Below the pieces are notes generated by a model. The model made no database searches. It saw nothing but the letters and a program-made list of their open reading frames with translations, and had not been told where the DNA came from. DNA of 64,000 nt, taken from the NCBI RefSeq assembly GCF_900105065.1, contig NZ_LT629749.1:3968001-4032000 (forward strand), in the 5' to 3' direction. This document shows positions 1-64,000 of this stretch, in pieces (within the stretch, counting starts at the first letter, position 1; each line of letters starts with the position of its first letter). The translations under genes were made by a program, and so were the position numbers. Origin of the DNA: Friedmanniella luteola. GTDB taxonomy: Bacteria; Actinomycetota; Actinomycetes; Propionibacteriales; Propionibacteriaceae.

Positions 1-46
1 GCGCGTCGGCGGACCGCAGGGCACGGCCGGGAGCCAGGGAGGTCAT
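1..46 (-). CDS. Partial N-terminus, probable sugar ABC transporter permease
   Basis: Only the first 15 codons are in the window, reading MTSLAPGRALRSADA from an ATG at 46. A GGAG sequence lies about six bases upstream, which supports a real start. The position, downstream of a sugar-binding lipoprotein gene on the same strand, and the basic, alanine-rich N-terminus fit the first permease of a carbohydrate ABC transporter. The fragment is too short for any domain to be seen, so the assignment rests on context alone. Confidence 0.45.
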   Translation of the reverse strand, partial: MTSLAPGRALRSADA

Positions 47-157
47 CGCGTTCTCCAGTCGACGGGTCGGATCGGGGGCACCCCCCGTCCGACCGGCGGT
101 GGCCGGCCGGACGGGGGCGGTGCGGACCAGGAGCGGGGGCTGACGAGGGGAGGTGCG

Positions 158-1454
158 TCAGCCCGCGTCGTCGATCAGCGCCTGCGCCGCCTGCTGGCCC
201 GCGGCCTGGGCGCCGGCGATGTCGCCGCCGAACGTGGCGTCGTTGATCATCTTGATCCAGGGCCCGTTGTTGTCGTTGAAGATCGGGTTCTCGACGACGC
301 TGTAGGGCGTCTTGCCGATGCCCATCAGGTCACCGAACACCTTGTAGGGCTCGCCCTGGGGCGCGTAGATGGTGCCGACGAGGTCGGTCCGGACGGGCAC
401 GCTGCCGTTGTGGGCGAGGAAGTCCTGGGCCTCGGAGTCCGTCGCCCACCTCACGAAGTCCTGGGCACCCGCCTGGTTCTTGGTCCCGGTCATGACCGAG
501 ATCACGTCGCCACCGGCGAAGGATCCCGTGCCGCCGTCCTGGCCGGGCAGCGGGGTGACCCCGAAGTTGATCTTGGCCTGCTCGATCGTCGGGATCGCGA
601 AGGCGCCGAGCGGCGTCATGCCCAGCTTGCCGCTGGTGAACAGCGGGACCTGCTGGGTCCCGGCGTCGTTCTTGGCCGCGCTCGGGATCGAGCCGTCGGT
701 CCACATGTCCCGGTAGAGCTGCAGGGCCGCCGTCATCTGCGGTGAGTCCAGCGAGGCCGTCTTCCCGTCGGCGGACAGGACGTCCCCGCCGCTGGCCCAG
801 ACGTGCGGGGTGAGCTCGAAGACGTTGCAGCCGCCGCACGCGCCGGCGAACGTGAAGCCGTAGTAGTCCTTGCCGAGGGCGCGGATCTTCTGCGCCGCCT
901 CGCGGATCTCCGCGTAGGTGGTCGGCGGCTTCTCCGGGTCGAGGCCGGCCTTCTCGAAGAGGTCCTTGTTGTAGTAGAGCGCCGACGCCTCCGCGGTGAA
1001 GGGCAGGGCGTAGGTGGCGCCCTCCCAGGTGGAGAGCGCACGGTGGGAGGGGCTCAGCGCGTCCTTGTAGGGCAGCGCGTCGGACAGCTCCGTGATGTCC
1101 TCCAGCGCGCCGGCCGAGGCGAAGTAGGGCGCGTAGACGAGGTCGATGGAGGCCACGTCCGGCCCGCTGCCCGAGGAGGCCGCCGTCCCCAGCTTCTGCA
1201 CGAAGCTGGCAGCCGGGATGACGGTGACCTTCGCCTGCACCGCGTGGTTCTTGTTGTACAGGTCGACCAGCTTGCTCATGAACACCTGCTGCGAGTCGCG
1301 GGCCCAGACGGTGATGGTGCCCGTCGGGGCCGCGTCGCTCCCGCCCTCACCACCGGTGTCGCCACCGCCACCTCCGCCGCTGCACGCGGCGGCCATCATC
1401 GCCACGGCGCTCAGCAGTGCACCGATCTTCCACCTGGGGTCTCGCATCGTCATC
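158..1454 (-). CDS. Sugar ABC transporter substrate-binding lipoprotein
   Basis: This encodes a family 1 extracellular solute-binding protein of about 432 residues that would capture a sugar or oligosaccharide outside the membrane for an ABC importer. It starts with a lipoprotein signal: a short basic region, a hydrophobic stretch and a lipobox ending MMAAAC, followed by a glycine-rich tether. Typical family segments follow, such as ALYYNKDLFEKAGLDPEKPP and a C-terminal MTGTKNQAGAQDFVRW region. I chose the ATG at 1454 because GGGAG lies five bases upstream; another ATG two codons later and a longer GTG-type start at 1480 are possible. It is the first gene of an operon continuing into the partial permease to the left, and is probably controlled by the divergent LacI protein through the operator at 1496-1511. 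No ATPase gene is visible, as is common when a shared MsiK-type ATPase is used. Confidence 0.9.
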
Positions 1455-1495
1455 CGGCTCCCTCGCCCTCGACGCGCCACGGGGCGCGGAACGTG

Positions 1496-1511
1496 CGGAA
1501 ATGGTTTTCCG
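1496..1511. promoter_or_regulatory. Probable LacI-family operator
   Basis: CGGAAA-TGGT-TTTCCG is a perfect 6-base inverted repeat with a 4-base centre. The GGAAA/TTTCC arms are the usual look of LacI/GalR operators. It begins just after the -10 of the minus-strand promoter at 1518-1547, so a bound repressor would cover the start of transcription of the sugar transporter operon. The divergent LacI gene at 1622 is the natural binding partner. Confidence 0.65.
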
Positions 1512-1517
1512 TGCCGG

Positions 1518-1547
1518 ATGCTAGTGTTCCGCTTCCGCTCGGGTCAA
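1518..1547 (-). promoter_or_regulatory. Promoter of the sugar transporter operon
   Basis: On the minus strand TTGACC (1542-1547) and TAGCAT (1518-1523) are separated by 18 bases, a good match to a housekeeping sigma promoter in a region that is otherwise very GC-rich. The transcript would start near 1511, inside the inverted repeat, and lead into the binding-protein gene at 1454. Confidence 0.55.
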
Positions 1548-1621
1548 GAGCGGGAGCACGGTTTCTCCGCGGTGTCCCACCCGGGTCACCGCCGGGAGCC
1601 TCGACGCCCGGAGGTCCACCC

Positions 1622-2629
1622 ATGCGGTCGCGGTCAGCCCCGCCGACGGTGCGCGACGTCGCCGCTCGCGCGGGGGTCTCCCCCGGGACGGTGTCGAAGG
1701 CGCTGAACGGCACCGGGCAGCTGCGGGCGGCCACCCGGGACCGGGTGGCGGCGGCGGCCGAGGAGCTGGGGTTCCGGCCCAACCACCTCGCCAAGAGCCT
1801 GCTGGAGGGCCGGACCTACACGGTCGGCATCCTCACCAGCGACAGCTTCGGCCGCTTCACCACCCCCGTGATGGTCGGCATCGAGGACGCGCTGGGCGCC
1901 GGCCGGATGTCGACCCTGCTGTGCGACGGCCGGGGCGACCCGCTGCGCGAGCGGCACTACGTGCAGGAGCTGCTGAACCGCCGGGTGGACGGGCTGGTGG
2001 TGACGGGTCGCCGGCCCGACCCCCGGCCGTCGCTGGGCCGCCTGCCGATCCCCGTCGTCTACGTCCTGGTGCAGTCCGACGACCCGGAGGACCTGTCCCT
2101 CACCTACGACGACGTCCAGGGCGCCGCGCTGGCCACCGAGCACCTCGTGGCGTCGGGGCGGAAACGCTTTGCCCACGTCAGCGGGCCCGAGCGGCACTGG
2201 TCGACCCAGCGTCGCCGGGAGGGCGTGGGGCGCGCCCTGGAGGCGGCCGACCTCCCGTTGGCCCCGGAGCTGGTGCTGCTCGGCCAGTGGAGCGAGGCCT
2301 GGGGACGGACGGCCGCCGCCCAGCTGCTGCGGCGGGACTCGGGCGTCGACGCGGTGGTCTGCGGGAGCGACCAGATCGCGCGCGGGGTGGCTGACGGCCT
2401 GCGCGAGGCGGGCGCCGACGTACCGGGCCGGGTGGCCGTCGTCGGCTTCGACAACTGGGACGTCATGGTGGAGGCCGCGCGCCCCCCGCTCACCACCGTC
2501 GACCCCAACCTGACCGCCCTCGGCCAGCACGCGGCGACCCGGCTGATGGACGCCATCGACGGCAAGGAGCTGCCGCGCGGCGTGCACCGGCAGCCCTGCG
2601 ACCTCGTGGTCCGGCAGTCCTCGGTCTGA
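1622..2629 (+). CDS. LacI-family transcriptional regulator
   Basis: A 335-residue LacI/GalR regulator. The N-terminal helix-turn-helix is clear (PTVRDVAARAGVSPGTVSKA, roughly residues 8-27), followed by the hinge region with LAKSLLEGRTYTVGILTSD and a periplasmic-binding-protein-like sensor domain to the end. The ATG at 1622 has GGAGGT upstream; the open frame extends further 5-prime, but without a start site and over the divergent gene. It is transcribed away from the sugar ABC transporter and most likely represses it in the absence of its sugar, acting at 1496-1511. The natural inducer cannot be read from the sequence. Confidence 0.92.
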   Translation: MRSRSAPPTVRDVAARAGVSPGTVSKALNGTGQLRAATRDRVAAAAEELGFRPNHLAKSLLEGRTYTVGILTSDSFGRFTTPVMVGIEDALGAGRMSTLLCDGRGDPLRERHYVQELLNRRVDGLVVTGRRPDPRPSLGRLPIPVVYVLVQSDDPEDLSLTYDDVQGAALATEHLVASGRKRFAHVSGPERHWSTQRRREGVGRALEAADLPLAPELVLLGQWSEAWGRTAAAQLLRRDSGVDAVVCGSDQIARGVADGLREAGADVPGRVAVVGFDNWDVMVEAARPPLTTVDPNLTALGQHAATRLMDAIDGKELPRGVHRQPCDLVVRQSSV

Positions 2630-2647
2630 ACCGAGCTGTCAGGTCGG

Positions 2648-3553
2648 CTACATCGTCCAGGGCTCGGCGTGCACGTCGGTCTCGTCGGACCAGCGCCGAT
2701 GCAGGGCCTCCAGCTCGGCCAGCACGTCGGCGTCGAGGCCACCGCTGCCCTGGCTCGCGGCCAGCAGCTCGTCGAGGTGCTCCGGTCGGCTGGTCGAGCC
2801 GACGGTCGAGACCACCTGCGGGTGGCTGCGGACGAAGCGGAAGCAGAACTCGGCCCAGGTGGGCACGCCGGACCGCTCGAAGACCGGCGCGACCTCGACC
2901 GCCCGCTCCTGCAGGTAGGGCTGCCAGGCCGCACCCGGCACGTCGCGCAGCATCTGCACCGGGGCCCCGCAGACCGTGCGCATCGAGATGATGCTGGTGC
3001 CGCGCTCGCGCAGCTCGTCCCAGAGCGCGTTGGAGGCGAACCGCTGCAGCGGGTTGAGGTAGGTGATGACCCCCTCGACGAGCCCGTCGAGGTGGCCGGC
3101 TCGCAGCGCCTCCAGCGGGGCCGCGCTGGTCCACGGGAAGATCTCGAGGACGAACCGGCCGACCAGCCCCTCGTCGCGGACCGCTCGCAGCCCGTCCAGG
3201 GCCGCGCCGCCGGCGACCAGGTCGTCAGCCAGCCGGCCGACCGGGTTCAGCTGGCCCAGGGCGATCGAGCCGATGCCCAGGGGGCCGGTGTTGGCCGCGA
3301 TGGTCGCGCGGACCTCGTCCACCGTGCCGCCGCCGAGCTTGACGATGACCGGGGGGATCGCGTCGGGGTTCTCGGCGAAGGCCTCGCCGAGCACCTCGAG
3401 GGCGTGGTCGTACTGGCGCGACGTGTGCATCCACAGGCCTTCGGCCAGCACCGTCCGGGCCATGGCCAGCTGCTGCTCGCGCGGGACGTCGGGATGTCCC
3501 AGGCGGGTGGTGCCGTAGACGAAGGGGGGCAGGTCGGAGAGGGGTCGGGACAC
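2648..3553 (-). CDS. Divergent aldo/keto reductase-family protein
   Basis: A 301-residue protein with the aldo/keto reductase barrel fold, starting with GTG at 3553. Family landmarks include FVYGTTRLGHP at the N-terminus, an LGEAF segment and the C-terminal STVGSTSRPEHLDELLA segment, which corresponds to the cofactor-binding VIPG...EQL region. The usual catalytic tetrad looks incomplete. The segment that normally reads FDTADVYG is here WMHTSRQYDHA, so the tyrosine is present but the aspartate is not, and the segment that normally carries the histidine reads IALGQLNP. A lysine is present in IVKLGG. It converges on the LacI gene with only 18 bases between stops. Its substrate is unknown and ordinary aldehyde reduction is doubtful. 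Confidence 0.75.
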   Translation of the reverse strand: MSRPLSDLPPFVYGTTRLGHPDVPREQQLAMARTVLAEGLWMHTSRQYDHALEVLGEAFAENPDAIPPVIVKLGGGTVDEVRATIAANTGPLGIGSIALGQLNPVGRLADDLVAGGAALDGLRAVRDEGLVGRFVLEIFPWTSAAPLEALRAGHLDGLVEGVITYLNPLQRFASNALWDELRERGTSIISMRTVCGAPVQMLRDVPGAAWQPYLQERAVEVAPVFERSGVPTWAEFCFRFVRSHPQVVSTVGSTSRPEHLDELLAASQGSGGLDADVLAELEALHRRWSDETDVHAEPWTM

Positions 3554-3637
3554 GGACCGACGGTAGCCGCCGTCGACCCCGCCCGACGACCCTGGTCAGC
3601 ACCGCGGCGGAGGTCTAGGTTCGGGCAGGGGGTCGCC

Positions 3638-4471
3638 ATGGACGGGCAGCAGGACCTGCAGCAGGACGTGCAGCAGATGGTGCGCAGCCACTACAGCCGC
3701 GAGGGGCTGGCCGAGGTGGTGCTCGACGCGGTCGCCGCGAGCGGCGCTGACCCGGAGCGCCTGACCCCCCAGGCCCTCGGCTCGGTGGACCAGCTGCACC
3801 TCGGCGGCGCGGCCGCGACGGCCCACCTGCTCGGCCGGCTGGAATTGGGACCCGGCACGCCCCTGCTGGACGTGGGCGGGGGCCTGGGTGGGCCGGCCCG
3901 CGCCGCGGCGGCCGGCCACGGGTGCCCCGTGGTGAGCGTCGACCTCTCCCCGGACTTCGTGCAGGCCGCCCGCGCGCTCACCGACCGGGTGGGGCTCGGG
4001 GACCGGGTGGAGCACCGGCTGGGCTCCGCGGAGCAGCTCGACCTGGAGACGGGCCGGTTCAGCGCCGCGATGATGATCCACGTCGGGATGAACCTGCCGG
4101 ACAAGCCCGCCGTCTTCGCCGAGGTCCGGCGGGTGCTGGCCGACGGCGGCGTCTTCGGCCTCTTCGAGCAGGTCCGGACGGGCCCCGGCGCGCTGACCTA
4201 CCCGCTCCCCTGGGCCGAGGCGGAGGGGTCCTCCTTCCTGGTCGACCTCGACACGTTGACCGGCGCGCTGCGCTCGGCCGGGTTCGAGGTGGAGGAGGTC
4301 GAGGACCGGAGCGCGGCCGTGCCCGAGATCGCGGCCCGCACCCCCGGGCCGCCCCCGCTCAGCCCGGCGGCCGTCTTCGGTCCCGGGTTCGTCGAGCGCC
4401 TGCGGAACGACGTCGCCGCGATCCGCGCCGGGTCGCTGGCGCCGGTCGTGGTGCTGGCGCGGGCGGTCTGA
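3638..4471 (+). CDS. SAM-dependent methyltransferase
   Basis: A 277-residue class I methyltransferase. The SAM-binding motif I is LLDVGGGLGGPARAAA near residue 85, followed by SVDLSPDF (motif II acid) and a catalytic-fold core ending with FEVEEVEDRS. The arrangement resembles the sarcosine/dimethylglycine N-methyltransferase and UbiE/Coq5-like group, but the substrate is not determinable. I chose the ATG at 3638 in GTCGCCATGG; the open frame upstream is antisense to the aldo/keto reductase. The gene is divergent from that reductase, with an 84-base shared upstream region, and converges on the GH4 gene. Confidence 0.85.
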   Translation: MDGQQDLQQDVQQMVRSHYSREGLAEVVLDAVAASGADPERLTPQALGSVDQLHLGGAAATAHLLGRLELGPGTPLLDVGGGLGGPARAAAAGHGCPVVSVDLSPDFVQAARALTDRVGLGDRVEHRLGSAEQLDLETGRFSAAMMIHVGMNLPDKPAVFAEVRRVLADGGVFGLFEQVRTGPGALTYPLPWAEAEGSSFLVDLDTLTGALRSAGFEVEEVEDRSAAVPEIAARTPGPPPLSPAAVFGPGFVERLRNDVAAIRAGSLAPVVVLARAV

Positions 4472-4526
4472 CCCGTCGACGGGATCGGAGGGCGGAGCGG
4501 CGCGGGGGCGGCGCAGGGCGTGGGGG

Positions 4527-5843
4527 TCAGCGGGTGATGCCGTAGCCGCGGGCGAGGTCGCGGGCGACGGTGACGGAGTCGACCAGCGGGTGCAGCGCGA
4601 AGGCGGTGACCAGGGCGTCGGGGTCCTGGTCACGGGCGGCGGCGATGGTGCGCTGCTCGACCTCCTTGACCTGCTGCACCAGGCCCAGCTGGTGACCCGT
4701 GAGCGGCGCGGTCGCCAGCGGCCGGGCCCCGGTGGCGTCCACCAGGCAGGGCACCTCCACCACCGCCTCGGGGGGCAGCCCCGGCAGCGTCGAGCCGTTG
4801 CGGACGTCGAGGATCATCGTCGTCGTCTCACCGCGCAGCACCGCGGCCATGTAGGCCAGCGCGACGCCCTCGTAGCCGCCGCCGGCCAGGTCGGCCTCGG
4901 ACCGCTCGTCGTCGGCCCCGCGGACCTCGGCGAGGTAGCTGGCGTCGCGCTCGCGGCGGACCCGGCGCCAGTGCTGCAGCGCCCGGTCGGGCTCGGCGGC
5001 CACGTCGGCGTAGAACTGCTGCTGGGTCCTCAGCAGGTGGTCGCCCCGGGTCTGCGGCTCCGAGCGGATCGCCGCGACCGCGTCCCGGGCGTAGTAGTAG
5101 TAGTAGAGGTACTCGTTCGGCAGCGCCCCCAGCGCGGCCACCCAGTCCGCGCCCAGCAGCCGGGCCTCCTCGATCGTCGCCAACGCCGCCGGGTCGGCCA
5201 GCAGGGCGGGCAGCACGTCGACGCCGTCGTGCACCAGCGCCCGCAACCAGCCCAGGTGGTTGAGCCCGGCGTAGTCCGCGTGGGTCCGGGCCGGGTCCAG
5301 CCCCAGGGCGAGGGCGGCCCGTCGGGCCAGCGCGACCGGGGAGTCGCAGATGCCCACCACCCGCGCGCCCAGCTCGGCCTGCATCGCCTCGGTGATCATC
5401 CCGGCCGGGTTCGTGAAGTTGATGACCTGGGCGCCCGGCGCGACGCGGTTGACGGTGCGCGCCACCTCGAGCGCCACCGGGATGGTCCGCCAGCCGTAGG
5501 CGATCCCGCCGGGCCCGGTGGTCTCCTGGCCCAGCACCCCGAGGTCGAGGGCGACGTGCTCGTCGCGGGACCGGCCGGCCAGCCCGCCGACGCGGACGGC
5601 GGAGAAGACGAAGTCGGCGCCCTCCAGCGCGTCGGCCAGCACCGTGCTGGTGCGGACCCGCGGGGCGTCCGGCACCCCCGCGGCCTGCTGGGCCAGCACG
5701 TGGGCGACGGCGTCCAGCCGGCCCTGGTCGACGTCGTGCAGCACCACCTCGTCGACGCGCGGGTCACCGTGATCGCCCAGCAGGGCGCCGTGCACGAGCG
5801 GGACGCGGAAGCCGCCCCCGCCGAGGACCGTCAGTCTGGCCAT
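4527..5843 (-). CDS. GH4 glycosidase, 6-phospho-beta-glucosidase type
   Basis: A 438-residue family 4 glycoside hydrolase. The N-terminal Rossmann motif (MARLTVLGGGGFRVP) binds NAD, and the metal-binding residues expected of the family are Cys166 (GICDSP) and His196 (GLNHLGW). Family 4 enzymes cleave phosphorylated or free disaccharides by a redox-assisted mechanism with NAD and a divalent metal; the sequence is closest in style to 6-phospho-beta-glucosidases. The ATG at 5843 begins the conserved nucleotide-binding strand, so the longer open frame is ignored. It is divergent from a PfkB kinase gene; a 12-base palindrome, GGTCCCGGGACC at 5920-5931, lies in the shared 121-base region. A run of five tyrosines near residue 252 (encoded about 5088-5103) is in its usual place for the subfamily. 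Confidence 0.9.
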   Translation of the reverse strand: MARLTVLGGGGFRVPLVHGALLGDHGDPRVDEVVLHDVDQGRLDAVAHVLAQQAAGVPDAPRVRTSTVLADALEGADFVFSAVRVGGLAGRSRDEHVALDLGVLGQETTGPGGIAYGWRTIPVALEVARTVNRVAPGAQVINFTNPAGMITEAMQAELGARVVGICDSPVALARRAALALGLDPARTHADYAGLNHLGWLRALVHDGVDVLPALLADPAALATIEEARLLGADWVAALGALPNEYLYYYYYARDAVAAIRSEPQTRGDHLLRTQQQFYADVAAEPDRALQHWRRVRRERDASYLAEVRGADDERSEADLAGGGYEGVALAYMAAVLRGETTTMILDVRNGSTLPGLPPEAVVEVPCLVDATGARPLATAPLTGHQLGLVQQVKEVEQRTIAAARDQDPDALVTAFALHPLVDSVTVARDLARGYGITR

Positions 5844-5964
5844 GGGCCGAGAGCGTACCGGCGCCCTGCGTCCGGGCTCCGGGCGTCGACCCCTGCCCGG
5901 CGGCGAGGGGGGCCAGACTGGTCCCGGGACCGGGGACGCCGGCACCACCGGAGCGGAGGCGAGC

Positions 5965-7068
5965 GTGACGGACGAGGCGAGGACCACCCCCGGTGCGCCG
6001 GAGCCCGCCCGGTTCGACCTCTTCGTGCACGGGACGGTCTTCCTCGACCTGATCTTCACCGGGCTCTCCGCCTTCCCGCCGCCGGGCGTCGAGACCCACG
6101 CCAGCGGGATGGGGTCGTCCCCCGGTGGCGTGGCCAACCTGGCCACCGCGGCCAGCCGGCTCGGGCTGAGCACCTCCCTGGCCGCCGCCTTCGGCGACGA
6201 CGTGTACGGCGAGTTCTGCTGGCGCACGCTGGCCGACCAGGAGGGCATCGACCTCTCCTGCTCGCGCACCTTCGAGGGCTGGCACTCCCCCGTCACCGTC
6301 TCGATGGCCACCCAGGGCGACCGCAGCATGGTGACGCACGCCCACGACGCCCCGATGCGCGCCGACGAGATGATCGGCGTCCCGCCCCGGTCCCGGGCCG
6401 TCGTCGTCGACCTCGCCCACGGCTGGTCGGGGGAGCCGGACCAGCCCTCGTGGGTGGACCGGGCCCGGGCTGACGGCGCCCTGGTCTTCGCCGACGTGGG
6501 CTGGGACGAGACGGAGCAGTGGTCGGCCCGCACCCTGGAACCGCTGGCCTCCTGCCACGCCTTCCTGCCCAACGCGGCCGAGGCGATGGCCTACACCCGC
6601 ACCGACACCCCCCGGGACGCGCTCTACGCGCTGGCCGACCTGGTCCCGCTGGCGGTGGTGACCAACGGCCCGCACGGCGCGCTGGCCATCGACGCCAGCA
6701 CGGGGGAGGAGGCCGAGGTGCCGGCGCTGCGGGTCCCGGCGATCGATCCGACCGGGGCGGGCGACGTCTTCGTCAGCGGCCTGGTGCTGGGCACGCTCAA
6801 CGGTTGGCCGCTGGTGGACCGGCTGGCCCTGGGCGCGCTGTGCTCGGCGCTCGCGGTGCAGCAGTTCGGGGGCTCGCTGGCCGCGCCCGGCTTCGGCGAC
6901 GTCCTCGACTGGTGGCACGGCATCACCGGCGCCCCGGGCTCGAGTGCCTACCTGACGTCGCTGCGTCGCCGGTACGCGTTCCTCGACGGGCTCCCCGTGC
7001 TGCCGGAGCAGGCGCGCGAGCGCCGGTGGGCCGCCGCGACCATCGGCCGCACCCGGCCGCTGGACTGA
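5965..7068 (+). CDS. PfkB-family carbohydrate kinase
   Basis: A 367-residue ribokinase/PfkB kinase that would phosphorylate a sugar, nucleoside or related alcohol with ATP. Signature 1 is the glycine-rich SPGGVANLATAASRLG, and signature 2 near the C-terminus is DPTGAGDVFVSG, which holds the catalytic aspartate. The GTG at 5965 has GGAGG nine bases upstream, and codons before it do not resemble the family. Its divergent pairing with a GH4 glycosidase suggests that it acts on a sugar released by, or presented to, that enzyme. The exact substrate is unknown. Confidence 0.88.
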   Translation: MTDEARTTPGAPEPARFDLFVHGTVFLDLIFTGLSAFPPPGVETHASGMGSSPGGVANLATAASRLGLSTSLAAAFGDDVYGEFCWRTLADQEGIDLSCSRTFEGWHSPVTVSMATQGDRSMVTHAHDAPMRADEMIGVPPRSRAVVVDLAHGWSGEPDQPSWVDRARADGALVFADVGWDETEQWSARTLEPLASCHAFLPNAAEAMAYTRTDTPRDALYALADLVPLAVVTNGPHGALAIDASTGEEAEVPALRVPAIDPTGAGDVFVSGLVLGTLNGWPLVDRLALGALCSALAVQQFGGSLAAPGFGDVLDWWHGITGAPGSSAYLTSLRRRYAFLDGLPVLPEQARERRWAAATIGRTRPLD

Positions 7069-7104
7069 CCACGGCGCCCGAGCGGGTGCGGGTCGACCGG
7101 GGCG

Positions 7105-7866
7105 CTACCGGACGGGACGGTCCCGAGCGGGGCGGGGCGGGGTGAACGGTGGCGGCTCCGCGGCTGCGTGGCCGGTGAACCGCTCGATCACCGCCGCGGC
7201 GACCTCGCGGAGCTTGAGGTTGCGGTGCTGCGACGCCCGCCGGAGGATGCCGAAGGCCTCGTCGCGGGTGCAGCGGTTCTGCGCCATCAGCACCCCGAGC
7301 GCCTGGTCGATGGTCGAGCGGCCGGCCAGCGCCTCCTGCAGGTGCTCGGCCAGCTGGCCCTGCTCCGTGATCCGCAGGACGGTGGGCAGGGTCCGCGCCA
7401 CCTCCTGGTTGAACAGCCGCGCCCGGTGCACGGGCTCGCCGTGCAGGGCTTCGGGATCCGGGGTGTAGAGGTTCAGGGCGAGCCGCTGGCCAGGGGTGAT
7501 CTCGGCCGGGATGCCGGCCGCCCCGTGGAAGCCGAGCAGGGTCGAGACGGCGGCCCAGGCGGGCCAGCGCTGCTCGGTGCGCAGGTCGACGACCCCGGTG
7601 TCCACCCCGTTCCGCAGCGCCTCGACGCAGGGGCCCGCCTCCGTGTCGAACTCGACCTGGTCGGCGTCCCACGCCGACCGGTCGGTGGTGGCCACCGTCA
7701 GCAGGTTCCCGTAGAGCAGCACCGACAGGCTGAAGGAGCCCTCGACCCCCACCACGGCCTCGGTCGCCAGCACCGCGTCCTGGAGGTAGTCCTGCACGGA
7801 CGTCGTCTCCACCACGCTCCGCTCGAGCCGGGTCCAGACCTGGTGGCGGAAGGCGTCGTCGTCCAT
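7105..7866 (-). CDS. GAF and ANTAR domain regulator
   Basis: A 253-residue cytoplasmic regulator with an N-terminal GAF sensor domain (about residues 10-165, including EFDTEAGPCVEAL and RLALNLYTP) and a C-terminal ANTAR domain (about 175-235, STIDQALGVLMAQNRCTRDE then AFGILRRASQ). ANTAR domains bind paired stem-loops in nascent RNA and prevent transcription termination. The GAF ligand is unknown. The ATG at 7866 follows GGAGAGGGGGCAGC. A 15-base palindrome (7895-7909) lies just upstream. It converges on the PfkB kinase gene. Confidence 0.9.
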   Translation of the reverse strand: MDDDAFRHQVWTRLERSVVETTSVQDYLQDAVLATEAVVGVEGSFSLSVLLYGNLLTVATTDRSAWDADQVEFDTEAGPCVEALRNGVDTGVVDLRTEQRWPAWAAVSTLLGFHGAAGIPAEITPGQRLALNLYTPDPEALHGEPVHRARLFNQEVARTLPTVLRITEQGQLAEHLQEALAGRSTIDQALGVLMAQNRCTRDEAFGILRRASQHRNLKLREVAAAVIERFTGHAAAEPPPFTPPRPARDRPVR

Positions 7867-7894
7867 GCTGCCCCCTCTCCTCGTCCCGGTGTGC

Positions 7895-7909
7895 GTGACC
7901 CGGGGTCAC
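7895..7909. promoter_or_regulatory. 15-base palindrome in a divergent promoter region
   Basis: GTGACCC-G-GGGTCAC is a perfect inverted repeat with 7-base arms between the GAF-ANTAR gene (start 7866) and the lipase-like gene (start 7997). The position suits an operator for one or both genes. No regulator can be assigned, and GC-rich palindromes arise fairly often by chance here. Confidence 0.3.
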
Positions 7910-7996
7910 GACCCTCGGGTGTCCCGCTCAGCCTACGAGACATCCGGCCGTCGACCGGACGACCCGGGGCCGTCCCGTCCCACGTAGCCTCGCTGG

Positions 7997-8782
7997 GTGC
8001 TCGACGCCCTCAGCCCCCAGCGCCGACGCGTCGTGCTGGCCGGCGTCGCCGTCGTCGCCCTGCTGCTGGCCGTGCTGGTCGGCGGCCTGGTGGTGCGAGC
8101 CGGCCGGCCGGTGGCCGCCGTCCCGCAGGACGTCCTCGGCCCGGTGCTGCTCGTGCCCGGCTACGGCGGCGACGGCTCCTCCCTGCAACCTCTCGCCGCC
8201 GCGGTCCGCGCCGCCGGGCGGAACGCCGTTGTCGTCCCCGAGGTCGGCGACGGGACGGGCGACCTCGACGCGCAGGCCGCGGCCCTGGCGCGGGTCGCCG
8301 AGCAGGCCCGGGACGAGGCCGGTGCCCCGTCGGTCGACGTCGTCGGCTACTCCGCGGGCGGCGTGGTGGCCCGGCTGTGGGTCCGCGACCACGGCGGCGA
8401 CGCGGTGGCCCGCCGGGTGCTGACCCTGGGCTCCCCGCACCACGGCACGACGCAGGCGGCGCTGGGCGCGAGCCTGGCAGGCGGCTGCCCGACGGCCTGC
8501 GAGCAGCTGGTCCCCGGCAGCGCGCTGCTGCGCCGGCTCAACGCCCGCGACGAGACCCCCGCCGGTCCCGGCTGGGTCACGCTCCGCTCGACCGCCGACC
8601 AGGTGGTCACCCCCGTCGACTCCGCCGCCCTCGACGGCGCCCTCGACGTGGTGGTCCAGGACCTCTGCCCGGCGGCGCGGACGCCGCACGGCGGCCTGCC
8701 GACCGACCCGGTGACCCTGGCCCTCCTCGGCTCGGCCCTGGGCGCCGGTGACCCGGCGGCGCCCGCCGACGTCCGCTGCTGA
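7997..8782 (+). CDS. Membrane-anchored or secreted lipase-like alpha/beta hydrolase
   Basis: A 261-residue hydrolase. An N-terminal basic stretch and a hydrophobic segment (VVLAGVAVVALLLAVLVGG, residues about 12-30) form an uncleaved anchor or signal. The lipase core follows: LLVPGYGGDGSSLQPLA (oxyanion region), the nucleophile elbow GYSAGG, LTLGSPHHGT, and a late histidine within TPHGGLPTDP. This pattern matches the actinobacterial triacylglycerol lipase/esterase family. The start is GTG at 7997. It is divergent from the GAF-ANTAR gene and converges on an ABC permease gene. Confidence 0.85.
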   Translation: MLDALSPQRRRVVLAGVAVVALLLAVLVGGLVVRAGRPVAAVPQDVLGPVLLVPGYGGDGSSLQPLAAAVRAAGRNAVVVPEVGDGTGDLDAQAAALARVAEQARDEAGAPSVDVVGYSAGGVVARLWVRDHGGDAVARRVLTLGSPHHGTTQAALGASLAGGCPTACEQLVPGSALLRRLNARDETPAGPGWVTLRSTADQVVTPVDSAALDGALDVVVQDLCPAARTPHGGLPTDPVTLALLGSALGAGDPAAPADVRC

Positions 8783-8827
8783 CCCGGCGACGGGCTCCGG
8801 GCGGGGCGAGAGGTGGCCGCGGGCGCG

Positions 8828-9640
8828 TCAGTCGTCGACGTCCTTGGTGCTGAAGCTCGCCCACGCGGCCAGGGCGAAGACGAGCAGGTAGCCCAGCTGC
8901 ACCACCAGGCCGCGGCCGACGTCGGTCCAGAGGATCGGGTCGCGGAACAGGTCGACGAAGGCCAGCCAGTAGCGGGTGGGCAGGTACGGGTGCAGGGTCC
9001 CGGCGGCGTCCAGGCCGAGCAGCACGGTCGAGGCGATCAGCAGGCCGATGGTGCCGAGGGCGGCGCCGATGGAGGAGGTGGTCAGCGTCGAGAAGAACAG
9101 GGCGACCGCGGCCACGCCGAGCATCGAGACGACGACGTAGCCGAGGGCCAGCGCGGTCCGGACGGCGATGTCGGTGGGGGTCAGCGTGGAGCCGCTGAGG
9201 CTCACGGTCCCGCTCGCCGGGACGTCGCCCAGCAGCAGCCGGCCCTCGACGGCGGTGACCGCCGCGACCACCAGCACGGCGAGCAGCACGAAGGCGACGA
9301 CGGTCACCAGCTTGGCCAGCAGCAGCTGCGTGCGGCCGACCGGGCGGGCCAGCAGGTAGCGCAGGGTGCCGGTCTGCGCCTCGCCGGCGATGGCGTCGCC
9401 GCCCAGCACGGCGACGGCGATCGGCAGGAACAGCGGCAGCACCACCCCGAGCGCGGCGAGCGGGAACAGCGTCCCGTCGCTCAGCACCGCGGAGAGGAAC
9501 GGCGGCCCGTCGCCGGGCGCGGGCGCGAGGTCGGTGACCGCGAGCAGCACGGCGACCAGCGTGGGCAGGGCGACCAGCATCGCGATGATCACCCACGTCC
9601 GCGGGCGGCGCAGCATCTTGACCAGCTCGACGGTGATCAC
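8828..9640 (-). CDS. ABC-2 type transporter permease
   Basis: A 270-residue polytopic membrane protein with about six hydrophobic segments, of the ABC-2 exporter permease family (NatB/NosY-like). It opens with a short cytoplasmic stretch ELVKMLRRPRTW and contains the characteristic E-x-x-x-G-T-L-R segment (EAQTGTLRYLLARPVGR) after the second membrane helix. The GTG start at 9640 overlaps the stop of the ATPase gene in a GTGA, showing translational coupling. Together the two form the transport core of an exporter of unknown substrate. Confidence 0.88.
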   Translation of the reverse strand: MITVELVKMLRRPRTWVIIAMLVALPTLVAVLLAVTDLAPAPGDGPPFLSAVLSDGTLFPLAALGVVLPLFLPIAVAVLGGDAIAGEAQTGTLRYLLARPVGRTQLLLAKLVTVVAFVLLAVLVVAAVTAVEGRLLLGDVPASGTVSLSGSTLTPTDIAVRTALALGYVVVSMLGVAAVALFFSTLTTSSIGAALGTIGLLIASTVLLGLDAAGTLHPYLPTRYWLAFVDLFRDPILWTDVGRGLVVQLGYLLVFALAAWASFSTKDVDD

Positions 9641-10599
9641 GGCAACCGCCCCGCCTCGAGCACGACCTGCTCCAGGTCGCGGCGGTGCGGCCCCAGCTCG
9701 GCGACCCGGAGGCCGGCGGCGACGAGGTGGGCGTTCAGCCCGGCGGCGTCGAGGGCCCGGACGAGCAGCCGGTCCGCCTCGACCCCGGCGACGGCCGAGC
9801 CGAGCAGCTCGGTGGCGCGCTGCACGTCGGGGGTGCGCACGGCCACCAGGCCGGTCGGCCGGAGCAGCACGTCCAGCCGCTCCTGCAGCACCAGCCGGCC
9901 CCGGTCGAGCACCCCGACGTGGCTGCACATCTGCTCGATCTCCGCCAGCAGGTGGCTGGAGAGGAAGATCGTCGTGCCGGCGGCGTTGAGCCGCAGCAGC
10001 AGCTCGCGGATCTCCTGGATGCCCTGCGGGTCGAGGCCGTTGGTCGGCTCGTCGAGGACCAGCAGGTCCGGCCGGCGCACCAGCGCCGCGGCCAGCCCCA
10101 GCCGCTGCCGCATGCCGAGGGAGTAGGCCCGGGTGGGTCGCCGGTCCGCCGGGTCCAGGCCGACCTCGGCCAGCACCTCGGTGATCCGCGGGTGCCGGGA
10201 GCGGCGCGGCAGCCGGTCGGCACCGCTGGCGTCGAGCAGCGCCAGGTTCGCCCGGCCGGACAGGTGCGGGTAGGCGCCCGGGCCCTCGATCAGCGCGCCC
10301 ACCCGGGGCAGCACCTCCGCCCGGCCCGCCGGCATCGGCCGGCCCAGCACCTCGGCGGTCCCCGAGGTGGGCAGCACCAGCCCCAGCAGCATCCGGACGG
10401 TGGTCGTCTTGCCGGAGCCGTTGGCCCCGAGGAAGCCGTACACGGCGCCCCGGCCGACCTCGAGGTCGATGCCGTCGACGGCGCGCAGCTCGCCGTACCG
10501 CTTGGTCAGCCCGCGCGTGCGGATGACCACGGCCTCGTCGGGGGGTGGTGGCAGCTGCTCGACCAGCTCGGCCCGCGCACCCGAGCTCCGCACGTTCAC
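9637..10599 (-). CDS. ABC transporter ATP-binding protein
   Basis: A 320-residue ATPase for the adjacent ABC-2 permease. Walker A is GANGSGKTT, the Q-loop and signature segments are present (YSLGMRQRLGLAAALVRRPD), and Walker B is LLVLDEPTNGLDP followed by the H-loop LSSHLL. The C-terminal extension is typical of exporter ATPases. The GTG start at 10599 overlaps the stop of the upstream gene by GTGA, and its own stop overlaps the permease start, so the three genes are one translationally coupled operon. Confidence 0.92.
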   Translation of the reverse strand: MNVRSSGARAELVEQLPPPPDEAVVIRTRGLTKRYGELRAVDGIDLEVGRGAVYGFLGANGSGKTTTVRMLLGLVLPTSGTAEVLGRPMPAGRAEVLPRVGALIEGPGAYPHLSGRANLALLDASGADRLPRRSRHPRITEVLAEVGLDPADRRPTRAYSLGMRQRLGLAAALVRRPDLLVLDEPTNGLDPQGIQEIRELLLRLNAAGTTIFLSSHLLAEIEQMCSHVGVLDRGRLVLQERLDVLLRPTGLVAVRTPDVQRATELLGSAVAGVEADRLLVRALDAAGLNAHLVAAGLRVAELGPHRRDLEQVVLEAGRLP

Positions 10600-11672
10600 C
10601 GGGTCACCGCCAGCAGCTCCGTCGCGGCCCGCTCCAGCGTCGCGGGCGTGACCGTGCCGGCGAGCAGGAAGGCGCCCCGCCCCCGCTGCCCGGGCGTGAC
10701 CAGCAGCGAGACGGGCCCGACGGGGGCCACGGTGCCGACCGCGGTCTGCCGGGCGCTGCCACTGGCGGCCAGCCGGTCGCGCAGCGGACGGGCCACCTGG
10801 CCGCGCAGCGGCAGCGCGATCAGCGCGGTCGGGCCGCGGCCGTAGATCCCGACGGCGGCCGGGTCCTCGCCGCGGGTGGGCAGCCCGGCCAGCGTCGCCG
10901 GCAGGTCGTAGGGCGCGAGCGCGTTGGCGGCCGCGGCCGCGTCGACGGCGTCCTCGTAGGTCAGCGTGGTGCTGGCCGCCGGCCGGAAGACGGTGGTGGC
11001 GGAGTCCGGCGGCGCCAGGTCGAGCCGGGTGACGATGCTGCTGAGCACCGGTCGGACGTCCTCCGCGCCGTACACCTCCACGCGCAGCGGCAGCCCGCTG
11101 CCCGGCTCCACCCAGACGTCGACGTGCGCGACGCTGGCGGCCGGGTCGTCGGGGGTGATCCGCAGGCCGGGCGCGACCACCCCGGCCACCCGGAGGGCCG
11201 GCAGCCGGCCCAGCTCGTCGTCCCGGACGCCCTGCAGCAGCGAACGGGCGAGGGTGGCGGGCAGCAGGTCGGCGGTGTCGGGCAGCCGGATCCGGCTCAC
11301 CGGGGACACGGTGGCGGTGTCGGACTCGAAGACCCAGCGGACCTGCAGCCCCCGCGAGCGGAACAGGTCGGTCTCGCCCGTGCTGCGCAGCCGGTCGACC
11401 CGCCACTCCTCCGGCCCCCGCCACCAGACCCGGAGCTGGTTGTCCTCGCCGAGCAGCTGGCCGAGGGTGGCGAACGACTCGCTCTCCGGCACCTGGAGGG
11501 CTCCGGCCGTCCGCACCGTGCCCGACCAGCCCCAGGTCGCCGACGTCCGGACCAGCCGGGCCAGCGCCACGGGGTCACGCGGCGGGTCCGGCACCGGCCG
11601 CGCGCCCAGCGCGAGGGGGGTGCCCACGAGCGCCACGGCGACGAGCAGCACCACCAGCCAGCGCACGCCCAT
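10596..11672 (-). CDS. Secreted or membrane-anchored LolA/RseB-like protein
   Basis: A 358-residue protein with an N-terminal hydrophobic signal or anchor (WLVVLLVAVALVGTPLALG) and no further membrane segments. The middle region, with repeated beta-strand patterns such as LRVWWRGPEEWRVDRL, ARVPD-type loops and VDVWVEPGSGLPLRVEVYG, resembles the LolA/LppX/RseB half-barrel fold that binds lipids or senses envelope state. The ATG at 11672 starts directly before the signal. It heads the operon with the ABC-2 ATPase and permease, so it may present or receive the exported molecule. The fold assignment is by pattern only. Confidence 0.6.
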   Translation of the reverse strand: MGVRWLVVLLVAVALVGTPLALGARPVPDPPRDPVALARLVRTSATWGWSGTVRTAGALQVPESESFATLGQLLGEDNQLRVWWRGPEEWRVDRLRSTGETDLFRSRGLQVRWVFESDTATVSPVSRIRLPDTADLLPATLARSLLQGVRDDELGRLPALRVAGVVAPGLRITPDDPAASVAHVDVWVEPGSGLPLRVEVYGAEDVRPVLSSIVTRLDLAPPDSATTVFRPAASTTLTYEDAVDAAAAANALAPYDLPATLAGLPTRGEDPAAVGIYGRGPTALIALPLRGQVARPLRDRLAASGSARQTAVGTVAPVGPVSLLVTPGQRGRGAFLLAGTVTPATLERAATELLAVTR

Positions 11673-11740
11673 GGCCGCCACTGTAGGTGGGCGGCCGAAG
11701 CCGGGGCGGCCGGTTACCGGGGGCGGGAGAGGATGGTCGG

Positions 11741-12553
11741 ATGCAGCAGAGAGACCGGCTGGGCCTGGCCGAGACCGCACCCGGGGAGGACCAGATCGGC
11801 GGACGCCCGCTCACCCGCTGGGGGACGGCGGGCGGCCGGTGGCTCGTCGACCGGATGGTCGCGCTGGCCCGGGTGGTCAGCGCGCACGGGGTGCTAGCCG
11901 TGACCGCGGCCGTCGGCCTGCTGCTGACCCTCGGTCTGGTGCTGGCCGCCGGCGGCATCTACGACGCCGTCGAGGAGTCCGAGGGCATCGCCGGGTTGGA
12001 CCGGCCCGTGCTCGACCAGGCGCTGGCCGCGCGGAGACCCGGTCTGGACTCCGCGCTCACCTTCTTCACCCACCTCGGCGGGCCGCTGGGCATGACGGTC
12101 ATCGCCGCCACCATCACCGCCCTGATGGTGTGGCGCTGGCGGTCCCGGACGCCCCTCGTGCTCATGCTCATCACCGTCGCCGGCTCGCTGCTGGCCACCG
12201 TGGTGGGCAAGAACGCCGTCGGCCGGCTCCGGCCGCCGCGCGTCGACGCCGTGCCGCCGTTCGAGTCGAGCCCGTCCTTCCCCAGTGGCCACGCGCTCAA
12301 CAGCACCGCCATCGCCGGGATGGTCGCCTACCTGCTGCTGCTGCACCTGGAGGGCCGGCTGGCCCGGGTCCTCACCGTGGTGCTCGCCGGCGTGTGGGCC
12401 CTCGCCATCGGGCTGAGCCGGGTGTTCCTCGGCCACCACTGGCTGACCGACGTCATGGTCGGGTGGGTGATCGGGCTCGCCTGGCTCGCCCTGGTGGTCA
12501 CGGCGCACCGGCTGTTCCTCACCGTCCGCCGACGTGAGCCGGCCCGGACCTGA
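11741..12553 (+). CDS. PAP2-family phosphatase, membrane
   Basis: A 270-residue integral membrane phosphatase of the PAP2 superfamily, acting on lipid phosphates such as phosphatidic acid or undecaprenyl pyrophosphate. All three catalytic motifs are visible: KNAVGRLRPP, PSFPSGH and SRVFLGHHWLTDV. Five to six hydrophobic segments surround them. I chose the ATG at 11741 (GGGAGAGGATGG upstream). It is divergent from the LolA-like gene and ends before a strong hairpin at 12574. Confidence 0.9.
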   Translation: MQQRDRLGLAETAPGEDQIGGRPLTRWGTAGGRWLVDRMVALARVVSAHGVLAVTAAVGLLLTLGLVLAAGGIYDAVEESEGIAGLDRPVLDQALAARRPGLDSALTFFTHLGGPLGMTVIAATITALMVWRWRSRTPLVLMLITVAGSLLATVVGKNAVGRLRPPRVDAVPPFESSPSFPSGHALNSTAIAGMVAYLLLLHLEGRLARVLTVVLAGVWALAIGLSRVFLGHHWLTDVMVGWVIGLAWLALVVTAHRLFLTVRRREPART

Positions 12554-12573
12554 CCGCCCACCCGGACGCTGCT

Positions 12574-12603
12574 GCGCCGTGCCGCGCGTTCACGGCACGG
12601 CGC
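12574..12603. terminator. Bidirectional terminator hairpin
   Basis: GCGCCGTGCC and GGCACGGCGC are perfect 10-base inverted repeats around a 10-base loop, 20 bases after the PAP2 stop and 46 bases after the convergent binding-protein stop. There is no U-tract, which is usual for actinobacterial hairpins. It probably terminates both transcripts. Confidence 0.6.
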
Positions 12604-12649
12604 ACCGACGTCCCCGGGGGCAGCGACGTCCTCGGCCTGCAGGGCCCGG

Positions 12650-14455
12650 CTAGGTGCCCACCTTCTTGATCCCGAAGATCCAGCCGATGGAGGCGCCCGT
12701 CCACCCGGGCGGGGCGTAGGGGTTGGTCTCGTCGGGGAAGTTGGTCCAGTTCGAGCTGTTGAACTCGTAGAACTCGTTGGGCCGGTACATCAGCGGGACG
12801 ACGGGGATGCCCTCGCGGTAGATCGCGTCCAGCTTCCCGTAGATCTCCTTGAGCGCGGCGTCGTCGGCCGCGGAGCCGACGGAGTCGAGCAGCGCGGGCA
12901 CGTCCGGGTGCGAGAAGCGGGTGAAGTTGGCGAAGGCGGTCTTGCCGATCGGCGGGATGCCCCGGTCGTCGAGGACGTCGCGGAACCGGGTCCACGGGCT
13001 GGCGACACTGACGCCGGAGGCGTTCCAGCACGCCAGCTGGAAGTTGCCGTTCTGGATCGCCGTGGTGACCTGGGGTGCCTGCGGGAACTTGGTGGAGACG
13101 TCGATGCCGACCGCCTTGCAGGACTTGGCCACGATCTCGAGCGCGGTGTTCCAGTCGGTCCAGCCCGTCGGGGTGATCGCCTCCCAGGGTCCGAGCCGGG
13201 TGCCGTCGGGGAGGGAGTAGATGCCGTCCTCGCCCTTCGTGCAGCCCAGCTCGTTCTCCAGCAGGTCGACGGCCTTGGCCGGGTCGTGGGTCCAGCCCTG
13301 GCTGTCGACCGCCGCCTGGTCGAAGTACTTGCCCTCGGCGCCCGAGGGCAGCATGAGGCTGGCCTGCGCCGGGTCGGAGTAGTCGGACATGGCCGTGCTG
13401 GCGATGGCCGGGTAGTCGATCGCGTAGGCGATGGCGCGGCGCACCTTCGGCTCGTCCAGCCCCTTGACGGTGCCGTTGATCTCCAGCAGCGGCAGGTTGC
13501 CGGGTAGGTAGTACGGCTTGTCCTTGAGCCAGGTGCCGACGGGGGCGCCCTTCTCCCACATCTTCCAGATCTGGGCGGTGAAGGTCTGCGCGGCGTCGAG
13601 CTCACCGCTCTCCAGCTTGAGGTCGGAGGCGTTGTTGTCCTTGAAGATCGGGTGGTTGATCGTGGTCATCGCGGGCGTGCCGAAGACGGGGGTGCCCCAG
13701 TAGGAGTCGGAGCGGACCAGGTTGATCTGGGTCTGGTCGAAGCTCTCCAGGGTGAAGGGCCCGCTGCCCACCGGCTCCAGGTTCTTCTCCTTGGTCACCT
13801 CCGTGCCGAACGGCTCCCAGACGTGCTTCGGCACGATGAAGGTGCCCGCGAGGGCGTCCTTGATCGAGCCCGGGTTGTAGGGCTCGGTCTTGGCGGTGAA
13901 CTTCACCGTGCGGGGGTCGACGGCCTCCACCGACTCCAGGTACTCCCAGAGGTTGGAGTAGTTGAGCGCCGTCCTCTGCGCCAGCTCGAAGGTGTAGACG
14001 ACGTCGTCGGCCGTCAGCTCGGTGCCGTCGCTCCACCGGGTGCCCTCCTGCAGCGGGAGCACGAGGGAGGTCTCGTCCGGCTCCTGCAGCTCCCGCGCCA
14101 GGCCCGGCTGCAGCGAGCCGTCCAGCAGGTTGAACCGCAGCAGCGTCTCGTAGATGAGCGCCGTGTGGCCGTTGGCCGTCGGCCAGGCCGGGGTGGCGCC
14201 CAGCGGGTTGAAGTTGGTCGGCACCCCCGACTGCACGAACACGAACAGGGTGTCCCCCGACGCCCCGGGCCGACCCGAGGCGGCGGAGCCGTCCCCGCTG
14301 CTGCTGCGGGTCTGGGCGGTGCCGCAGCCGGTGAGGCCGAGCCCGAGCGAGGCGGCCGCCAGGCCCACCCCCGTCATCCCGAGGAGGCGGCGACGGCTCG
14401 GCCGGAGCGCTGACCCCCGCTCCCCCTGCTGGTCGTGCCCCGGTCCCTGGTCCAT
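12650..14455 (-). CDS. Family 5 (peptide/oligosaccharide-type) ABC binding lipoprotein, Tat-exported, orphan
   Basis: A 601-residue extracellular binding protein of family 5 (DppA/OppA-like). The N-terminus carries a twin-arginine signal (SRRRLLGMTG) and a lipobox (LGLTGC), so it should be exported folded and lipid-anchored. Family features follow: TRWSDGTELTADDVVYTFEL, KHVWEPFG, SGPFTLESFD and VRRAIAYAIDYPAIA. The ATG at 14455 has GAGGGG upstream. No permease or ATPase gene is adjacent, so it must share a transporter encoded elsewhere. Upstream at 14538-14552 lies the same operator as in front of the NagB-like gene, linking it to amino-sugar use; a cargo of chitooligosaccharide or muropeptide type is an inference. 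Confidence 0.9.
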   Translation of the reverse strand: MDQGPGHDQQGERGSALRPSRRRLLGMTGVGLAAASLGLGLTGCGTAQTRSSSGDGSAASGRPGASGDTLFVFVQSGVPTNFNPLGATPAWPTANGHTALIYETLLRFNLLDGSLQPGLARELQEPDETSLVLPLQEGTRWSDGTELTADDVVYTFELAQRTALNYSNLWEYLESVEAVDPRTVKFTAKTEPYNPGSIKDALAGTFIVPKHVWEPFGTEVTKEKNLEPVGSGPFTLESFDQTQINLVRSDSYWGTPVFGTPAMTTINHPIFKDNNASDLKLESGELDAAQTFTAQIWKMWEKGAPVGTWLKDKPYYLPGNLPLLEINGTVKGLDEPKVRRAIAYAIDYPAIASTAMSDYSDPAQASLMLPSGAEGKYFDQAAVDSQGWTHDPAKAVDLLENELGCTKGEDGIYSLPDGTRLGPWEAITPTGWTDWNTALEIVAKSCKAVGIDVSTKFPQAPQVTTAIQNGNFQLACWNASGVSVASPWTRFRDVLDDRGIPPIGKTAFANFTRFSHPDVPALLDSVGSAADDAALKEIYGKLDAIYREGIPVVPLMYRPNEFYEFNSSNWTNFPDETNPYAPPGWTGASIGWIFGIKKVGT

Positions 14456-14537
14456 GACGACATCCCCTCGACGGTGGTGCGCGGCTGAGCGGCGCGGATC
14501 GGCAGGAGCCGACGCGACCGCGCCCAGCGTCGCGCAC

Positions 14538-14552
14538 TTTGGTCTCATTGGT
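14538..14552 (-). promoter_or_regulatory. GntR-type operator, copy 1
   Basis: On the minus strand this reads ACCAATGAGACCAAA, matching 14 of 15 positions of the site at 18677-18691. On the plus strand it appears as a direct repeat TTGGTCT-CA-TTGGTCT, and the TGGTCT(AG) core resembles half of the NagR/DasR-type element TGGTCTAGACCA known for HutC-family GntR regulators. It lies 83 bases upstream of the orphan binding-protein start. The GntR gene at 18737 is the likely partner. Confidence 0.6.
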
Positions 14553-14692
14553 CTAGTGTCTGCACACATCGGTCCGTCGCTGACTCCGCAGATCTTGACG
14601 CCTGCAGGGTCCCGGACCGTCCGCGGCGGGGGACGCACCCGCCGGTACCGTGACCGGACGGGGCGCCGTCCGGAGCCCGTCCGGAGGTCCCC

Positions 14693-15394
14693 ATGACCGC
14701 GCCCCACCCCCCGTGCCCCGCCCCGCCCGGCCGCGTCCGCACCGTCTCGGTCGGCACCCCCCAGACCTACACCTGGCTGGGCCGCGAGCTGGTCAGCAGC
14801 ATCTTCAAGACCCCGGCGACCGGCCCGGTCGCCGTCGACGCCGAGGGCCTCACCGGCGACGAGCAGTCGGACCGGAAGAGCCACGGCGGCCGGGACAAGG
14901 CCGTCTACGCCTACGCCCGCGAGGACGAGGACTGGTGGGAGTCCGAGACGGGGCGCCCGTTCCCCGACGGCGCCTTCGGGGAGAACCTCACCACCACCGG
15001 CCTCGACCTGACGAACGCCGCGATCGGCCAGACCTGGCAGGTGGGCACGGCGGTCCTCCAGGTCACCGAGCCCCGCACCCCCTGCTGGAAGCTCGGGCTC
15101 AAGATGGACGACCCCGCGTTCCCACGCCGGGCGGCGGCGTCGCGACGGCCCGGGGTGCTGCTCCGGGTGCTGCAGGACGGGGTGCTGGCGGCGGGCGACG
15201 CCGTCGTCCTCGGCCCGGTGCCCGCGCACGGCATCACCGCGGCGGCGATCAACCGCATCTACTACGGCGAGGACCGCGACCTGTCCCCGATCTGGGACGC
15301 CCCCGAGCTGGCGGCGCACTGGCGCACCTGGGCCGGGCACCGCACGGTCTGGCACGAGGCGGACGCCGCACTGGGCCGGCTGGGCCCCGGCTGA
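14693..15394 (+). CDS. MOSC domain-containing protein (YiiM-like)
   Basis: A 233-residue cytoplasmic protein with a MOSC domain. Characteristic stretches are KSHGGRDKAVYAYAREDEDW, FGENLTTTGLD and EPRTPCWKLGLKM, the last holding the conserved cysteine proposed to bind sulfur or molybdenum cofactor. YiiM-type proteins reduce N-hydroxylated compounds with Moco; whether this one does is inferred. The ATG at 14693 follows GGAGGTCCCC. It stands alone, divergent from the orphan binding-protein gene. Confidence 0.85.
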   Translation: MTAPHPPCPAPPGRVRTVSVGTPQTYTWLGRELVSSIFKTPATGPVAVDAEGLTGDEQSDRKSHGGRDKAVYAYAREDEDWWESETGRPFPDGAFGENLTTTGLDLTNAAIGQTWQVGTAVLQVTEPRTPCWKLGLKMDDPAFPRRAAASRRPGVLLRVLQDGVLAAGDAVVLGPVPAHGITAAAINRIYYGEDRDLSPIWDAPELAAHWRTWAGHRTVWHEADAALGRLGPG

Positions 15395-15424
15395 GTGGGC
15401 GGCGGCGACCTCACTCCTCAGGTG

Positions 15425-16429
15425 TCAGGTCAGCAGGAACGCGGGCGGGTGCGCGGTGCGCAGCACCCGCGTGTGCAGGGCGGGCGCCAGGACGACGCCG
15501 CCCTCGGCCAGCGCGTCGAGCAGGGCCCCGACGACCGGCGAGGCGGTGCTGACGGTGACGTCCACCGCGCCGACCGCCCCCACGAGGGCCGTGGTCAGCG
15601 CCGTGCGGTAGGCGGGGTGCTCCGAGCTCAGCACCGACCCGCCCAGCACCACGGGCACCGGTCCGGGTCCGGCGTCGAGGCCGGTCTCCCGGGCGGTGAC
15701 CGCGACCAGCCCGGCCAGCACGGTCGCGTGCCGGTCGACGATCCCCGCCGCCACCGGGTCGCCCGCCCCGGCCGCGAGCAGCACGCTGCGGGCGGCGCTC
15801 CAGGTGTCGCGGTCGGGCCGGGGGTGCTCGCGCCGGGTGAAGGCGTGCAGCAGGGCCGCCACGTCCGGCTCGCCGAACAGGGTCAGCAGCAGCCCCGTCA
15901 GCGCCGTCGGCGGGCCGAGCCCGGTCTCGGCGTCGACCACCGCCCGCACGCCGGCGGCGCCGAGCCCGCGGCCCGCCAGCTCGTGCTGGATCCACCAGCC
16001 CGCCGACCACTCGCGGCCGTCCGGTCCGCGGCCGGAGACGGCCGGCCCGGTGCCGGCGGTGACGGCCACGCCGACGCCCGAGGGCCGGCCGCAGCGCAGC
16101 AGCGCGTAGCCGTCGTTGCGGACGCTGAGCGAGCGCAGCCGCGGCGCCCGCGCGGCGAGCGCCGCCGTCCACAGCTCCTCGTCCTCGGGCCAGTCCACGC
16201 CGGCCAGCCGGAAGGCGGCGTGGGCCACCGCGTCGGGACCGGTCGCGGCGGCGGCGAGGGCCTGACCGACGGCGTCCAGCACGGCGTCGACGGCGCGCTC
16301 GGGCGTCGCGACGCCGTAGATGTCACCCACCCCGGCCCGCCCCCGGCCCAGCACCCGGCCGTCCGCGTCGGCGAGCAGGGCCACGGTCTTGGAGTTGCCG
16401 GCGTCGACGCCGAGGTAGCAGCGGCTCAC
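15425..16429 (-). CDS. BadF/BadG-type ATPase, probable N-acetylglucosamine kinase
   Basis: A 334-residue protein of the BadF/BadG/BcrA/BcrD ASKHA ATPase family, many members of which phosphorylate N-acetylglucosamine. Phosphate 1 is YLGVDAGNSKT and phosphate 2 is VTAGTGPAVSG; a further glycine-rich adenosine motif is VVLGGSVLSS. The GTG start at 16429 overlaps the GH4 stop by GTGA. Its operon partners are a GH4 glycosidase and a NagB-like isomerase/deaminase, which supports kinase action on an amino sugar released inside the cell. The exact sugar is not proven. Confidence 0.78.
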   Translation of the reverse strand: MSRCYLGVDAGNSKTVALLADADGRVLGRGRAGVGDIYGVATPERAVDAVLDAVGQALAAAATGPDAVAHAAFRLAGVDWPEDEELWTAALAARAPRLRSLSVRNDGYALLRCGRPSGVGVAVTAGTGPAVSGRGPDGREWSAGWWIQHELAGRGLGAAGVRAVVDAETGLGPPTALTGLLLTLFGEPDVAALLHAFTRREHPRPDRDTWSAARSVLLAAGAGDPVAAGIVDRHATVLAGLVAVTARETGLDAGPGPVPVVLGGSVLSSEHPAYRTALTTALVGAVGAVDVTVSTASPVVGALLDALAEGGVVLAPALHTRVLRTAHPPAFLLT

Positions 16430-17727
16430 CGCAGCAGGCGCTCCGGCAGGAAGTCCCGGTTGGCATGGGCCAGGTCGTCGTAGAGCTCCTCGGCGACGGG
16501 CAGGGTCGGCACGAAGGGGTGCGCGGCCAGCGCGCGGACGGCGTCGGCCCGGGTGCCGTCCCAGGCGGCGACGGCCGCCAGCCGCTGGTACTCGGCGAGC
16601 TGCTGGGTGATCCCGCGGACGGCGTGCGGCAGCGGCTGCTGCGGCAGCGGCGTCGCGCCGCGGCCGTCGACGGTGCACCAGACCTCGACGACGGTGTCGT
16701 CGTCGAAACCGGGCAGCACCCCGCCGGTGTTGAGCAGGTTGACCGGCAGCTCGGCCGGCGCGTCGTTGTAGAAGGCGCTCATCACGTCGATCGCCAGCTC
16801 CAGCTCGTGGATGCCGCCGCGGGAGCGGGCCGGGTCCAGGACGGGGGCGGGGCTGGCGGCCTGCTCGCGGTAGTGCTGCCAGTAGTCCTCCACGTGCTCC
16901 AGGATGACGCCGGCGCGGGTGAGCCGCCGGCCCTGGGCCTCGCGGAAGGCCTCCTGGCCGAAGTAGTAGTAGCGGAAGTAGTCGGCGGGGATGGACTGCA
17001 TCGCCACCGCCAGGTGCAGCATCCGCCGGTCCCAGAGCGGCACCGCCGGGTCGTCGCGGACGCGGTCGAGGCCCTCCGCGAGCAGGGGCATCACGTCCTG
17101 GCCGTCGTAGAGGTGGGTGGTCGACCAGCAGTTGTGGTTGACCCCGGCCATCACCACGTGGGCGCGCTCGGGGTCCAGCCCGGCGGTCCGCAGGACCGAC
17201 GGCCAGAAGATCATCGGCCCCTCGCACATCGACAGGATGGGCGTGCCGGTGTGGTCGAGGACCGCCTGGGAGACGACGTTGACCGGATTCGTGTAGTTGA
17301 ACACCCGGGCGGCCGGCGCCACCGCGTCCAGGTCGGCGAGCAGGCCCTGGAACACCTGCACCGAGCGGAGCGCCATCATCAGCCCGCCCGGCCCCTGGGT
17401 CTCCTGGCCGATGACGCCGTGCCGCATCGGGATCAGCTCGTCCTGGACCCGCATGGCGAAGTCCCCGGGCCGGAAGCTGGTGAGGACGGCGTCGACGTCG
17501 GTGAAGCCGGCCCGGCGGTCGGTGGTGGCGCTGACGGTGAGGTCCAGGCCGGCCGCCCGGGCCATGCCCTGGGCCAGCGTCCGGACGATCTCCAGCTCCT
17601 CGGGCCGCTGGTCGACGAGCACCACCTCGGAGCCGGCGAACTCCTCGCCGTGGTCGATCAGCGAGGCCATGGTGCCGGCGGCGCGCGACGAGCCGCCGCC
17701 CAGGTAGGCGAGCTTGATCCGGGCCAT
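16426..17727 (-). CDS. GH4 glycosidase (second copy)
   Basis: A 433-residue family 4 glycoside hydrolase, clearly separate from the one at 4527. NAD-binding motif: KLAYLGGGSSRAAG. Metal-binding residues are Cys168 (SMCEGP) and His198 (GVNHNCW), with FNYTNPVN between them. The ATG at 17727 has GAGGAG upstream. The operon order NagB-like, GH4, kinase suggests hydrolysis of an imported amino-sugar glycoside followed by phosphorylation and isomerisation. Whether the substrate is phosphorylated cannot be told from the sequence. Confidence 0.9.
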   Translation of the reverse strand: MARIKLAYLGGGSSRAAGTMASLIDHGEEFAGSEVVLVDQRPEELEIVRTLAQGMARAAGLDLTVSATTDRRAGFTDVDAVLTSFRPGDFAMRVQDELIPMRHGVIGQETQGPGGLMMALRSVQVFQGLLADLDAVAPAARVFNYTNPVNVVSQAVLDHTGTPILSMCEGPMIFWPSVLRTAGLDPERAHVVMAGVNHNCWSTTHLYDGQDVMPLLAEGLDRVRDDPAVPLWDRRMLHLAVAMQSIPADYFRYYYFGQEAFREAQGRRLTRAGVILEHVEDYWQHYREQAASPAPVLDPARSRGGIHELELAIDVMSAFYNDAPAELPVNLLNTGGVLPGFDDDTVVEVWCTVDGRGATPLPQQPLPHAVRGITQQLAEYQRLAAVAAWDGTRADAVRALAAHPFVPTLPVAEELYDDLAHANRDFLPERLLR

Positions 17728-17780
17728 GCGGCTCCTCGGGTTCGGGGCGGTGCGGGGCTGCTGGGGTGCGGGGGCTGCGG

Positions 17781-18602
17781 TCAGCCGACCGGGGCGGTGA
17801 CGGCGGCCGCGGCGCGGCGGGCGGCGTCGTCCAGGAAGAGACGGGGCCGGGCGCAGGCCGCGAAGACGGTGGCCGGCCAGGCCGGGTCGTACCCGGTGGC
17901 GGCGCAGAGCCGGGCGGCGGCACGGCCCTTGTCCGGGCCGGAGACCAGCATCAGGACCGAGGCCGAGTGCCGGACGATCGTGTCGATGCCGACGGTGACC
18001 CCGTGTCCCGGGACCGCGTCCAGGCGGCCGCCGAAGGTGGGGAAGGTGGCCAGGTTGTCGCGGCGGGTGCTGTCGGGCAGCGACACCACCCGGGTGCGGC
18101 TGCCGGCCGGTGACCCGGGGGCGTTGAAGGCGACGTGGCCGTCCCCGGCGCCGGAGGCGAGCAGGAAGAGGTCGACGCCACCGGCCGCGGCCAGCGCGTC
18201 GTCGTAGCGGTCGGGGTGGGCCGGGTCGGGCACCCACAGCTGGTCCGGCGGCATCCCCCGGCCGCGGCCGGCGGCCCGGTTCAGGGGCGCGACGACCTCC
18301 TCGCGCCCGAACCGGATGCAGGAGTGCGGGGCGCTGTCGTCCTCGTGCTCGAGGTGTCCGCCGGGACCGGGGACGAGGTAGTCGTCCATCATCACGACGA
18401 CGAGGTGACCGAGGTCCAGCCGTCGCCGGCCGACGAGCTGGGCCAGCGCCGCGTAGGTGGTGGCGGCGCTGCGGCCGCCCGGGCAGCCCAGCAGGTAGGG
18501 CCGGCCCGCCAGGCGGGATCGCTCGAGCCCGTCGGCGACGAGCTCGGCGGCCTGCCGGCCGAGGGCCTGCGGGTCGGCGAAGACGTCGGGGGCGACGCGC
18601 AC
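17781..18602 (-). CDS. NagB-like glucosamine-6-phosphate deaminase/isomerase family protein
   Basis: A 273-residue protein of the glucosamine-6-phosphate isomerase / 6-phosphogluconolactonase family. Diagnostic pieces are VVVMMDDYLVPG (matching the catalytic MDEY region of NagB) and GAGDGHVAFNAPGS (matching GxxDGHIAFNEPGS). The GTG at 18602 has GAGGAG seven bases upstream; an upstream TTG at 18701 lies over the promoter and operator and is rejected. It would convert an amino-sugar phosphate to a fructose phosphate and ammonia. It leads the operon with the GH4 and kinase genes and is divergent from the GntR regulator. Confidence 0.82.
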   Translation of the reverse strand: MRVAPDVFADPQALGRQAAELVADGLERSRLAGRPYLLGCPGGRSAATTYAALAQLVGRRRLDLGHLVVVMMDDYLVPGPGGHLEHEDDSAPHSCIRFGREEVVAPLNRAAGRGRGMPPDQLWVPDPAHPDRYDDALAAAGGVDLFLLASGAGDGHVAFNAPGSPAGSRTRVVSLPDSTRRDNLATFPTFGGRLDAVPGHGVTVGIDTIVRHSASVLMLVSGPDKGRAAARLCAATGYDPAWPATVFAACARPRLFLDDAARRAAAAVTAPVG

Positions 18603-18671
18603 GCTGATCTCCTCGGGTGGGCCGGGCAGGGTCGGGATCGGCTGCTGGGACCGCGCGGTCGCCAGGGCGTG

Positions 18672-18701
18672 AAGGTACCAATTAGACCAAAAGCGGGTCA
18701 A
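18672..18701 (-). promoter_or_regulatory. Promoter of the amino-sugar operon
   Basis: On the minus strand TTGACC (18696-18701) and TACCTT (18672-18677) are 18 bases apart. The operator at 18677-18691 fills the spacer, an ideal place for repression. The transcript leads to the NagB-like gene at 18602. Confidence 0.5.
18677..18691 (+). promoter_or_regulatory. GntR-type operator, copy 2
   Basis: ACCAATTAGACCAAA, matching 14 of 15 positions of the site at 14538-14552. It is conspicuously AT-rich for this genome and lies between the -35 and -10 of the NagB-like operon promoter, 46 bases before the GntR gene start. It would mediate repression and probably autoregulation. Confidence 0.65.
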
Positions 18702-18736
18702 GGCACCCTCACGCGCCGGCTCGCTACCCTGAGGCC

Positions 18737-19456
18737 GTGCGTGAGTCAGGTGCCTCGATGCAGACGTACCGGCAGCTGGTCGACGCCCTGCGGCACGGGG
18801 TCTTCGCCCCCGGCGCCCGGCTGCCCGCCGAGCGCGTCCTCGCGGCGCGGTTCGGCGTCTCCCGGGTGACGGTGCGCAACGCCCTCCGCCGGCTGGCCGA
18901 GGAGGGCCGGCTGGAGAGCGTGCTGGGCAGCGGCTGGTTCGTCGCCCCGCAGGTGGTGGGCGAGCCGCCGAGCGTGCTGCAGACCTTCTCGGAGATGGCC
19001 CGGGCCCGGGGACTGCGGCCGACGGCGCGGGTGCTGGCGCAGCACGTCCGCCCGGCCACCCTGGGCGAGGCCGACCAGCTGGGCACGGCGCCCGCGGCCG
19101 AGGTGCTCGAGGTGGTCCGGCTGCGCGGCATGGACGAGACCGTCATCTGCCTCGACGAGAGCGTGCTGCCCCTCGCCGTCGCGGCCGGTCTGGTGGACGT
19201 CGACCTCACGGACCGGTCGCTCTACGCCGAGCTGGAGGAGCGCTGCGGGCTGCGGATCGAGCGGTCCGCCTACGCCGTCCGGGCCGAGGTCGCCGACGCC
19301 ACGCTGGCCGGGCAGCTCGGCGTCGAGGTCGGCTGGCCCGTGCTGGTCGGTGCCGAGGTGGGCTACGTCGAGGGCGGCCGACCCGTCCTGCTGGGCACGA
19401 CGCACTACCGCGGCGACTCCTACCGCTTCCAGGCCGACCTGTTCCGGCCCCGCTGA
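18737..19456 (+). CDS. GntR-family (HutC type) transcriptional regulator
   Basis: A 239-residue regulator with an N-terminal winged helix (LPAERVLAARFGVSRVTVRN then ALRRLAEEGRLE) and a C-terminal UTRA sensor domain of the chorismate-lyase fold. HutC-subfamily members such as NagR and DasR sense amino-sugar phosphates. I keep the GTG at 18737, with GAGG five bases upstream; an ATG at 18758 is also possible. It is divergent from the NagB-like operon and is the obvious candidate to bind the two ACCAAT-N-AGACCAAA sites. Confidence 0.9.
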   Translation: MRESGASMQTYRQLVDALRHGVFAPGARLPAERVLAARFGVSRVTVRNALRRLAEEGRLESVLGSGWFVAPQVVGEPPSVLQTFSEMARARGLRPTARVLAQHVRPATLGEADQLGTAPAAEVLEVVRLRGMDETVICLDESVLPLAVAAGLVDVDLTDRSLYAELEERCGLRIERSAYAVRAEVADATLAGQLGVEVGWPVLVGAEVGYVEGGRPVLLGTTHYRGDSYRFQADLFRPR

Positions 19457-19490
19457 CGCGCCCCGCGCCCCGCGCGCCACGGCTCCGGCC

Positions 19491-19551
19491 CGCGAGTGCT
19501 GACTTCCCGTCGCCTCGGAGCGTCGCAGGAGACGGTTGCTCAGCACTCGCG
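19491..19551. repeat. Palindromic repeat, 5-prime copy
   Basis: CGCGAGTGCTGA (19491-19502) and TCAGCACTCGCG (19540-19551) are perfect 12-base inverted repeats; the inner parts pair at about 9 of 13 further positions. Its left arm, 19493-19514, is a 22-base exact direct repeat of 20509-20530. It lies just upstream of the DUF559 gene. Confidence 0.85.
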
Positions 19552-19615
19552 TCCGTCGTCCACAGATCTGCGGCGGGCGGGGTCGGCGGCCACGTCGGGG
19601 CCCCAGGATGGCCGG

Positions 19616-20518
19616 GTGGTCGAGGTGGTCCGCAGCGAGCGGCGCGGTCGTCGGTGGCTGCGCATCGCCCACGGCCTGCACGCCGACGGACCCTGGACGG
19701 CGGAGGACCGGCTGCGCGCGTGGGGGCTGGTGCTCCCGCCGTCGGCCGTCTGGACCTCCCTGACCGCAGCGCAGCTCCGGGGCTGGTGGCTGCCGGCGGC
19801 CGTGCCGCGACCGGTGTTCGCGGCCGTCGCGCGAGCTGACCGGCACCCGCAGCGCCGCGGCCTCGCCGTCCTCCGGCTCCGCGAGCCGCCGCAGGCCGAG
19901 CTGGTCCGAGGCTTCCGGGTGGCGACGGCGGCGGAGACGCTGCTGGCCGCCGCCCGTGACCTGGCCGTCCTCGACCTGGTCCCGCTCGCCGACTCCGCCC
20001 TGCGGGCGCGCGACTGCACCCTCGAGGAGCTCGCCGCCGTCGGGGCGACGGGACGACCGGGTGCCGCGGTGCTGCGTCGTGCGCTCCCCCTGCTCGACGT
20101 CCGCAGCGAGTCGGCCTGGGAGTCGGTGATGCGGGTGCTGCACGGGGTGGCCGGGATCCCGGTCGAGCCCCAGCGGGTGGTGCGCGACGCCGACGGCCGC
20201 TTCGTCGCCCGCGCCGACCTGTGGATCGTCGGCACCCGACGGCTGCACGAGGACGACGGCGAGGTGCACCGGGACCGGGCGGTGCACCGGTCGGACCTCG
20301 ACCGCGACCGTCGACTGCTGGACGTCGGTCTGCAGCGCTACGGCTGGACCGCGTCGGAGGTGCTGCGCGGGGGCCCGCTCGTCGCCTCGGCCGACGCCGC
20401 GCTCGGCCGGGCCTGGGACGGCGGCCGGCTGCGCGCCTGGCGTGCGCTGGTCGACGCCTCCCGGTGGGGTGCGGGCGGTCGGGCGCGGGCAGCGGCCCGG
20501 TGGCCGGACGAGTGCTGA
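19616..20518 (+). CDS. DUF559/Vsr-like nuclease-fold protein, AbiEi-associated type
   Basis: A protein of about 300 residues of a kind common in multiple copies in actinobacteria. The N-terminal half (WLRIAHGLHADGPWTAEDRL, PPSAVWTSLTAAQLRGWW) matches the region usually annotated as AbiEi antitoxin-like. The C-terminal half looks like a Vsr/PD-(D/E)XK nuclease (DUF559): SESAWESVMRVLHGVAG, then ARADLWIVG and HEDDGEVHRDR giving possible acidic active-site residues. I chose GTG at 19616 because AGGA lies seven bases upstream; the frame opens at 19496 inside the upstream palindrome. The stop codon lies inside the downstream palindrome. Function is unknown: a role in defence or as a selfish nuclease is possible. 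Confidence 0.7.
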   Translation: MVEVVRSERRGRRWLRIAHGLHADGPWTAEDRLRAWGLVLPPSAVWTSLTAAQLRGWWLPAAVPRPVFAAVARADRHPQRRGLAVLRLREPPQAELVRGFRVATAAETLLAAARDLAVLDLVPLADSALRARDCTLEELAAVGATGRPGAAVLRRALPLLDVRSESAWESVMRVLHGVAGIPVEPQRVVRDADGRFVARADLWIVGTRRLHEDDGEVHRDRAVHRSDLDRDRRLLDVGLQRYGWTASEVLRGGPLVASADAALGRAWDGGRLRAWRALVDASRWGAGGRARAAARWPDEC

Positions 20519-20565
20519 CTTCCCGTCGCCACCGAGCCGCCCGGACGACGGGAAGTCAGCACTCG
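20509..20565. repeat. Perfect 20-base inverted repeat, 3-prime copy
   Basis: CGAGTGCTGACTTCCCGTCG (20509-20528) is repeated in perfect inverse orientation at 20546-20565, with a 17-base loop. It overlaps the last codons and stop of the DUF559 gene and ends six bases before the convergent DUF2470 stop at 20571. It may act as a bidirectional terminator, but it also shares 22 bases with the repeat upstream of the DUF559 gene, so it is more than a local hairpin. Confidence 0.9.
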
Positions 20566-20570
20566 CGGCG

Positions 20571-21290
20571 TCAGTCGCGCGGGTGCGTCGAGGGGTCGGC
20601 GAGCAGCCGGTGCAGCTCGCGGCCCAGCGCGGCCGGGGTCGGCGCGGGGGCGGCGAAGACGACGTCGAGCTCGCTCACGCCGTCGGCGTCGATCAGGGTC
20701 AGCCGGACCCCGTCGGCGCTGACCGCCGCCACCTGGGCGGCGACCAGCTCGCCCGGATCGCGGCCGGTGACGTCGGCGGCGAGCCGGAGCAGCTCGGTGG
20801 TGTGGTCGGCGTTCAGGTGCCGGGCGACGTCGTAGCCGGCCAGCACGCCCTCCAGCGGCCGCGCCGCCTGCAGGTCGGCCACGGCCACGGGGACGGCGTC
20901 GCGCTCCCCCGGTCGGGTCACGGCCACCCGGACGAGCTCCAGCGCGACGGGCAGCCCCGACGTGCCGCAGGCCGGGCCGCAGCCGGCGTGGTCGTGGCGG
21001 TACGCCCGCAGCTCCCCCACCAGCTCGTGGGGTCGCGGCGGACGGGGCCGGCCGACCAGGGTGACCGTCGCCAGCCCGAGCCCCGGTGCCAGGGTGACGG
21101 AGACGGCGGGCCGGCCGAGCAGGTCGTCGGTGCGCTCCCGCTCGACGAGCAGCAGCGGCGTGCCGCCGGTGGCCACGAACGGCGCGACCAGCACCTCGCC
21201 GGACGGCTCGAGGCGCCAGCCGGCCGGCCCGGCGACCGCCAGCACGGTGCGGGCCAGCTCGGCCGGCGTGGGGGTGGGGGTCCGGGCCAT
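20571..21290 (-). CDS. DUF2470 domain protein, heme-utilisation related
   Basis: A 239-residue cytoplasmic protein. The N-terminal part resembles a split-barrel FMN/heme-binding domain (VLVAPFVATGGTPLLLVERE), and the C-terminal part is DUF2470, recognised by HLNADHTTELLRLAADVTGR. Proteins with this architecture occur with iron and heme acquisition genes. The ATG at 21290 has GGAGACCGC upstream. It lies 38 bases downstream of the siderophore-interacting protein gene on the same strand and is probably co-transcribed under the iron box at 23138. Confidence 0.8.
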   Translation of the reverse strand: MARTPTPTPAELARTVLAVAGPAGWRLEPSGEVLVAPFVATGGTPLLLVERERTDDLLGRPAVSVTLAPGLGLATVTLVGRPRPPRPHELVGELRAYRHDHAGCGPACGTSGLPVALELVRVAVTRPGERDAVPVAVADLQAARPLEGVLAGYDVARHLNADHTTELLRLAADVTGRDPGELVAAQVAAVSADGVRLTLIDADGVSELDVVFAAPAPTPAALGRELHRLLADPSTHPRD

Positions 21291-21328
21291 GCGGTCTCCT
21301 CGGTCGGTCGGGCGTCGGGCGTCGGTGG

Positions 21329-22135
21329 TCAGTCGGACAGCTTGTAGAACCCGCTGAACCGGATGTGCTGCTTGGGGTGGCCCCCGACCACCAGATGCCG
21401 GCGGACCCCGGCCGCCAGCCCGGACTCGCCGACGGCGAGGGCGTAGGCGCCCGGGCTCGGCAGGGGTGCCCGGCGGACGTGCTCCAGGGCGGCGGCGCCG
21501 GGCAGCCCGGTCGAGCGGGCGCTGGCGGACCGGACCACCCAGGTCACCCGCACCCCCTCCGGGTGCACCAGCGGGCGGCGGTCGTCGGCCTCCGGCACCT
21601 CGAGGACGGCGTCGCCGTGCGCGTCGGCCGGCAGCGAGGCGAGGACGCCGGCCATCCCCGGCACCCCGGTCTCGTCCGCCACCAGCAGGACGCCGTCGTG
21701 GTCGGGGTGCGGGTCCCAGAGCAGGCCCTGGTCGAGCAGGCCCAGCGGGTCGCCCGGCTGCGCCGCCTCCGCCCAGCCGGCGGCCACGCCGTCGACGGTG
21801 CCGTCCGGGCCGCGGTGCACGACGAAGTCGACGTCCAGCTCGGCGGGCCCGGAGCGGAAGGCCGCGACCGTGTAGTTGCGGCACTCCGGCCGGACGCCCG
21901 GGGGCAGCGCCAGCCACTGCGGGTACCACAGCTCGGTGCCGCTGGCGGGCAGCCGGAAGGTGGTCTGGTCCGGCCGTGGGACGAACAGCCGGAACCACTG
22001 GTCGAAGCCCTGCGGCACGAACCCCGCCAGCGCCGGACCCCCGACGGTGACCCGGCGGAAGCTGGGCGAGATCGGCGTGCTGCGGAGCACCTCCAGCCGC
22101 AGCGGGGGGTGGTGCGGGCGGGCCGTGCGGCTCAT
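21329..22135 (-). CDS. Siderophore-interacting protein (FAD-dependent ferric reductase)
   Basis: A 268-residue flavoprotein of the SIP/ViuB family that reduces the iron of imported ferric siderophores to release it in the cytoplasm. The FAD-binding part contains the RNYTVAAF motif, and the SIP part contains LLVADETGVPGMAGVLASLP and a C-terminal KQHIRFSGFYKLSD. The ATG at 22135 overlaps the stop of the upstream binding-protein gene in ATGA, so translation is coupled. Confidence 0.92.
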   Translation of the reverse strand: MSRTARPHHPPLRLEVLRSTPISPSFRRVTVGGPALAGFVPQGFDQWFRLFVPRPDQTTFRLPASGTELWYPQWLALPPGVRPECRNYTVAAFRSGPAELDVDFVVHRGPDGTVDGVAAGWAEAAQPGDPLGLLDQGLLWDPHPDHDGVLLVADETGVPGMAGVLASLPADAHGDAVLEVPEADDRRPLVHPEGVRVTWVVRSASARSTGLPGAAALEHVRRAPLPSPGAYALAVGESGLAAGVRRHLVVGGHPKQHIRFSGFYKLSD

Positions 22136-23121
22136 CGGCGGAGCGTCTCGTCGATGCGGGGCACGAGGTTCTCCAGCGCGTACTGCTGCGCGAGCACCGT
22201 GCCCAGCGAGTAGGCCGACGCCAGGTCGCCGTCGATCACCAGCGAGCGGCCGTCGGCCACCGCGGGGACCCGCTCGAAGAACCGGTCACCGGTCAGCTCG
22301 GAGCTGTCGATGAAGATCGGGAAGGCGACGACGAGGTCGGCGTCGACGAGGTCCAGCTGCTCGGTGGAGATGGAGACGGTGAAGCCGGTCGCGCTGGTGT
22401 CCAGCGCGGCGATCTGCGGGTTCTGCACGAAGCCCAGGTCCTGCAGAAACTGCACGCGCTCGCTGCCCTCGATGTAGGCGCCCCAGCCCTCGCTGGTCTT
22501 GGTGGCGGCCGTCACCGTCTTGCCCGCCCAGTCGGGGTGGGCCGTCCGCGCGTCGGCGAACGCCCGGTCCAGGCCCTCCTGCAGCGCCGTCGCCTCGGCG
22601 GTCCGGCCGAGCGCGGTGGCCACCATCGTCAGCTGCTGCTCGCCCGTGGTCAGGTAGCTGTCCCCGCCCTCGGGCACGCCGACCGTCGGCGCGATCGCCG
22701 ACAGCCGGTCGTAGCGCTTCTGGTCCCCGGAGCTCTTGGTGTCGAGGATCAGGTCGGGGTCGAGCGCGGCGATCGCCTCGTAGGAGGGCTCCAGCGTGCC
22801 GATGATCTCCGGCGCGGTGTCGTAGCGGCCGCTGGCCCACGGGCCGACGCCCTCGCCGCCGAACTGCAGCCAGTCCGACGCCCCGACCGGCTGGACGCCG
22901 AGCGCGAGCGCGGTCTCCGCGTCACCCCAGCCCAGGGCGAGCACCCGGGTGGGGGCGGCGTCGACGGTCACGTCGCCGAACTTGGTGGCCACGGTCGCCG
23001 GGAAGGCGCTGCCGCTCGCGGACGGCGCCGCCGCGGGCTGCTCGGCGTTGTCGGGGTTGGCGCAGCCGGCGAGAGCGAGGGCCAGGGCCAGGGCGGCGGC
23101 CGCGGGGGCGAGGAGCTTCAC
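22132..23121 (-). CDS. Iron-siderophore ABC transporter substrate-binding lipoprotein
   Basis: A 329-residue FecB/FepB-type (TroA superfamily) binding protein that captures ferric siderophores outside the membrane. It has a lipoprotein signal ending LALALAGC, then ATKFGDVTVDAAPTRVLALG and LEPSYEAIAALDPDLIL, typical of the family. I chose GTG at 23121, preceded by GGAAGG; the frame extends to 23160 over the iron box. No permease or ATPase is adjacent. Iron-dependent repression is expected from the box at 23138-23156. Confidence 0.93.
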   Translation of the reverse strand: MKLLAPAAAALALALALAGCANPDNAEQPAAAPSASGSAFPATVATKFGDVTVDAAPTRVLALGWGDAETALALGVQPVGASDWLQFGGEGVGPWASGRYDTAPEIIGTLEPSYEAIAALDPDLILDTKSSGDQKRYDRLSAIAPTVGVPEGGDSYLTTGEQQLTMVATALGRTAEATALQEGLDRAFADARTAHPDWAGKTVTAATKTSEGWGAYIEGSERVQFLQDLGFVQNPQIAALDTSATGFTVSISTEQLDLVDADLVVAFPIFIDSSELTGDRFFERVPAVADGRSLVIDGDLASAYSLGTVLAQQYALENLVPRIDETLRR

Positions 23122-23137
23122 ATCAACCTTCCGAGAG

Positions 23138-23156
23138 TTTGGTGAGGCTACCCTAA
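23138..23156. promoter_or_regulatory. DtxR/IdeR iron box
   Basis: TTTGGTGAGGCTACCCTAA matches the 19-base DtxR/IdeR consensus TTAGGTTAGGCTAACCTAA at 16 of 19 positions. It lies 17 bases before the start of the siderophore-binding protein gene, so iron-loaded regulator would shut off this iron operon. Confidence 0.85.
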
Positions 23157-23249
23157 CCACATCCCCGCCACTCTGTCGCCCCTCGCGTCCAGATCGACCC
23201 CGGGACCCCGGCCCCCCGGCCCTCCGACGACGGCGACCACACTGGACGC

Positions 23250-24218
23250 ATGGAGCACCTCACCGTCGACGGTCTGGACCCGGTCAGCCGGGTCGGCCTC
23301 GGGACCTGGCAGTTCGGCTCGCGCGAGTGGGGCTACGGCGCCGCGTACGCCGGCGGCGCCGCGCGCGACATCGTCGCCCGCGCCCTCGAGCTGGGCGTCA
23401 CCCTCTTCGACACCGCCGAGGTCTACGGGTTCGGCCGCAGCGAGCGCATCCTCGGCGAGGCCCTGGGTGAGCGCCGGGGGTCCGTCGTCGTGGCCAGCAA
23501 GCTGTTCCCGCTCGCGCCGTTCGCCCCGGTGGTCCGCCGCCGGGCCGCCGGCAGCGCCCGCCGGCTGCAGCTGGACCGCATCCCGCTCTACCAGGTGCAC
23601 CAGGCGAACCCGGTGGTCCCGGACACGGTGACCATGCCCGCGCTCCGCCGGCTGCTGGACGCGGACCGGATCGGTGCCGTCGGCGTCTCCAACTACTCCC
23701 TGCACCGCTGGCAGCGCGCCGACGCGGCGCTGGGCCGGCCGGTGGTCAGCAACCAGGTCCAGTTCTCCCTCGCGCAACCGGGGCCGCTCACCGACCTGGT
23801 GCCCTTCGCCGAGCGCGAGGACCGGATCGTCATGGCCTACAGCCCGCTGGCGCAGGGGCTGCTGGGCGGGCGGTACGGCCCGGACCACCGACCCGGTGGC
23901 GTGCGGGCGGCCAACCCGCTGTTCGGCACCGAGAACCTGCGCCGGGTCGCCCCGCTGCTGGACCTGCTCCGCGACGTCGCGGCGACCGTCGACGCGCGAC
24001 CCGCCCAGGTGGCCCTGGCCTGGCTCCTCGCGCAGCCCCGGGTGGTCGTCATCCCGGGCGCGTCGAGCGTCGAGCAGCTCGAGTCCAACGTCGCGGCCGC
24101 CGACCTCGAGCTGGGCGCCGACGCCGTCGACGCCCTCACGGCGGCGGCGCTGGCCTTCCAGCCGGCCCCGCTGGGGCGCACCCTCGTCGACGGGCTGCGG
24201 GAGCGGGTGGCGGGCTGA
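23250..24218 (+). CDS. Aldo/keto reductase
   Basis: A 322-residue NADPH-dependent aldo/keto reductase with a complete catalytic tetrad: Asp and Tyr in LFDTAEVYGFGRSE, Lys in VVASKLFPL, and His in LYQVHQAN. The cofactor segment VVVIPGASSVEQLESN is intact near the C-terminus. It reduces an aldehyde or ketone of unknown nature. The ATG at 23250 is the only sensible start. It is divergent from the iron operon, separated by 128 bases containing the iron box. Confidence 0.9.
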   Translation: MEHLTVDGLDPVSRVGLGTWQFGSREWGYGAAYAGGAARDIVARALELGVTLFDTAEVYGFGRSERILGEALGERRGSVVVASKLFPLAPFAPVVRRRAAGSARRLQLDRIPLYQVHQANPVVPDTVTMPALRRLLDADRIGAVGVSNYSLHRWQRADAALGRPVVSNQVQFSLAQPGPLTDLVPFAEREDRIVMAYSPLAQGLLGGRYGPDHRPGGVRAANPLFGTENLRRVAPLLDLLRDVAATVDARPAQVALAWLLAQPRVVVIPGASSVEQLESNVAAADLELGADAVDALTAAALAFQPAPLGRTLVDGLRERVAG

Positions 24219-24267
24219 CCCGCCCCGCCGACGGAGCCTGGTGGGCGCGACCCCCTAGCGTGAACCC

Positions 24268-25149
24268 ATGACGTCCGCCGAGACCCTCGTCGCCTCGGTC
24301 CCGACCGCGTTCGGCGCCGACGGCCGGCTGGACAGCCAGGCGGTGCGCGAGCTGCTGCGCGACCTCGAGCCGTCCGTCGACGCGGTCCTGGTCGCCGGCT
24401 CGGCCGGGGAGTTCCCGGCCCTCACCGACGACGAGCGCCTGCTGCTGTTCGACCTGGCCCTGGACGCCCTCGGCCCCGAGCGGGTGCTCGGCCACATCGG
24501 GGCCCCCGGCCTCGCCCAGGTGCGGCACCTCGCCGAGGCCGCCGCCGGCATCGGGCTCCGGCGCTTCGTCTGCCTGACCCCCTACTTCCTGCCCGTCGAC
24601 GGCGCGGCGGTGCTGGACTGGTACACCAGCGTGGCCGGCGCCATCGAGGAGGGTGAGCTGGTCGTCGCGCTCCAGCCCGAGCGCACCGGGGTCACCGTCA
24701 CCCCGGGCACCGCCGCCCGGCTGGCGGCGGTCGAGGGGGTGGGTGGCCTCAGCATCGGCGGCACCGCCGCCGCCCAGGCCCCCGCCTACGCCGCTGTGCT
24801 GCGGCCCGGGCAGCGGTTGTGGTCGGCCGAGGACACCGTGCTGCCGCAGGCGCTCGTCACGGGCGGGCAGGGCATCGTGTCGGCCGCCCCCGCAGCGTTC
24901 CCGACCTTGTTCGCCCGGCTCCGGGCGGCGGTCCGGGACGGCTCCGAGACCGCCGGCCTGCAGCACCTCCTCCACGAGGCCATCGCGACCGTGGCCACCC
25001 TGCCCGGCCTGCACCTCGCGCTGGGCCTCCAGTCCGGTCACCCGTGGCGGTCCCGGATGCCCGGTCCCGTCCTGCCGATCGGCAGCCGGGAGGCGATCGC
25101 CGGTCTGCTGCGGCGCGTCGACGAGGCGACCGCCGGCCAGCCCTCCTGA
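24268..25149 (+). CDS. DapA-family protein lacking the Schiff-base lysine
   Basis: A 293-residue TIM-barrel protein of the dihydrodipicolinate synthase / N-acetylneuraminate lyase family. Family landmarks are VLVAGSAGEFPALTDDER (normally GTTGE), RFVCLTPYFLPVD (normally TPYYNKP) and VTGGQGIVSAAPAAFPTLF. The segment that normally reads IGIKEATG here reads GGLSIGGT, so the Schiff-base lysine is replaced by serine; the threonine and second tyrosine of the active site also appear changed. It may be an inactive or repurposed aldolase-fold protein. It follows the aldo/keto reductase by 49 bases, probably in one transcript. Confidence 0.8.
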   Translation: MTSAETLVASVPTAFGADGRLDSQAVRELLRDLEPSVDAVLVAGSAGEFPALTDDERLLLFDLALDALGPERVLGHIGAPGLAQVRHLAEAAAGIGLRRFVCLTPYFLPVDGAAVLDWYTSVAGAIEEGELVVALQPERTGVTVTPGTAARLAAVEGVGGLSIGGTAAAQAPAYAAVLRPGQRLWSAEDTVLPQALVTGGQGIVSAAPAAFPTLFARLRAAVRDGSETAGLQHLLHEAIATVATLPGLHLALGLQSGHPWRSRMPGPVLPIGSREAIAGLLRRVDEATAGQPS

Positions 25150-25364
25150 CCCGCTGGCCCCACCCGTCCCGGCGTCCCCGTCGGCACCTGGTCCCCGCCG
25201 GCCACCGGGTCGCCGGCACGCCGGGCCGACCCCCCTGCACCGGGCCGGGGCCAGGTCCTAGATTGATCGCTCGAACATGGAAGTTCCGGCTCCGGGAGCG
25301 GGGACGGCCCGCGCATCGGGGGCCTCGCTGGCAGGAGTCGGACCGAGCGGGAGGGACGACCACG

Positions 25365-26837
25365 ATGTCACCGACGACGGTGGACGAGGAGAAGCCGGTC
25401 AGGAGCCTGATCCCGGTGCGGATGGACCGGATGCCCTGGTCACGGTTCCACTGGCTGGTCATCTTCGGGCTGGGGACCGCCTGGATCCTCGACGGCCTGG
25501 AGGTCCAGCTGGTGGCCTCGGCGGGCTACGCCGAGACCCTGGGGATGAGCTCGACGCAGGTCGGGCTGTCCTCGACGATCTACCTGCTCGGGCAGGTCAG
25601 CGGCGCCCTCATCTTCGGGCGCCTGACCGACACCCTGGGCCGCAAGAAGCTGTTCATCATCACCCTGCTGGTCTACCTGATCGGCTCCGGCGTGGCCGGC
25701 CTCTCCACCGAGGTCTGGTTCCTCTACATCTTCCGGTTCGTCGCCGGGATGGGCATCGGCGGTGAGTACTCCGCGATCAACTCCGCGATCGACGAGCTGA
25801 TCCCCGGCAAGTACCGCGGTCGGGTGGACCTCGCGATCAATGGCACCTACTGGTTCGGCGCGATGCTGGGAGCCCTCGGCAGCTTCTACCTGCTGGACAC
25901 CGACCGCTTCGACCAGGACCTGGGCTGGCGGATCGCCTTCTTCATCGGCCCGGTGCTGGGCCTGATCATCATCTACCTCCGCCGGCACATCCCCGAGAGC
26001 CCGCGCTGGATGGTGACGCACGGCCAGGGCGAGGCGGCCGAGAAGATCGTCGCGGACATCGAGGCCGACGTGCAGGCCCAGGGCAAGCAGCTGCCGCACA
26101 TCGACCAGTCCGAGGGCTGGTGGATCAAGGCCCACGAGGGCGTCACGCCCAAGCAGCTGCGCTACGTGTTCTTCAAGCTCTACCCGAAGCGCACGTTCCT
26201 CGGCCTGACGCTGATGATCACGCAGTCCTTCCTCTACAACGCGATCTTCTTCACCTACTCGCTGGTGCTGCAGAACTTCTACGACAAGACGCCGTCGAGC
26301 GCCGCGCTCTACTTCTTCCCGTTCGCCGTCGGCAACCTGCTGGGCCCGCTGATCCTGGGCCGGTTCTTCGACACCGTCGGCCGGCGGAAGATGATCGGCG
26401 GCTGCTACACGTTCGCCGCCGTGGTGCTGTTCCTGTCGGCGCTGCTCTTCCAGGCCGACGTGCTGAGCGCGGGCACCCACACCGCCCTGTGGTGCCTCTC
26501 GTTCTTCTTCGCCTCGGCCGGGGCGTCGGCGGGCTACCTGACGGTCTCGGAGATCTTCCCGCTGGAGGTCCGCGGGCAGGCGATCTCCTACTTCTTCTCG
26601 ATCGCGCAGCTCTTCGGCGCGCTCGGCCCGGTGATCTTCGGTGCGCTGATCGGTGAGGGCACCGACCGGGGGCCGCTGTTCTGGGGCTACGTGATGGCGT
26701 CGGTGATCATGCTCTTCGGCGGGCTGGTGGCCTTCAAGTTCGGCGTCGACGCCGAGGGCAAGGCCCTCGAGGACATCGCGCCGCCGCTGAGCAGCTACGA
26801 CGAGCACGGCAACCAGCTCACCAAGCTGCCGGTGTAG
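25365..26837 (+). CDS. MFS transporter, metabolite:proton symporter type
   Basis: A 490-residue major facilitator with about 12 membrane helices. It shows motif A (GRLTDTLGRKKLF, repeated in the second half as RFFDTVGRRKM), PESPRWM at the end of helix 6, and SEIFPLEVRGQAIS in the second half, as in sugar and organic-acid symporters. The ATG at 25365 follows GGGAGGG. The cytoplasmic loop between helices 6 and 7 is long (about 70 residues). The substrate is unknown. A UspA gene begins 10 bases later and is likely co-transcribed. Confidence 0.9.
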   Translation: MSPTTVDEEKPVRSLIPVRMDRMPWSRFHWLVIFGLGTAWILDGLEVQLVASAGYAETLGMSSTQVGLSSTIYLLGQVSGALIFGRLTDTLGRKKLFIITLLVYLIGSGVAGLSTEVWFLYIFRFVAGMGIGGEYSAINSAIDELIPGKYRGRVDLAINGTYWFGAMLGALGSFYLLDTDRFDQDLGWRIAFFIGPVLGLIIIYLRRHIPESPRWMVTHGQGEAAEKIVADIEADVQAQGKQLPHIDQSEGWWIKAHEGVTPKQLRYVFFKLYPKRTFLGLTLMITQSFLYNAIFFTYSLVLQNFYDKTPSSAALYFFPFAVGNLLGPLILGRFFDTVGRRKMIGGCYTFAAVVLFLSALLFQADVLSAGTHTALWCLSFFFASAGASAGYLTVSEIFPLEVRGQAISYFFSIAQLFGALGPVIFGALIGEGTDRGPLFWGYVMASVIMLFGGLVAFKFGVDAEGKALEDIAPPLSSYDEHGNQLTKLPV

Positions 26838-26847
26838 GGGGCCGGTG

Positions 26848-27402
26848 ATGAGCGAGCAGCAGGCAGAGCACCCCTACACCGTCGTCGTCGGCGTCAGCGC
26901 GACGTCGAAGTCACCGACGGCGCTGGCCTGGGCGGAGGCCCAGGCCCGGCAGAACGGCGGCCGGGTGGTCGCGGTCCGCGCCTGGCGGATGCCCAACCCG
27001 CAGGCCACCCCGTCGGGGACGCCGGCGGGGCGGATCTCCCGGGAGCAGGACGTCGAGCAGGCCGCGCAGGCCGCCCTCGCCGAGGACGTGGCGGCCGCCC
27101 TGGGCGCCGACCACGACGTGGAGCTGCGGCTCGTGCGGGGCGGCAAGTACGGCGTGCTGGTGAAGGCCGCGGCGGGCGCGGACCTGCTGGTGATCGACGC
27201 CCCGCGGCAGCTGCTGGCCGGGCCGATGTTCGCCCACCGGCTGGTCTACGCGGCGTCGTGCCCGGTGGTGGTCATGCCGCCGCGCGTCTCGGGCGAGCCG
27301 CCGTCGGCGTTCAACCGGCTGGCCAGCGCCGTCGGCCGCAGTGTCGTCACCGCGGCCGGCACGGCGGGCCGGCCGGGCTACCGGCGTCCGACCGGGCCCT
27401 GA
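26848..27402 (+). CDS. Universal stress protein (UspA family)
   Basis: A 184-residue single-domain UspA protein. The N-terminal strand is TVVVGVSATSKSPTALAWAE, and the end of the domain is LVYAASCPVVVMPP. The usual ATP-binding G-x2-G-x9-G(S/T) string is not evident (AGPMFAHRL is in its place), suggesting the non-nucleotide-binding type. The start may be GTG at 26845 or ATG at 26848. It lies 10 bases after the MFS gene and is followed by a strong terminator hairpin. Confidence 0.85.
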   Translation: MSEQQAEHPYTVVVGVSATSKSPTALAWAEAQARQNGGRVVAVRAWRMPNPQATPSGTPAGRISREQDVEQAAQAALAEDVAAALGADHDVELRLVRGGKYGVLVKAAAGADLLVIDAPRQLLAGPMFAHRLVYAASCPVVVMPPRVSGEPPSAFNRLASAVGRSVVTAAGTAGRPGYRRPTGP

Positions 27403-27409
27403 GCCGCTG

Positions 27410-27439
27410 CCCCGCCGGGACCGGTCGGTCCCGGCGGGG
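27410..27439 (+). terminator. Terminator hairpin after the MFS-UspA operon
   Basis: CCCCGCCGGGACC and GGTCCCGGCGGGG are perfect 13-base inverted repeats with a GGTC loop, starting seven bases after the UspA stop codon. There is no U-tract. It closes the MFS-UspA transcript and separates it from the VIT1-type gene. Confidence 0.75.
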
Positions 27440-27562
27440 TCACCCCCCTCGGCGAGGAGGCCGCCGGCGGCGAGCTGGGTCGACGGCCGTGACCCGACTA
27501 CGCTGCTGCGGGCCGAGACGGAGGAGCCGTCGGCCCGACCGAGCACCTGAGGAGGCGATCCG

Positions 27563-28666
27563 GTGACCCCAGGAGCCCGTCCGGGACCGCAGACCTCCGC
27601 GGCGCCGACCGCCGCCGACGTCCGGCGCTGGCGCCAGTACCTCGCCGACGAGCGCGCCGAGGCGGCCGTCTACCGCGACCTGGCCACCCACCGGTCCGGC
27701 GAGGAGCGGGAGATCCTGCTGGCCCTGGCGGAGGCGGAGGGCCGGCACGAGGCGCACTGGCAGACCCTGCTCGGCGACCGGGCCGGCCGGCCGCGGCGAC
27801 CCGACGTGCGGACGCAGGTGCTGGGCTTCCTGGCCCGCCGCTTCGGTTCGGTGTTCGTCCTCGCCCTCGCCCAGCGCGCGGAGGCCCGCTCCCCCTACGA
27901 CGCCGACGACGACGCGACCGCGGCGATGGCCGCCGACGAGCGGATCCACGAGGAGGTCGTCCGAGGGCTGGCCGCCCGCGGCCGGAACCGGCTCTCCGGT
28001 ACCTTCCGGGCGGCCGTCTTCGGCGCCAACGACGGGCTGGTCAGCAACCTGTCCCTGGTGCTGGGGGTGAGCGCGAGCGGCGTCGCCACGAGCGTCGTGC
28101 TCCTCACCGGTCTGGCGGGCCTGCTGGCCGGGGCGCTCTCGATGGGGGCCGGGGAGTACGTGTCGGTCCGCTCGCAGCGCGAGCTGCTGGAGGCGTCCAC
28201 GCCCGACCCCCAGGCCGGCACGGCGCTCCCCCACCTCGACCTCGACGGCAACGAGCTGGCCCTGGTCTACCGCGCGCGCGGGATGGGTCCGGAGGAGGCC
28301 GAGGCGCACGCCGCCGAGGTGCTCGGCCGGCCCGTCCCCGACGTCGCCGACGCACCCGCCCTCGCCGAGGTGGACGAGCACGAGGCCATCGGCACCGGCC
28401 TGGGCGCCGCCCTGTCGAGCTTCTGCTTCTTCGCCTCCGGCGCCGTCATCCCCGTGCTGCCCTACCTCGTGGGGCTGACCGGGCTGACCGCCGTCGTCGT
28501 CGCGTCGGTGCTGGTGGGGGCGGCCCTGCTGGCCACGGGGGCCGCCGTCGGCCTGCTGTCCGGGGCGCCCCCGCTCCGGCGCGGGCTGCGGCAGCTGGCG
28601 ATCGGCTACGGCGCCGCCGCCGTCACCTACCTGCTCGGTCTGCTGCTGGGGACCGGCGCGGTCTGA
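27563..28666 (+). CDS. Ferritin-like/VIT1-CCC1 fusion, iron or manganese transporter
   Basis: A 367-residue protein with two parts. Residues about 15-140 form a ferritin-like helical domain with E and H pairs (LADERAEAAVYRDLA, EAEGRHEAHW) that could bind a di-metal centre. From about 150 onward lies a VIT1/CCC1 membrane domain (AAVFGANDGLVSNLSLVLG, GALSMGAGEYVSVRSQRE, and three late helices). This layout matches bacterial MbfA-type proteins, which export iron and resist oxidative stress. The GTG at 27563 has GAGGAGG upstream. A gene for a GAF-ANTAR protein follows after 42 bases. Confidence 0.87.
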   Translation: MTPGARPGPQTSAAPTAADVRRWRQYLADERAEAAVYRDLATHRSGEEREILLALAEAEGRHEAHWQTLLGDRAGRPRRPDVRTQVLGFLARRFGSVFVLALAQRAEARSPYDADDDATAAMAADERIHEEVVRGLAARGRNRLSGTFRAAVFGANDGLVSNLSLVLGVSASGVATSVVLLTGLAGLLAGALSMGAGEYVSVRSQRELLEASTPDPQAGTALPHLDLDGNELALVYRARGMGPEEAEAHAAEVLGRPVPDVADAPALAEVDEHEAIGTGLGAALSSFCFFASGAVIPVLPYLVGLTGLTAVVVASVLVGAALLATGAAVGLLSGAPPLRRGLRQLAIGYGAAAVTYLLGLLLGTGAV

Positions 28667-28708
28667 CGTCGCGGCAGCGACGTGGCAGGGTGGGCCCAGG
28701 AGGTGGCC

Positions 28709-29461
28709 ATGGACGAGCCGGACCAGGCGCACGTGCTGCAGCAGCTCGCCCGGGTGGTGGCCGCCGCCGAGCCCGACGCCCCGCTGTCGCTGCGGCTCTG
28801 CGCCGCCTGCACCTCCATCCTCGGTCTCCAGGGCGGTGCGGTGACGCTCGCCTACGAGGACCCGGGACGCACGACGCTCTGCGTCACCGACGAGCGCGCC
28901 GCGCAGGTCGAGGACCTGCAGGAGATCCTCGGCGAGGGGCCCAGCTACGCCGCCGCCCGGGAGAACCGGATGGTCGCGGTCACCGTCGACGGCGAGCCGG
29001 ACCCCCGGTGGCCGCTGTTCACCGCGGCCGTGCAGCAGGCGCTGGGCGGTCCGTGCACCGTCGTCGCCGTGCCCATCAGCCCCGGCGACCGGCCGATCGG
29101 CGTCGCGACCTTCTACCGCCGCCGCGTCGACACCAGCCTGCCGCTGCCGGGGCCCACCGTCCGGCTGCTCGTCGACGCGGTCGGGGTGGCGCTGACCCAG
29201 ACCGACGCCGAGGACGACGTGCTGCAGCAGCAGGCCGGGTCCTGGGTGGACCGGGCGCGCATCAACCAGGCGGTCGGGATGGTGATGGCGCAGCTGCGGA
29301 TGCGACCCGACGACGCCCTCGCCCTGCTCCGCGCCCACGCCTACGCCCACCAGGCCTCGCTGGGCCAGATCGCCGGCGAGGTGGTGGAGCGCCGCCTCGA
29401 CTTCAAGGGAGGCGACGCCGAGCGGCCGGCGGAGCGCCCGGACGGCCGGGAGGAGCGGTGA
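28709..29461 (+). CDS. GAF and ANTAR domain regulator
   Basis: A 250-residue regulator with a GAF sensor (about residues 15-165, with EILGEGPSYAAARENRMVAV) and a C-terminal ANTAR domain (RINQAVGMVMAQLRMRPDDA then LALLRAHAYAH). It should act as a ligand-controlled RNA-binding antiterminator. The ATG at 28709 has AGGAGG seven bases upstream. Its stop overlaps the start of the next GAF-ANTAR gene (GTGA), so two antiterminators are made in a coupled fashion and may form a heterodimer. Confidence 0.9.
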   Translation: MDEPDQAHVLQQLARVVAAAEPDAPLSLRLCAACTSILGLQGGAVTLAYEDPGRTTLCVTDERAAQVEDLQEILGEGPSYAAARENRMVAVTVDGEPDPRWPLFTAAVQQALGGPCTVVAVPISPGDRPIGVATFYRRRVDTSLPLPGPTVRLLVDAVGVALTQTDAEDDVLQQQAGSWVDRARINQAVGMVMAQLRMRPDDALALLRAHAYAHQASLGQIAGEVVERRLDFKGGDAERPAERPDGREER

Positions 29462-30171
29462 CCGCGCAGACGCTCGCCGAGGCCTACGCGGACGCGGCGC
29501 GGCGGCTGGCGGGCCGGACCGACGTCCTGGGCAACGTCGTCGCCCTGCTGGTCGACGCCGCCGCCCTGCTCGGTGGCCAGGCGGCCGGCCTGCTGGTGCG
29601 GCGCCCCGACAACACCCTGGAGCTGGTGGCGAGCACCTCGCACCGGCCGGCCGAGCTCGACCTCTACCAGCGTCAGCAGCGCTGGGGGCCGTGCGTGCAG
29701 GCCGTCCGGACCGGCCGCGTGGTGGTGGCCGGCGCGCACGAGCTGGGCGAGCGGTGGAACGGCATCGGCGTGGCGGTGCTGGACGCCGGCTTCTGCCGGC
29801 TGGAGGCCTTCCCCGTCTTCTGGCACGACGACGTCCTCGGAGCGCTGACCGTCCTCCACGCCGAGGACCGGCCGCTGGACCCGGACGCCGAGGAGACCGG
29901 CGCCACCTTCGCGACCATGGCGTCCCTCGCGCTGGCGCGGCCCGCCGAGCAGTCCACCAGCAGCGTCGAGCAGCTGGTGCTGCAGGCCCTGGAGAGCCGG
30001 GTGGTGGTCGAGCAGGCCAAGGGCGTCCTCGCCTACGACTGGGGGGTCGACACCCCGGCGGCCTACGCCCTGCTGGTGCGGGCGGCGTCGGACCAGGACC
30101 GGCCGCTGACGGAGGTGGCCGCGCGCATCGTGGCCGACGCCAGCCGCCGGGACCGCGACCTCGGGGGGTAG
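29458..30171 (+). CDS. GAF and ANTAR domain regulator
   Basis: A 237-residue protein translated from a GTG that overlaps the upstream stop. The GAF domain spans about residues 15-165 (LVRRPDNTLELVASTSHRP, QQRWGPCVQAVRTGRVVV), and the ANTAR domain is SRVVVEQAKGVLAYDWGVDT followed by AAYALLVRAASDQ. It differs clearly from its upstream partner, so this is not a recent duplication. It probably works with that partner in RNA-level regulation. Confidence 0.9.
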   Translation: MTAQTLAEAYADAARRLAGRTDVLGNVVALLVDAAALLGGQAAGLLVRRPDNTLELVASTSHRPAELDLYQRQQRWGPCVQAVRTGRVVVAGAHELGERWNGIGVAVLDAGFCRLEAFPVFWHDDVLGALTVLHAEDRPLDPDAEETGATFATMASLALARPAEQSTSSVEQLVLQALESRVVVEQAKGVLAYDWGVDTPAAYALLVRAASDQDRPLTEVAARIVADASRRDRDLGG

Positions 30172-30193
30172 GCGCGGGCCGGCCCGGGGCCGC

Positions 30194-30670
30194 TCAGACC
30201 TGCGCCCGGCCCTGCCGGACCACGCGCTCCCAGCCCGGCCCGCGGTCCAGCAGGACCGAGAGGGCGATCATGCCGGCGGCCAGCACGAAGTGCAGCACGT
30301 TGTCGGCGTCGTCGAGCGGCACGAGGTTCGCCTTCGACTCGTAGTCCACCACCACGCCGTAGAAGAACAGCAGGGCGTAGACGAAGCCGCCGTAGAGCAG
30401 GTAGTTGCGGGCGCGCAGCGCGGTCCGCGCCAGCAGGAGCCCGGCGACGCCGAAGCCCAGGTGCAGCACGTTGTGCAGCACCGACACCTGGAACAGCCCG
30501 AGCAGCTGGGCCTCGGAGTGGTGGCCGGCGAGCGCGAGCCGGCTGTAGTCGGTGGTCACCCCGGGGACGAAGCCGAGCACGCCCACCAGCAGGAACACGA
30601 CCCCCACCACCACGGCGCCCTTCTGGACGGCGGACCGGCCCTGCTGCTGGTCGTCGACGGTGTGGCTCAT
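30194..30670 (-). CDS. DUF4383 membrane protein
   Basis: A 158-residue protein with four hydrophobic segments, recognised as DUF4383 by LGLFQVSVLHNVLHLGFGVAG and the repeated HNVLH/NVLHF patterns. The ATG at 30670 follows GGAGGG. The function of this actinobacterial family is not known. It converges on the GAF-ANTAR gene with 22 bases between stops. Confidence 0.85.
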   Translation of the reverse strand: MSHTVDDQQQGRSAVQKGAVVVGVVFLLVGVLGFVPGVTTDYSRLALAGHHSEAQLLGLFQVSVLHNVLHLGFGVAGLLLARTALRARNYLLYGGFVYALLFFYGVVVDYESKANLVPLDDADNVLHFVLAAGMIALSVLLDRGPGWERVVRQGRAQV

Positions 30671-30802
30671 GGGGTCCCTCCGGTGCACGGCGTCGCCCCG
30701 CTCGTGCGGCGCGTCGCCTGCTCCCCTACCCAGGACCGGCCGGACCGCACCGGCGGACGCCGCAGACCGGCCGCGGGCGGGCGCCCGGGCCCTGCAGCGG
30801 GC

Positions 30803-31543
30803 TCAGCCCAGCGCGGCCGCCTCGACGATCTCGCCCACCTCGAGGGCGCCGCTGGTCAGCCGGGACGCCACGTCGTCGAGGCTGGTGCCGTGCCCGTAGG
30901 CGTAGGCACGCAGCAGGGCGAGGGCGTCGGCGTTCTCCATCGGCGTGGCGACCAGCACGACGCCCACCGCCGCCCACACCTCCATCCGGGCGTGCACGAG
31001 GTCGCTGTTCAACCACACCGGCATGGTGATGCCGGCCGCGTCCTCGCCCACCGGCGATCCGGCGAGGACGGCCGCCACCGGGTTGGCGACGCTGGCGGCC
31101 AGCTCGAACAGCAGCCGGGTGCCCATCGGCTCGGGTGCGGTCAGGTAGAGGTCCATGGCCCCGAGCCGCTGGGTCCCGCGCGGCGGGATCAACGGCAGCG
31201 AGGCGACCGAGCGGTAGGGGGTCCGGGTGAGGAACTCGGCGCCGAAGACGGGCCACCGCTCCTGGATGGCGTCCTCCCCGACCGCCAGCGGCAGCGGGGT
31301 CTTGACCGCGTCGAGGCACGGACCCTCGCCCAGGGTCGTCTGCAGCCGCTCGGCCAGGGCGGCCATCGGGTCGCTGGCACCCAGCGGGACGCGCAGGTCC
31401 TGGAGGACGCTGATGCCCGCCCCCTGGACGGGCAGCACCGCCACGCAGGCCTCGGACAGCAGCTTCGGCAGCAGCTCCCCGTCGTCCCGGGAGGCGTCGA
31501 AGGCCGCGACCACCGCGGCCCGGTACCGCTCGGCGATATCCAT
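30803..31543 (-). CDS. GAF and divergent ANTAR-like domain regulator
   Basis: A 246-residue protein with a GAF domain (TTLGEGPCLDAVKTPLPLAV, SVASLPLIPPRGTQRLGAMD) and a C-terminal ANTAR-like segment (ARMEVWAAVGVVLVATPMEN, then ALALLRAYAYGHGTSLDDVA). The ANTAR part keeps the spacing and the LLR-A-YA pattern but is less canonical than the other three. The ATG at 31543 is the conserved start. It is the fourth such gene in the window. Confidence 0.8.
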   Translation of the reverse strand: MDIAERYRAAVVAAFDASRDDGELLPKLLSEACVAVLPVQGAGISVLQDLRVPLGASDPMAALAERLQTTLGEGPCLDAVKTPLPLAVGEDAIQERWPVFGAEFLTRTPYRSVASLPLIPPRGTQRLGAMDLYLTAPEPMGTRLLFELAASVANPVAAVLAGSPVGEDAAGITMPVWLNSDLVHARMEVWAAVGVVLVATPMENADALALLRAYAYGHGTSLDDVASRLTSGALEVGEIVEAAALG

Positions 31544-31590
31544 GGGTCCTGCTCCTCACGTCGTCGTCCGGCACTGACGGGGAGGGATAC

Positions 31591-31627
31591 CCGGCCCGGT
31601 GGGGGCAAAACGCGCTCACCGGGCCGG
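31591..31627 (-). terminator. Terminator hairpin after the alpha/beta hydrolase gene
   Basis: CCGGCCCGGTG and CACCGGGCCGG are perfect 11-base inverted repeats with a 15-base loop that contains a short A run. It lies just beyond the hydrolase stop at 31638 on the minus strand, and before the GAF-ANTAR start at 31543, separating the two. Confidence 0.6.
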
Positions 31628-31637
31628 GCGGGACCGG

Positions 31638-32459
31638 TCAGCCGCGGATGAACGCCAGCAGGTCGGCGTCGAAGGCCGCCTGGTAGGGGCCGGCGATGCC
31701 GTGCGGGGCGCCCGGGTAGACCTTGAGCGTCGCGTCCGGCACCAGGTCGGCCGACTTGAGCGCCGCCGCCGCGATCGGCACGATCTGGTCGTCGTCACCG
31801 TGCGCGATGAAGGTGGGCACCGTCAGCGCCTGCAGGTCGCTGGTGAAGTCGGTCTCGGAGAAGGCCTTGACGCAGTCGTACGCCGCGGCGAGGCCGACCT
31901 GCATGCCCTGGCGCCAGAACTGGTCCCGCTGGCCCTGGGAGATGGTCGAGCCCTCCCGGTTGGTGCCGAAGAACGCGGCCGAGAGCTCCTGGTAGAAGCC
32001 CGAGCGGTCGGCCAGCACCCCGGCCCGGATGCCGTCGAAGACCTCGAGGGGCGTGCCCTCGGGGTTGCTGTCCGACTTCACCATGACGGGCGGGACGGCG
32101 CCGGCGGTGACGACCTTGGCCACCCGGTCGCCGCCGTGCCGGGCCGCGTAGCGGACGACCTCGCCGCCGCCGGTGGAGTGACCGACGAGGACGAGGTCGC
32201 GCAGGTCCAGCGCCTCGACCAGGGCGGCCAGGTCCGCGGCGTAGGTGTCCATGTCGTGGCCCGACCAGGTCTGGGACGAGCGCCCGTGGCCGCGGCGGTC
32301 GTGGGCGATGGCGCGGAAGCCGTGGTCGGCGACGAGCTTCATCTCGACGTCCCAGGCGTCGCCGTTCAGCGGCCACCCGTGGCTGAACAGCACCGGCTGG
32401 CCCGAGCCCCAGTCCTTGTAGAAGATCTGGGCGCCGTCGGCGGTGGTGATGTGGGGCAT
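31638..32459 (-). CDS. Alpha/beta hydrolase, cofactor-free chloroperoxidase/esterase type
   Basis: A 273-residue soluble hydrolase of the non-heme chloroperoxidase/arylesterase subgroup. It has the oxyanion region [12 protein letters not shown], the acidic [11 protein letters not shown] segment, the nucleophile Ser95 in GHSTGG, and a later Asp ([10 protein letters not shown]) and His (GAPHGI) completing the triad. The natural substrate is an ester, lactone or peracid. The ATG at 32459 has GAGGA upstream. Confidence 0.9.
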
Positions 32460-32482
32460 GGAGGTCCTCCTCGTGCAGGTGC

Positions 32483-32501
32483 CCCGGGGACGGTCCCCGG
32501 G
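32483..32501 (-). terminator. Short GC-rich hairpin between hydrolase and HD gene
   Basis: CCCGGGGA-CGG-TCCCCGGG is a perfect 8-base stem with a 3-base loop, between the HD-like gene stop (32536) and the hydrolase start (32459). It could terminate or attenuate the HD-like transcript. Short GC palindromes are common here, so support is modest. Confidence 0.35.
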
Positions 32502-32535
32502 ACGGGTGGTGCGGCGGCACTGCCGCGGGGGTCGT

Positions 32536-33165
32536 TCACGCCGGCCAGGCCGGGCGGGTCAGGGCGGCCAGCGGGTCCGGCCGGGGGCGCGACGGGTCGG
32601 TCAGCACGTCGTCGGCCAGCGTGGAGGTGCGCGTCGGCGGCCGGTCCCGCACCCCGGCGACGAGCAGGGCGGCGTACCGCTCACCGAAGTCGCGCCGGGG
32701 GTGGGCGGTGAGGAGAGCGCGCAGCAGCTCGGGCTCGACGTCGGCCAGGCCGTCACCCCACAGGTCGGCGTCGACCCCGGCGGCGACGAGCGCGACCTCG
32801 GGCTCGAGCCCCGCCGGCACCTCGGGCGTCGTGTGCAGGGCGACCGCCAGCCACCCGGTGCGCACGTCGGCGTGGCCCCGGCCGGCGTCCAGCAGCAGCC
32901 GGGCCGCCAGGTCCGCGCCGTCCAGCTCGAAGCGCCGGCCGGGGGTGCGGTGGGCGGGCACCAGGCCGAGGGCGTGCACCAGGGCGGCCACGTACAGCAG
33001 CTCCGGGTCGGCCACCTGGCCGTGCCGTCGCCCCCGCAGCGTGCCCAGCACGAAGACCCGGCGACCGTGGTGGAACAGCGCCGCGTCGCCGGTGCCGCGC
33101 ACCAGGGCGTCGGCCGCCGCCGCGACCGGCGCGTCCGGCAGCCGCACGCCGGCGATCCACTCCAC
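32536..33165 (-). CDS. HD-domain-like protein with degenerate HD motif
   Basis: A 209-residue protein whose pattern matches small HD-superfamily hydrolases: [15 protein letters not shown] (first histidine), [16 protein letters not shown], then [17 protein letters not shown] and ALHTTPEVP. In the family the second element reads HD; here it is His-Ala, encoded by GCC where GAC would give Asp. Loss of this metal ligand suggests loss of hydrolase activity or a changed role. The GTG at 33165 has GGGGAGGA upstream. It is divergent from the HTH-NB-ARC gene with 162 bases between. Confidence 0.65.
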
Positions 33166-33327
33166 GTGCGTCCTCCCCCGGTTCGCGCCAGAATGGCCGG
33201 CGGGGCCCCGTCGGCGGGCCCTGGTGCCGATCCAACGCCGGTTCGCATGTCGCCACCAGGAACAACGGCACGCACAACTAGCTCCCCCCGGGGCTGCGTG
33301 CCGGTCGGACGATGGGTCGGAGGTCGG

Positions 33328-35685
33328 GTGGGGCAGGTCGACGAGCTGGGCCCCCTGCTGCGCCGGCTGCGCCGGACCCGCGGCTGGACCCTGGAGGAGC
33401 TGGCCGAGCGGTCGGGCGTCAGCGACCGGGCCCTCAGCAACCTGGAGCGCGGCCGCAGCCTCGGCCCGCAGGCCCGCACGGTGGAGGCCCTGGCCGACGC
33501 CCTCCACCTGGGCGCCGAGGAGCGCGACCGCCTCAGCGCGGCGGCGGCCGCGGGGCGCCCACGGTCGGGTGCCGTCCCCGCGCCGCTGGACGGGCTGCCG
33601 CCGGACGTGCCCGACTTCACCGGCCGGGCCCGGGAGCTGGCGACGGTGGCCGCCCTGCTCGAGGGTCGCGACGACCTCGGCCACCCGCACGTCGTCGTGG
33701 TGTCCGGCACCGCCGGCCAGGGCAAGACCAGCTTCGCCGTGCACGCCGCGCACCGGCTGGCCGGCCGGTTCCCCGACGGGCGGTTGTTCCTCGGCCTCCG
33801 CGGGCTCGACCCCGACCCGGTCAGCCCGGAGCAGGCCCTCGTCCGTCTGCTGCGCGGCCTCGGCGTGCCGGAACGCCGCATCCCGGTCAGCGCGGAGGAG
33901 AAGGCGCAGCTGTTCCAGCGGACGGTCGCCGACCGGGCCGTCCTCCTCGTCCTCGACAACGCCGCCTACGAGGCGCAGGTGCGGGCCCTGCTGCCCACCT
34001 CGGGTGCCAGCTTCGCCCTGGTCACCAGCCGGCGGGCGTTGACGGGCGTCGAGCACGCGGAGCGGCTCGTCCTCGGCTCGCTGGAGCCGGTCGACGCCGG
34101 CGCGCTGCTGGCCGGCATCGCCGGTCCCCGGCCGGGGTCGGACGAGCTGGCCGCCCTGGCGGAGGTGGCCCGGCTCTGCGGCGGGATGCCGCTGGCGCTG
34201 CGGATCGCGGGGAACCGGCTGCGGAGCCGGCCCGGCTGGACGGCGGCGACCTTCGCCCGCCGGCTCGCCGACGAGGACTCCCGGCTGCAGCGGCTGACCG
34301 CGGGCGACCTGGGCGTCGAGGGCGCCTTCATGACCTCCTACGACCAGCTGTCACCGCAGGCCCGGCAGACGTTCCGGCTGCTGGCCCTCGTGCCCGGCCC
34401 CGACTTCTCGGCAGGCGTCGCCGCCGCCGTCACCGACCTGGACCTCGGCACGGTCGAGCCCGTCCTCGACGAGCTGCTGGAGCTGGGCCTGCTGCACCCG
34501 GTGGCGGCGGACCGGTACGGCTTCCACGACCTGCTGCACCTGTACGCCCGCGTCCGGCTGCAGGCCGAGACGTCCGCCGTCGAGCGGGCCGACGCCGGGA
34601 GCCGGCTCACCGCCTGGCTGCTCCGCACCGCCGTCGACGCAGGGCGCTGGTTCGAGCCGTCCTGGGCGGCCGCCCCACCCCGACCGGACCCCCGGGCCCC
34701 GCTCCCCGACGCCACCGCGGCGCAGGGCTGGCTGGAGTCCGAGGGCGTCAACTGGCTCCCGGCCCTGCGCACCGCGGCCGCGGCGGGCGACCACGCGCGG
34801 GTCGTCGAGGTCGCCGAGGCCATGCACTGGTTCTCCGACCGCTGGGTGTTCTGGGGGCACTGGGACGAGGTCTTCACCCTGTCGCTGGTCGCGGCCCGCG
34901 GCCTGGGCGACCCGCACCTGGAGGTCGTGCACCTGAACTACCTGGCCTGGGCGCAGTCGGTGTGCCTGGGCCGGCACGAGCTCAGCCTCACGACGTCGGC
35001 CGAGGCCGCGGCCCTGGCCCGGCGGACCGGCGACGACGGCCAGGCCGGCTGGGCCCTGACCTACGCCGCCTTCGCCGCGTCCCGGCTGGCGGACCCGGCC
35101 GCCGTGCTGGCCCGGGTGACCGAGGCCGGGCCGCTGTTCGCCGCAGCCGGGGACCGCGAGGGGGCCAGCCAGGCCCGGCTGCTGGCCGCCACCGCCCTGC
35201 TCGACCTCGGACGGCCCGCCGCCGCCGCGGCGGCGGCGCAGGAGCTGCTGGTCGCGCTGACCGATCCCGGGCAGGCGCCCGCGGACCCCGTGGCCACCTC
35301 CACCGCCGTCCAGGTGCACCGGCTGCTGGGCCGGCTGCACGAGCAGGCCGGCCGACCGGCGGTGGCGGCGGCCGCCTACCGCGCGGCGCTCGCCCAACCG
35401 GCGGACGCGATCAGCCGCTGGGTCGAGGGACTGCTGCGGCTGGCGCTCGGCCGGGTGCTGCCCGCCGCCGGTGACGTCGAGGGCGGCCGCTCCGAGCTGC
35501 TCCGGGCGCACGCCCTGTTCACCGACGTCGGCAGTCCCGAGCGGGTGGCCGAGGCCGAACGGCTGCTGGCCGACGAACCTGCTCCCCCGCCGCCGTCACC
35601 GGCCCGGCCCGTCGCCGGGTCGGCTCAGCTGGGCCAGACCGCTGTCAGCCCGCCGTCGACGGTCAGCGCCTGCCCGGTGACGTAG
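33328..35685 (+). CDS. HTH, NB-ARC (STAND) and TPR regulator
   Basis: A 785-residue STAND ATPase regulator. Residues about 8-70 form an XRE-type helix-turn-helix ([20 protein letters not shown]). The NB-ARC domain begins near 95 with Walker A GTAGQGKT (127-134), Walker B LLVLD (206-210) and the [10 protein letters not shown] motif. From about 420 onward are helical TPR-like repeats. Such proteins switch on transcription when a ligand or partner is sensed by the TPR region. The GTG at 33328 has GGAGG upstream; the long open frame before it is antisense to the HD gene. Its last 61 bases overlap the 3-prime end of the convergent dehydrogenase gene. Confidence 0.85.
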
Positions 35686-36380
35686 CGGGCGGCGTCGGAG
35701 AGCAGGAACGTGACGACGTCCGCGACGTCGTCGGGCTGTCCGACCCGGCCGAGCGGGATGGCGCGGGCGGAGTCCACCAGCCCCTGCGCGCCGCCGGAGT
35801 TCACCGGGTCGAGGGACTGCGGCGACTCGATGACCCCCGGCAGCACCGCGTTCACCCGCACGCCGCGCGGGCCCAGCTCGAGGGCGGCGCTGCGCACGAA
35901 CCCGAGCAGCCCCGCCTTGGCGGCGGAGTAGGGTGTGTGGCCGGCCCAGCCCAGCGCCGCGCCCGCGATGCTGGAGACCACGACCACCGAACCTCCCGGG
36001 CCGAGCACCGGGACCGCCGCCCGGACGGTGCGCATCACGCCGGTGAGGTCGATGTCGAGGATCCGGTGCCAGTCCTCGTCGCTGACGTCGACGAGGGCCG
36101 CCCGCTTGAGGACGCCGGCGTTGGCCAGCACGCCGTCCAGGCCGCCGAGCTCCGCCACCGTCGCGCCGACCGCGGCGACCAGCTCGGCGCTGTCCCGGAC
36201 GTCGGCCGGGACGGCGAGCGCGCGGCCGCCGCCGGCCTCGATCTCGGCGACCACGGCCGCGGCGTCGTAGGGGTCGCCGGCGAAGGTGCCGACGGCGACG
36301 GCCCAGCCGGCCGCCGCGGCCCGGAGCGCGCTCGCCCGGCCGATCCCGCTGGCGCCGCCGGTGACGAGCAGCACGCTCAC
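35625..36380 (-). CDS. Short-chain dehydrogenase/reductase (operon gene 11)
   Basis: A 251-residue SDR with cofactor motif [11 protein letters not shown] motif (LANAGVL), catalytic Ser in SSIAG and Tyr-x3-Lys in YSAAKAG. The family oxidises or reduces an alcohol/ketone with NAD(P). The GTG at 36380 overlaps the upstream stop in GTGA. It is the last gene of the eleven-gene minus-strand operon that starts at 46249, and its end overlaps the STAND gene by 61 bases on the other strand. The substrate is unknown. Confidence 0.88.
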
Positions 36381-37144
36381 AGCATCACGTCCCCGCTGTT
36401 CGGACCGAGCGTCTGCCCGGTGTAGAGGTTGCCGCCCGGGACGCTGGCGAGCAGCACGGCGGTGGGCGCCACCTCGTCCGGTCGCCCCTGCCGCCCGAGG
36501 GGCAGCCCGGCCATCAGGCTCTGCGTCCACGCCGGGGACAGCGAGCCGCCACCCAGCGGCGTGTCGACGGGACCGGGGGCGATGCAGTTGGCCGTCACCC
36601 CGCTGCCCCCCAGCTCGCGGGCCAGGGACTTGGTGAACCCGATGACGCCGGCCTTGGCCGCCGCGTAGTGCGCCAGGCCCGCCCCGCCCCGCTGGCCCAC
36701 CTGGGAGGCGATGGTGATGACGCGGCCGAACCCGGCGTCGACCATCGGGCCGACGGCCTCCCGGCAGCAGAGGAAGACGCTGCGCAGGTTGACCGCGACC
36801 ATCTCGTCGAACAGCGCCGTCGGCATGGTGGCCACGGGGCTCTCGGTGAGGATGCCCGCGTTGTTGACCAGGGTGTCGACCGGACCCAGCGCGGCCCGGG
36901 CGTCCCCGAACATCCGGCGGACGTCGTCCTCGACGGCGACGTCGGCCCGGACGGCGACCACGTCCACGCCGTGCTCCGCGCAGCGGTCCCGCACGGCGTC
37001 CAGCCCCGGACCCTGGGCCCGGTCCACCAGGGCCAGCGACGCGCCCGCCTCGGCGAAGGCCAGCGCGACGGCGGCCCCGATGCCGCTCGCCGCGCCGGTG
37101 ACCAGCGCCGTCCGCCCTGCCAGGACAGGAGATCCCATGATCAT
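36377..37144 (-). CDS. Short-chain dehydrogenase/reductase (operon gene 10)
   Basis: A 255-residue SDR with [14 protein letters not shown], and an active site of [20 protein letters not shown] (Ser, Tyr, Lys). The ATG at 37144 follows the alcohol dehydrogenase stop by eight bases; an ATG two codons later is possible. The C-terminus [13 protein letters not shown] lacks the usual VDGG, having GPNSG in its place, as in some FabG-like carbonyl reductases. It is part of the transporter-dehydrogenase operon. Confidence 0.88.
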
Positions 37145-37152
37145 CGGCCCGG

Positions 37153-38202
37153 TCAGGGCTGCAGCAGGACCTTGATCGCCCGGCGCTCGTCCATCGCCGT
37201 GTACCCGTCGGCCACCTCCGCCAGCGGCAGGGTCAGGTCGAACACCCGGCCCGGGTCGATGGCGCCGGACAGGACGTCGGGCAGCAGCTCCGGGATGTAG
37301 GCCCGCGCGGGAGCGACGCCGCCGGCGACGTTGATGTTGCCGCCGAACATCAGCCGGATGGGCAGCTCGGCACCGCCGCTGGGCACGCCGACGTAGCCGA
37401 CGTGCCCGCCCGGGCGGACCGAGCGCAGCGCCTGGTCCATCGACTCCTTGGTGCCGACGCACTCCAGCACGCAGTCGGGGCCGACGCCGTCGAAGAGGGC
37501 GTGGACGGCCTCGACGCCGGCGTCGCCGCGCTCCTCGAGGACGGTGTCCGCGCCGAACTCCCGGCCCAGGGCCTGCCGGTCGGGGTGCCGGCTGAACAGC
37601 ACGACACGCTCGGCCCCCAGTCGCTTGGCGGCCAGCACCCCGCACAGGCCGACGGCGCCGTCGCCGACCACGGCGACGGTCCTGCCGGGCCCGACGCCGG
37701 CGGAGACGGCGGCGTGGTGGCCGGTGCTCATGACGTCCGAGAGCGTCAGCAGCGAGGGGATCAGCGCGTCCGGCGGCATCTCGTCGGTGCCGACGAGGGT
37801 GCCGTCGGCCCAGGGCACCCGGATGCGGGCGCTCTGCCCGCCGGGCACGGCCAGCCCGTCCTGGTCGTCGGCGCCCCACGAGGCCCCGTGCAGGCAGGAG
37901 GTCTGGACGCCGTTGCGGCAGTTGACGCAGGTGCCGTCGCTGACGACGAACGGGGCGATGACGAACTGCCCGACGCGGAGGTCACGGACCTCGTCGCCGA
38001 CCTCCTCGACGACGCCGACGAACTCGTGGCCGATCGGGTGGGTCTTCTTGGTCTCCTGCACCCCCCGGTAGGGCCAGAGGTCGGAACCGCAGATGCAGGA
38101 GGCGACGACGCGGACGACGGCGTCGGTCGGCTTCTCGACGCGGGGGTCGGCGACCTCGGTGGCGCGGATGTCGCGGGGGCCGTGGATGAGCGTGGCGAGC
38201 AC
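37153..38202 (-). CDS. Zinc-dependent alcohol dehydrogenase family protein
   Basis: A 349-residue medium-chain dehydrogenase. The catalytic zinc site is [11 protein letters not shown] and HPIGHEFVG. The structural zinc loop [15 protein letters not shown] has three cysteines, with Asp where the first is usual. The Rossmann motif is [21 protein letters not shown]. It starts with GTG at 38202, 33 bases after the stop of the upstream SDR. Two SDR genes follow, so several oxidation steps on one carbon skeleton are likely. Confidence 0.9.
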
Positions 38203-38235
38203 GGGGAACCGTCCTTCGGTGGGTCGGGCGAGCGG

Positions 38236-39048
38236 TCAGGGGTGGCGGAAGGTGGTCGTGCAGCCGCCGTCGACAGGGATGACCGCGCCGGTCATGAACG
38301 ACGACGCGTCCGAGACGAGGAAGGCCGCGACGCGGGCGATCTCCTCGGCCTGGGCCTGGCGTCCGATCGGCTGCAGCGCCGCCGCCGACTCCCGTCGCCG
38401 GTTGGCCTCCGCCGACCCCTCCGGGCCCAGGGACGCACGGTAGCCGCCCATGTCGGTGTCGACGTACCCGGGGCAGATGGCGTTGACGCGGACGCCCAGC
38501 GGGCTGTAGTCGACGGCCAGCTGGCGGGTCAGGTTGACCACGCCCCCCTTGGTCGCGCAGTAGGCCGGGGCCCCGGGCGCTCCGACGAGGCCGTAGGTCG
38601 AGGCGATGTTGACGACCCGGCCCCGCCCGGAGGCGAGCAGGTGCGGCATGGCCGCGCGCGTGCAGAGGAAGGGCCCGGTGAGGTTGACCGCGACCGTCCG
38701 CAGCCAGTCCTCGACGTCCGTCTCGTGCAGCAGGCCGGAGCCGCCCGAGATCCCCGCGTCGTTGACCAGGGTGTCGAGGGCGCCGAACCGCTGCAGGGTG
38801 GCGTCGACCGCCGCCGCGACCTGCCCGGGGTCGGAGACGTCGCAGCGGACGGCCAGCGCCTCGCCCCCGGCCGCGACGACCGCGTCGACGGATCCCGTGC
38901 CGTCCGCCACGTCGGCCACCACCACCCGGGCGCCGTCGGCGGCGAGGGCGAGGGCGATCGCCGCCCCGATGCCGCCCGCGGCGCCGGTGACCAGCGCGAC
39001 CCGGCCCTCCAGCCCCGTCGCGACCTCCCCGCCCTCCCGGTGCGTCAC
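38236..39048 (-). CDS. Short-chain dehydrogenase/reductase (operon gene 8)
   Basis: A 270-residue SDR: TGAAGGIG cofactor motif, NDAGIS (Asp in place of the second Asn of NNAG), active site SerTyrLys in ASTYGLVGAPGAPAYCATKG, and a C-terminal PVDGGCTTT. The GTG at 39048 overlaps the DppA stop in GTGA; an internal GTG eight codons later would also serve. It belongs to the long operon with the dipeptide-type ABC transporter. Confidence 0.88.
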   Translation of the reverse strand: MTHREGGEVATGLEGRVALVTGAAGGIGAAIALALAADGARVVVADVADGTGSVDAVVAAGGEALAVRCDVSDPGQVAAAVDATLQRFGALDTLVNDAGISGGSGLLHETDVEDWLRTVAVNLTGPFLCTRAAMPHLLASGRGRVVNIASTYGLVGAPGAPAYCATKGGVVNLTRQLAVDYSPLGVRVNAICPGYVDTDMGGYRASLGPEGSAEANRRRESAAALQPIGRQAQAEEIARVAAFLVSDASSFMTGAVIPVDGGCTTTFRHP

Positions 39049-39872
39049 GACTCGACGATCGAGCGGGTCAGCATGACGATGGTGACGAACGTCCGGAACA
39101 GCCGGACGGGGTCGTCGCCGGTGACCTGGACGGTGCGGGCGTCCACCCGCTCCACCCCGGCCACCCAGGTGGCCATCTCGGCGAAGTCGCCGTTCTGGAA
39201 CAGGATCTCCAGCGTGGCGGGCAGGGCGATCTGCGGCGGGACGGCATCGGCGAGACCGGCGATGGCCGCGGCGGCGGCGTCCCGGATCAGCGCCTTCGCC
39301 TCGGTCGGGTGCAGCGACTCGGCCGCGAACCGGGTCACGGAGTGCTTCACGACGGCGGTGTGCAGGCCGGGGCTGACCCGGGCGGCCTCCTCGGCCGTGG
39401 TGTCGTCGCCGGTGACCAGCACCACCGGCACCCCGTGGCCCTGGGCGACGAGGGCGTTGATGCCCGACTCCCCCACCTCCACCCCGTTCAGCAGCACGCG
39501 GGCGATGGCGCGCGGGTTGTAGGTGTGGGAGAGCGTCGAGGCCTCGCTGGCCATCGAGCCGTGGTAGCTGACGAAGAAGACGGCGTCGAAGCTCGCGTCG
39601 AGCCCCTGCATCATGTACAGCGGCTTGTGCCGTCCGGACAGGTAGCGGGCGTTGCCCAGCAGCTCGTCCGGCCGCAGGTTCTGCATCGTCGAGTGGGAGT
39701 CGTTGACCAGGAACTCGGTCGCCCCGGCCGAGAGCGCGCCCTCGATGGCCGCGTTGACCTCGTCCTGCAGCAGCCGCCGGTAGTACTGGTACTCGGGGCC
39801 GGGACCGAGGCACTGGCTCCAGTCGACGACACCGGCGGTGCCCTCCATGTCGGAGGACAAGAAGACCTTCAC
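39045..39872 (-). CDS. dppA: D-aminopeptidase DppA family (M55)
   Basis: A 275-residue zinc aminopeptidase of family M55. The metal ligands of the Bacillus subtilis enzyme are present at the same positions: Asp8 and Glu10 (SSDMEG), His60 (NDSHS) and His104 (SYHGS), with a glutamate in the VEVGESGIN segment. These enzymes release N-terminal D-amino acids from short peptides. The start is GTG at 39872, overlapping the upstream stop. In B. subtilis the homologue is also encoded with a dipeptide ABC transporter, as here. The gene symbol refers to the peptidase, not to the E. coli binding protein of the same name. Confidence 0.88.
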   Translation of the reverse strand: MKVFLSSDMEGTAGVVDWSQCLGPGPEYQYYRRLLQDEVNAAIEGALSAGATEFLVNDSHSTMQNLRPDELLGNARYLSGRHKPLYMMQGLDASFDAVFFVSYHGSMASEASTLSHTYNPRAIARVLLNGVEVGESGINALVAQGHGVPVVLVTGDDTTAEEAARVSPGLHTAVVKHSVTRFAAESLHPTEAKALIRDAAAAAIAGLADAVPPQIALPATLEILFQNGDFAEMATWVAGVERVDARTVQVTGDDPVRLFRTFVTIVMLTRSIVES

Positions 39873-40813
39873 AGCACGCTCCTCGGGTGGATCTCAGGTC
39901 CGCACGACCCGGTGGTCATGACGGCGTAGGTGGCCCCGGCCGAGCCGGCCGCGGCCCCGTGCCGGCCGTCGGGGGTGAGGGCCAGCACGCGCAGCTCGGC
40001 CCGGAAGGGGTCCGGCAGGGTGGCGGCGTCGGCCAGGGCCGCGCGGCAGGCCTGGGTGACGTCCGCGCCGCGGCCGAGGGCCTCGACGACGGTGCGGGCC
40101 GTCCCGGCGCGCAGGCTCAGCTCACCGCGGCCGGTGCAGGCCGCACCGCCGGATCGCAGGTCGCACCAGTTGCCGGCGCCGGGCAGGGCCGAGTCGCCGA
40201 CCCGGCCCGGGTACTTCCAGGGGTAGCCGCTGGTGGAGACGCCCACCACCAGCTCCCCGCTCGCGTCCAGCGCGAGGACGTTGATCGTGCCCCACGGGCC
40301 GTCGTGCGGGGCGAAGCGCTGCACCAGGTCCAGGGCGGCGAGCCGGTAGGCCTGGTCGCCCTCCTGCCCGGCGGTCCGCTCCCCCTCGACGTTCTGCTCG
40401 AGCTGCAGAGCCTCGCGGAAGAGCCGCCGGGACTCCTCCGTCAGCAGCTCGGCGGTCTCGAAGCCGCACTCGGCGGCGAAGGTCGCCGCCCCCTCGCCCA
40501 CCAGCAGGCAGTGCTGGGGCAGCCGCTCCATCACCGCGCGGGCGACCGAGATCGGGTGCGGGTAGTCCTGCAGGGCGGCGACGGCGCCGAACGCGCGGCT
40601 GGAACCGACCATCACCGAGGCGTCCAGCTCGACGACCCCGCGAGCGTTCGGCAGCCCGGCCGTCCCCACGTAGTGGTCGGCGAGGTTGTCCTCGCACGCC
40701 CGGAGGGCCACCTCGACGGCGTCGAGCGCCGACCCGCCGGCGCGGAGCACGTCCATGGCCGCGGGCAGGCCGATCTCGCTCCGCTCGGACCCGATGACGA
40801 CGGGGTCGGTCAC
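39869..40813 (-). CDS. Ntn-hydrolase: isoaspartyl peptidase / glycosylasparaginase family
   Basis: A 314-residue N-terminal-nucleophile amidohydrolase (family T2) that would self-cleave before Thr176 in DGPWGTINVLALD to expose the nucleophile. The substrate region TSGYPWKYPGRVGDS then PGAGNW is characteristic of N4-(beta-N-acetylglucosaminyl)-L-asparaginases. It hydrolyses a beta-aspartyl amide or peptide. The GTG at 40813 overlaps the ATPase stop, and its stop overlaps DppA. With DppA it supports a role in breaking down an unusual peptide or amide taken up by the operon's transporter. Confidence 0.88.
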   Translation of the reverse strand: MTDPVVIGSERSEIGLPAAMDVLRAGGSALDAVEVALRACEDNLADHYVGTAGLPNARGVVELDASVMVGSSRAFGAVAALQDYPHPISVARAVMERLPQHCLLVGEGAATFAAECGFETAELLTEESRRLFREALQLEQNVEGERTAGQEGDQAYRLAALDLVQRFAPHDGPWGTINVLALDASGELVVGVSTSGYPWKYPGRVGDSALPGAGNWCDLRSGGAACTGRGELSLRAGTARTVVEALGRGADVTQACRAALADAATLPDPFRAELRVLALTPDGRHGAAAGSAGATYAVMTTGSCGPEIHPRSVL

Positions 40814-41763
40814 CGCAGCCCCGCCTCGACGGCGGGGATCTGCTGGGTGGCCAGCCGGGGCACCGAGGACAGCAGCAGCTGGGTGTAGGGGTCGGCCGGG
40901 TGGGCGAACACGTCCGCGGTGGCGCCCTCCTCCACCACGACGCCGTCGTGCATGACGGCGACCCGGTCGCTGATCTGCCGGACCACGGCCATGTTGTGCG
41001 AGACGAAGAGCATGGACAGCCCGAGGGTCTCCTTCAGGTCCAGCAGCAGGTTGATGATGTTGGCCTGCACGGAGACGTCCAGCGCCGAGACGGGCTCGTC
41101 GGCGATCAGCACCTTCGGGTCCAGCGCCAGCGCGCGCGCGATCCCGATCCGCTGCCGCTGCCCGCCGGAGAACGAGCGGGGCAGCTGGTCGAGCGCCCGG
41201 GCGGGCAGGCCGACCAGGTCGACCAGCTCGCGGACCCGGGCGCCGACCTGGTCGCGGGGCACGACCCGGTGGTAGCGCAGCACCTCCGCCAGCGTCTGGC
41301 CGACGGTCATCCGCGGGTTCAGCGAGCTGTAGGGGTCCTGGAACACCATCTGCACCAGCCGCCGCTGCTCCCGGCTGGGTGCCCCGTGCAGCGGTTGACC
41401 GGCGTAGCGCACGGTGCCCGCCGTCGGCACGTAGAGCCCCGCCGCGCAGCGGCTCAACGTCGACTTGCCGCAGCCCGACTCCCCCACCAGGCCGACCGTC
41501 TCGCCGCGGTGGACGGCGAGGTCCACCCCGTCGACCGCCTTGACCACGGCCGGCGCCCCGCGGGTCAGCTTGGCCCACACCCCGCCGCGCCGGCTGAAGT
41601 GCTGGACCAGCCCCTCGACGGCCAGCAGCTCCTCGCCGGGCTCCGCGCCCTGCGACTCCGCGCCCCGGACCTGCCCCTCCGCGCCCTGAGCCCGTCCCGC
41701 CGCGCCCTGAGCCCGTCCCTCTGCGCCCTGAGCCTGTCGAAGGGCCCGCGTCGACGCGCTCAC
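40810..41763 (-). CDS. Dipeptide-type ABC transporter ATPase (DppF/OppF-like)
   Basis: A 317-residue ATPase with Walker [10 protein letters not shown], signature [15 protein letters not shown], Walker [13 protein letters not shown] and H-loop FVSHNM, then the C-terminal [13 protein letters not shown] typical of OppF-like subunits. The GTG at 41763 overlaps the upstream ATPase stop. Its first 40 residues are not conserved: they are a tandem 7-residue repeat of the RAQGAEG type encoded by a 21-base DNA repeat (41660-41745), inserted before the ATPase domain that starts near [11 protein letters not shown]. Confidence 0.93.
41660..41745. repeat. 21-base tandem repeat inside an ATPase gene
   Basis: Four units start at 41660, 41681, 41702 and 41723, each beginning GCGCCC(T/C)G. 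The last unit ends with GCCCTGAGCCTGTCGAAGGG followed by C (41725-41745), a sequence resembling a dispersed repeat of actinobacterial genomes. Read on the minus strand it encodes repeats of R/Q-A-Q-G-A-E-G at the protein N-terminus. A related array lies at 48514-48557. Confidence 0.85.
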
Positions 41764-42866
41764 GCCCGCACCCCCTCGGCGGCGACCTCGCCGAGGACAC
41801 CGGGCCAGTCCTCGGCCTCGTCGGCCCGGCAGCAGGCGCTGTCGTGCCCGCTGCCGACCACCACCAGGGGTGGCGCGACGGTCGTGCACCGGTCCACCCG
41901 GGCGGGGCAGCGCGGCGCGAAGGAGCAGCCGACGATCTCCTGCAGCAGGTCCGGGGGCTGACCGGGGATGGTCAGCAGCCGGTGCACCGGCTGGTCCGGG
42001 TCGGGCACCGAGCGCAGCAGCGCCGCGGTGTAGGGGTGCCGCGGGGAGTCCAGCAGGACCGACGTCGCGCCGTGCTCCACGATCCGGCCGGCGTACATCA
42101 CGTTCAGCTCCTCGCAGGTGCCGCTCACCACGGCCAGGTCGTGGGTGACGAGCACGAGGCCGACGCCGCGCTCCCGCCGCAGCCCCTCGAGCACGCCCAG
42201 CACCTGCGCCTGGATGGTGACGTCGAGCGCCGTGGTGGGCTCGTCGGCCAGGATCAGCCCGGGCTCGGCCGACAGCGCGATGGCGATGCAGACGCGCTGC
42301 CGCATGCCGCCCGACAGCTCGTGCGGGAAGGCCCGGTAGCGGCTCTCGGGGTCACGGATGCCCACCTGGGACAGCAGGTCGACGGCCCGGGCGTGCGCCG
42401 TCGAGCGGCTCATCCCCAGCCGGCGGCGCGGCACCTCGGCCACCTGGTCGCCGACCCGCATCGTCGGGTTCAGCGCGGTGAGCGAGTCCTGGAAGATCAT
42501 CGCCATCACCGAGGACAGCCGTTCGCGCCGCTTGGCCGGGGCCAGCCCGGTGACGTCCACGCCGTCCACGACGATGCTGCCGCCGGTCACCCGGGCCGGG
42601 CTCGGCAGCAGGTCCATGGCCGCGCGCAGGGTGAGGCTCTTGCCCGACCCCGACTCCCCCACCAGGCCCACCGACCGGCCGGCCGTGGCCGTCAGGGACA
42701 CCTGCCGGACGGCGTGCAGCGTGCCGTCGGGCAGGGGGATCTCCACGTCGACGTCGTGCAGCTCCAGCAGCGGTCGGCCCGAGGCCGGCGTCGGTGCGCT
42801 CATGGTCGTCCACTCCCCCGACGGCGGGGCCGTCATCGTCCACTCCCCCGACGGCGGAGCCGTCAT
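41760..42866 (-). CDS. Dipeptide-type ABC transporter ATPase (DppD/OppD-like)
   Basis: A 368-residue ATPase with Walker A GESGSGKSLT, signature LSGGMRQRVCIAIAL, Walker B LILADEPTTALD, H-loop VTHDLAVV, and the C-terminal cysteine-rich oligopeptide-transporter domain (GCSFAPRCPARVDRC), which can hold an iron-sulfur cluster in this family. The ATG at 42866 overlaps the permease stop in ATGA. A 30-base tandem duplication at the 5-prime end creates two copies of MTAPPSGEWT, so in-frame ATGs at 42866, 42836 and 42803 all exist; the last one begins nearest the conserved domain. Confidence 0.93.
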   Translation of the reverse strand: MTAPPSGEWTMTAPPSGEWTTMSAPTPASGRPLLELHDVDVEIPLPDGTLHAVRQVSLTATAGRSVGLVGESGSGKSLTLRAAMDLLPSPARVTGGSIVVDGVDVTGLAPAKRRERLSSVMAMIFQDSLTALNPTMRVGDQVAEVPRRRLGMSRSTAHARAVDLLSQVGIRDPESRYRAFPHELSGGMRQRVCIAIALSAEPGLILADEPTTALDVTIQAQVLGVLEGLRRERGVGLVLVTHDLAVVSGTCEELNVMYAGRIVEHGATSVLLDSPRHPYTAALLRSVPDPDQPVHRLLTIPGQPPDLLQEIVGCSFAPRCPARVDRCTTVAPPLVVVGSGHDSACCRADEAEDWPGVLGEVAAEGVRA

Positions 42867-42870
42867 CGTC
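42811..42870. repeat. 30-base tandem duplication at a gene start
   Basis: Bases 42811-42840 and 42841-42870 differ at a single position (G versus A at 42828/42858). The unit begins CACTCCCCCGACGGCGG and ends GTCATCGTC. It spans the permease stop and duplicates the start codon region of the downstream ATPase gene, encoding MTAPPSGEWT twice. Confidence 0.9.
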
Positions 42871-43714
42871 CGCTCCTCTGCACGAAGCCGTCCGCGATCA
42901 GCGCGAGCGACAGCCCGGTGACGACGACGGCCAGCCCCGGCACCGCGGCCAGGTACCACTTGGTCAGGATGAAGGCCTGCCCCTCCTGGATCATCGAGCC
43001 CCAGTCGGGGGTGGGCGGCGGCACCCCGAGCCCCAGGTAGCCGAGCGTGACGATGGCCAGGATGCAGAGCACGACGTCGCTCATCGCGAAGACGAACGCC
43101 TGCAGCATCACGTTCGGCAGCAGGTGGCGCAGCAGGATGCGCCAGGTCGGCAGGCCGCTGGCCCGCGCGGCCAGCGCGTACTCCTGCTCCTTGGCCACCA
43201 GCACCTCACCCCGGACGATCCGGGCGTAGGCCACCCAGCCGACGAGGGTGATCGCGATGTAGATGCTCGAGGTGCCCGAGCCGAGTGCGAAGACGAGGGC
43301 GATGACCAGCACGAAGAATGGGAAGGCCACGACCATGTCGACGACGCGCATCAGCACCAGGTCGAACCAGCCGCCGAACCAGCCGGCCAGCAGCCCCAGG
43401 GTGGTGCCGATGAGGAACGGGAACAGGACGGCCAGCGCCCCGACCCGCAGGTCGACGCGGGCTCCGTACAGCAGCCGGGCGAACACGTCGCGACCCAGCT
43501 GGTCGGTGCCGAGCAGGTGCCCGTCGCCGGGCGGCAGCAGCGACTTCGTCAGGTCCTGCTGGATCGGGTCCCAGCTGGTCAGCAGGGGCGCGCAGACCGC
43601 CGCGAGGACGATGAGGGTCAGCAGCACCAGGCCGGCGGTCAGCGTCCGGTTGAGCCGCAGGGGCGCGGTGAGGGTGGCCCGCCGCGAGCGGGCGGTCAGG
43701 ATCGCGGCGCTCAT
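42863..43714 (-). CDS. Dipeptide-type ABC transporter permease (DppC-like)
   Basis: A 283-residue permease with an N-terminal membrane segment, the conserved HLLGTDQLGRDVFARLLYGA region, and a binding-protein-dependent transport domain with the EAA loop (EYALAARASGLPTWRILLRH). Five to six membrane helices are visible. The ATG at 43714 overlaps the upstream permease stop. It pairs with the DppB-like subunit. Confidence 0.94.
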   Translation of the reverse strand: MSAAILTARSRRATLTAPLRLNRTLTAGLVLLTLIVLAAVCAPLLTSWDPIQQDLTKSLLPPGDGHLLGTDQLGRDVFARLLYGARVDLRVGALAVLFPFLIGTTLGLLAGWFGGWFDLVLMRVVDMVVAFPFFVLVIALVFALGSGTSSIYIAITLVGWVAYARIVRGEVLVAKEQEYALAARASGLPTWRILLRHLLPNVMLQAFVFAMSDVVLCILAIVTLGYLGLGVPPPTPDWGSMIQEGQAFILTKWYLAAVPGLAVVVTGLSLALIADGFVQRSGR

Positions 43715-44652
43715 CCGAGCTCCACCCGCGGGTCCAGGACGCCGTGCGCGACGTCGGTCAGCAGGTTGATGATCACGACCATGATCGCGAACACGAGCGT
43801 GACCCCCTGCACCACCGGGAAGTCCCGGTTGAAGATCGAGTCGAGCATGAGCGTGCCCATGCCGGGCAGCGCGAACACCCGCTCGACGACGAGGGTGCTC
43901 CCCACCAGGTAGGCGATGTTGACGCCCAGCACGGTGATCGAGGACACGGACGCGTTGCGGAGCGTGTGCCCGATGATCACCCGCCGGTGGCTGAGCCCCT
44001 TCGCCCGGGCCGTGACGACGTAGTCGCTGTCGAGGACGCCGATCATGGACGTCCGCAGGCTCCGGATGAGGATCGGGGTCAGGGCCAGGGCCACCGTCAG
44101 GCCGGGCAGCACGATGGAGCTGACGTGCTGGGCCGGCGTGGTGCCGAAGCCCGCGACGGGGAAGGCCTTGATCTTGAGCCCGAACAGCAGCACGAGCATG
44201 ATCCCGACCCAGAAGGCCGGCATGCCGAGCCCGATCAGCGGGAGGGCCCGGATCAGCTGGTCGGCCGCGCTGCCCCGCCGGCTGGCGGCCAGCACGGCCA
44301 GCGGCACGCTGATCGCCAGCGCGATCAGGGTGGCCGCGACCAGCAGCCAGAGGGTGGCCGGCAGCCGGCCGGCGACCAGCTCGCTGACGTCGGCGTCGTA
44401 GAAGAACGAGCGTCCGAGGTCTCCGTGCAGGAGCCGGCCGAGGAAGTCCAGGTACTGCTGCCAGATGGGCTGGTCCAGGCCGAACTCACGGTGCAGCGCG
44501 GCCACGGACTCGTCGGTGGCGCGGACGCCGAGCAGCGTCCGGGCCGGGTCCCCCGGCACCAGGTGGATCATGAAGAACACGATCAGCGAGATGCCGAACA
44601 GGACGGGCACCATCGCCACCAGGCGCCGGAGGACGTAGACCAGGTGCCTCAT
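43711..44652 (-). CDS. Dipeptide-type ABC transporter permease (DppB-like)
   Basis: A 313-residue permease. It starts MRHLVYVLRRLVAMVPVLFG, which is typical of DppB/OppB, contains FFMIHLVPGDPA, and has an EAA loop (DYVVTARAKGLSHRRVIIGH). Six membrane helices are evident. The ATG at 44652 lies 55 bases after the binding-protein stop, with a strong hairpin between. Confidence 0.94.
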   Translation of the reverse strand: MRHLVYVLRRLVAMVPVLFGISLIVFFMIHLVPGDPARTLLGVRATDESVAALHREFGLDQPIWQQYLDFLGRLLHGDLGRSFFYDADVSELVAGRLPATLWLLVAATLIALAISVPLAVLAASRRGSAADQLIRALPLIGLGMPAFWVGIMLVLLFGLKIKAFPVAGFGTTPAQHVSSIVLPGLTVALALTPILIRSLRTSMIGVLDSDYVVTARAKGLSHRRVIIGHTLRNASVSSITVLGVNIAYLVGSTLVVERVFALPGMGTLMLDSIFNRDFPVVQGVTLVFAIMVVIINLLTDVAHGVLDPRVELG

Positions 44653-44653
44653 G

Positions 44654-44685
44654 CCGTCCGTCCCCCTGCGCGAGGGGACGGACGG
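44654..44685 (-). terminator. Intra-operon hairpin between binding protein and permease
   Basis: CCGTCCGTCCCC and GGGGACGGACGG are perfect 12-base inverted repeats with an 8-base loop, lying in the 55-base gap after the binding-protein gene. Such stems protect upstream mRNA or partly terminate, giving more binding protein than permease. Its strength here suggests the same. Confidence 0.65.
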
Positions 44686-44707
44686 GTCGTCGAGGCGTCG
44701 GTGGCGA

Positions 44708-46249
44708 TCACTGGGTCAACGTCACGTCCTCGAGGTGGTAGTTCCCGGTCGGGTAGACCTGGAACCCCTGCACCTTCGTGCTGTAGGAGTAGCTGAAGGG
44801 CGAGTAGTAGAGGAAGGCGAGGAACGCGTCCTCGGCGGCCTGCTCCTGGATGGCGCTGTACAGCTCCTGCCGGCCGGCGTCGTCGAAGGTCTGCTGCGCC
44901 TTCTTGGTGTTCGCGATCACCTGGGCGTTGCGGTAGCTGGTGTAGAACGAGCGGCTGCCGGCGTCCGGGTCCACGGCGAACGTGACGAGCTCGTCCGGGT
45001 CGGCGATGTCCATCGTCCAGTAGGAGTGGCTGATCTGGTACTTCTGCGCGTTCTGCAGGTCGCGGGCCGCGCTCGGGTCGGTGTTCTGGATCTTGACCGT
45101 GATGCCCAGCTCCTTGAGCGAGGACTGCAGCACCTGGGCGATCGCGGCGTCGGTGGAGTCACCGGAGGACGCGAGGAAGGTCGTCTCGAACCCGTCCGGC
45201 ACGCTCGACTTGGCCAGCTCCTCCTTGGCCTTGGCCATGTCGTACTGCAGGCCCGGCGTGGCCGGGTCGTAGAAGGGCACGTTCGGCATCAGGAACGAGT
45301 TCGCCGGGGTGCCGTTGCCGAACAGCAGCGTCTTGACCAGGGCCTCGCGGTCGATGGCGTAGGAGATCGCCCGGCGGACGTGCACGTCGTCGTACGGCTT
45401 CTCGTTCTGGTTCATCATGATGTAGTCGGTCTTGGTGCTGGGGAACAGCGTGACCGTGACGCCCGGCTGGCCCTTGAGCTGCTCGACGCTGGAGAACGGC
45501 GGCGCCTGGTTGATCTGGGCCTGGCCGCCCTGGATCTGCACGGTGCGGGCGTTGTCGTCGGGGACGACCTTCCAGGTGACGCTGTCCAGGGCCGGCTTGC
45601 CGGTGTCCCAGTAGGTCGGGTTCTTGGCCAGCTTGATCTCGCTGCCCTTGGTCCAGTGGTCCCACACGAACGGGCCGGTGCCGATCGGCGCCTGGTAGAA
45701 CTCGTCCTTGCTCTTGCCGGCGTAGTCCTTGGGCAGCACGGCGTTGTTGAAGTTCGCCAGGTCCGCCAGCAGCGGCGCCCACGGGTACTTGGTCTTGATC
45801 ACGACGGTGGCCGGGTCGGGCGCGGTGACCGTCTTGATCGCCACGTCCAGGAACTCCCACCCGCCCTCGGTGGCGCGGGCCTTGTCGAGGGAGAACTTGA
45901 CGTCCTCCGACGTCATCGGCTGGCCGTTGCTGAAGGTGACGCCCTGCTTGAGCTTGAAGGTCCAGGTCAGCTTGTCGTCGGAGACGGTGTGGCTCTCGGC
46001 CAGCAGGGGCTGCACGCTCTTGCCGTCCGGGGTCACCTCGTAGAGGGACTCGAACATCTGCTGGAACACCCAGATCGAGTCGTTGCTGAAGACGGTGGTG
46101 TTGTCCATCGACAGGGAGTCGCCGGCGCGGACGATGGTCAGGTCCCCACCGGTCCCGTCGGCGTTGGCCGTGGAGCCGGTGGAGCCGTTGTCGCTGCAGG
46201 CGGCGAGCACCAGCACAGCGGCGGCGAGGAGGGCGATGGGCTTGCGCAA
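44708..46249 (-). CDS. Dipeptide-type (family 5) ABC substrate-binding lipoprotein
   Basis: A 513-residue binding protein. It has a lipoprotein signal ending VLVLAAC, then WTFKLKQGVTFSNGQPMTSE, GTGPFVWDHWTKGSE and VRRAISYAIDREALVKTLLF, all typical of family 5. The start is TTG at 46249, supported by GGAGG five bases upstream. It is gene 1 of an eleven-gene operon and is probably regulated through the site at 46295-46309. The cargo may be a peptide, an opine-like compound or another amide. Confidence 0.94.
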   Translation of the reverse strand: MRKPIALLAAAVLVLAACSDNGSTGSTANADGTGGDLTIVRAGDSLSMDNTTVFSNDSIWVFQQMFESLYEVTPDGKSVQPLLAESHTVSDDKLTWTFKLKQGVTFSNGQPMTSEDVKFSLDKARATEGGWEFLDVAIKTVTAPDPATVVIKTKYPWAPLLADLANFNNAVLPKDYAGKSKDEFYQAPIGTGPFVWDHWTKGSEIKLAKNPTYWDTGKPALDSVTWKVVPDDNARTVQIQGGQAQINQAPPFSSVEQLKGQPGVTVTLFPSTKTDYIMMNQNEKPYDDVHVRRAISYAIDREALVKTLLFGNGTPANSFLMPNVPFYDPATPGLQYDMAKAKEELAKSSVPDGFETTFLASSGDSTDAAIAQVLQSSLKELGITVKIQNTDPSAARDLQNAQKYQISHSYWTMDIADPDELVTFAVDPDAGSRSFYTSYRNAQVIANTKKAQQTFDDAGRQELYSAIQEQAAEDAFLAFLYYSPFSYSYSTKVQGFQVYPTGNYHLEDVTLTQ

Positions 46250-46294
46250 GAGATCCTCCGAGACAGGGTGGGCGAACGCAGGTGCTCAACCTAA

Positions 46295-46309
46295 GGCTGA
46301 TATGTCAGG
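46295..46309 (-). promoter_or_regulatory. Candidate FCD/GntR operator, copy 1
   Basis: GGCTGATATGTCAGG contains CTGA-N4-TCAG dyad symmetry and matches the site at 53378-53392 at 12 of 15 positions in the same orientation. It lies 46 bases upstream of the transporter operon start and 61 bases upstream of the divergent fusion gene, so it could control both. The AT-rich core stands out in this genome. Confidence 0.45.
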
Positions 46310-46369
46310 AGTAGATCACGGCCGTGTAACAGGTGGGTGGCGGCGTCGGGACCCCTCCGACCGGCTGCC

Positions 46370-48568
46370 ATGCTGCGGGACGTGCAGACCGTGGTGATCG
46401 GGGCCGGGGCCGTCGGGGGCACCGTGGCGGCCCATCTCGTCGAGGCCGGGGAGGACGTGCTGCTCTGCGACGTCGACCCCGTGCACGTCGACGCCCTGAA
46501 CGCGCACGGCCTGCGGGTCGTGGGGCCCGTGCGGGAGCTGACCGTGCCCGTCCGGGCCGCACTGCCCGCCGACCTGCCCGACCGGGTCGAGCGGGCGGTG
46601 GTCGCCGTGAAGTCCCACCACACCGCCGACGCCGCGGCCCTGCTGCGGCACCGGCTGGCTCCCGAGGGGCACGTGCTCTCGCTGCAGAACGGGATGACGA
46701 CGCCGGCCCTGGCGGAGGCCGTGGGCGCCGACCGGGTGGTGGTCGGCTTCGTGAACTTCGGGGCGGACCTGCTGGAGCCGGGCGTGGTGCTGCTGGGCAA
46801 CGTCGCGACCGTCCGCGTCGGCGAGCCGTCGGGGCCCGTCACCGACCGGGTGCGGGCGTGGGCGCGCCGGCTGCCCTGGGCGGAGGCCACCGACAACATC
46901 GACGGCTACCGGTGGAGCAAGGAGGCCTACGGCGCCATGCTCTTCGCCACCGCCGTCTCCGACCTCACGATCGCCGACGCCCTCGCCGATCCCCGGTACC
47001 GCCCGCTGATGCTGGGGCTGGCCCGCGAGGTGGTGGGGCTGGCCCGGGCGCAGCACCCACCCGTCCGGCTCGAGGCGTTCGACGGCTTCGACCCGGACGA
47101 CCTCGAGGGGTCGCTGGACCGCCTCGTCCGCTTCAACCGGGCCAGCGCCAAGGTCCGGACGGGCGTCTACCGCGACCTCGCCGTCCGGCACCGCAGGACC
47201 GAGGTGGACGACCTGGCCGGGCTCGGCGGCCGGCTGACCGGTCACGTCGTCGCCGTGGTCCGCGCGATCGAACGGGGCGCGCGGCGCTGCGAGGTGGCCA
47301 ACCTCGACCTGCTCGCCGCCCACGAGCGGCTGGAGCGGCTCGGCCGGCCGCTGCACGCCGTCGTCCGGGCGCTGCCGGCTCCCGCCCGGGCGGCCGACGG
47401 GCCGCTGCTGGGGGTGCCGGTGGCGGTCAAGGACATGATGGACGTCGCCGGGGTGCCGCGCGGCAACGGCAACCCGCGCGCGATGCTCGAGCCGCCCGCC
47501 ACCACCGACGCGCCCGTCGTCGCCCGGCTGCGGGCGGCCGCCGCGGACGTCTTCGCCACCGCCAGCCTGCTGGAGTACGCGGCCGGGGCCCCGCACCCGG
47601 ACCTCCCCGAGGCCCGGCTGCCCGTCGACCCCACCCGCACCGCCGGTGGGTCCAGCGGCGGCTCGGCCGCGCTGGTCGCCGCCGGCGTCTGCCCCGCCGC
47701 GCTGGGCACCGATACCGGCGGTTCGATCCGGATCCCGGCCGCCTACGTCGGCTGCGTCGGGTTCAAGCCGAGCCACGGCGTCGTCCCGGTCGACGGGGTG
47801 ACCGCGCTGTCCCCGTCGCTCGACCACGTGGGCGTGCTGGCGGCCGACGTCGCCACCGCCGCACGGGTGCTGGCGGTGCTCGGCGACGTCCGACCCGGAG
47901 CGCCCCGGCGGGCGGTGGACCTGCGCCTCGGGCTGCTGCGGGCCGAGCTGGACGACCCGCGGGTCGAGCCGGGCGTGCGGGCCGCGCTGGAGGCGGGTCT
48001 GCAGCGCCTGGTCGCCGCCGGGGTCACCCTCGTCGACGTCGACGCCGCACCCCTGCAGGCGCTGCACCCGACCTTCGAACCCATCCTCCTGTTCGAGGCC
48101 TGGGCCGAGCACGGGGAGCGGGCCACGGCTGATCCCACCTGGTTCGGCCCCGACACCGACCGGCTGCTCCGGCTCGGCGCCACCGTGGCGCCGTCGACCT
48201 ACCGGGCCGCCCTCGACCGGCGGGCCGCCCTGCTGCCCGCCGCCGACGCGGTGCTGGACGGCCTGGACGGGCTGCTCGGGCCGGCGGTCGCCTTCGTCGC
48301 CCCGACGGGCACCCCGCTGCTCGACTCGCCGGAGGGCGAGCTGGAAGGGCTGTTCTCGATGACGGCGAACCTCACGGGCCAGCCGGCGCTGTCGCTGCCC
48401 TGCGGCGACGCCGGCGGCCTGCCCGTCGGGCTGCAGCTGGCCGGCCGGCGCGGCGACGACGCCGGGCTGCTGGCGGTGGCCGCGGTGGTGGAGCAGGTGC
48501 TGGTCGGTTCCCCGCGCCCTGGGCCCGGTCCGCGGCGCCCTGGGCCCGTCGGAGGGCACGCCCGGTGA
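46370..48568 (+). CDS. Ketopantoate reductase-like and amidase fusion protein
   Basis: A 732-residue fusion. Residues about 1-315 are a ketopantoate reductase/ApbA-type NADP-dependent reductase: VVIGAGAVGGTVAAHL (11-16 is GxGxxG), SLQNGM (108 is Asn) and WSKEAYGAM with the likely catalytic Lys184. Residues about 325-720 are an amidase-signature hydrolase with the Ser-cisSer-Lys triad: Lys354 (VPVAVKDM), Ser428/429 (AGGSSGGS) and Ser452 (TDTGGSIRIP). The join lies in LDLLAAHERLERLGRPLHAV, without loss of either core. The ATG at 46370 is preferred, with GTG at 46382 possible. The SDR gene overlaps its stop. The C-terminal tail is proline/glycine repeats encoded by a 21-base repeat. Confidence 0.85.
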   Translation: MLRDVQTVVIGAGAVGGTVAAHLVEAGEDVLLCDVDPVHVDALNAHGLRVVGPVRELTVPVRAALPADLPDRVERAVVAVKSHHTADAAALLRHRLAPEGHVLSLQNGMTTPALAEAVGADRVVVGFVNFGADLLEPGVVLLGNVATVRVGEPSGPVTDRVRAWARRLPWAEATDNIDGYRWSKEAYGAMLFATAVSDLTIADALADPRYRPLMLGLAREVVGLARAQHPPVRLEAFDGFDPDDLEGSLDRLVRFNRASAKVRTGVYRDLAVRHRRTEVDDLAGLGGRLTGHVVAVVRAIERGARRCEVANLDLLAAHERLERLGRPLHAVVRALPAPARAADGPLLGVPVAVKDMMDVAGVPRGNGNPRAMLEPPATTDAPVVARLRAAAADVFATASLLEYAAGAPHPDLPEARLPVDPTRTAGGSSGGSAALVAAGVCPAALGTDTGGSIRIPAAYVGCVGFKPSHGVVPVDGVTALSPSLDHVGVLAADVATAARVLAVLGDVRPGAPRRAVDLRLGLLRAELDDPRVEPGVRAALEAGLQRLVAAGVTLVDVDAAPLQALHPTFEPILLFEAWAEHGERATADPTWFGPDTDRLLRLGATVAPSTYRAALDRRAALLPAADAVLDGLDGLLGPAVAFVAPTGTPLLDSPEGELEGLFSMTANLTGQPALSLPCGDAGGLPVGLQLAGRRGDDAGLLAVAAVVEQVLVGSPRPGPGPRRPGPVGGHAR
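48514..48557. repeat. 21-base repeat at the end of the fusion gene
   Basis: Two units start at 48514 and 48535 (GCGCCCTGGGCCCG...), at the same 21-base spacing as the array at 41660-41745. The terminal element at 48535-48557 matches the one at 41723-41745 at 20 of 23 positions. It encodes the PRPGPGPRRPGPVGG tail, outside the amidase fold. Confidence 0.75.
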
Positions 48569-49281
48569 GCGGGCTCGCCGGGAAGGTCGCGCTGGTCACC
48601 GGGACTGCGCACGGGATCGGGGCGGCGATCGCCGCGGCGCTCGCGGCGGACGGGGCGACGGTGCACGGCGTCGACCGCGTCCCCGCGCCCGGCGTCGAGC
48701 CGCTGGACGTCACCGACGCCGCCGCGGTGGCGGCCTTCGTCGCGCGGGTCGGTCCCGTGGACGTGCTGGTCAACAACGCGGGCGGGGTGGCCGGCCAGAC
48801 GGGTCGACCGGTCGAGGAGGTGACGGACGAGGACTGGCGGGCCGTCGTCGACGCCAACCTGACCAGCACCTTCGTCTGCACCCGGGCCGTCGTCCCCGGC
48901 ATGAAGGCCCGCGGCTGGGGCCGGGTCGTCAACATCTCCTCGGGGGCGGGCCGCAGCGTGAGCCTCACCGGCATCCAGGCCTACGCCAGCGCCAAGGCCG
49001 GGCAGATCGGCTTCACCCGGCAGATGGCGCACGAGCTCGGCCGGTTCGGGATCACCGTCAACTGCATCGCGCCGGGCTTCGTGCTCTCCAACCCGAGCAC
49101 GGAGGCGCAGTGGGAGAGCTACGGGGAGGAGGGCCAGGCCGCCCTGCTCGCCGGGATCGCCGTCCGCCGGCTGGGCACCCCGGCCGACATCGCCCACGGC
49201 GTCCGGTTCTTCACCGCCGAGGCCTCGTCCTGGGTGACCGGGCAGACCATCGCCGTCGACGGCGGCCACGGGATCTTCTGA
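48565..49281 (+). CDS. Short-chain dehydrogenase/reductase
   Basis: A 238-residue SDR: TGTAHGIG cofactor motif, NNAGGV, and an active site of SSGAGRSVSLTGIQAYASAKAG (Ser, Tyr, Lys), ending AVDGGHGIF. The GTG at 48565 overlaps the fusion gene stop by GTGA, so the two are translationally coupled. It is the fourth SDR of the cluster and likely works on the same compound family. Confidence 0.9.
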   Translation: MSGLAGKVALVTGTAHGIGAAIAAALAADGATVHGVDRVPAPGVEPLDVTDAAAVAAFVARVGPVDVLVNNAGGVAGQTGRPVEEVTDEDWRAVVDANLTSTFVCTRAVVPGMKARGWGRVVNISSGAGRSVSLTGIQAYASAKAGQIGFTRQMAHELGRFGITVNCIAPGFVLSNPSTEAQWESYGEEGQAALLAGIAVRRLGTPADIAHGVRFFTAEASSWVTGQTIAVDGGHGIF

Positions 49282-49327
49282 GGCCGGCTCGGAGCGAGGC
49301 CGTCGCCGCGCCGGCCCAGCCCGGGCG

Positions 49328-49972
49328 TCAGCGGGCGAAGAGGTCCTGCAGCAGCTCCCGCGACGAGCCGACGTGGTGCCGCATGGCCTTCTCGGCGGCC
49401 TCGGAGTCGCGGGCCTCGAGCGCGGCCAGCAGGTCGGCGTGGGAGAGCATGCTGGAGGGCTGCGTCGGCCGGCTCGACCAGTACGAGCGCCAGAAGCGGA
49501 GGTTGTGCTGCAGCAACCGGCCGGCGGCGTCCTCGAGCAGGCCGTTGCCGGCCATCTGGACCAGGAACCGGTGGATCTCGTGGTCGTCGTGGAGGTACTC
49601 CGTCCACCCGTCGACCGAGCGGGCCCGGTCGGCGGCCTCGACCAGCTCGCGCAGCCGCGCCAGGTCGGCGTCGGTGGCCCTCCGGGCGGCGATGTAGGCG
49701 ACGCCGCACTCCACGGCCTCCCGCGCCTCGAACATGTCGAGGACGTCCTCCAGGGTCACCGGCGTGACGAACGTCCCCCGCCGCGGCACGACGGTGACGA
49801 ACCGGTCGCCGCAGAGGCGGGCGATGGCCTCCCGGACGGGCATCCGGCCGAAGCCGATGTCGAGGGAGAGCTGGACCTCGTTGACCACCGCGCCCGGGGG
49901 GAGCCGGAGGTCGAGGATCATCTCGAGGAGCACGTCGTAGGCCCGGTCGCTGGCGCGCGGGGAGGCGGTCAC
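49328..49972 (-). CDS. GntR-family regulator, FCD type
   Basis: A 214-residue regulator. The winged helix lies at residues about 10-75 (LPPGAVVNEVQLSLDIGFGR, MPVREAIARLCGDRFV), followed by an FCD ligand-binding domain with metal-binding histidines and Asp/Arg (EAREAVECGVAYIAARRATD, HDDHEIHRFLVQMAGN, SHADLLAAL, MRHHV). FCD regulators usually sense carboxylic acids. The GTG at 49972 lies seven bases after the amidotransferase stop, making it gene 4 of the glutamine-synthetase-like operon. It is the best candidate to bind the sites at 46295 and 53378. Confidence 0.9.
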   Translation of the reverse strand: MTASPRASDRAYDVLLEMILDLRLPPGAVVNEVQLSLDIGFGRMPVREAIARLCGDRFVTVVPRRGTFVTPVTLEDVLDMFEAREAVECGVAYIAARRATDADLARLRELVEAADRARSVDGWTEYLHDDHEIHRFLVQMAGNGLLEDAAGRLLQHNLRFWRSYWSSRPTQPSSMLSHADLLAALEARDSEAAEKAMRHHVGSSRELLQDLFAR

Positions 49973-49979
49973 GCCGACC

Positions 49980-50747
49980 TCAGCCCGCCGCCGCGACGTC
50001 GCGGGGCACCGGGGTCGCGACCGGGACGACCGAGGTCTGCAGCGTGCTCCGGTCGACGACCAGCATCTGACCGTTGCGCACCGCGCTCCATCCCGTGCTG
50101 TCGGTCCAGCCCGTCGAGGTGACGACGACGCGGTCGCCGCTGCGCCGGTGCAGCAGGGTGAAGTAGTCCGGGTCGGCGTCGGCCGCGGGGTCGTGGGAGG
50201 AGACAGCGTACAGATGGCTCGGCGTCAGGAGCAGTGCGTTCAGGCTGCTGACGACAGCGCCGCTCGCGACCACCGCCTCGACCGTCCGGATCAGCGCGGT
50301 CCCCGGCTCCTCCTCCCGCATCCGCGAGCGGAGCGCCAGGAAGTAGCGCTCGCTGTCGGTCGTGCCCCGGCGCTCGCCCGCCAGCTCGGGCGCCACCAGG
50401 GCGTCCAGGGCGGCCGGCGGCTTGACCGACCCGTTGTGCGCGAAGGCGACCGTGCCGTCGGTGAAGGGGTGGGTGTTGTCGGGGCCCACGGCCAGGCCCA
50501 GCGTCGCCCATCGGAGGTGGGTGATGGCGGCGACGGCTGGCTCGCCGGCGGCCAGGGCGCCCAGCGCCGGGCTGGTCAGCGCCGAACCCGCCTCCCTGCG
50601 CACGCGCAGGTCCGCCCCCGAGCTCCAGGCGTGCCCCCAGCCGTCGCCGTGCTTGCGGGCGAGGGCGAAGAAGTCGTCACGACGGTCGGCGAGGACCTCG
50701 TCGATGGTCACCGGCGTGCGGGACACCGATCCGAGCAGGCGGCACAT
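49980..50747 (-). CDS. Class II glutamine amidotransferase / gamma-glutamyl hydrolase-like
   Basis: A 255-residue Ntn-type class II amidotransferase domain protein. After removal of Met1 the nucleophile would be Cys2 (MCRLLG). The GDGWGHAW, THLRWATLG, HPFTDGTVAFAHNGS and RGTTDSE segments are the glutamine-binding and oxyanion elements. Stand-alone members include EgtC, which hydrolyses a gamma-glutamyl amide, so a hydrolase role is plausible. Its place after a glutamine-synthetase-like ligase and a FluG-type amidohydrolase suggests removal of a gamma-glutamyl group. Confidence 0.88.
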   Translation of the reverse strand: MCRLLGSVSRTPVTIDEVLADRRDDFFALARKHGDGWGHAWSSGADLRVRREAGSALTSPALGALAAGEPAVAAITHLRWATLGLAVGPDNTHPFTDGTVAFAHNGSVKPPAALDALVAPELAGERRGTTDSERYFLALRSRMREEEPGTALIRTVEAVVASGAVVSSLNALLLTPSHLYAVSSHDPAADADPDYFTLLHRRSGDRVVVTSTGWTDSTGWSAVRNGQMLVVDRSTLQTSVVPVATPVPRDVAAAG

Positions 50748-50795
50748 GGGATCTCCTGGGGGAGGCGACGACGGGGGTCGTCGCGAGGTCCGAGG

Positions 50796-51956
50796 TCAGC
50801 GGGCGGCGCCGAAGCCGTAGAGGGACCAGGCGTTGTCCTTCAGGACCCGCTCGCCGGTGAGCTGGGCCTGGTCGGGGGTGAGGTCGCCGTCGGCGACCAG
50901 CTCGTCGAGGGCCTCGCCCAGCAGCCGTCGGCCGTCGTGGGCGCCCATCCGGTGCAGCTCGGGCACGCGGGCGCCGTCCGAGCTGTACATCAGCCGGCTG
51001 GCGGGCGCGGTGCCGAGCGCGGCCCGGGTCACGCGGCGCATCTCACCGCGGGACAGGAACGGGATGCCGTAGGACAGGTCGAGCCAGGCGTTGCCGTAGA
51101 CCGCCGCGAGGAAGGCGCCCTCGCGGACGTAGGGCCAGCAGCCGTGCAGCAGCACCACCGGCATCCCGCGGTAGGCGGGCTCCTCCAGCACCGGGCGCAG
51201 CAGCAGCGGGTCGGCCAGCCGCAGGTCCAGGTCGGGGTCGCCGTAGCCGACGTGCAGCTGCACCGGCAGCTCCTGCGCGGCGGCCGCCGCGAAGGCCAGG
51301 TGCAGCAGGGTGTCGAGCAGCGGCTGGTGGCCGAGCCGGACGGAGCCGGCGGACGTGGCCTCCGCGCGGGCCTCGGCCCACGCCGTACGGGCGGCGTCGT
51401 CGGACCAGCGGGCGACGGCCAGGCCGGTGCGGTAGCCGACGACGGACTTGAAGCCGGCCCACCCGTCTCCGCGGGCGTCGGCGACGAGGGCGCGGACGGC
51501 GTCGACCAGGGCGGGGTAGGAGCCGGTCTCGCCGACGAGGCGCTCGAACTCGGGTTCCAGCCGGAGCAGGCCCACCGCCGGGCACCCGCCCGACCGCCCC
51601 ATGTCCTCGACGGTCAGCGCGGTGGCGGCGTCGGGGAAGCCGGTGTCGACGACGAGGCCCCCCAGCCGGGCGTCCCCCAGGAGGTCGGCGGTCAGCCGCT
51701 CGGCCCCGAGGGCCGCACGAGCGTCCAGCACGACCTCCTCGACCGGGTCGACGTCGTGGAAGAGCGCCATCTCGGTGACCAGCCGCTGGTAGAACACCGT
51801 GCTGGCCACGTCGACGGCCCGGGTCCGCGGGTCGGGCGACTCGGTGAACAGCCCCCGCCAGGCGGTGACGTCGCGCTGGCCCTGGTCGCGCAGCACCGCG
51901 TGGCAGTGGTTGTCGACCACGGCCACGTCGCCCAGGTCGGTCGCGGGGGCGGCCAT
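50796..51956 (-). CDS. Amidohydrolase, FluG N-terminal-domain type
   Basis: A 386-residue TIM-barrel amidohydrolase (amidohydrolase_2). It has the metal-binding VVDNHCHAVL near the N-terminus, LPVQLHVGYGDPD and VVLLHGCWPY in the middle, and the late Asp in RLMYSSDGARVPEL. In fungal FluG and plant NodGS proteins this domain is fused to a glutamine-synthetase domain; here it is encoded one base after the stop of exactly such a gene. The order is reversed relative to the fusions, so this is not a broken fusion. Confidence 0.88.
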   Translation of the reverse strand: MAAPATDLGDVAVVDNHCHAVLRDQGQRDVTAWRGLFTESPDPRTRAVDVASTVFYQRLVTEMALFHDVDPVEEVVLDARAALGAERLTADLLGDARLGGLVVDTGFPDAATALTVEDMGRSGGCPAVGLLRLEPEFERLVGETGSYPALVDAVRALVADARGDGWAGFKSVVGYRTGLAVARWSDDAARTAWAEARAEATSAGSVRLGHQPLLDTLLHLAFAAAAAQELPVQLHVGYGDPDLDLRLADPLLLRPVLEEPAYRGMPVVLLHGCWPYVREGAFLAAVYGNAWLDLSYGIPFLSRGEMRRVTRAALGTAPASRLMYSSDGARVPELHRMGAHDGRRLLGEALDELVADGDLTPDQAQLTGERVLKDNAWSLYGFGAAR

Positions 51957-51957
51957 C

Positions 51958-53349
51958 TCAGAACCGGTAGAAGTGGTGACGGACCTCGAACGCGACGTCC
52001 TGGGCGGCGAACGCGGCGTGCTCGGAACGGCGGACGGCCAGGTAGCAGCGCGACAGCAGCGGCCCCAGCGCGTCCATCAGCACCGGGTCGGCCTGCAGCA
52101 GGTCGAGCGCGACGTCCATCGACGACGGCAGCGGCCGGACCCGGCCCCGCGCCAGCTCCTCGGGGCCCATCCGGGCCGGGTCGTGGGCGGACGGCTCGCC
52201 CGGTTCCAGCCGGCGCTCGATGCCGTCCAGGCCGCAGGCGATCAGCGCGCCCAGCGACAGGTACGGGTTGGCGCTGGGGTCGGAGACCTTGTACTCGATG
52301 TTGAAGGTCTGCTCCTCGCGCCGGTAGAACGGCGAGGCGACCCGGAGCGCCGCCTCCCGGTTGTCGAAGCCCCAGGCCGTGGTGGCCGAGGCCCAGGCGC
52401 TGGGCACGAGCCGGCGGAACGAGTTGTAGCTGGGCACGGTGAGAGCGGTCAGCGCGGGCAGGTGCTCCGCGACGCCGGCGATGAAGTGCCGGCCGAGCGC
52501 CGACAGGCCCCCCTCGACGTCGGGGTCGTACAGCAGGCTGCGCGTCCCGGAGGCGTCCCACAGGCTGAAGTGGACGTGGGCCCCGCTGCCGATGGCGTCG
52601 GGGAAGGGCTTGGCGGCGAACGAGGCCAGGATGCCGTGCCGCTGGGCGACGCCCCGGACGGTGTCGCGGAACTTCATCTGCTGGTCGGCGGCGGCGAGCG
52701 CGTCGGTGTGCCGTACCGAGATCTCGCGCTGGCCGGGCCCGTACTCGTTGATGCACTGCTCGACGACGATCCCCTGGGCGGTCAGCGCGTCGACGGTCTC
52801 CAGCATCAGCGCGTCGGCGTGGTCGTGCCCGATGGCGCTGTAGACCGGGGAGTGGGTCGGACCGTCGACCGGCTGGAAGCCACCCTCGACCTCGGTCGCC
52901 AGGTAGTACTCGTTCTCGAAGGTCGCCTGGAGGGTGATCCCGAGACCGGCGGCGCGGGCGAGGACGCGTTGCAGGAACGAGCGCGGGCACGCGCCCCAGT
53001 CCTGGCGGTCGTGGTCGAGCTGGTCGCAGAGGACGCTCGCGCTCCCCGGCGACCAGGGCAGCACAGTGAAGGTCGCGGGGTCGGGCACCAGCCGGATCTC
53101 CCCCACCGGTTCCATGCCCTCGACCGGGACGACCTGCTCCAGCAGGTCGATCGCCATCTGGGCGCGGGTCAGCCCGACGCCCTCGACGAGCTTGTGCGCC
53201 AGCTGGTCGACGTGGACGGCCTTGGCCCGGGCGACGCCGCTCACGTCGCAGTACTCGAAGCGGACCAGCCGGACCCCCGCGGCGCGCGCGGCCGCTACGA
53301 CCTCGGCGACCTGCGGGTCGACCGCCGTGCTGAGCTCTGCCGCGGGCAC
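51958..53349 (-). CDS. Glutamine synthetase-family ligase (FluG/GlnA3/PuuA-like)
   Basis: A 463-residue glutamine-synthetase homologue. The beta-grasp part spans about residues 15-110, and the catalytic part includes FENEYYLA, NEYGPGQREISVRHTDALAA, IGSGAHVHFSLWD, NSFRRLVPSAWA, WGFDNREAALRV and EYKVSDPSANPYLSLGA. ATP and glutamate residues look conserved, so it should ligate glutamate to ammonia or, more likely in this setting, to an amine. The GTG at 53349 has GAGGAGG upstream. It leads a four-gene operon with amidohydrolase, amidotransferase and GntR genes. Confidence 0.92.
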   Translation of the reverse strand: MPAAELSTAVDPQVAEVVAAARAAGVRLVRFEYCDVSGVARAKAVHVDQLAHKLVEGVGLTRAQMAIDLLEQVVPVEGMEPVGEIRLVPDPATFTVLPWSPGSASVLCDQLDHDRQDWGACPRSFLQRVLARAAGLGITLQATFENEYYLATEVEGGFQPVDGPTHSPVYSAIGHDHADALMLETVDALTAQGIVVEQCINEYGPGQREISVRHTDALAAADQQMKFRDTVRGVAQRHGILASFAAKPFPDAIGSGAHVHFSLWDASGTRSLLYDPDVEGGLSALGRHFIAGVAEHLPALTALTVPSYNSFRRLVPSAWASATTAWGFDNREAALRVASPFYRREEQTFNIEYKVSDPSANPYLSLGALIACGLDGIERRLEPGEPSAHDPARMGPEELARGRVRPLPSSMDVALDLLQADPVLMDALGPLLSRCYLAVRRSEHAAFAAQDVAFEVRHHFYRF

Positions 53350-53377
53350 GAGGCCTCCTCCGTCGGTCCTGATGTCA

Positions 53378-53392
53378 GGCAGGTATATCAGG
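53378..53392 (-). promoter_or_regulatory. Candidate FCD/GntR operator, copy 2
   Basis: GGCAGGTATATCAGG matches the site at 46295-46309 at 12 of 15 positions, in the same orientation, and lies 29 bases before the start of the glutamine-synthetase-like operon. A further CTGATGTCAG (53369-53378) next to it repeats the CTGA...TCAG dyad. Autoregulation by the operon's own GntR protein is likely. Confidence 0.45.
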
Positions 53393-53476
53393 CCGGGGCG
53401 GCGGGCCCGGCCGCGTCCCGGCGATCGCGGACGACCGACCCGGAACCTTCACACGATCGTCACAACCGGTCGTCCT

Positions 53477-53502
53477 GGTTGCCGACGAGCGCTTCGGGGT
53501 AC
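53477..53502 (+). promoter_or_regulatory. Possible stress-sigma (SigB/SigF-like) promoter
   Basis: GGTT (53477-53480) and GGGTAC (53497-53502) are 16 bases apart, close to the actinobacterial SigB/SigF pattern GTTT-N15-17-GGGTAT. It lies 53 bases upstream of the membrane protein gene at 53555. Confidence 0.35.
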
Positions 53503-53506
53503 AGGG

Positions 53507-53521
53507 GTTTACGCCGTAAAC
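53507..53521. promoter_or_regulatory. Palindromic operator candidate
   Basis: GTTTACG-C-CGTAAAC is a perfect 15-base palindrome with 7-base arms and an AT-rich composition that is rare in this sequence. It lies just after the possible stress promoter and 34 bases before the start of the membrane protein gene. The binding protein is unknown. Confidence 0.5.
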
Positions 53522-53554
53522 ACGACGCGGCGAGCACCAGCACCTGGAGGAACC

Positions 53555-54235
53555 ATGAGCAGCGCAGTCACCCCCCCGTCCGGGCACGACCAGGACACGA
53601 ACCGCGGCGCCGACGGCGACACCGGCACCCGGGCCGGCACCACCGGTGCGGCCTCCGCCGGCACCACCGCCGGCGGGCCGAGCAGCCGCGAGGTGGTGCG
53701 GCAGCAGAAGGAGCGCTTCGGCGGCATGAAGTTCGGGTCGTGCTTCTTCGGCTGGCTGACCGCCACCGGCACCGCCCTGCTGCTGACCGCGCTGCTCTCG
53801 GCGGTGGGGGCCGGGGTCGGGCTCACCCAGCGGGTCGACGCGGGCCAGGCCACGGACAACGCCCGGACCATCGGCCTCGTCGGCGGCATCGTGCTGCTCG
53901 TGGTGATCTTCATCGCCTACCTCGCCGGCGGCTACGTCGCCGGCCGGATGGCGCGCTTCAACGGCGCCAAGCAGGGCATCGGCGTCTGGCTCTGGGCCCT
54001 GATCATCGCCGTCGTCGTCGCGGTCCTCGGCGCCATCGCCGGTGACCGGTTCAACCTGCTGGCCAACCTGAACGGCTTCCCGCGGATCCCGGTCAACGAG
54101 GGTGACCTGACCACGGGCGCCATCATCACCGCGGTCGCCGTCGCGCTGGCCGCCCTGCTGGGCGCCGTCCTCGGCGGCCTCGCCGGGATGCGCTACCACC
54201 GCCGCGTCGACCGCGCCACGCACGACGAGGTCTGA
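53555..54235 (+). CDS. Hypothetical membrane protein with disordered N-terminus
   Basis: A 226-residue protein. The first 45 residues are polar, rich in Gly, Thr and Asp; then a KERFGGMKFGSCFFGW segment leads into four hydrophobic helices (about 60-85, 105-130, 140-160, 185-208), with GGYVAGRMARFNGAKQGIGV between helices 2 and 3. It has the look of actinobacterial TIGR04086/YrzE-like four-helix proteins. The ATG at 53555 has GGAGG upstream. The promoter suggests stress control. I do not know its function. Confidence 0.75.
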   Translation: MSSAVTPPSGHDQDTNRGADGDTGTRAGTTGAASAGTTAGGPSSREVVRQQKERFGGMKFGSCFFGWLTATGTALLLTALLSAVGAGVGLTQRVDAGQATDNARTIGLVGGIVLLVVIFIAYLAGGYVAGRMARFNGAKQGIGVWLWALIIAVVVAVLGAIAGDRFNLLANLNGFPRIPVNEGDLTTGAIITAVAVALAALLGAVLGGLAGMRYHRRVDRATHDEV

Positions 54236-54263
54236 GCTCCGACCCAGCACCACCGACGCACGC

Positions 54264-54294
54264 ACGTCCCCGTCCGGGTCCCGGGCGGGGACGT
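54264..54294 (+). terminator. GC-rich hairpin after the membrane protein gene
   Basis: ACGTCCCCGTCCGGG and CCCGGGCGGGGACGT form an inverted repeat with one G-U-type mismatch and a centre at 54279, 29 bases after the stop codon. It probably terminates the transcript before the aquaporin gene. Confidence 0.55.
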
Positions 54295-54348
54295 CCGCGG
54301 TCCGGCCCCGGACCGCACCATCCCCCAGTCCCAGGAGGACGAGCCGAC

Positions 54349-55134
54349 ATGACCACCACCGCGATCCCCGGCCGGCGCCGGCTGCACCCCGAGGCGAACA
54401 GGGCGCGGGCCGCCCTCGCCGAGCTGATCGGCACCTTCCTGCTCGTCGTCGTCGGCACCGCCGTGGCGGTGGCCGCGTTCCTGGAGCGGGAGACGGCCGG
54501 CCCGGCCTACGACTCGCTGGCCATCGCGCTCGCCTTCGGGCTGACCCTGACCGCCCTCGTCGGCGCGCTCGGCCAGACCAGCGGCTGCCACGTGAACCCC
54601 GCCGTCACCCTGGGCCTCGCCGTCACCGGCAAGTTCCCCTGGAGCTACGTGCCCGCCTACCTCGGCGCACAGCTGGTGGGTGGCGTGCTCGCCGCCCTCG
54701 CCCTGTGGGCCACCTACGGCGACCGGGCACGGTCCGAGGCCCACCTCGGCGCCACCGCCCCCGCCGCCGGGGTGAGCGACGCGCAGGCCTTCCTGCTGGA
54801 GCTGCTGATCGGCTTCCTGCTGGTCTTCGTCGTCACCGCGATGGCCACCGACCCCCGGGTGCCGCCCGGCAGCGCGGCGATCGGCATCGGCTTCGCCCTG
54901 GCCGCCTGCGTCCTGGTGGCCGGGCCCGTCAGCGGCGGGGCCGCCAACCCGGCGCGGGCGCTCGGGCCGATGATCCTCAACCTCGAGTTCCCCTCGCTGC
55001 TGTCCTACGTGCTCGGGCCGATCATCGGCGGCATCCTCGGCGCCGTGGTCTACGACCGGGTCGTCGCCCCCGTCGAGGCCCCCGAGCCGGACGTCGACGA
55101 GACCGAGGACGAGCCGGTCGCCTCGGCCCGCTGA
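54349..55134 (+). CDS. MIP-family aquaporin / glycerol facilitator
   Basis: A 261-residue channel with six membrane helices and both half-helix motifs: CHVNPAVTLG and GAANPARALGP. The residue after the second NPA is Arg, as required for the selectivity filter. A histidine before the first NPA and the spacing are more aquaporin-like than glycerol-facilitator-like, but selectivity is not certain. The C-terminal tail is acidic. The ATG at 54349 has GGAGGACGAGCC upstream. Confidence 0.92.
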   Translation: MTTTAIPGRRRLHPEANRARAALAELIGTFLLVVVGTAVAVAAFLERETAGPAYDSLAIALAFGLTLTALVGALGQTSGCHVNPAVTLGLAVTGKFPWSYVPAYLGAQLVGGVLAALALWATYGDRARSEAHLGATAPAAGVSDAQAFLLELLIGFLLVFVVTAMATDPRVPPGSAAIGIGFALAACVLVAGPVSGGAANPARALGPMILNLEFPSLLSYVLGPIIGGILGAVVYDRVVAPVEAPEPDVDETEDEPVASAR

Positions 55135-55158
55135 GCAGCACCCGGGTCCGGCCCGCGC

Positions 55159-56259
55159 TCAGCGCAGCTCGGGCCAGCCCTCCGCCCAGCGGATCGTCCC
55201 GAGTCCCAGGGTGGGCAGGTGGGGCGTGGTCGGGTTGGCGCCGTCGTCGTAGTGGTAGGCGAGCGTGTCCTCGAACACCGACTGGCCACCCGCCCCGACG
55301 TGCTCGCCGCGGGTCTCGAGCAGGATGGTCCCGCCGCCGTCCAGCAGACGCCGGCCGTCGCGGTCGACGTAGGGGCCCTGCAGCGACGTCGAGCGGCCGA
55401 CGGCGATCTTGTAGGTCGAGTCGGCGCCCCGGCAGCAGAAGTCCCAGGACGTGAACAGGTAGAAGTGCTCCCCGTGCCGGACGACGTACGGCGCCTCGAC
55501 CGGGTCGAACTCCACCCCGGGCCGCTCGGCCAGGTGCACCGTCCGGTCCTGCCAGCCGGCGACCGCCTTGCCGCTGGGCCAGGACAGCGGCACCAGGAAG
55601 ATCCCGTTCCAGAACGAGCCGACGGCCATCCAGGGCCGGCCGTCCCGGTCCTCGACGACGCCGGCGTCGATCGCGTTGAACGCGAGGTCGGCGTCGCCGC
55701 CGAGCGAGGGCTGCGGCGACGTCACCACGGCCCCGCGGTCGACCCAGCGGTAGTCAGGATCGTCCGGGTCCAGCGTCTGGTTGGTGGCCAGCGCGGTGAT
55801 CGAGTCGTTCTTCCCGAACGTCGACGCCGAGTAGTAGAGGTAGAAGGTGCCGTCGTGCTCGACGACCTCGGGCGCCCAAAGGTTGTCCGGCAGGGTGCCG
55901 CCCGCGTAGTGCCGGTCGATCCAGGCGGGGATGGCGTCCCACACCGGGCCGACCGTCTCCCACGTCCGCCCCTGGTCGAGGGACCGCCGGACCTGGACGG
56001 TGCCCCCCTGCTCGCGCTGGACCGGACCGGTCGAGAAGACGTACCAGACGCCCTCGGACACGATCAGCGCCGGGTCGTGCACCGGGGCTACGTCGCCGGC
56101 GGGGGCGACCGCTGCGGCCGCCGCGTCGGGGGTGGCCGTCCCACCCGCGGTCGGCGTGGTCGAGGTCCCGGTCCGGGCGGCGGTCCCGGAGCAGCCGAGG
56201 ACGGCGGTCAGGGTCAGGGCGGCGGCGAGCACGGCGGGAACGCGACGTCGACGGTGCAT
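55159..56259 (-). CDS. GH43-type lipoprotein, probable arabinan hydrolase
   Basis: A 366-residue extracellular glycosidase. The lipoprotein signal ends LTAVLGC (Cys23), followed by a Thr/Ala-rich linker to about residue 58. The five-bladed propeller domain has the expected acids of family 43: Asp62 (VHDPALI), Asp198 (FNAIDAGVV) and Glu255 (PVEAPYVV), and FTSWDFCCRG resembles endo-1,5-alpha-L-arabinosidases. It would hydrolyse arabinan or related plant polysaccharides at the cell surface. It converges on the aquaporin gene and is divergent from the gamma-glutamyltransferase gene. Confidence 0.85.
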   Translation of the reverse strand: MHRRRRVPAVLAAALTLTAVLGCSGTAARTGTSTTPTAGGTATPDAAAAAVAPAGDVAPVHDPALIVSEGVWYVFSTGPVQREQGGTVQVRRSLDQGRTWETVGPVWDAIPAWIDRHYAGGTLPDNLWAPEVVEHDGTFYLYYSASTFGKNDSITALATNQTLDPDDPDYRWVDRGAVVTSPQPSLGGDADLAFNAIDAGVVEDRDGRPWMAVGSFWNGIFLVPLSWPSGKAVAGWQDRTVHLAERPGVEFDPVEAPYVVRHGEHFYLFTSWDFCCRGADSTYKIAVGRSTSLQGPYVDRDGRRLLDGGGTILLETRGEHVGAGGQSVFEDTLAYHYDDGANPTTPHLPTLGLGTIRWAEGWPELR

Positions 56260-56408
56260 GGTGTCCTCCTGCAGACGTGGGGGCGACCAGGCGCCCTGCC
56301 TCGATGATCACCCCTGCCCACCGGCGCACGGTCGCGTGCCGTCGCGTGGTAGGTCTGGAGGCCGCCACGACCCGGCCGGGCCGGCGGCCGACTACCCGAC
56401 AGGGCCCG

Positions 56409-58214
56409 ATGTTCACCCCACCTCCCGCGTTCCTCACCCGTCCCGACCTGCGCGGCACCTTCGGGATGGCCGCCACCACGCACTGGACCGCCAGCGCCAC
56501 CGCCCAGGCCGTGCTGGAGCGGGGCGGCAACGCGTTCGACGCCGCCGTCGCGGCCGCCTTCGTGCTGCACCTGGTCGAGCCGCACCTCAACGGCCCGGGC
56601 GGGGACATGACCGCGCTGGTCGTCACCGCGGACGACCCGGCCCCGAAGGTGCTCGTCGGCCAGGGTCCGGCCCCCCGCGGGGCCACCCTCGAGCACTTCG
56701 CGGCGGAGGGTCTGGACCTGGTGCCCGGCGCGGGCGGGCTGGCGGCGGCCGTGCCCGGGGCCGTCGACGCCTGGCTGCTGCTGCTCCGCGACCACGGCAG
56801 CTGGGAGCTCGCCGACGTCTGGGCCTTCACCGTCGACTACGCCGAGCAGGGCTACCCGCTGGTGCCGCGGGTCGCCGCCACCGTGGCCTCGGTGCATGAG
56901 CTGTTCACCCAGCACTGGACGACCTCGGCTGACTTCTGGCTCGTCGACGGGCGGCCCCGGCCTGCGTCGGAGCTGATGACCAACCCGGCCTACGCCGCGG
57001 TGCTGCGCGGGATGCTCGACGCCGGCCGGGACGCCGCGACCCGCGAGGCACGGATCGACGCCGCCCGGGCCGAGTGGCGGACGGGGCTGGTGGGCACGGC
57101 CGCGGCCGCCTTCCTGGCCGCGCCGCACCGGCACTCCGACGGCCGCGACCACGCGGCGGTGCTCACCGCCGAGGACCTCGCCGCGCACGAGGCGACGTGG
57201 GAACCGGCGACCACCGCGGAGTTCCGGGGCTGGACGGTGGCCAAGACGGGCGCCTGGGGCCAGGGCCCCGTGCTGCTGCAGGCCCTGAAGATCCTCGAGG
57301 GCTACCCCGACGAGGCCCTCGACCCGTCGACCGTCGACGGGGCGCACCACCTGCTCGAGGCGCTGAAGCTGGCGATGGCCGACCGCGACGCCTACTACGG
57401 CGACCCCGACGTCGACGCCGGGGAGGCCCCGGTCCCGCTGGACGTGCTGCTCTCCGACGGCTACGCCGCCGAGCGGCGCGCCCTGGTCACCGACCGGGCG
57501 TCGACGGAGGTCCGCCCGGGCGCCGTGCCCGGGTACCCCGCCCACCGGGCGCCGCTGACCACCGACTCCCCCGACCCGGGCGCCGAGGGCGTCGGCGAGC
57601 CGACCGTGTCCAGGGCCGGAGAGACGCGCGGGGACACCTGCCACCTCGACGTCGTCGACCGCTGGGGCAACATGATCGCGGCCACGCCCTCGGGCGGCTG
57701 GCTGCAGTCCTCGCCGCACATCCCGGAGCTCGGGTTCTGCCTGGGCTCGCGGCTGCAGATGGCCTGGCTCGACCCGGCCTCACCGTCGGTGCTGCGACCC
57801 GGCCGACGGCCGCGGACCACCCTGACCCCCACGCTGCTGCTCCGTGACGGCGTCCCCGTCTCGGCGCTCGGCACCCCGGGCGGGGACCAGCAGGACCAGT
57901 GGCAGCTGGTCTACCTGGTCCGCGTGCTGGTCGGCGGGTACACCCCGCAGGAGGCCATCGACGCCCCCAGCCTGCACACCGGCGCGATGGCCGGCTCGTT
58001 CTGGCCGCGGACCTGGTCCCCAGCCAGCGCCGTCGTCGAGGACCGGCTGGGCGCGGACGTCATCGCCGGTCTCGAGGCCCGCGGGCACCAGGTGACGCGC
58101 GCCGGGGACTGGACGCTGGGCCGGCTGTCCGCCGTCGTCCGCGACCCGGCGACGGGCGAGCTGAGCGCCGCGGCCAACCCGCGCGGCGGCCAGGGGTACG
58201 CCGTCGGGCGCTGA
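56409..58214 (+). CDS. Gamma-glutamyltransferase-family Ntn hydrolase
   Basis: A 601-residue gamma-glutamyltransferase homologue. The autoprocessing nucleophile is Thr410 in GDTCHLDVVDRWGNMIA, with SGGWLQSSP and GTPGGDQQDQ forming the later active-site parts. The N-terminal half has GGNAFDAAVAAAFVLHLVEP. No signal peptide is visible, so the enzyme is probably cytoplasmic, unlike most gamma-glutamyltransferases; it may instead be a cephalosporin-acylase-like amidase. The ATG at 56409 is chosen because upstream codons do not match the family. Confidence 0.87.
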   Translation: MFTPPPAFLTRPDLRGTFGMAATTHWTASATAQAVLERGGNAFDAAVAAAFVLHLVEPHLNGPGGDMTALVVTADDPAPKVLVGQGPAPRGATLEHFAAEGLDLVPGAGGLAAAVPGAVDAWLLLLRDHGSWELADVWAFTVDYAEQGYPLVPRVAATVASVHELFTQHWTTSADFWLVDGRPRPASELMTNPAYAAVLRGMLDAGRDAATREARIDAARAEWRTGLVGTAAAAFLAAPHRHSDGRDHAAVLTAEDLAAHEATWEPATTAEFRGWTVAKTGAWGQGPVLLQALKILEGYPDEALDPSTVDGAHHLLEALKLAMADRDAYYGDPDVDAGEAPVPLDVLLSDGYAAERRALVTDRASTEVRPGAVPGYPAHRAPLTTDSPDPGAEGVGEPTVSRAGETRGDTCHLDVVDRWGNMIAATPSGGWLQSSPHIPELGFCLGSRLQMAWLDPASPSVLRPGRRPRTTLTPTLLLRDGVPVSALGTPGGDQQDQWQLVYLVRVLVGGYTPQEAIDAPSLHTGAMAGSFWPRTWSPASAVVEDRLGADVIAGLEARGHQVTRAGDWTLGRLSAVVRDPATGELSAAANPRGGQGYAVGR

Positions 58215-58301
58215 CCGGGCGGGCGCCGACCGGGTGGGCGCCGGCCGAGGGGCCTCGACGGCGACGGCGGACCGCGCCCGCGCCGGTCGTAGGGTGACGC
58301 C

Positions 58302-58799
58302 GTGACCGATGCCGCCCGGACCCGCAGCTACACCTGGGAGGACCCGGCCGCCCTCACCCGCCAGCCCGGCCTCACCGGCCTGGAGCTGCTCCGTCGGATG
58401 GGTCGCGACCTGCCGGGCCCGCCGGTCGCCGCCACCCTCGGGTTCGAGGTGGAGGAGGTCGAGCACGGCCGCGTCGTCTTCGGGCTGGACCCGGCGGAGT
58501 TCCACGAGAACCCGCTCGGGACGGTGCACGGCGGGGTGCTCGCCACGCTGCTCGACAGTGCCACGGCCTGCGCGCTGCACAGCACCCTGCCGGCCGGGGT
58601 CGGCTACACCACCACCTCCCTGAACGTCACCTGCACCCGACCGGTCACGGCCGGGACGGGCCGCGTCCGCTGCGTCGGGACGGTGCTGTCGCAGGGCCGG
58701 CGGACGGCGCTGGCCGAGGCGCAGGTGCTCGACGCCGCCGGTCGGCTGCTGGCCCACGCCACCTCGACGCTGCTGATCATCCCGGCACCGGCGGCCTGA
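58302..58799 (+). CDS. PaaI-type thioesterase (hotdog fold)
   Basis: A 165-residue acyl-CoA thioesterase of the PaaI family. The catalytic region is HENPLGTVHGGVLATLLDSA, with HGG and the following Asp/Glu position, and the C-terminal strand is AEAQVLDAAGRLLAHATSTL. The GTG at 58302 is the family start. It lies 87 bases after the gamma-glutamyltransferase gene, and its end overlaps the convergent membrane protein gene by 23 bases. Confidence 0.88.
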   Translation: MTDAARTRSYTWEDPAALTRQPGLTGLELLRRMGRDLPGPPVAATLGFEVEEVEHGRVVFGLDPAEFHENPLGTVHGGVLATLLDSATACALHSTLPAGVGYTTTSLNVTCTRPVTAGTGRVRCVGTVLSQGRRTALAEAQVLDAAGRLLAHATSTLLIIPAPAA

Positions 58800-59967
58800 G
58801 CGCCGGAGCCGGTTCGGGCGGCCGCAGCGGGACCGCGGCCGCGAGCGCCAGGGTCGCCAGCAGGGACAGGTGGAGCGCGGTCGCCCACGCACCCTGAGGG
58901 GTGCTGACGGCGAACCCGGGGCCGCCGACGTCGGGGGCGACCAGCACCCAGACGGGCACGACGGCGAGGCCGACGGCGGCGGCGAGCAGCCGGACGACCC
59001 GCGGGCCACGGGCTCCGAGGGCCACGCCCCCGACGACTCCCAGCAGCGGCACGGCGAGCGCCCCGCCCCCGATCCCGCCCGCCAGCACCGCCGTCGGGTC
59101 GCGCACCGGACCGGCCACCACGACGGCGCTGAAGAGCAGCGGGGCCAGCACCAGCCAGCCCCCGTGCCGGCGGCCGCCGGTCCGCCGGTGGTGCTCGGCC
59201 AGGCCCAGCAGCGCGCCGACCGCCGCCCCGGGCGCGAGGACCCAGACGACCGTCCCCACCCAGGTCGTCGTCGTCCCCGCCCCCACCAGCCGCGCCATCA
59301 GCACCCGGAGCGCCGCCGCCCAGACGAGACCCAGCAGCGCCCCGACCACCACCGGGCGCCACGCCCGGGCCTGCGGCGGGCCGGCGTGCGGCAGGGCGCA
59401 GGCCAGGCAGAAGACGGTCACCAGCCCGGAGCCGAGCACCGAGACCCAGACCCCGCGCGGAGTGCTGAGCGGGTAGAGCTCGGTGGTCACCACCCCGACC
59501 AGCAGCACCCCGAGGACGGCGACGAGCCCCGCCGCCCCCCGCAGCACGCGCCGTCCCCGGCCCGCGAGGGCGTAGCCGCCCGCCAGCCCGACCAGCACGA
59601 CCCCGATCGCCCCGCCGCCCTGCCCGGTCTCGACCAGCGCCCGCGCGATCCTCGGGTCCGCGAGGGCCACCGCCATCAGGCCGGGGGCGGCGACGAGCAG
59701 CGGGCGCCGGGCTGCCCCGGCCCGGCGCCGGACGTCCGCCCGGCCGAGCAGGCCACCGAGCACCAGGCCGGGCAGGAGCACCAGGCCCACGGTGCCGAGC
59801 CAGCTGGTGCTCGAGCCCGGGCCGGCGAGCTGGGTCATCCAGCCGCGGAGCGCCGCGGCCCAGGCCAGCCCGACCACCGCGCCCACCAGCACCGGGCGCC
59901 ACCGCCACGGTGCGGCGTCCTCGGCGGGCGGCGCGGTGGGCCGCGGCCCGAGCCGCACGACGGTCAC
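58777..59967 (-). CDS. Polytopic membrane protein with internal duplication
   Basis: A 396-residue protein with about 10 hydrophobic segments and no recognised family. Residues about 23-192 and 203-380 are repeats of each other: WRPVLVGAVVGLAWAAALR against WRPVVVGALLGLVWAAALR, then SWLGTV against TWVGTV, and STPRGVW against STPQGAW; 24 of 38 positions agree in the first block. The GTG at 59967 overlaps the upstream stop (GTGA). It is likely regulated together with that neighbour and divergent from the LuxR-type regulator. Confidence 0.75.
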   Translation of the reverse strand: MTVVRLGPRPTAPPAEDAAPWRWRPVLVGAVVGLAWAAALRGWMTQLAGPGSSTSWLGTVGLVLLPGLVLGGLLGRADVRRRAGAARRPLLVAAPGLMAVALADPRIARALVETGQGGGAIGVVLVGLAGGYALAGRGRRVLRGAAGLVAVLGVLLVGVVTTELYPLSTPRGVWVSVLGSGLVTVFCLACALPHAGPPQARAWRPVVVGALLGLVWAAALRVLMARLVGAGTTTTWVGTVVWVLAPGAAVGALLGLAEHHRRTGGRRHGGWLVLAPLLFSAVVVAGPVRDPTAVLAGGIGGGALAVPLLGVVGGVALGARGPRVVRLLAAAVGLAVVPVWVLVAPDVGGPGFAVSTPQGAWATALHLSLLATLALAAAVPLRPPEPAPALRPPVPG

Positions 59968-60647
59968 GGCGGGCCCGCGCCCTGGCCCACCCGGACGAGG
60001 GCCCAGCCCAGCACCGCGAACAGCAGCATCCAGCCGCCGATCGCCAGCCGGCCCGCCAGGTCGGTGCCGAACACCGCCGGCACCAGGACGGCGAAGACGT
60101 AGCCGCCGAGGACCAGCGGCAGCCACCGCGTCCGGCCGGGGAGCGGTCCGCGCCGGGCCGACCCCACCCCGGCCAGCAGCAGCCCCACCCCGAGGACGGT
60201 CATCGGGAGGCCGTAGCTGGTGTCGACGGCCGTCGCCGCCGGGCTGCCCACCGGGGCCGAGGCGGCCGTCAGCGCGAACAGCTCGCACCCGGTGAGGACC
60301 ACCAGCCCGACCGCCGTGACGACGAGGCCTGACCGGGTGAGCCAGGAACGCGGCCGCCAGGCCAGCCGGGCCAGCCCGAGCACGAGGACCAGCAGCAGCA
60401 GGTGCTGCAGGGCGAACGAGAGCTGGGCGACCACCCAGCCGCCCGCGTCGAAGGGGTGGCTGTAGCGCTCGGGCCCGACCTGGTCGGGCCAGGCCAGCAC
60501 GACCGCGGCCTGGACGGCGCCGAGCAGCCCGCCGACGACGCCGGACCAGCCGGCCCGGACGGTGCCGGGAGGAGGCGCCGGCGCGGCACCACGAGCAGCG
60601 GCCGGGACGACGCGCGGCCATCGGGTCCGCGACGGGGAGGTGGTCAT
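59964..60647 (-). CDS. Six-helix membrane protein, unknown
   Basis: A 227-residue membrane protein with about six hydrophobic segments and a basic, proline-rich N-terminus. A histidine-bearing segment QLSFALQHLLLLVLVLGLAR is present, but I recognise no family. The ATG at 60647 has GGGGAGG upstream. Its stop overlaps the start of the duplicated membrane protein gene, so both are one operon. It is divergent from the LuxR-type gene 109 bases away, which may control it. Confidence 0.72.
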   Translation of the reverse strand: MTTSPSRTRWPRVVPAAARGAAPAPPPGTVRAGWSGVVGGLLGAVQAAVVLAWPDQVGPERYSHPFDAGGWVVAQLSFALQHLLLLVLVLGLARLAWRPRSWLTRSGLVVTAVGLVVLTGCELFALTAASAPVGSPAATAVDTSYGLPMTVLGVGLLLAGVGSARRGPLPGRTRWLPLVLGGYVFAVLVPAVFGTDLAGRLAIGGWMLLFAVLGWALVRVGQGAGPP

Positions 60648-60755
60648 GACGGCGACGTTAGGAGCGCTACGACCCTCCCGCCATCGGTGGAAGCACGCAG
60701 CGGACCACGGAAAAGGGGGATCCGTCCGGGTCGCGTCGACCCTAGAGTGGCGACC

Positions 60756-62321
60756 GTGCCCGAGACGTCGGAGCAGCGCACCACGGACGCCGGTCTCCGG
60801 GCCGACGTCCTGGCCCGCGCCCGCGCGGCCTACCGGGCGGGCGACCTGCTGGACGCCTGGGCGGACTGCCTGCGGCTCGCTGCCCTCAGCCGGGAGGCCG
60901 ACGACGCCGCGGGGCTCGCCGACGCGGCGACCGTCCTGCGCAGCACGCCCGACCCGGTCCTGAACGGCCGGGTGCACGCCCTGGCCGCCGAGGCCCTGGC
61001 CCGGCTGGGCGGCCGCGACCCCGTCCGCTCCGCCCGGCTGCGCGCCCAGCTGGTGGCCACGGCCGACCCCTTCCTGCGCGAGGACCCCGACGCGGACGGC
61101 GACGACGGAGCGCCGGGGGCCGACGCCGAGGGCGCCTTCCTGGCGCTCCAGGCCCGGCACGCGGAGCTGCTCGGGGTCGCGCACCTTGACGAGCGGCTGG
61201 CGCTGGGCCGGTCGGGGATCGCCCTCGGCCGACGGACGGGCGTCGCGGAGTACGCGCTCTGGGGGCGGCGCTGGCGGATGGACGTGCACGCCGTCCGGGG
61301 GAACCGCGTCGACCTGCTCGCCGAGCTCGCCGCCGCGGCGCGGACCGCCGAACGGCTGGGCAGCCGGACCTGGACGGCGCACCTGCAGCTCACCGAGGCG
61401 GCGCAGCGGCTCTGGGACGGCCGCTTCGACGAGGCGGTGGCCCGCGCCGACGCCGCGCTCCAGACCTCGGGCGGGGCCGGCGACGTCCGGCACCTCCACC
61501 TCGTGATGGTCGCGGCGGCGGCGCAGCTGACCGGGGGTCCCGCGCTCGACGCGGCGACGGGTGCCGTCGCCGACGCCGTCGACGGGCTGCCCTACTTCGC
61601 CCGCGCCTGGCTGTGCTCGCTGCTCTGCGCCGCGGACCGGCGGGAGGAGGGTGCCGCGCTCTGGCGCTCGATCGCCCCGCACGTGCAGGAGATGCCGGAA
61701 CGGGCCCCGGAGTGGCTGATCGCCACCGTCAGCCACGCCGAGATCTGCGTCTGGCTGGGGGACACGGCGACGGCGGCCGTCCTGCGCGACCTGCTGGCGC
61801 CCTGGTCCGACCTGGAAGCCAGCGCCTACGCCAGCACCCCCTACACCGGACCCGTCAGCTACGCGCTGGGCCGGCTCGCCGTGCTGCTGGGCGAGGTCGA
61901 GGAGGGCCGTCGGCTGCTGCTCGACGCGCTCGCGCGGACCGAGCGGCTGCACGCGCTGCCGTACCTGGCGCTCACCCACGCCGCCCTCGCCCGCCTCGAC
62001 GGCGCGGCCACCCGGTCCGGCCGGGCTCACGCCGAGACGGGGCTGCGGTTCGCGCGACGGCTCGGGATGGCGCCGTTGGTGGACGAGCTGACCGCGCTGG
62101 TCGAGGCCGCCGAGCCCCGCGCGGGCCGGCTGAGCACCCGTGAGCGCGAGGTCGCGGCCCTGGTCGCCGAGGGTCTCAGCAACGCGACGATCGCCGGCCG
62201 GCTCGGGGTGTCGGAGCGGACCGTCGAGAGCCACGTCAGCCACGTGCTCACCAAGCTCGACTCGCGCTCCCGGGCGGCCGTCGCCGCCTGGTGGACGCGG
62301 CAGGAGCCGCGCCGGGGCTGA
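60756..62321 (+). CDS. LuxR-family regulator with TPR-like sensor region
   Basis: A 521-residue regulator. The C-terminal HTH is canonical LuxR (LSTREREVAALVAEGLSNAT then GVSERTVESHVSHVLTKLDS). The preceding 440 residues are helical and alanine-rich, like the TPR part of LAL/MalT regulators, but no P-loop is present, so it is a short LAL-like form. The GTG at 60756 (VPETSEQ) is chosen; the frame upstream is antisense to the membrane protein gene. It stands divergent from the two-gene membrane operon. Confidence 0.85.
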   Translation: MPETSEQRTTDAGLRADVLARARAAYRAGDLLDAWADCLRLAALSREADDAAGLADAATVLRSTPDPVLNGRVHALAAEALARLGGRDPVRSARLRAQLVATADPFLREDPDADGDDGAPGADAEGAFLALQARHAELLGVAHLDERLALGRSGIALGRRTGVAEYALWGRRWRMDVHAVRGNRVDLLAELAAAARTAERLGSRTWTAHLQLTEAAQRLWDGRFDEAVARADAALQTSGGAGDVRHLHLVMVAAAAQLTGGPALDAATGAVADAVDGLPYFARAWLCSLLCAADRREEGAALWRSIAPHVQEMPERAPEWLIATVSHAEICVWLGDTATAAVLRDLLAPWSDLEASAYASTPYTGPVSYALGRLAVLLGEVEEGRRLLLDALARTERLHALPYLALTHAALARLDGAATRSGRAHAETGLRFARRLGMAPLVDELTALVEAAEPRAGRLSTREREVAALVAEGLSNATIAGRLGVSERTVESHVSHVLTKLDSRSRAAVAAWWTRQEPRRG

Positions 62322-62397
62322 CGCGTCGCACGCTGCCACCGGCCGGGCGGACCGGTCAGACGTCGGCGCGGCCCTGGGCCCGGTGGCGTCCGACCGG

Positions 62398-62769
62398 TCA
62401 GGACGGCCGGGCCACCCGCCAGGCCCAGAGCACCAGCGGGACCTGCAGCGGCAGCCGGGCCAGGGTCATCGCCCGCCCCTTCGGCGAGCGGGCCCGGCTC
62501 GCCATGTGGAGGTTGCCCGGGAAGACGGCGACGAACAGCGCCGCGGTGGCGGCCCCGCCGAACCGGCGGGTCCGGGGCAGCGCGAGCAGGGCGGCGCAGC
62601 CCAGCTCGGCGACGCCCGAGGCCAGCTCCCAGGCCAGCCGGCTGCCGGGCAGCCAGCCGGGCACGGCCGGGTCGAAGCGGTGCGGGTCGACGAGGTGGAT
62701 CGCGCCGGTCGTCGTCAGCAGGGCGGCCAGGCCGAGGGCGGTGCGGTCGGTCCGGCGGGGTGTCGTCAC
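62398..62769 (-). CDS. DoxX-like membrane protein
   Basis: A 123-residue membrane protein with four hydrophobic segments, recognised as DoxX-like by GAIHLVDPHRFDPAVPGWLP, ELASGVAELGCAALL and VFPGNLHMA. The GTG at 62769 is chosen; a GTG six codons earlier (62787) is possible. It converges on the LuxR-type gene with 76 bases between stops. The family's function is uncertain, with links to redox or thiosulfate metabolism in some members. Confidence 0.8.
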   Translation of the reverse strand: MTTPRRTDRTALGLAALLTTTGAIHLVDPHRFDPAVPGWLPGSRLAWELASGVAELGCAALLALPRTRRFGGAATAALFVAVFPGNLHMASRARSPKGRAMTLARLPLQVPLVLWAWRVARPS

Positions 62770-62927
62770 CCGCCCAGCCTGCCGCACCCGGCGGCGGACC
62801 GATCCCCGGGCGTGGCCGGAATACTTCGGGACCGGGATGAGGAGAACGCCTGCGGACCGTCCGCCGCCGTGCTTATCCTCGAGTCATCGACGCCCTCCTG
62901 CTCGGGGGAGAAGAGTGGCGGCCCGCG

Positions 62928-64000
62928 GTGACGACTCCCCGGTCCGTCCCTGCTGGCTTGCGTCCCTGGCTGGTCCGCGCCGGCCTGGTCGTCGCCGGTG
63001 CGGTCGCCGGACTCGGTCTGCTCACCACCCCCGCGCACGCCGACGGCGGGCTCGACGGCCTCGCCGACACCGTCACCGGGGCGGTCCGCACCACCACGTC
63101 GGAGGCCAGCCGGACCACCGCCCGCACCGTCGAGGCGGTGCCGGCCCAGGCGCAGAAGGTGGCGGCCCGGCCGACCCGCACGGTCACCGCGCCGGTGCAG
63201 CGGACCGTCCGCCGCGTCGTCGAGGCCCCCGCGCGGCTGGCGTCGCGACCGCCGACCCCTGCGCGCAGCACCCCGGCGACACCGGCGCCGAAGCCGCGCG
63301 CTCCCCAGTCGCGCCCGACGAGGGCACCGGTCACCAAGGCCCACGTCGCGAAGGCGCCCGTCGCCAAGGCCCACGTCGCGAAGGCACCGGTCACCCGGGC
63401 GACGCCCGTCCGGACGGTCCGCGCCGCGAAGCCCGCCGACGTCACCCGCACGGTGACGACGAAGGCCGTCGCCCCGGTGGTCCGGCGGGCGGTGGAGCCC
63501 GTGCGGCCGGTGGCCGACCTCGTCGCCCGGGTCACCCGCACACCCGTCGTCGACGGCGCCGTCGAGGCGCTCCCGCTCGCCCCCGTGGTCAGCACGGTCG
63601 ACCAGCTCACCGCCGACCTGTCGGCGACGGTCGACCGGCTGCCCGTGGTCCCGGAGGTCCTGGGCACGGTCGACGACGTCGTCCGTCCCGTCCTGGACCC
63701 GGTGCTGACGCCGGTGACCACGCTCCCGCCCCTCGTCGGACCGGTGCTGCCGCCGGCGCTCGGCCCGGTGCGGCCACCGGTCCTGACGCCGGGCGTCCCC
63801 CGGCCCGGGGTCACCACGCCCCTCGTCCCGGCCGTCGGCCGAGCGCCGTCATCCGACCAGGCCGCGGCAGCGCGCGACGCCGACCCCGCTCCCGTGACGG
63901 TGGCCCGGACGGCTGCGGCCCCGGCATTCCGTCCGAACACCCCCGTGGCCCGGACCGCCCTGCTGGGCTCGGCCGTCCCGGTCCTCGCGGCGGCGGCCGA
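62928..64000 (+). CDS. Secreted repeat-rich protein, 3-prime end outside the window
   Basis: An open frame of at least 357 codons without a stop, running off the right edge. The GTG at 62928 starts a signal peptide: LRPWLVRAGLVVAGAVAGLG followed by LLTTPAHADGG with a cleavage site after AHA. The mature part is low-complexity, rich in Val, Pro, Thr, Ala and Arg, with repeated DGLxDTVTGAV-like and PVLxPV segments and two 10-residue repeats (APVTKAHVAK, APVAKAHVAK). It resembles actinobacterial cell-surface proteins with a C-terminal anchor, but the end is missing. A GGGGAG at 62905 fits a GTG in another frame better, so the start is not settled. Confidence 0.7.
   Translation, partial: MTTPRSVPAGLRPWLVRAGLVVAGAVAGLGLLTTPAHADGGLDGLADTVTGAVRTTTSEASRTTARTVEAVPAQAQKVAARPTRTVTAPVQRTVRRVVEAPARLASRPPTPARSTPATPAPKPRAPQSRPTRAPVTKAHVAKAPVAKAHVAKAPVTRATPVRTVRAAKPADVTRTVTTKAVAPVVRRAVEPVRPVADLVARVTRTPVVDGAVEALPLAPVVSTVDQLTADLSATVDRLPVVPEVLGTVDDVVRPVLDPVLTPVTTLPPLVGPVLPPALGPVRPPVLTPGVPRPGVTTPLVPAVGRAPSSDQAAAARDADPAPVTVARTAAAPAFRPNTPVARTALLGSAVPVLAAAA
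63324..63395 (+). repeat. 30-base coding tandem repeat
   Basis: Two 30-base units (63324-63353 and 63354-63383) and a partial third (63384-63395) encode APVTKAHVAK, APVAKAHVAK and APVT. They are in register with the reading frame of the secreted protein and form a lysine-rich patch in it. Confidence 0.8.

What the first reader, a model, noticed from the sequence alone, without database searches (positions are those of the whole stretch)
46370..48568. Ketopantoate-reductase/amidase fusion enzyme
One continuous frame encodes a complete ApbA/PanE-type reductase (GAGAVG, QNGM, Lys184) followed by a complete amidase-signature enzyme (Lys354, Ser428/429, Ser452). I know of no standard enzyme with this order. 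It suggests a two-step route in which an amide is cleaved and the product, or a keto intermediate, is handled by the reductase domain. The adjacent overlapping SDR and the divergent peptide-type transporter strengthen the pathway idea.
Basis: partly seen in the sequence, partly recalled or inferred. Interest (0 to 1): 0.7.

Follow-up and report, generated by a model that had tools for sequence, protein, structure and literature searches.

The report
Dehydrogenase–amidase fusion in peptide cluster
This bacterial gene joins two enzymes, one that probably oxidises or reduces a hydroxy acid and one that probably cuts amide bonds, into a single protein, and it sits in a conserved gene cluster that seems to take up and break down unusual peptides.

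Summary
Window 46370-48568 (+) is one open frame for a 732-residue protein with a ketopantoate-reductase-family (KPR) half and an amidase-signature half. It is not a sequencing artefact: the genome is one contig, and 23 further distinct fusions (51-73% identical, no internal stops) occur, mostly in actinobacteria. Quick trees put the fused KPRs, and the fused amidases, each in one clade, which points to one fusion event; later losses left KPR-only (L058) and amidase-only genes (G443, G538).

The fusion lies in a conserved cluster: a divergent dipeptide-type ABC transporter, then an Asparaginase_2-family hydrolase and an M55 D-aminopeptidase; an SDR overlapping the fusion; a GntR regulator; in some relatives methylaspartate ammonia-lyase and M19, M20 and other hydrolases. 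Asparaginase_2 is single-copy in 12 of 12 genomes and within 6.5 kb of the fusion or amidase in 11.

The KPR half is unlikely to be PanE: Asp34 predicts NAD(H), and two pocket Asn are replaced. Stand-alone relatives are usually paired with an SDR. Best reading: a bifunctional NAD-linked 2-hydroxyacid dehydrogenase–amidase for non-standard peptides, substrate unknown. I found no description of this architecture in eight searches; both parent families are known.

The parts
46370..48568 (+). KPR-amidase fusion gene, 732 aa
   Evidence: relatives
46370..47323 (+). KPR-family NAD-binding dehydrogenase half (residues 1-318)
   Evidence: Pfam ApbA and ApbA_C; model pLDDT 94.7, KPR fold
47294..47353 (+). 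Continuous helix (residues 309-328) joining the KPR C-terminus to the amidase
   Evidence: AlphaFold model, pLDDT 93.6, pTM 0.91
47387..48472 (+). Amidase-signature half (residues 340-701) with Lys354, Ser428, Ser452
   Evidence: Pfam PF01425 227.9 bits; Foldseek to malonamidase E2, TMt 0.88-0.90
48565..49281 (+). SDR-family oxidoreductase overlapping the fusion by 4 bases
   Evidence: orthologue 84% identical beside the fusion in L041
49328..49972 (-). GntR/FCD transcriptional regulator
   Evidence: 61-63% identical regulator near the fusion in three relatives
46297..46308 (.). Operator-like inverted repeat CTGATATGTCAG in the divergent intergenic region
   Evidence: the pattern CTGANATNTCAG was found in 11 of 138 loci, which are 6 distinct fusion loci, each time upstream of the fusion
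44708..46249 (-). Substrate-binding protein of dipeptide-type ABC transporter (OppA/DppA-like)
   Evidence: PF00496 342 bits; 82-86% identical in three relatives
43711..44652 (-). ABC transporter permease, OppB-like
   Evidence: position and conservation; not scanned against Pfam, name from the sequence as read
42863..43714 (-). ABC transporter permease, OppC-like
   Evidence: position and conservation; not scanned against Pfam
41760..42959 (-). ABC transporter ATPase, OppD-like (start uncertain)
   Evidence: position, conservation and the ABC motifs seen in the translation; not scanned
40810..41889 (-). ABC transporter ATPase, OppF-like (start uncertain)
   Evidence: position, conservation and the ABC motifs seen in the translation; not scanned
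39908..40762 (-). Asparaginase_2 family hydrolase (isoaspartyl peptidase/asparaginase type); HMM extent
   Evidence: PF01112 200.7 bits, only match in the genome
39045..39872 (-). M55 D-aminopeptidase family protein
   Evidence: PF04951 317.8 bits, only match in the genome
38236..39045 (-). Second SDR next to M55 (5' end approximate); possible further member
   Evidence: tblastn 41% to a cluster SDR query, frame; membership inferred from position
37153..38202 (-). Zinc-type alcohol dehydrogenase; possible member
   Evidence: tblastn 52% to the Zn-ADH directly behind the fusion in L050, frame

Best explanation
The gene encodes one bifunctional protein. The N-terminal half is a member of an uncharacterised, probably NAD(H)-dependent subfamily of the KPR/D-2-hydroxyacid dehydrogenase fold, which interconverts a 2-hydroxy acid and a 2-oxo acid; oxidation is more likely in this catabolic setting. 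The C-terminal half is an amidase-signature hydrolase (Ser452, cis-Ser428, Lys354) that cleaves an amide. Both work inside a catabolic cluster in which a dipeptide-type ABC transporter imports a non-standard peptide or amide. Asparaginase_2-type, D-aminopeptidase and other hydrolases trim it, the fusion removes an amide and handles the hydroxy/oxo-acid step, and the overlapping SDR carries out another redox step. Shown by computation: the fusion, its conservation, the conserved catalytic residues, the predicted folds and the cluster; supported by quick trees: a single origin. Inferred: NAD preference, oxidation direction, the class of substrate, and that both domains act in one pathway. Unknown: the actual substrate.
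For: Both domains over Pfam cut-off; catalytic residues of both halves in 24 of 24 full-length fusions; confident model in which one helix joins the halves; folds match KPR/D-mandelate dehydrogenase and malonamidase E2 and other amidases. Asp34 at the end of beta-2 in 30 of 30 KPR rows and Gly188 in 29 of 30; solved D-mandelate dehydrogenase 8wl1 also has Asp there, while ketopantoate reductase 5ayv (same family as 5hws, which was solved with NADP+) has Gly-Arg. Fused KPRs plus L058 form one clade, SH-aLRT 100; fused amidases plus two amidase-only genes form one clade, 98. Asparaginase_2 is single-copy in 12 of 12 genomes and within 6.5 kb of the fusion or amidase in 11 of 12; M55 within 7.5 kb in 11 of 12; controls 5 and 2 of 14 genomes. 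Strong methylaspartate ammonia-lyase matches in 6 of 12 genomes, each within 10 kb of the fusion. Stand-alone KPR relatives have an SDR directly downstream in 38 of 60 and just upstream in 11 of 60; 42 of 60 have a gene of one of five hydrolase clusters near.
Against: No substrate is known and no activity was measured. The amidase-only genomes G443 and G538 keep much of the cluster without any KPR match at E <= 1e-10, and L058 keeps the KPR without an amidase in its frame, so the two steps are separable and may not be consecutive. The four genomes of the window's genus have no strong methylaspartate ammonia-lyase match and the window genome has no match to the alpha/beta hydrolase at E <= 1e-20, so the gene set is not fixed. 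OppA, OppB and OppC were each found in only 14 of 28 loci, many on short contigs. I made no random-locus control for the hydrolase neighbours. NAD preference and oxidation direction rest on sequence alone.
Confidence: 0.55

Rival explanations
1. Pantothenate breakdown: the amidase half is a pantothenase (pantothenate to pantoate plus beta-alanine) and the KPR half oxidises pantoate.
For: KPR is the ketopantoate reductase fold; the protein behind bacterial pantothenase activity is stated to be unknown in PMC10393543 (passages read), so such a gene remains to be found. In 5 of 12 genomes the fusion's KPR half is the only TIGR00745 match.
Against: Two Asn, four and eight residues after the catalytic Lys, are present in solved KPR-family proteins 3hwr and 8wl1 but are Gly188 and Phe192 here. 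Asparaginase_2, M55, M19, M20 and methylaspartate ammonia-lyase have no role in pantothenate breakdown that I know of.
Confidence: 0.08
2. The KPR half and the SDR form a redox pair that inverts a hydroxyl centre: one oxidises and the other re-reduces with opposite face. The amidase then acts on the inverted product.
For: The KPR-SDR pairing also occurs without the fusion (38 of 60 downstream, 11 of 60 upstream).
Against: No structural or biochemical evidence; the SDR could equally act on a different carbon or a later intermediate.
Confidence: 0.15
3. Only one half is an active enzyme; the other is a retained domain with a scaffold or regulatory role.
For: Either half can be absent in relatives (L058; G443 and G538), and the amidase half lacks the N-terminal region of the unfused amidase of L060.
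Against: Catalytic residues of both halves are kept in 24 of 24 full-length fusions, which are 51-73% identical to the window's.
Confidence: 0.12
4. The fusion is a sequencing, assembly or frame error between two adjacent genes.
For: None found. Reads were not available.
Against: Single-contig genome, even codon-position GC, and fused relatives without internal stops in many assemblies.
Confidence: 0.01

Closest known systems
Ketopantoate reductase PanE (TIGR00745, PF02558/PF08546)
   Same: Fold (Foldseek to KPR 5hws/5ayv, TMt 0.83-0.84; E. coli KPR 2ofp 0.77), GxGxxG, QNG, catalytic Lys and the C-terminal Glu.
   Different: 129.5 bits against the 141.35 cut-off, acidic residue at beta-2, both downstream pocket Asn replaced, fused to an amidase, catabolic context.
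KPR-family D-mandelate dehydrogenase (PDB 3wfi, 3wfj, 5x20, 8wl1)
   Same: Fold (TMt 0.83 to 5x20) and the Asp at the end of beta-2 (8wl1 alignment).
   Different: About 20% identity; 8wl1 keeps the Asn pair that is replaced here; no fusion.
Amidase signature enzymes, nearest solved: probable amidase 2dc0 and malonamidase E2 (1ocl, 1obl)
   Same: Ser-cisSer-Lys residues, fold (TMt 0.88-0.90 to malonamidase E2, 0.78 to 2dc0), 29-32% identity.
   Different: Begins in the KPR C-terminal helix; no NCBIfam cut-off reached among the 25 of 43 rows shown.
Dipeptide operon with M55 D-aminopeptidase (B. subtilis dpp; recalled, not compared here)
   Same: Dipeptide-type ABC transporter genes near an M55 D-aminopeptidase gene.
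   Different: Here with Asparaginase_2, KPR-amidase, SDRs and, in some relatives, methylaspartate ammonia-lyase.

Membership tests
Ketopantoate reductase PanE | Score over TIGR00745 cut-off (141.35 bits) | tested here: not met
   129.5 bits. Weak test: 0 of 12 genomes have any match over the cut-off, and the separate KPR genes of the window's genus (108.7-132.3 bits) also fail it; 8 of 14 control genomes pass
Ketopantoate reductase PanE | KPR fold with catalytic Lys | tested here: met
   predicted fold; K184 in 30 of 30 rows
Ketopantoate reductase PanE | Asn at +4 and +8 after the catalytic Lys (substrate pocket; role recalled) | tested here: not met
   Gly188 in 24 of 24 fusions, position 192 Phe 14, Tyr 9, Ala 1; Asn at both places in 3hwr and 8wl1
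Ketopantoate reductase PanE | Reduces ketopantoate with NADPH | not testable with these tools
   sequence only; Asp34 argues for NAD(H)
Amidase signature family | PF01425 over cut-off | tested here: met
   227.9 bits, cut-off 27
Amidase signature family | Ser-cisSer-Lys residues and fold (triad recalled) | tested here: met
   Lys354, Ser428, Ser452 in 24 of 24 fusions; predicted fold
D-2-hydroxyacid dehydrogenases of the KPR fold | Acidic residue at beta-2 end (NAD type) | tested here: met
   D34 in 30 of 30 rows, aligned to Asp of 8wl1
D-2-hydroxyacid dehydrogenases of the KPR fold | Activity on 2-hydroxy/2-oxo acids | not testable with these tools
   none
dpp-type peptide operon | M55 gene near a dipeptide ABC transporter | tested here: met
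dpp-type peptide operon | LD-carboxypeptidase and Ala-Glu epimerase genes in the operon | not tested
   no search was run for these families

The most novel reading that the evidence does not exclude
The fusion is the core of an undescribed, patchily distributed catabolic cluster in Actinomycetota, including small-genome lineages, that degrades peptides with beta-linked (iso)aspartyl or 3-methylaspartyl and D-residues, such as aged protein or nonribosomal peptides. Its KPR subfamily, paired with an SDR across several phyla, is a new class of catabolic dehydrogenase.
Probability: 0.3. Interest if true: 0.72.

Novelty: new variant of a known kind. Interest (0 to 1): 0.52.

Why it matters
Automatic annotation is likely to call this gene an amidase or a 2-dehydropantoate 2-reductase; the second name is probably wrong. 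The recurring cluster gives a concrete, testable handle on how actinobacteria may use peptides that ordinary peptidases cannot cut. The KPR-SDR pair beside hydrolases in Pseudomonadota and other phyla suggests a widespread redox step of unknown chemistry.

Tried and rejected
Frame error was tested and rejected. PanE identity was tested; the pocket and cofactor residues argue against it, while the cut-off test is weak because the separate KPR genes of the genus fail it too. Pantothenate breakdown was considered; it is not excluded but not favoured. Microcystin was considered as a substrate because methylaspartate ammonia-lyase, Asparaginase_2 and D-aminopeptidase genes co-occur with the fusion; nothing tests it, so it is only a thought. 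Cyclic-imide breakdown was considered because of NodB-type deacetylase, creatininase and flavin-reductase neighbours in some stand-alone loci; only some loci have them. A paper listed for 'pane' (PMC12366243; outline with abstract, and passages) matched on words such as 'panel' and concerns another dehydrogenase family.

Literature: eight searches. None of the listed papers was about this fusion or cluster by title and start of abstract; several lists were capped (20 of 38, 10 of 44, 10 of 77), and only aimed at the fusion or the KPR neighbours directly. Only PMC12366243 and PMC10393543 were opened (passages). The library holds open-licence PMC papers only. Plasmid records: 0 with one place covering 80% of the protein. 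A 13-base repeat at the 3' end of the gene was checked: 4 exact copies in the genome, two of them here.

The simple GC-based gene caller miscalled several neighbours, for example calling the wrong strand over the Asparaginase_2 gene; it was replaced by HMM or tblastn results where it mattered. Rows left out: alignment A4 holds 22 of the 30 KPR rows of A3; L117, left out of A4, has Ile instead of Gly188. L044 is left out of the amidase tree because its amidase part is cut by the contig end.

Full report
Observation. The frame 46370-48568 (+) is open and encodes 732 residues. Pfam finds ApbA (8-153), ApbA_C (176-284, 29.1 bits, cut-off 22.7) and Amidase (340-701). The window lies in a single-contig genome of 4.72 Mb, 100% complete. 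GC at third codon positions is 0.98 before the join, 0.96 across it and 0.95 after it.

Not an artefact. Among 196 genomes of relatives, four hold the full-length fusion, all of the window's genus: the window's own and three at 71-73% identity, no stops inside. A search of the 20 held genomes of the genus gives 4 of 20. At E <= 1e-60, of 394 genomes drawn from the class 7 hold the fusion, the window's own included, and 2 more hold only the amidase part; the matches in G287 and G327 carry stops, but these lie beyond the frame ends (frames of 707 and 713 aa). Of 396 drawn from the phylum, only the window's own matches. Of these 80, 17 are fused (L044 is cut by the contig end; L043 was not flagged by the script because the amidase match ran past its frame end, but its frame is 715 aa), 2 (L081, L093) run off the contig within the KPR part, 1 (L058) is unfused, and 60 are stand-alone KPRs. 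After removing duplicates (L040 is L046; L043 is L138) there are 24 distinct full-length fusions with the window's, 702-774 aa as read, no internal stops, 51-73% identical to the window's; L048 begins at a contig end and lacks a few first residues. The record titles are actinobacterial or unassigned ('bacterium'), apart from one labelled Spirochaetaceae that is probably mislabelled. The distribution is patchy.

One origin and two kinds of loss. In a tree of 82 KPR sequences the 20 fused ones and L058 form one clade (SH-aLRT 100) apart from the 61 stand-alone ones, with L058 nested inside (97). In a tree of 53 amidases the 24 fused ones and the two amidase-only genes form one clade (98), the amidase-only genes nested with 21 fused ones (100) on a long branch. 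These are quick searches without bootstrap, and the amidase tree carries long-branch warnings; L060's separate amidase as sister (89) is weak. L058, a draft metagenome contig, has the KPR followed by methylaspartate ammonia-lyase, a creatininase-family gene and an M20 dipeptidase. G443 and G538 keep the amidase at the same place between the transporter and the SDR and have no TIGR00745 match at E <= 1e-10 in the genome.

Join and structure. AlphaFold with a 31-row alignment gives pLDDT 93.6 and pTM 0.91; residues 309-328 form one helix that runs from the KPR C-terminus into the amidase. The unfused amidase of L060 has roughly 25 further residues before this point (frame start uncertain). Foldseek matches the amidase half to 2dc0 (TMt 0.78) and malonamidase E2 (0.88-0.90), among many amidases. 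A model of the KPR half (pLDDT 94.7) matches ketopantoate reductase 5hws/5ayv and D-mandelate dehydrogenase 5x20/3wfj (TMt up to 0.84); E. coli ketopantoate reductase 2ofp comes lower (0.77).

What the KPR half is. Lys184, Asn107 of QNG, Glu278 and Asp34 at the end of beta-2 are in 30 of 30 KPR rows, fused and stand-alone. In the alignment with solved structures D-mandelate dehydrogenase 8wl1 also has Asp at the Asp34 column, 5ayv has Gly followed by Arg, and 3hwr has a gap followed by Ala-Arg. That this position separates NAD from NADP enzymes is general knowledge, not tested here. Solved KPR-family proteins 3hwr and 8wl1 have Asn four and eight residues after the Lys; here these are Gly188 (24 of 24 fusions; 29 of 30 KPR rows, L117 has Ile) and Phe, Tyr or Ala (14, 9 and 1 of 24 fusions). 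Their role in binding ketopantoate in E. coli PanE is recalled. The protein scores 129.5 bits against the PanE cut-off of 141.35, but this says little: none of the 12 genomes has a match over the cut-off, the separate KPR genes of the window's genus (108.7-132.3 bits) included, while 8 of 14 control genomes do.

The cluster. Three relatives of the genus share the order: Opp-type ABC transporter genes, divergent fusion, SDR, alpha/beta hydrolase, GntR. The window genome has no match to the alpha/beta hydrolase at E <= 1e-20. Beyond the transporter ATPases lie an Asparaginase_2 gene (HMM 39908-40762) and an M55 D-aminopeptidase gene (39045-39872). In 12 genomes (10 fused, 2 amidase-only) Asparaginase_2 is single-copy in all 12 and within 6.5 kb on the same contig in 11; in G397 it is on another contig beside M55. 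M55 is single in 11 of 12 (two in G327) and within 7.5 kb in 11. In 14 control genomes Asparaginase_2 occurs in 5 and M55 in 2. Strong methylaspartate ammonia-lyase matches (331 bits or more) occur in 6 of the 12, each within 10 kb of the fusion; all 12 genomes and 11 of 14 controls (2 over cut-off) have some match to the same model at E <= 0.001, as expected for the wider enolase group; the four genomes of the window's genus have only weak ones. By tblastn at 38% identity or more over 28 loci (25 fused with the partial L044, plus L058, L131, L132; many on short contigs) the tally is SDR 21, OppA 14, alpha/beta hydrolase 12, M55 11, Asparaginase_2 11, M19 10, AstE-type 8, DUF885 8, Zn-ADH 8, GntR 6, methylaspartate ammonia-lyase 6, M20 5, creatininase 3. 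This search missed the window's own Asparaginase_2, so low numbers are lower bounds; the SDR and Zn-ADH tallies count any gene of that similarity in the stretch.

Regulation. An inverted repeat CTGANATNTCAG lies upstream of the fusion in 6 distinct loci (window, G014, G017, G003, L044, L045) and in none of the 127 other loci held at that time. More distant fusion loci do not have it exactly. That GntR binds it is inferred.

Stand-alone relatives. Of 60 stand-alone KPRs, 38 have an SDR starting within 150 bases downstream (44-60% identical to the window's SDR) and 11 have one ending within 200 bases upstream (35-53%); 11 have neither, five of them with under 2 kb of sequence downstream. By clustering, 42 of 60 have a gene of one of five hydrolase clusters (NodB-type deacetylase, creatininase, three M20 clusters) in the stretch; similarity searches add some of the other 18 (families). 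There was no random-locus control. If this association holds, the link to amide and peptide hydrolases is older than the fusion.

Mechanism. The most economical reading is a bifunctional enzyme for a non-standard peptide or amide: amidase cleavage plus a 2-hydroxy/2-oxo acid step, with the SDR doing another redox step. Sequence evidence supports the parts and their association; substrate, direction and order of steps are inference. Because either half can be lost while much of the cluster stays, the two steps need not be consecutive.

Novelty. No paper listed in eight searches was about the architecture or the cluster (lists partly capped, seen as listings except two papers opened in passages). 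Both parent families are well known, so I rate it a new variant of a known kind.

Noticed in passing
window 49980-53349 (-): A class II amidotransferase (EgtC model 62 bits, below its cut-off), an Amidohydro_2 protein and a gamma-glutamylputrescine-synthetase-like glutamine synthetase (427 bits, below its cut-off of 650) lie side by side, a possible gamma-glutamyl amine pathway.
   Followed up: no
L043 (JAJAYQ010000246.1) and L138 (G287:C245): A contig labelled Spirochaetaceae carries the cluster; its fusion DNA is identical to that of G287, which the whole-genome tool places in the window's class, so the public label is probably wrong.
   Followed up: partly
L060-L122: A KPR-SDR gene pair, often near creatininase, NodB-type deacetylase or M20 hydrolase genes, recurs in Pseudomonadota, Acidobacteriota, Bacillota, Deinococcota and actinobacteria; its function is not known to me.
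   Followed up: partly
window 48514-48547 and 41681-41714: Two 21-base-spaced copies of a 13-base motif sit at the 3' end of the fusion, in the tail that the other three fusions of the genus lack, and a pair with one mismatch lies in the OppF N-terminal region; the exact motif occurs 4 times in the genome.
   Followed up: partly
L131, L132 (G443, G538): Small-genome actinobacteria keep the amidase half and much of the cluster but have no TIGR00745 match at E <= 1e-10.
   Followed up: yes
G303, G397, G505, G327, G287: The KPR half of the fusion is the only TIGR00745 match at E <= 1e-10 in these genomes, so automatic annotation may take it for their PanE.
   Followed up: no
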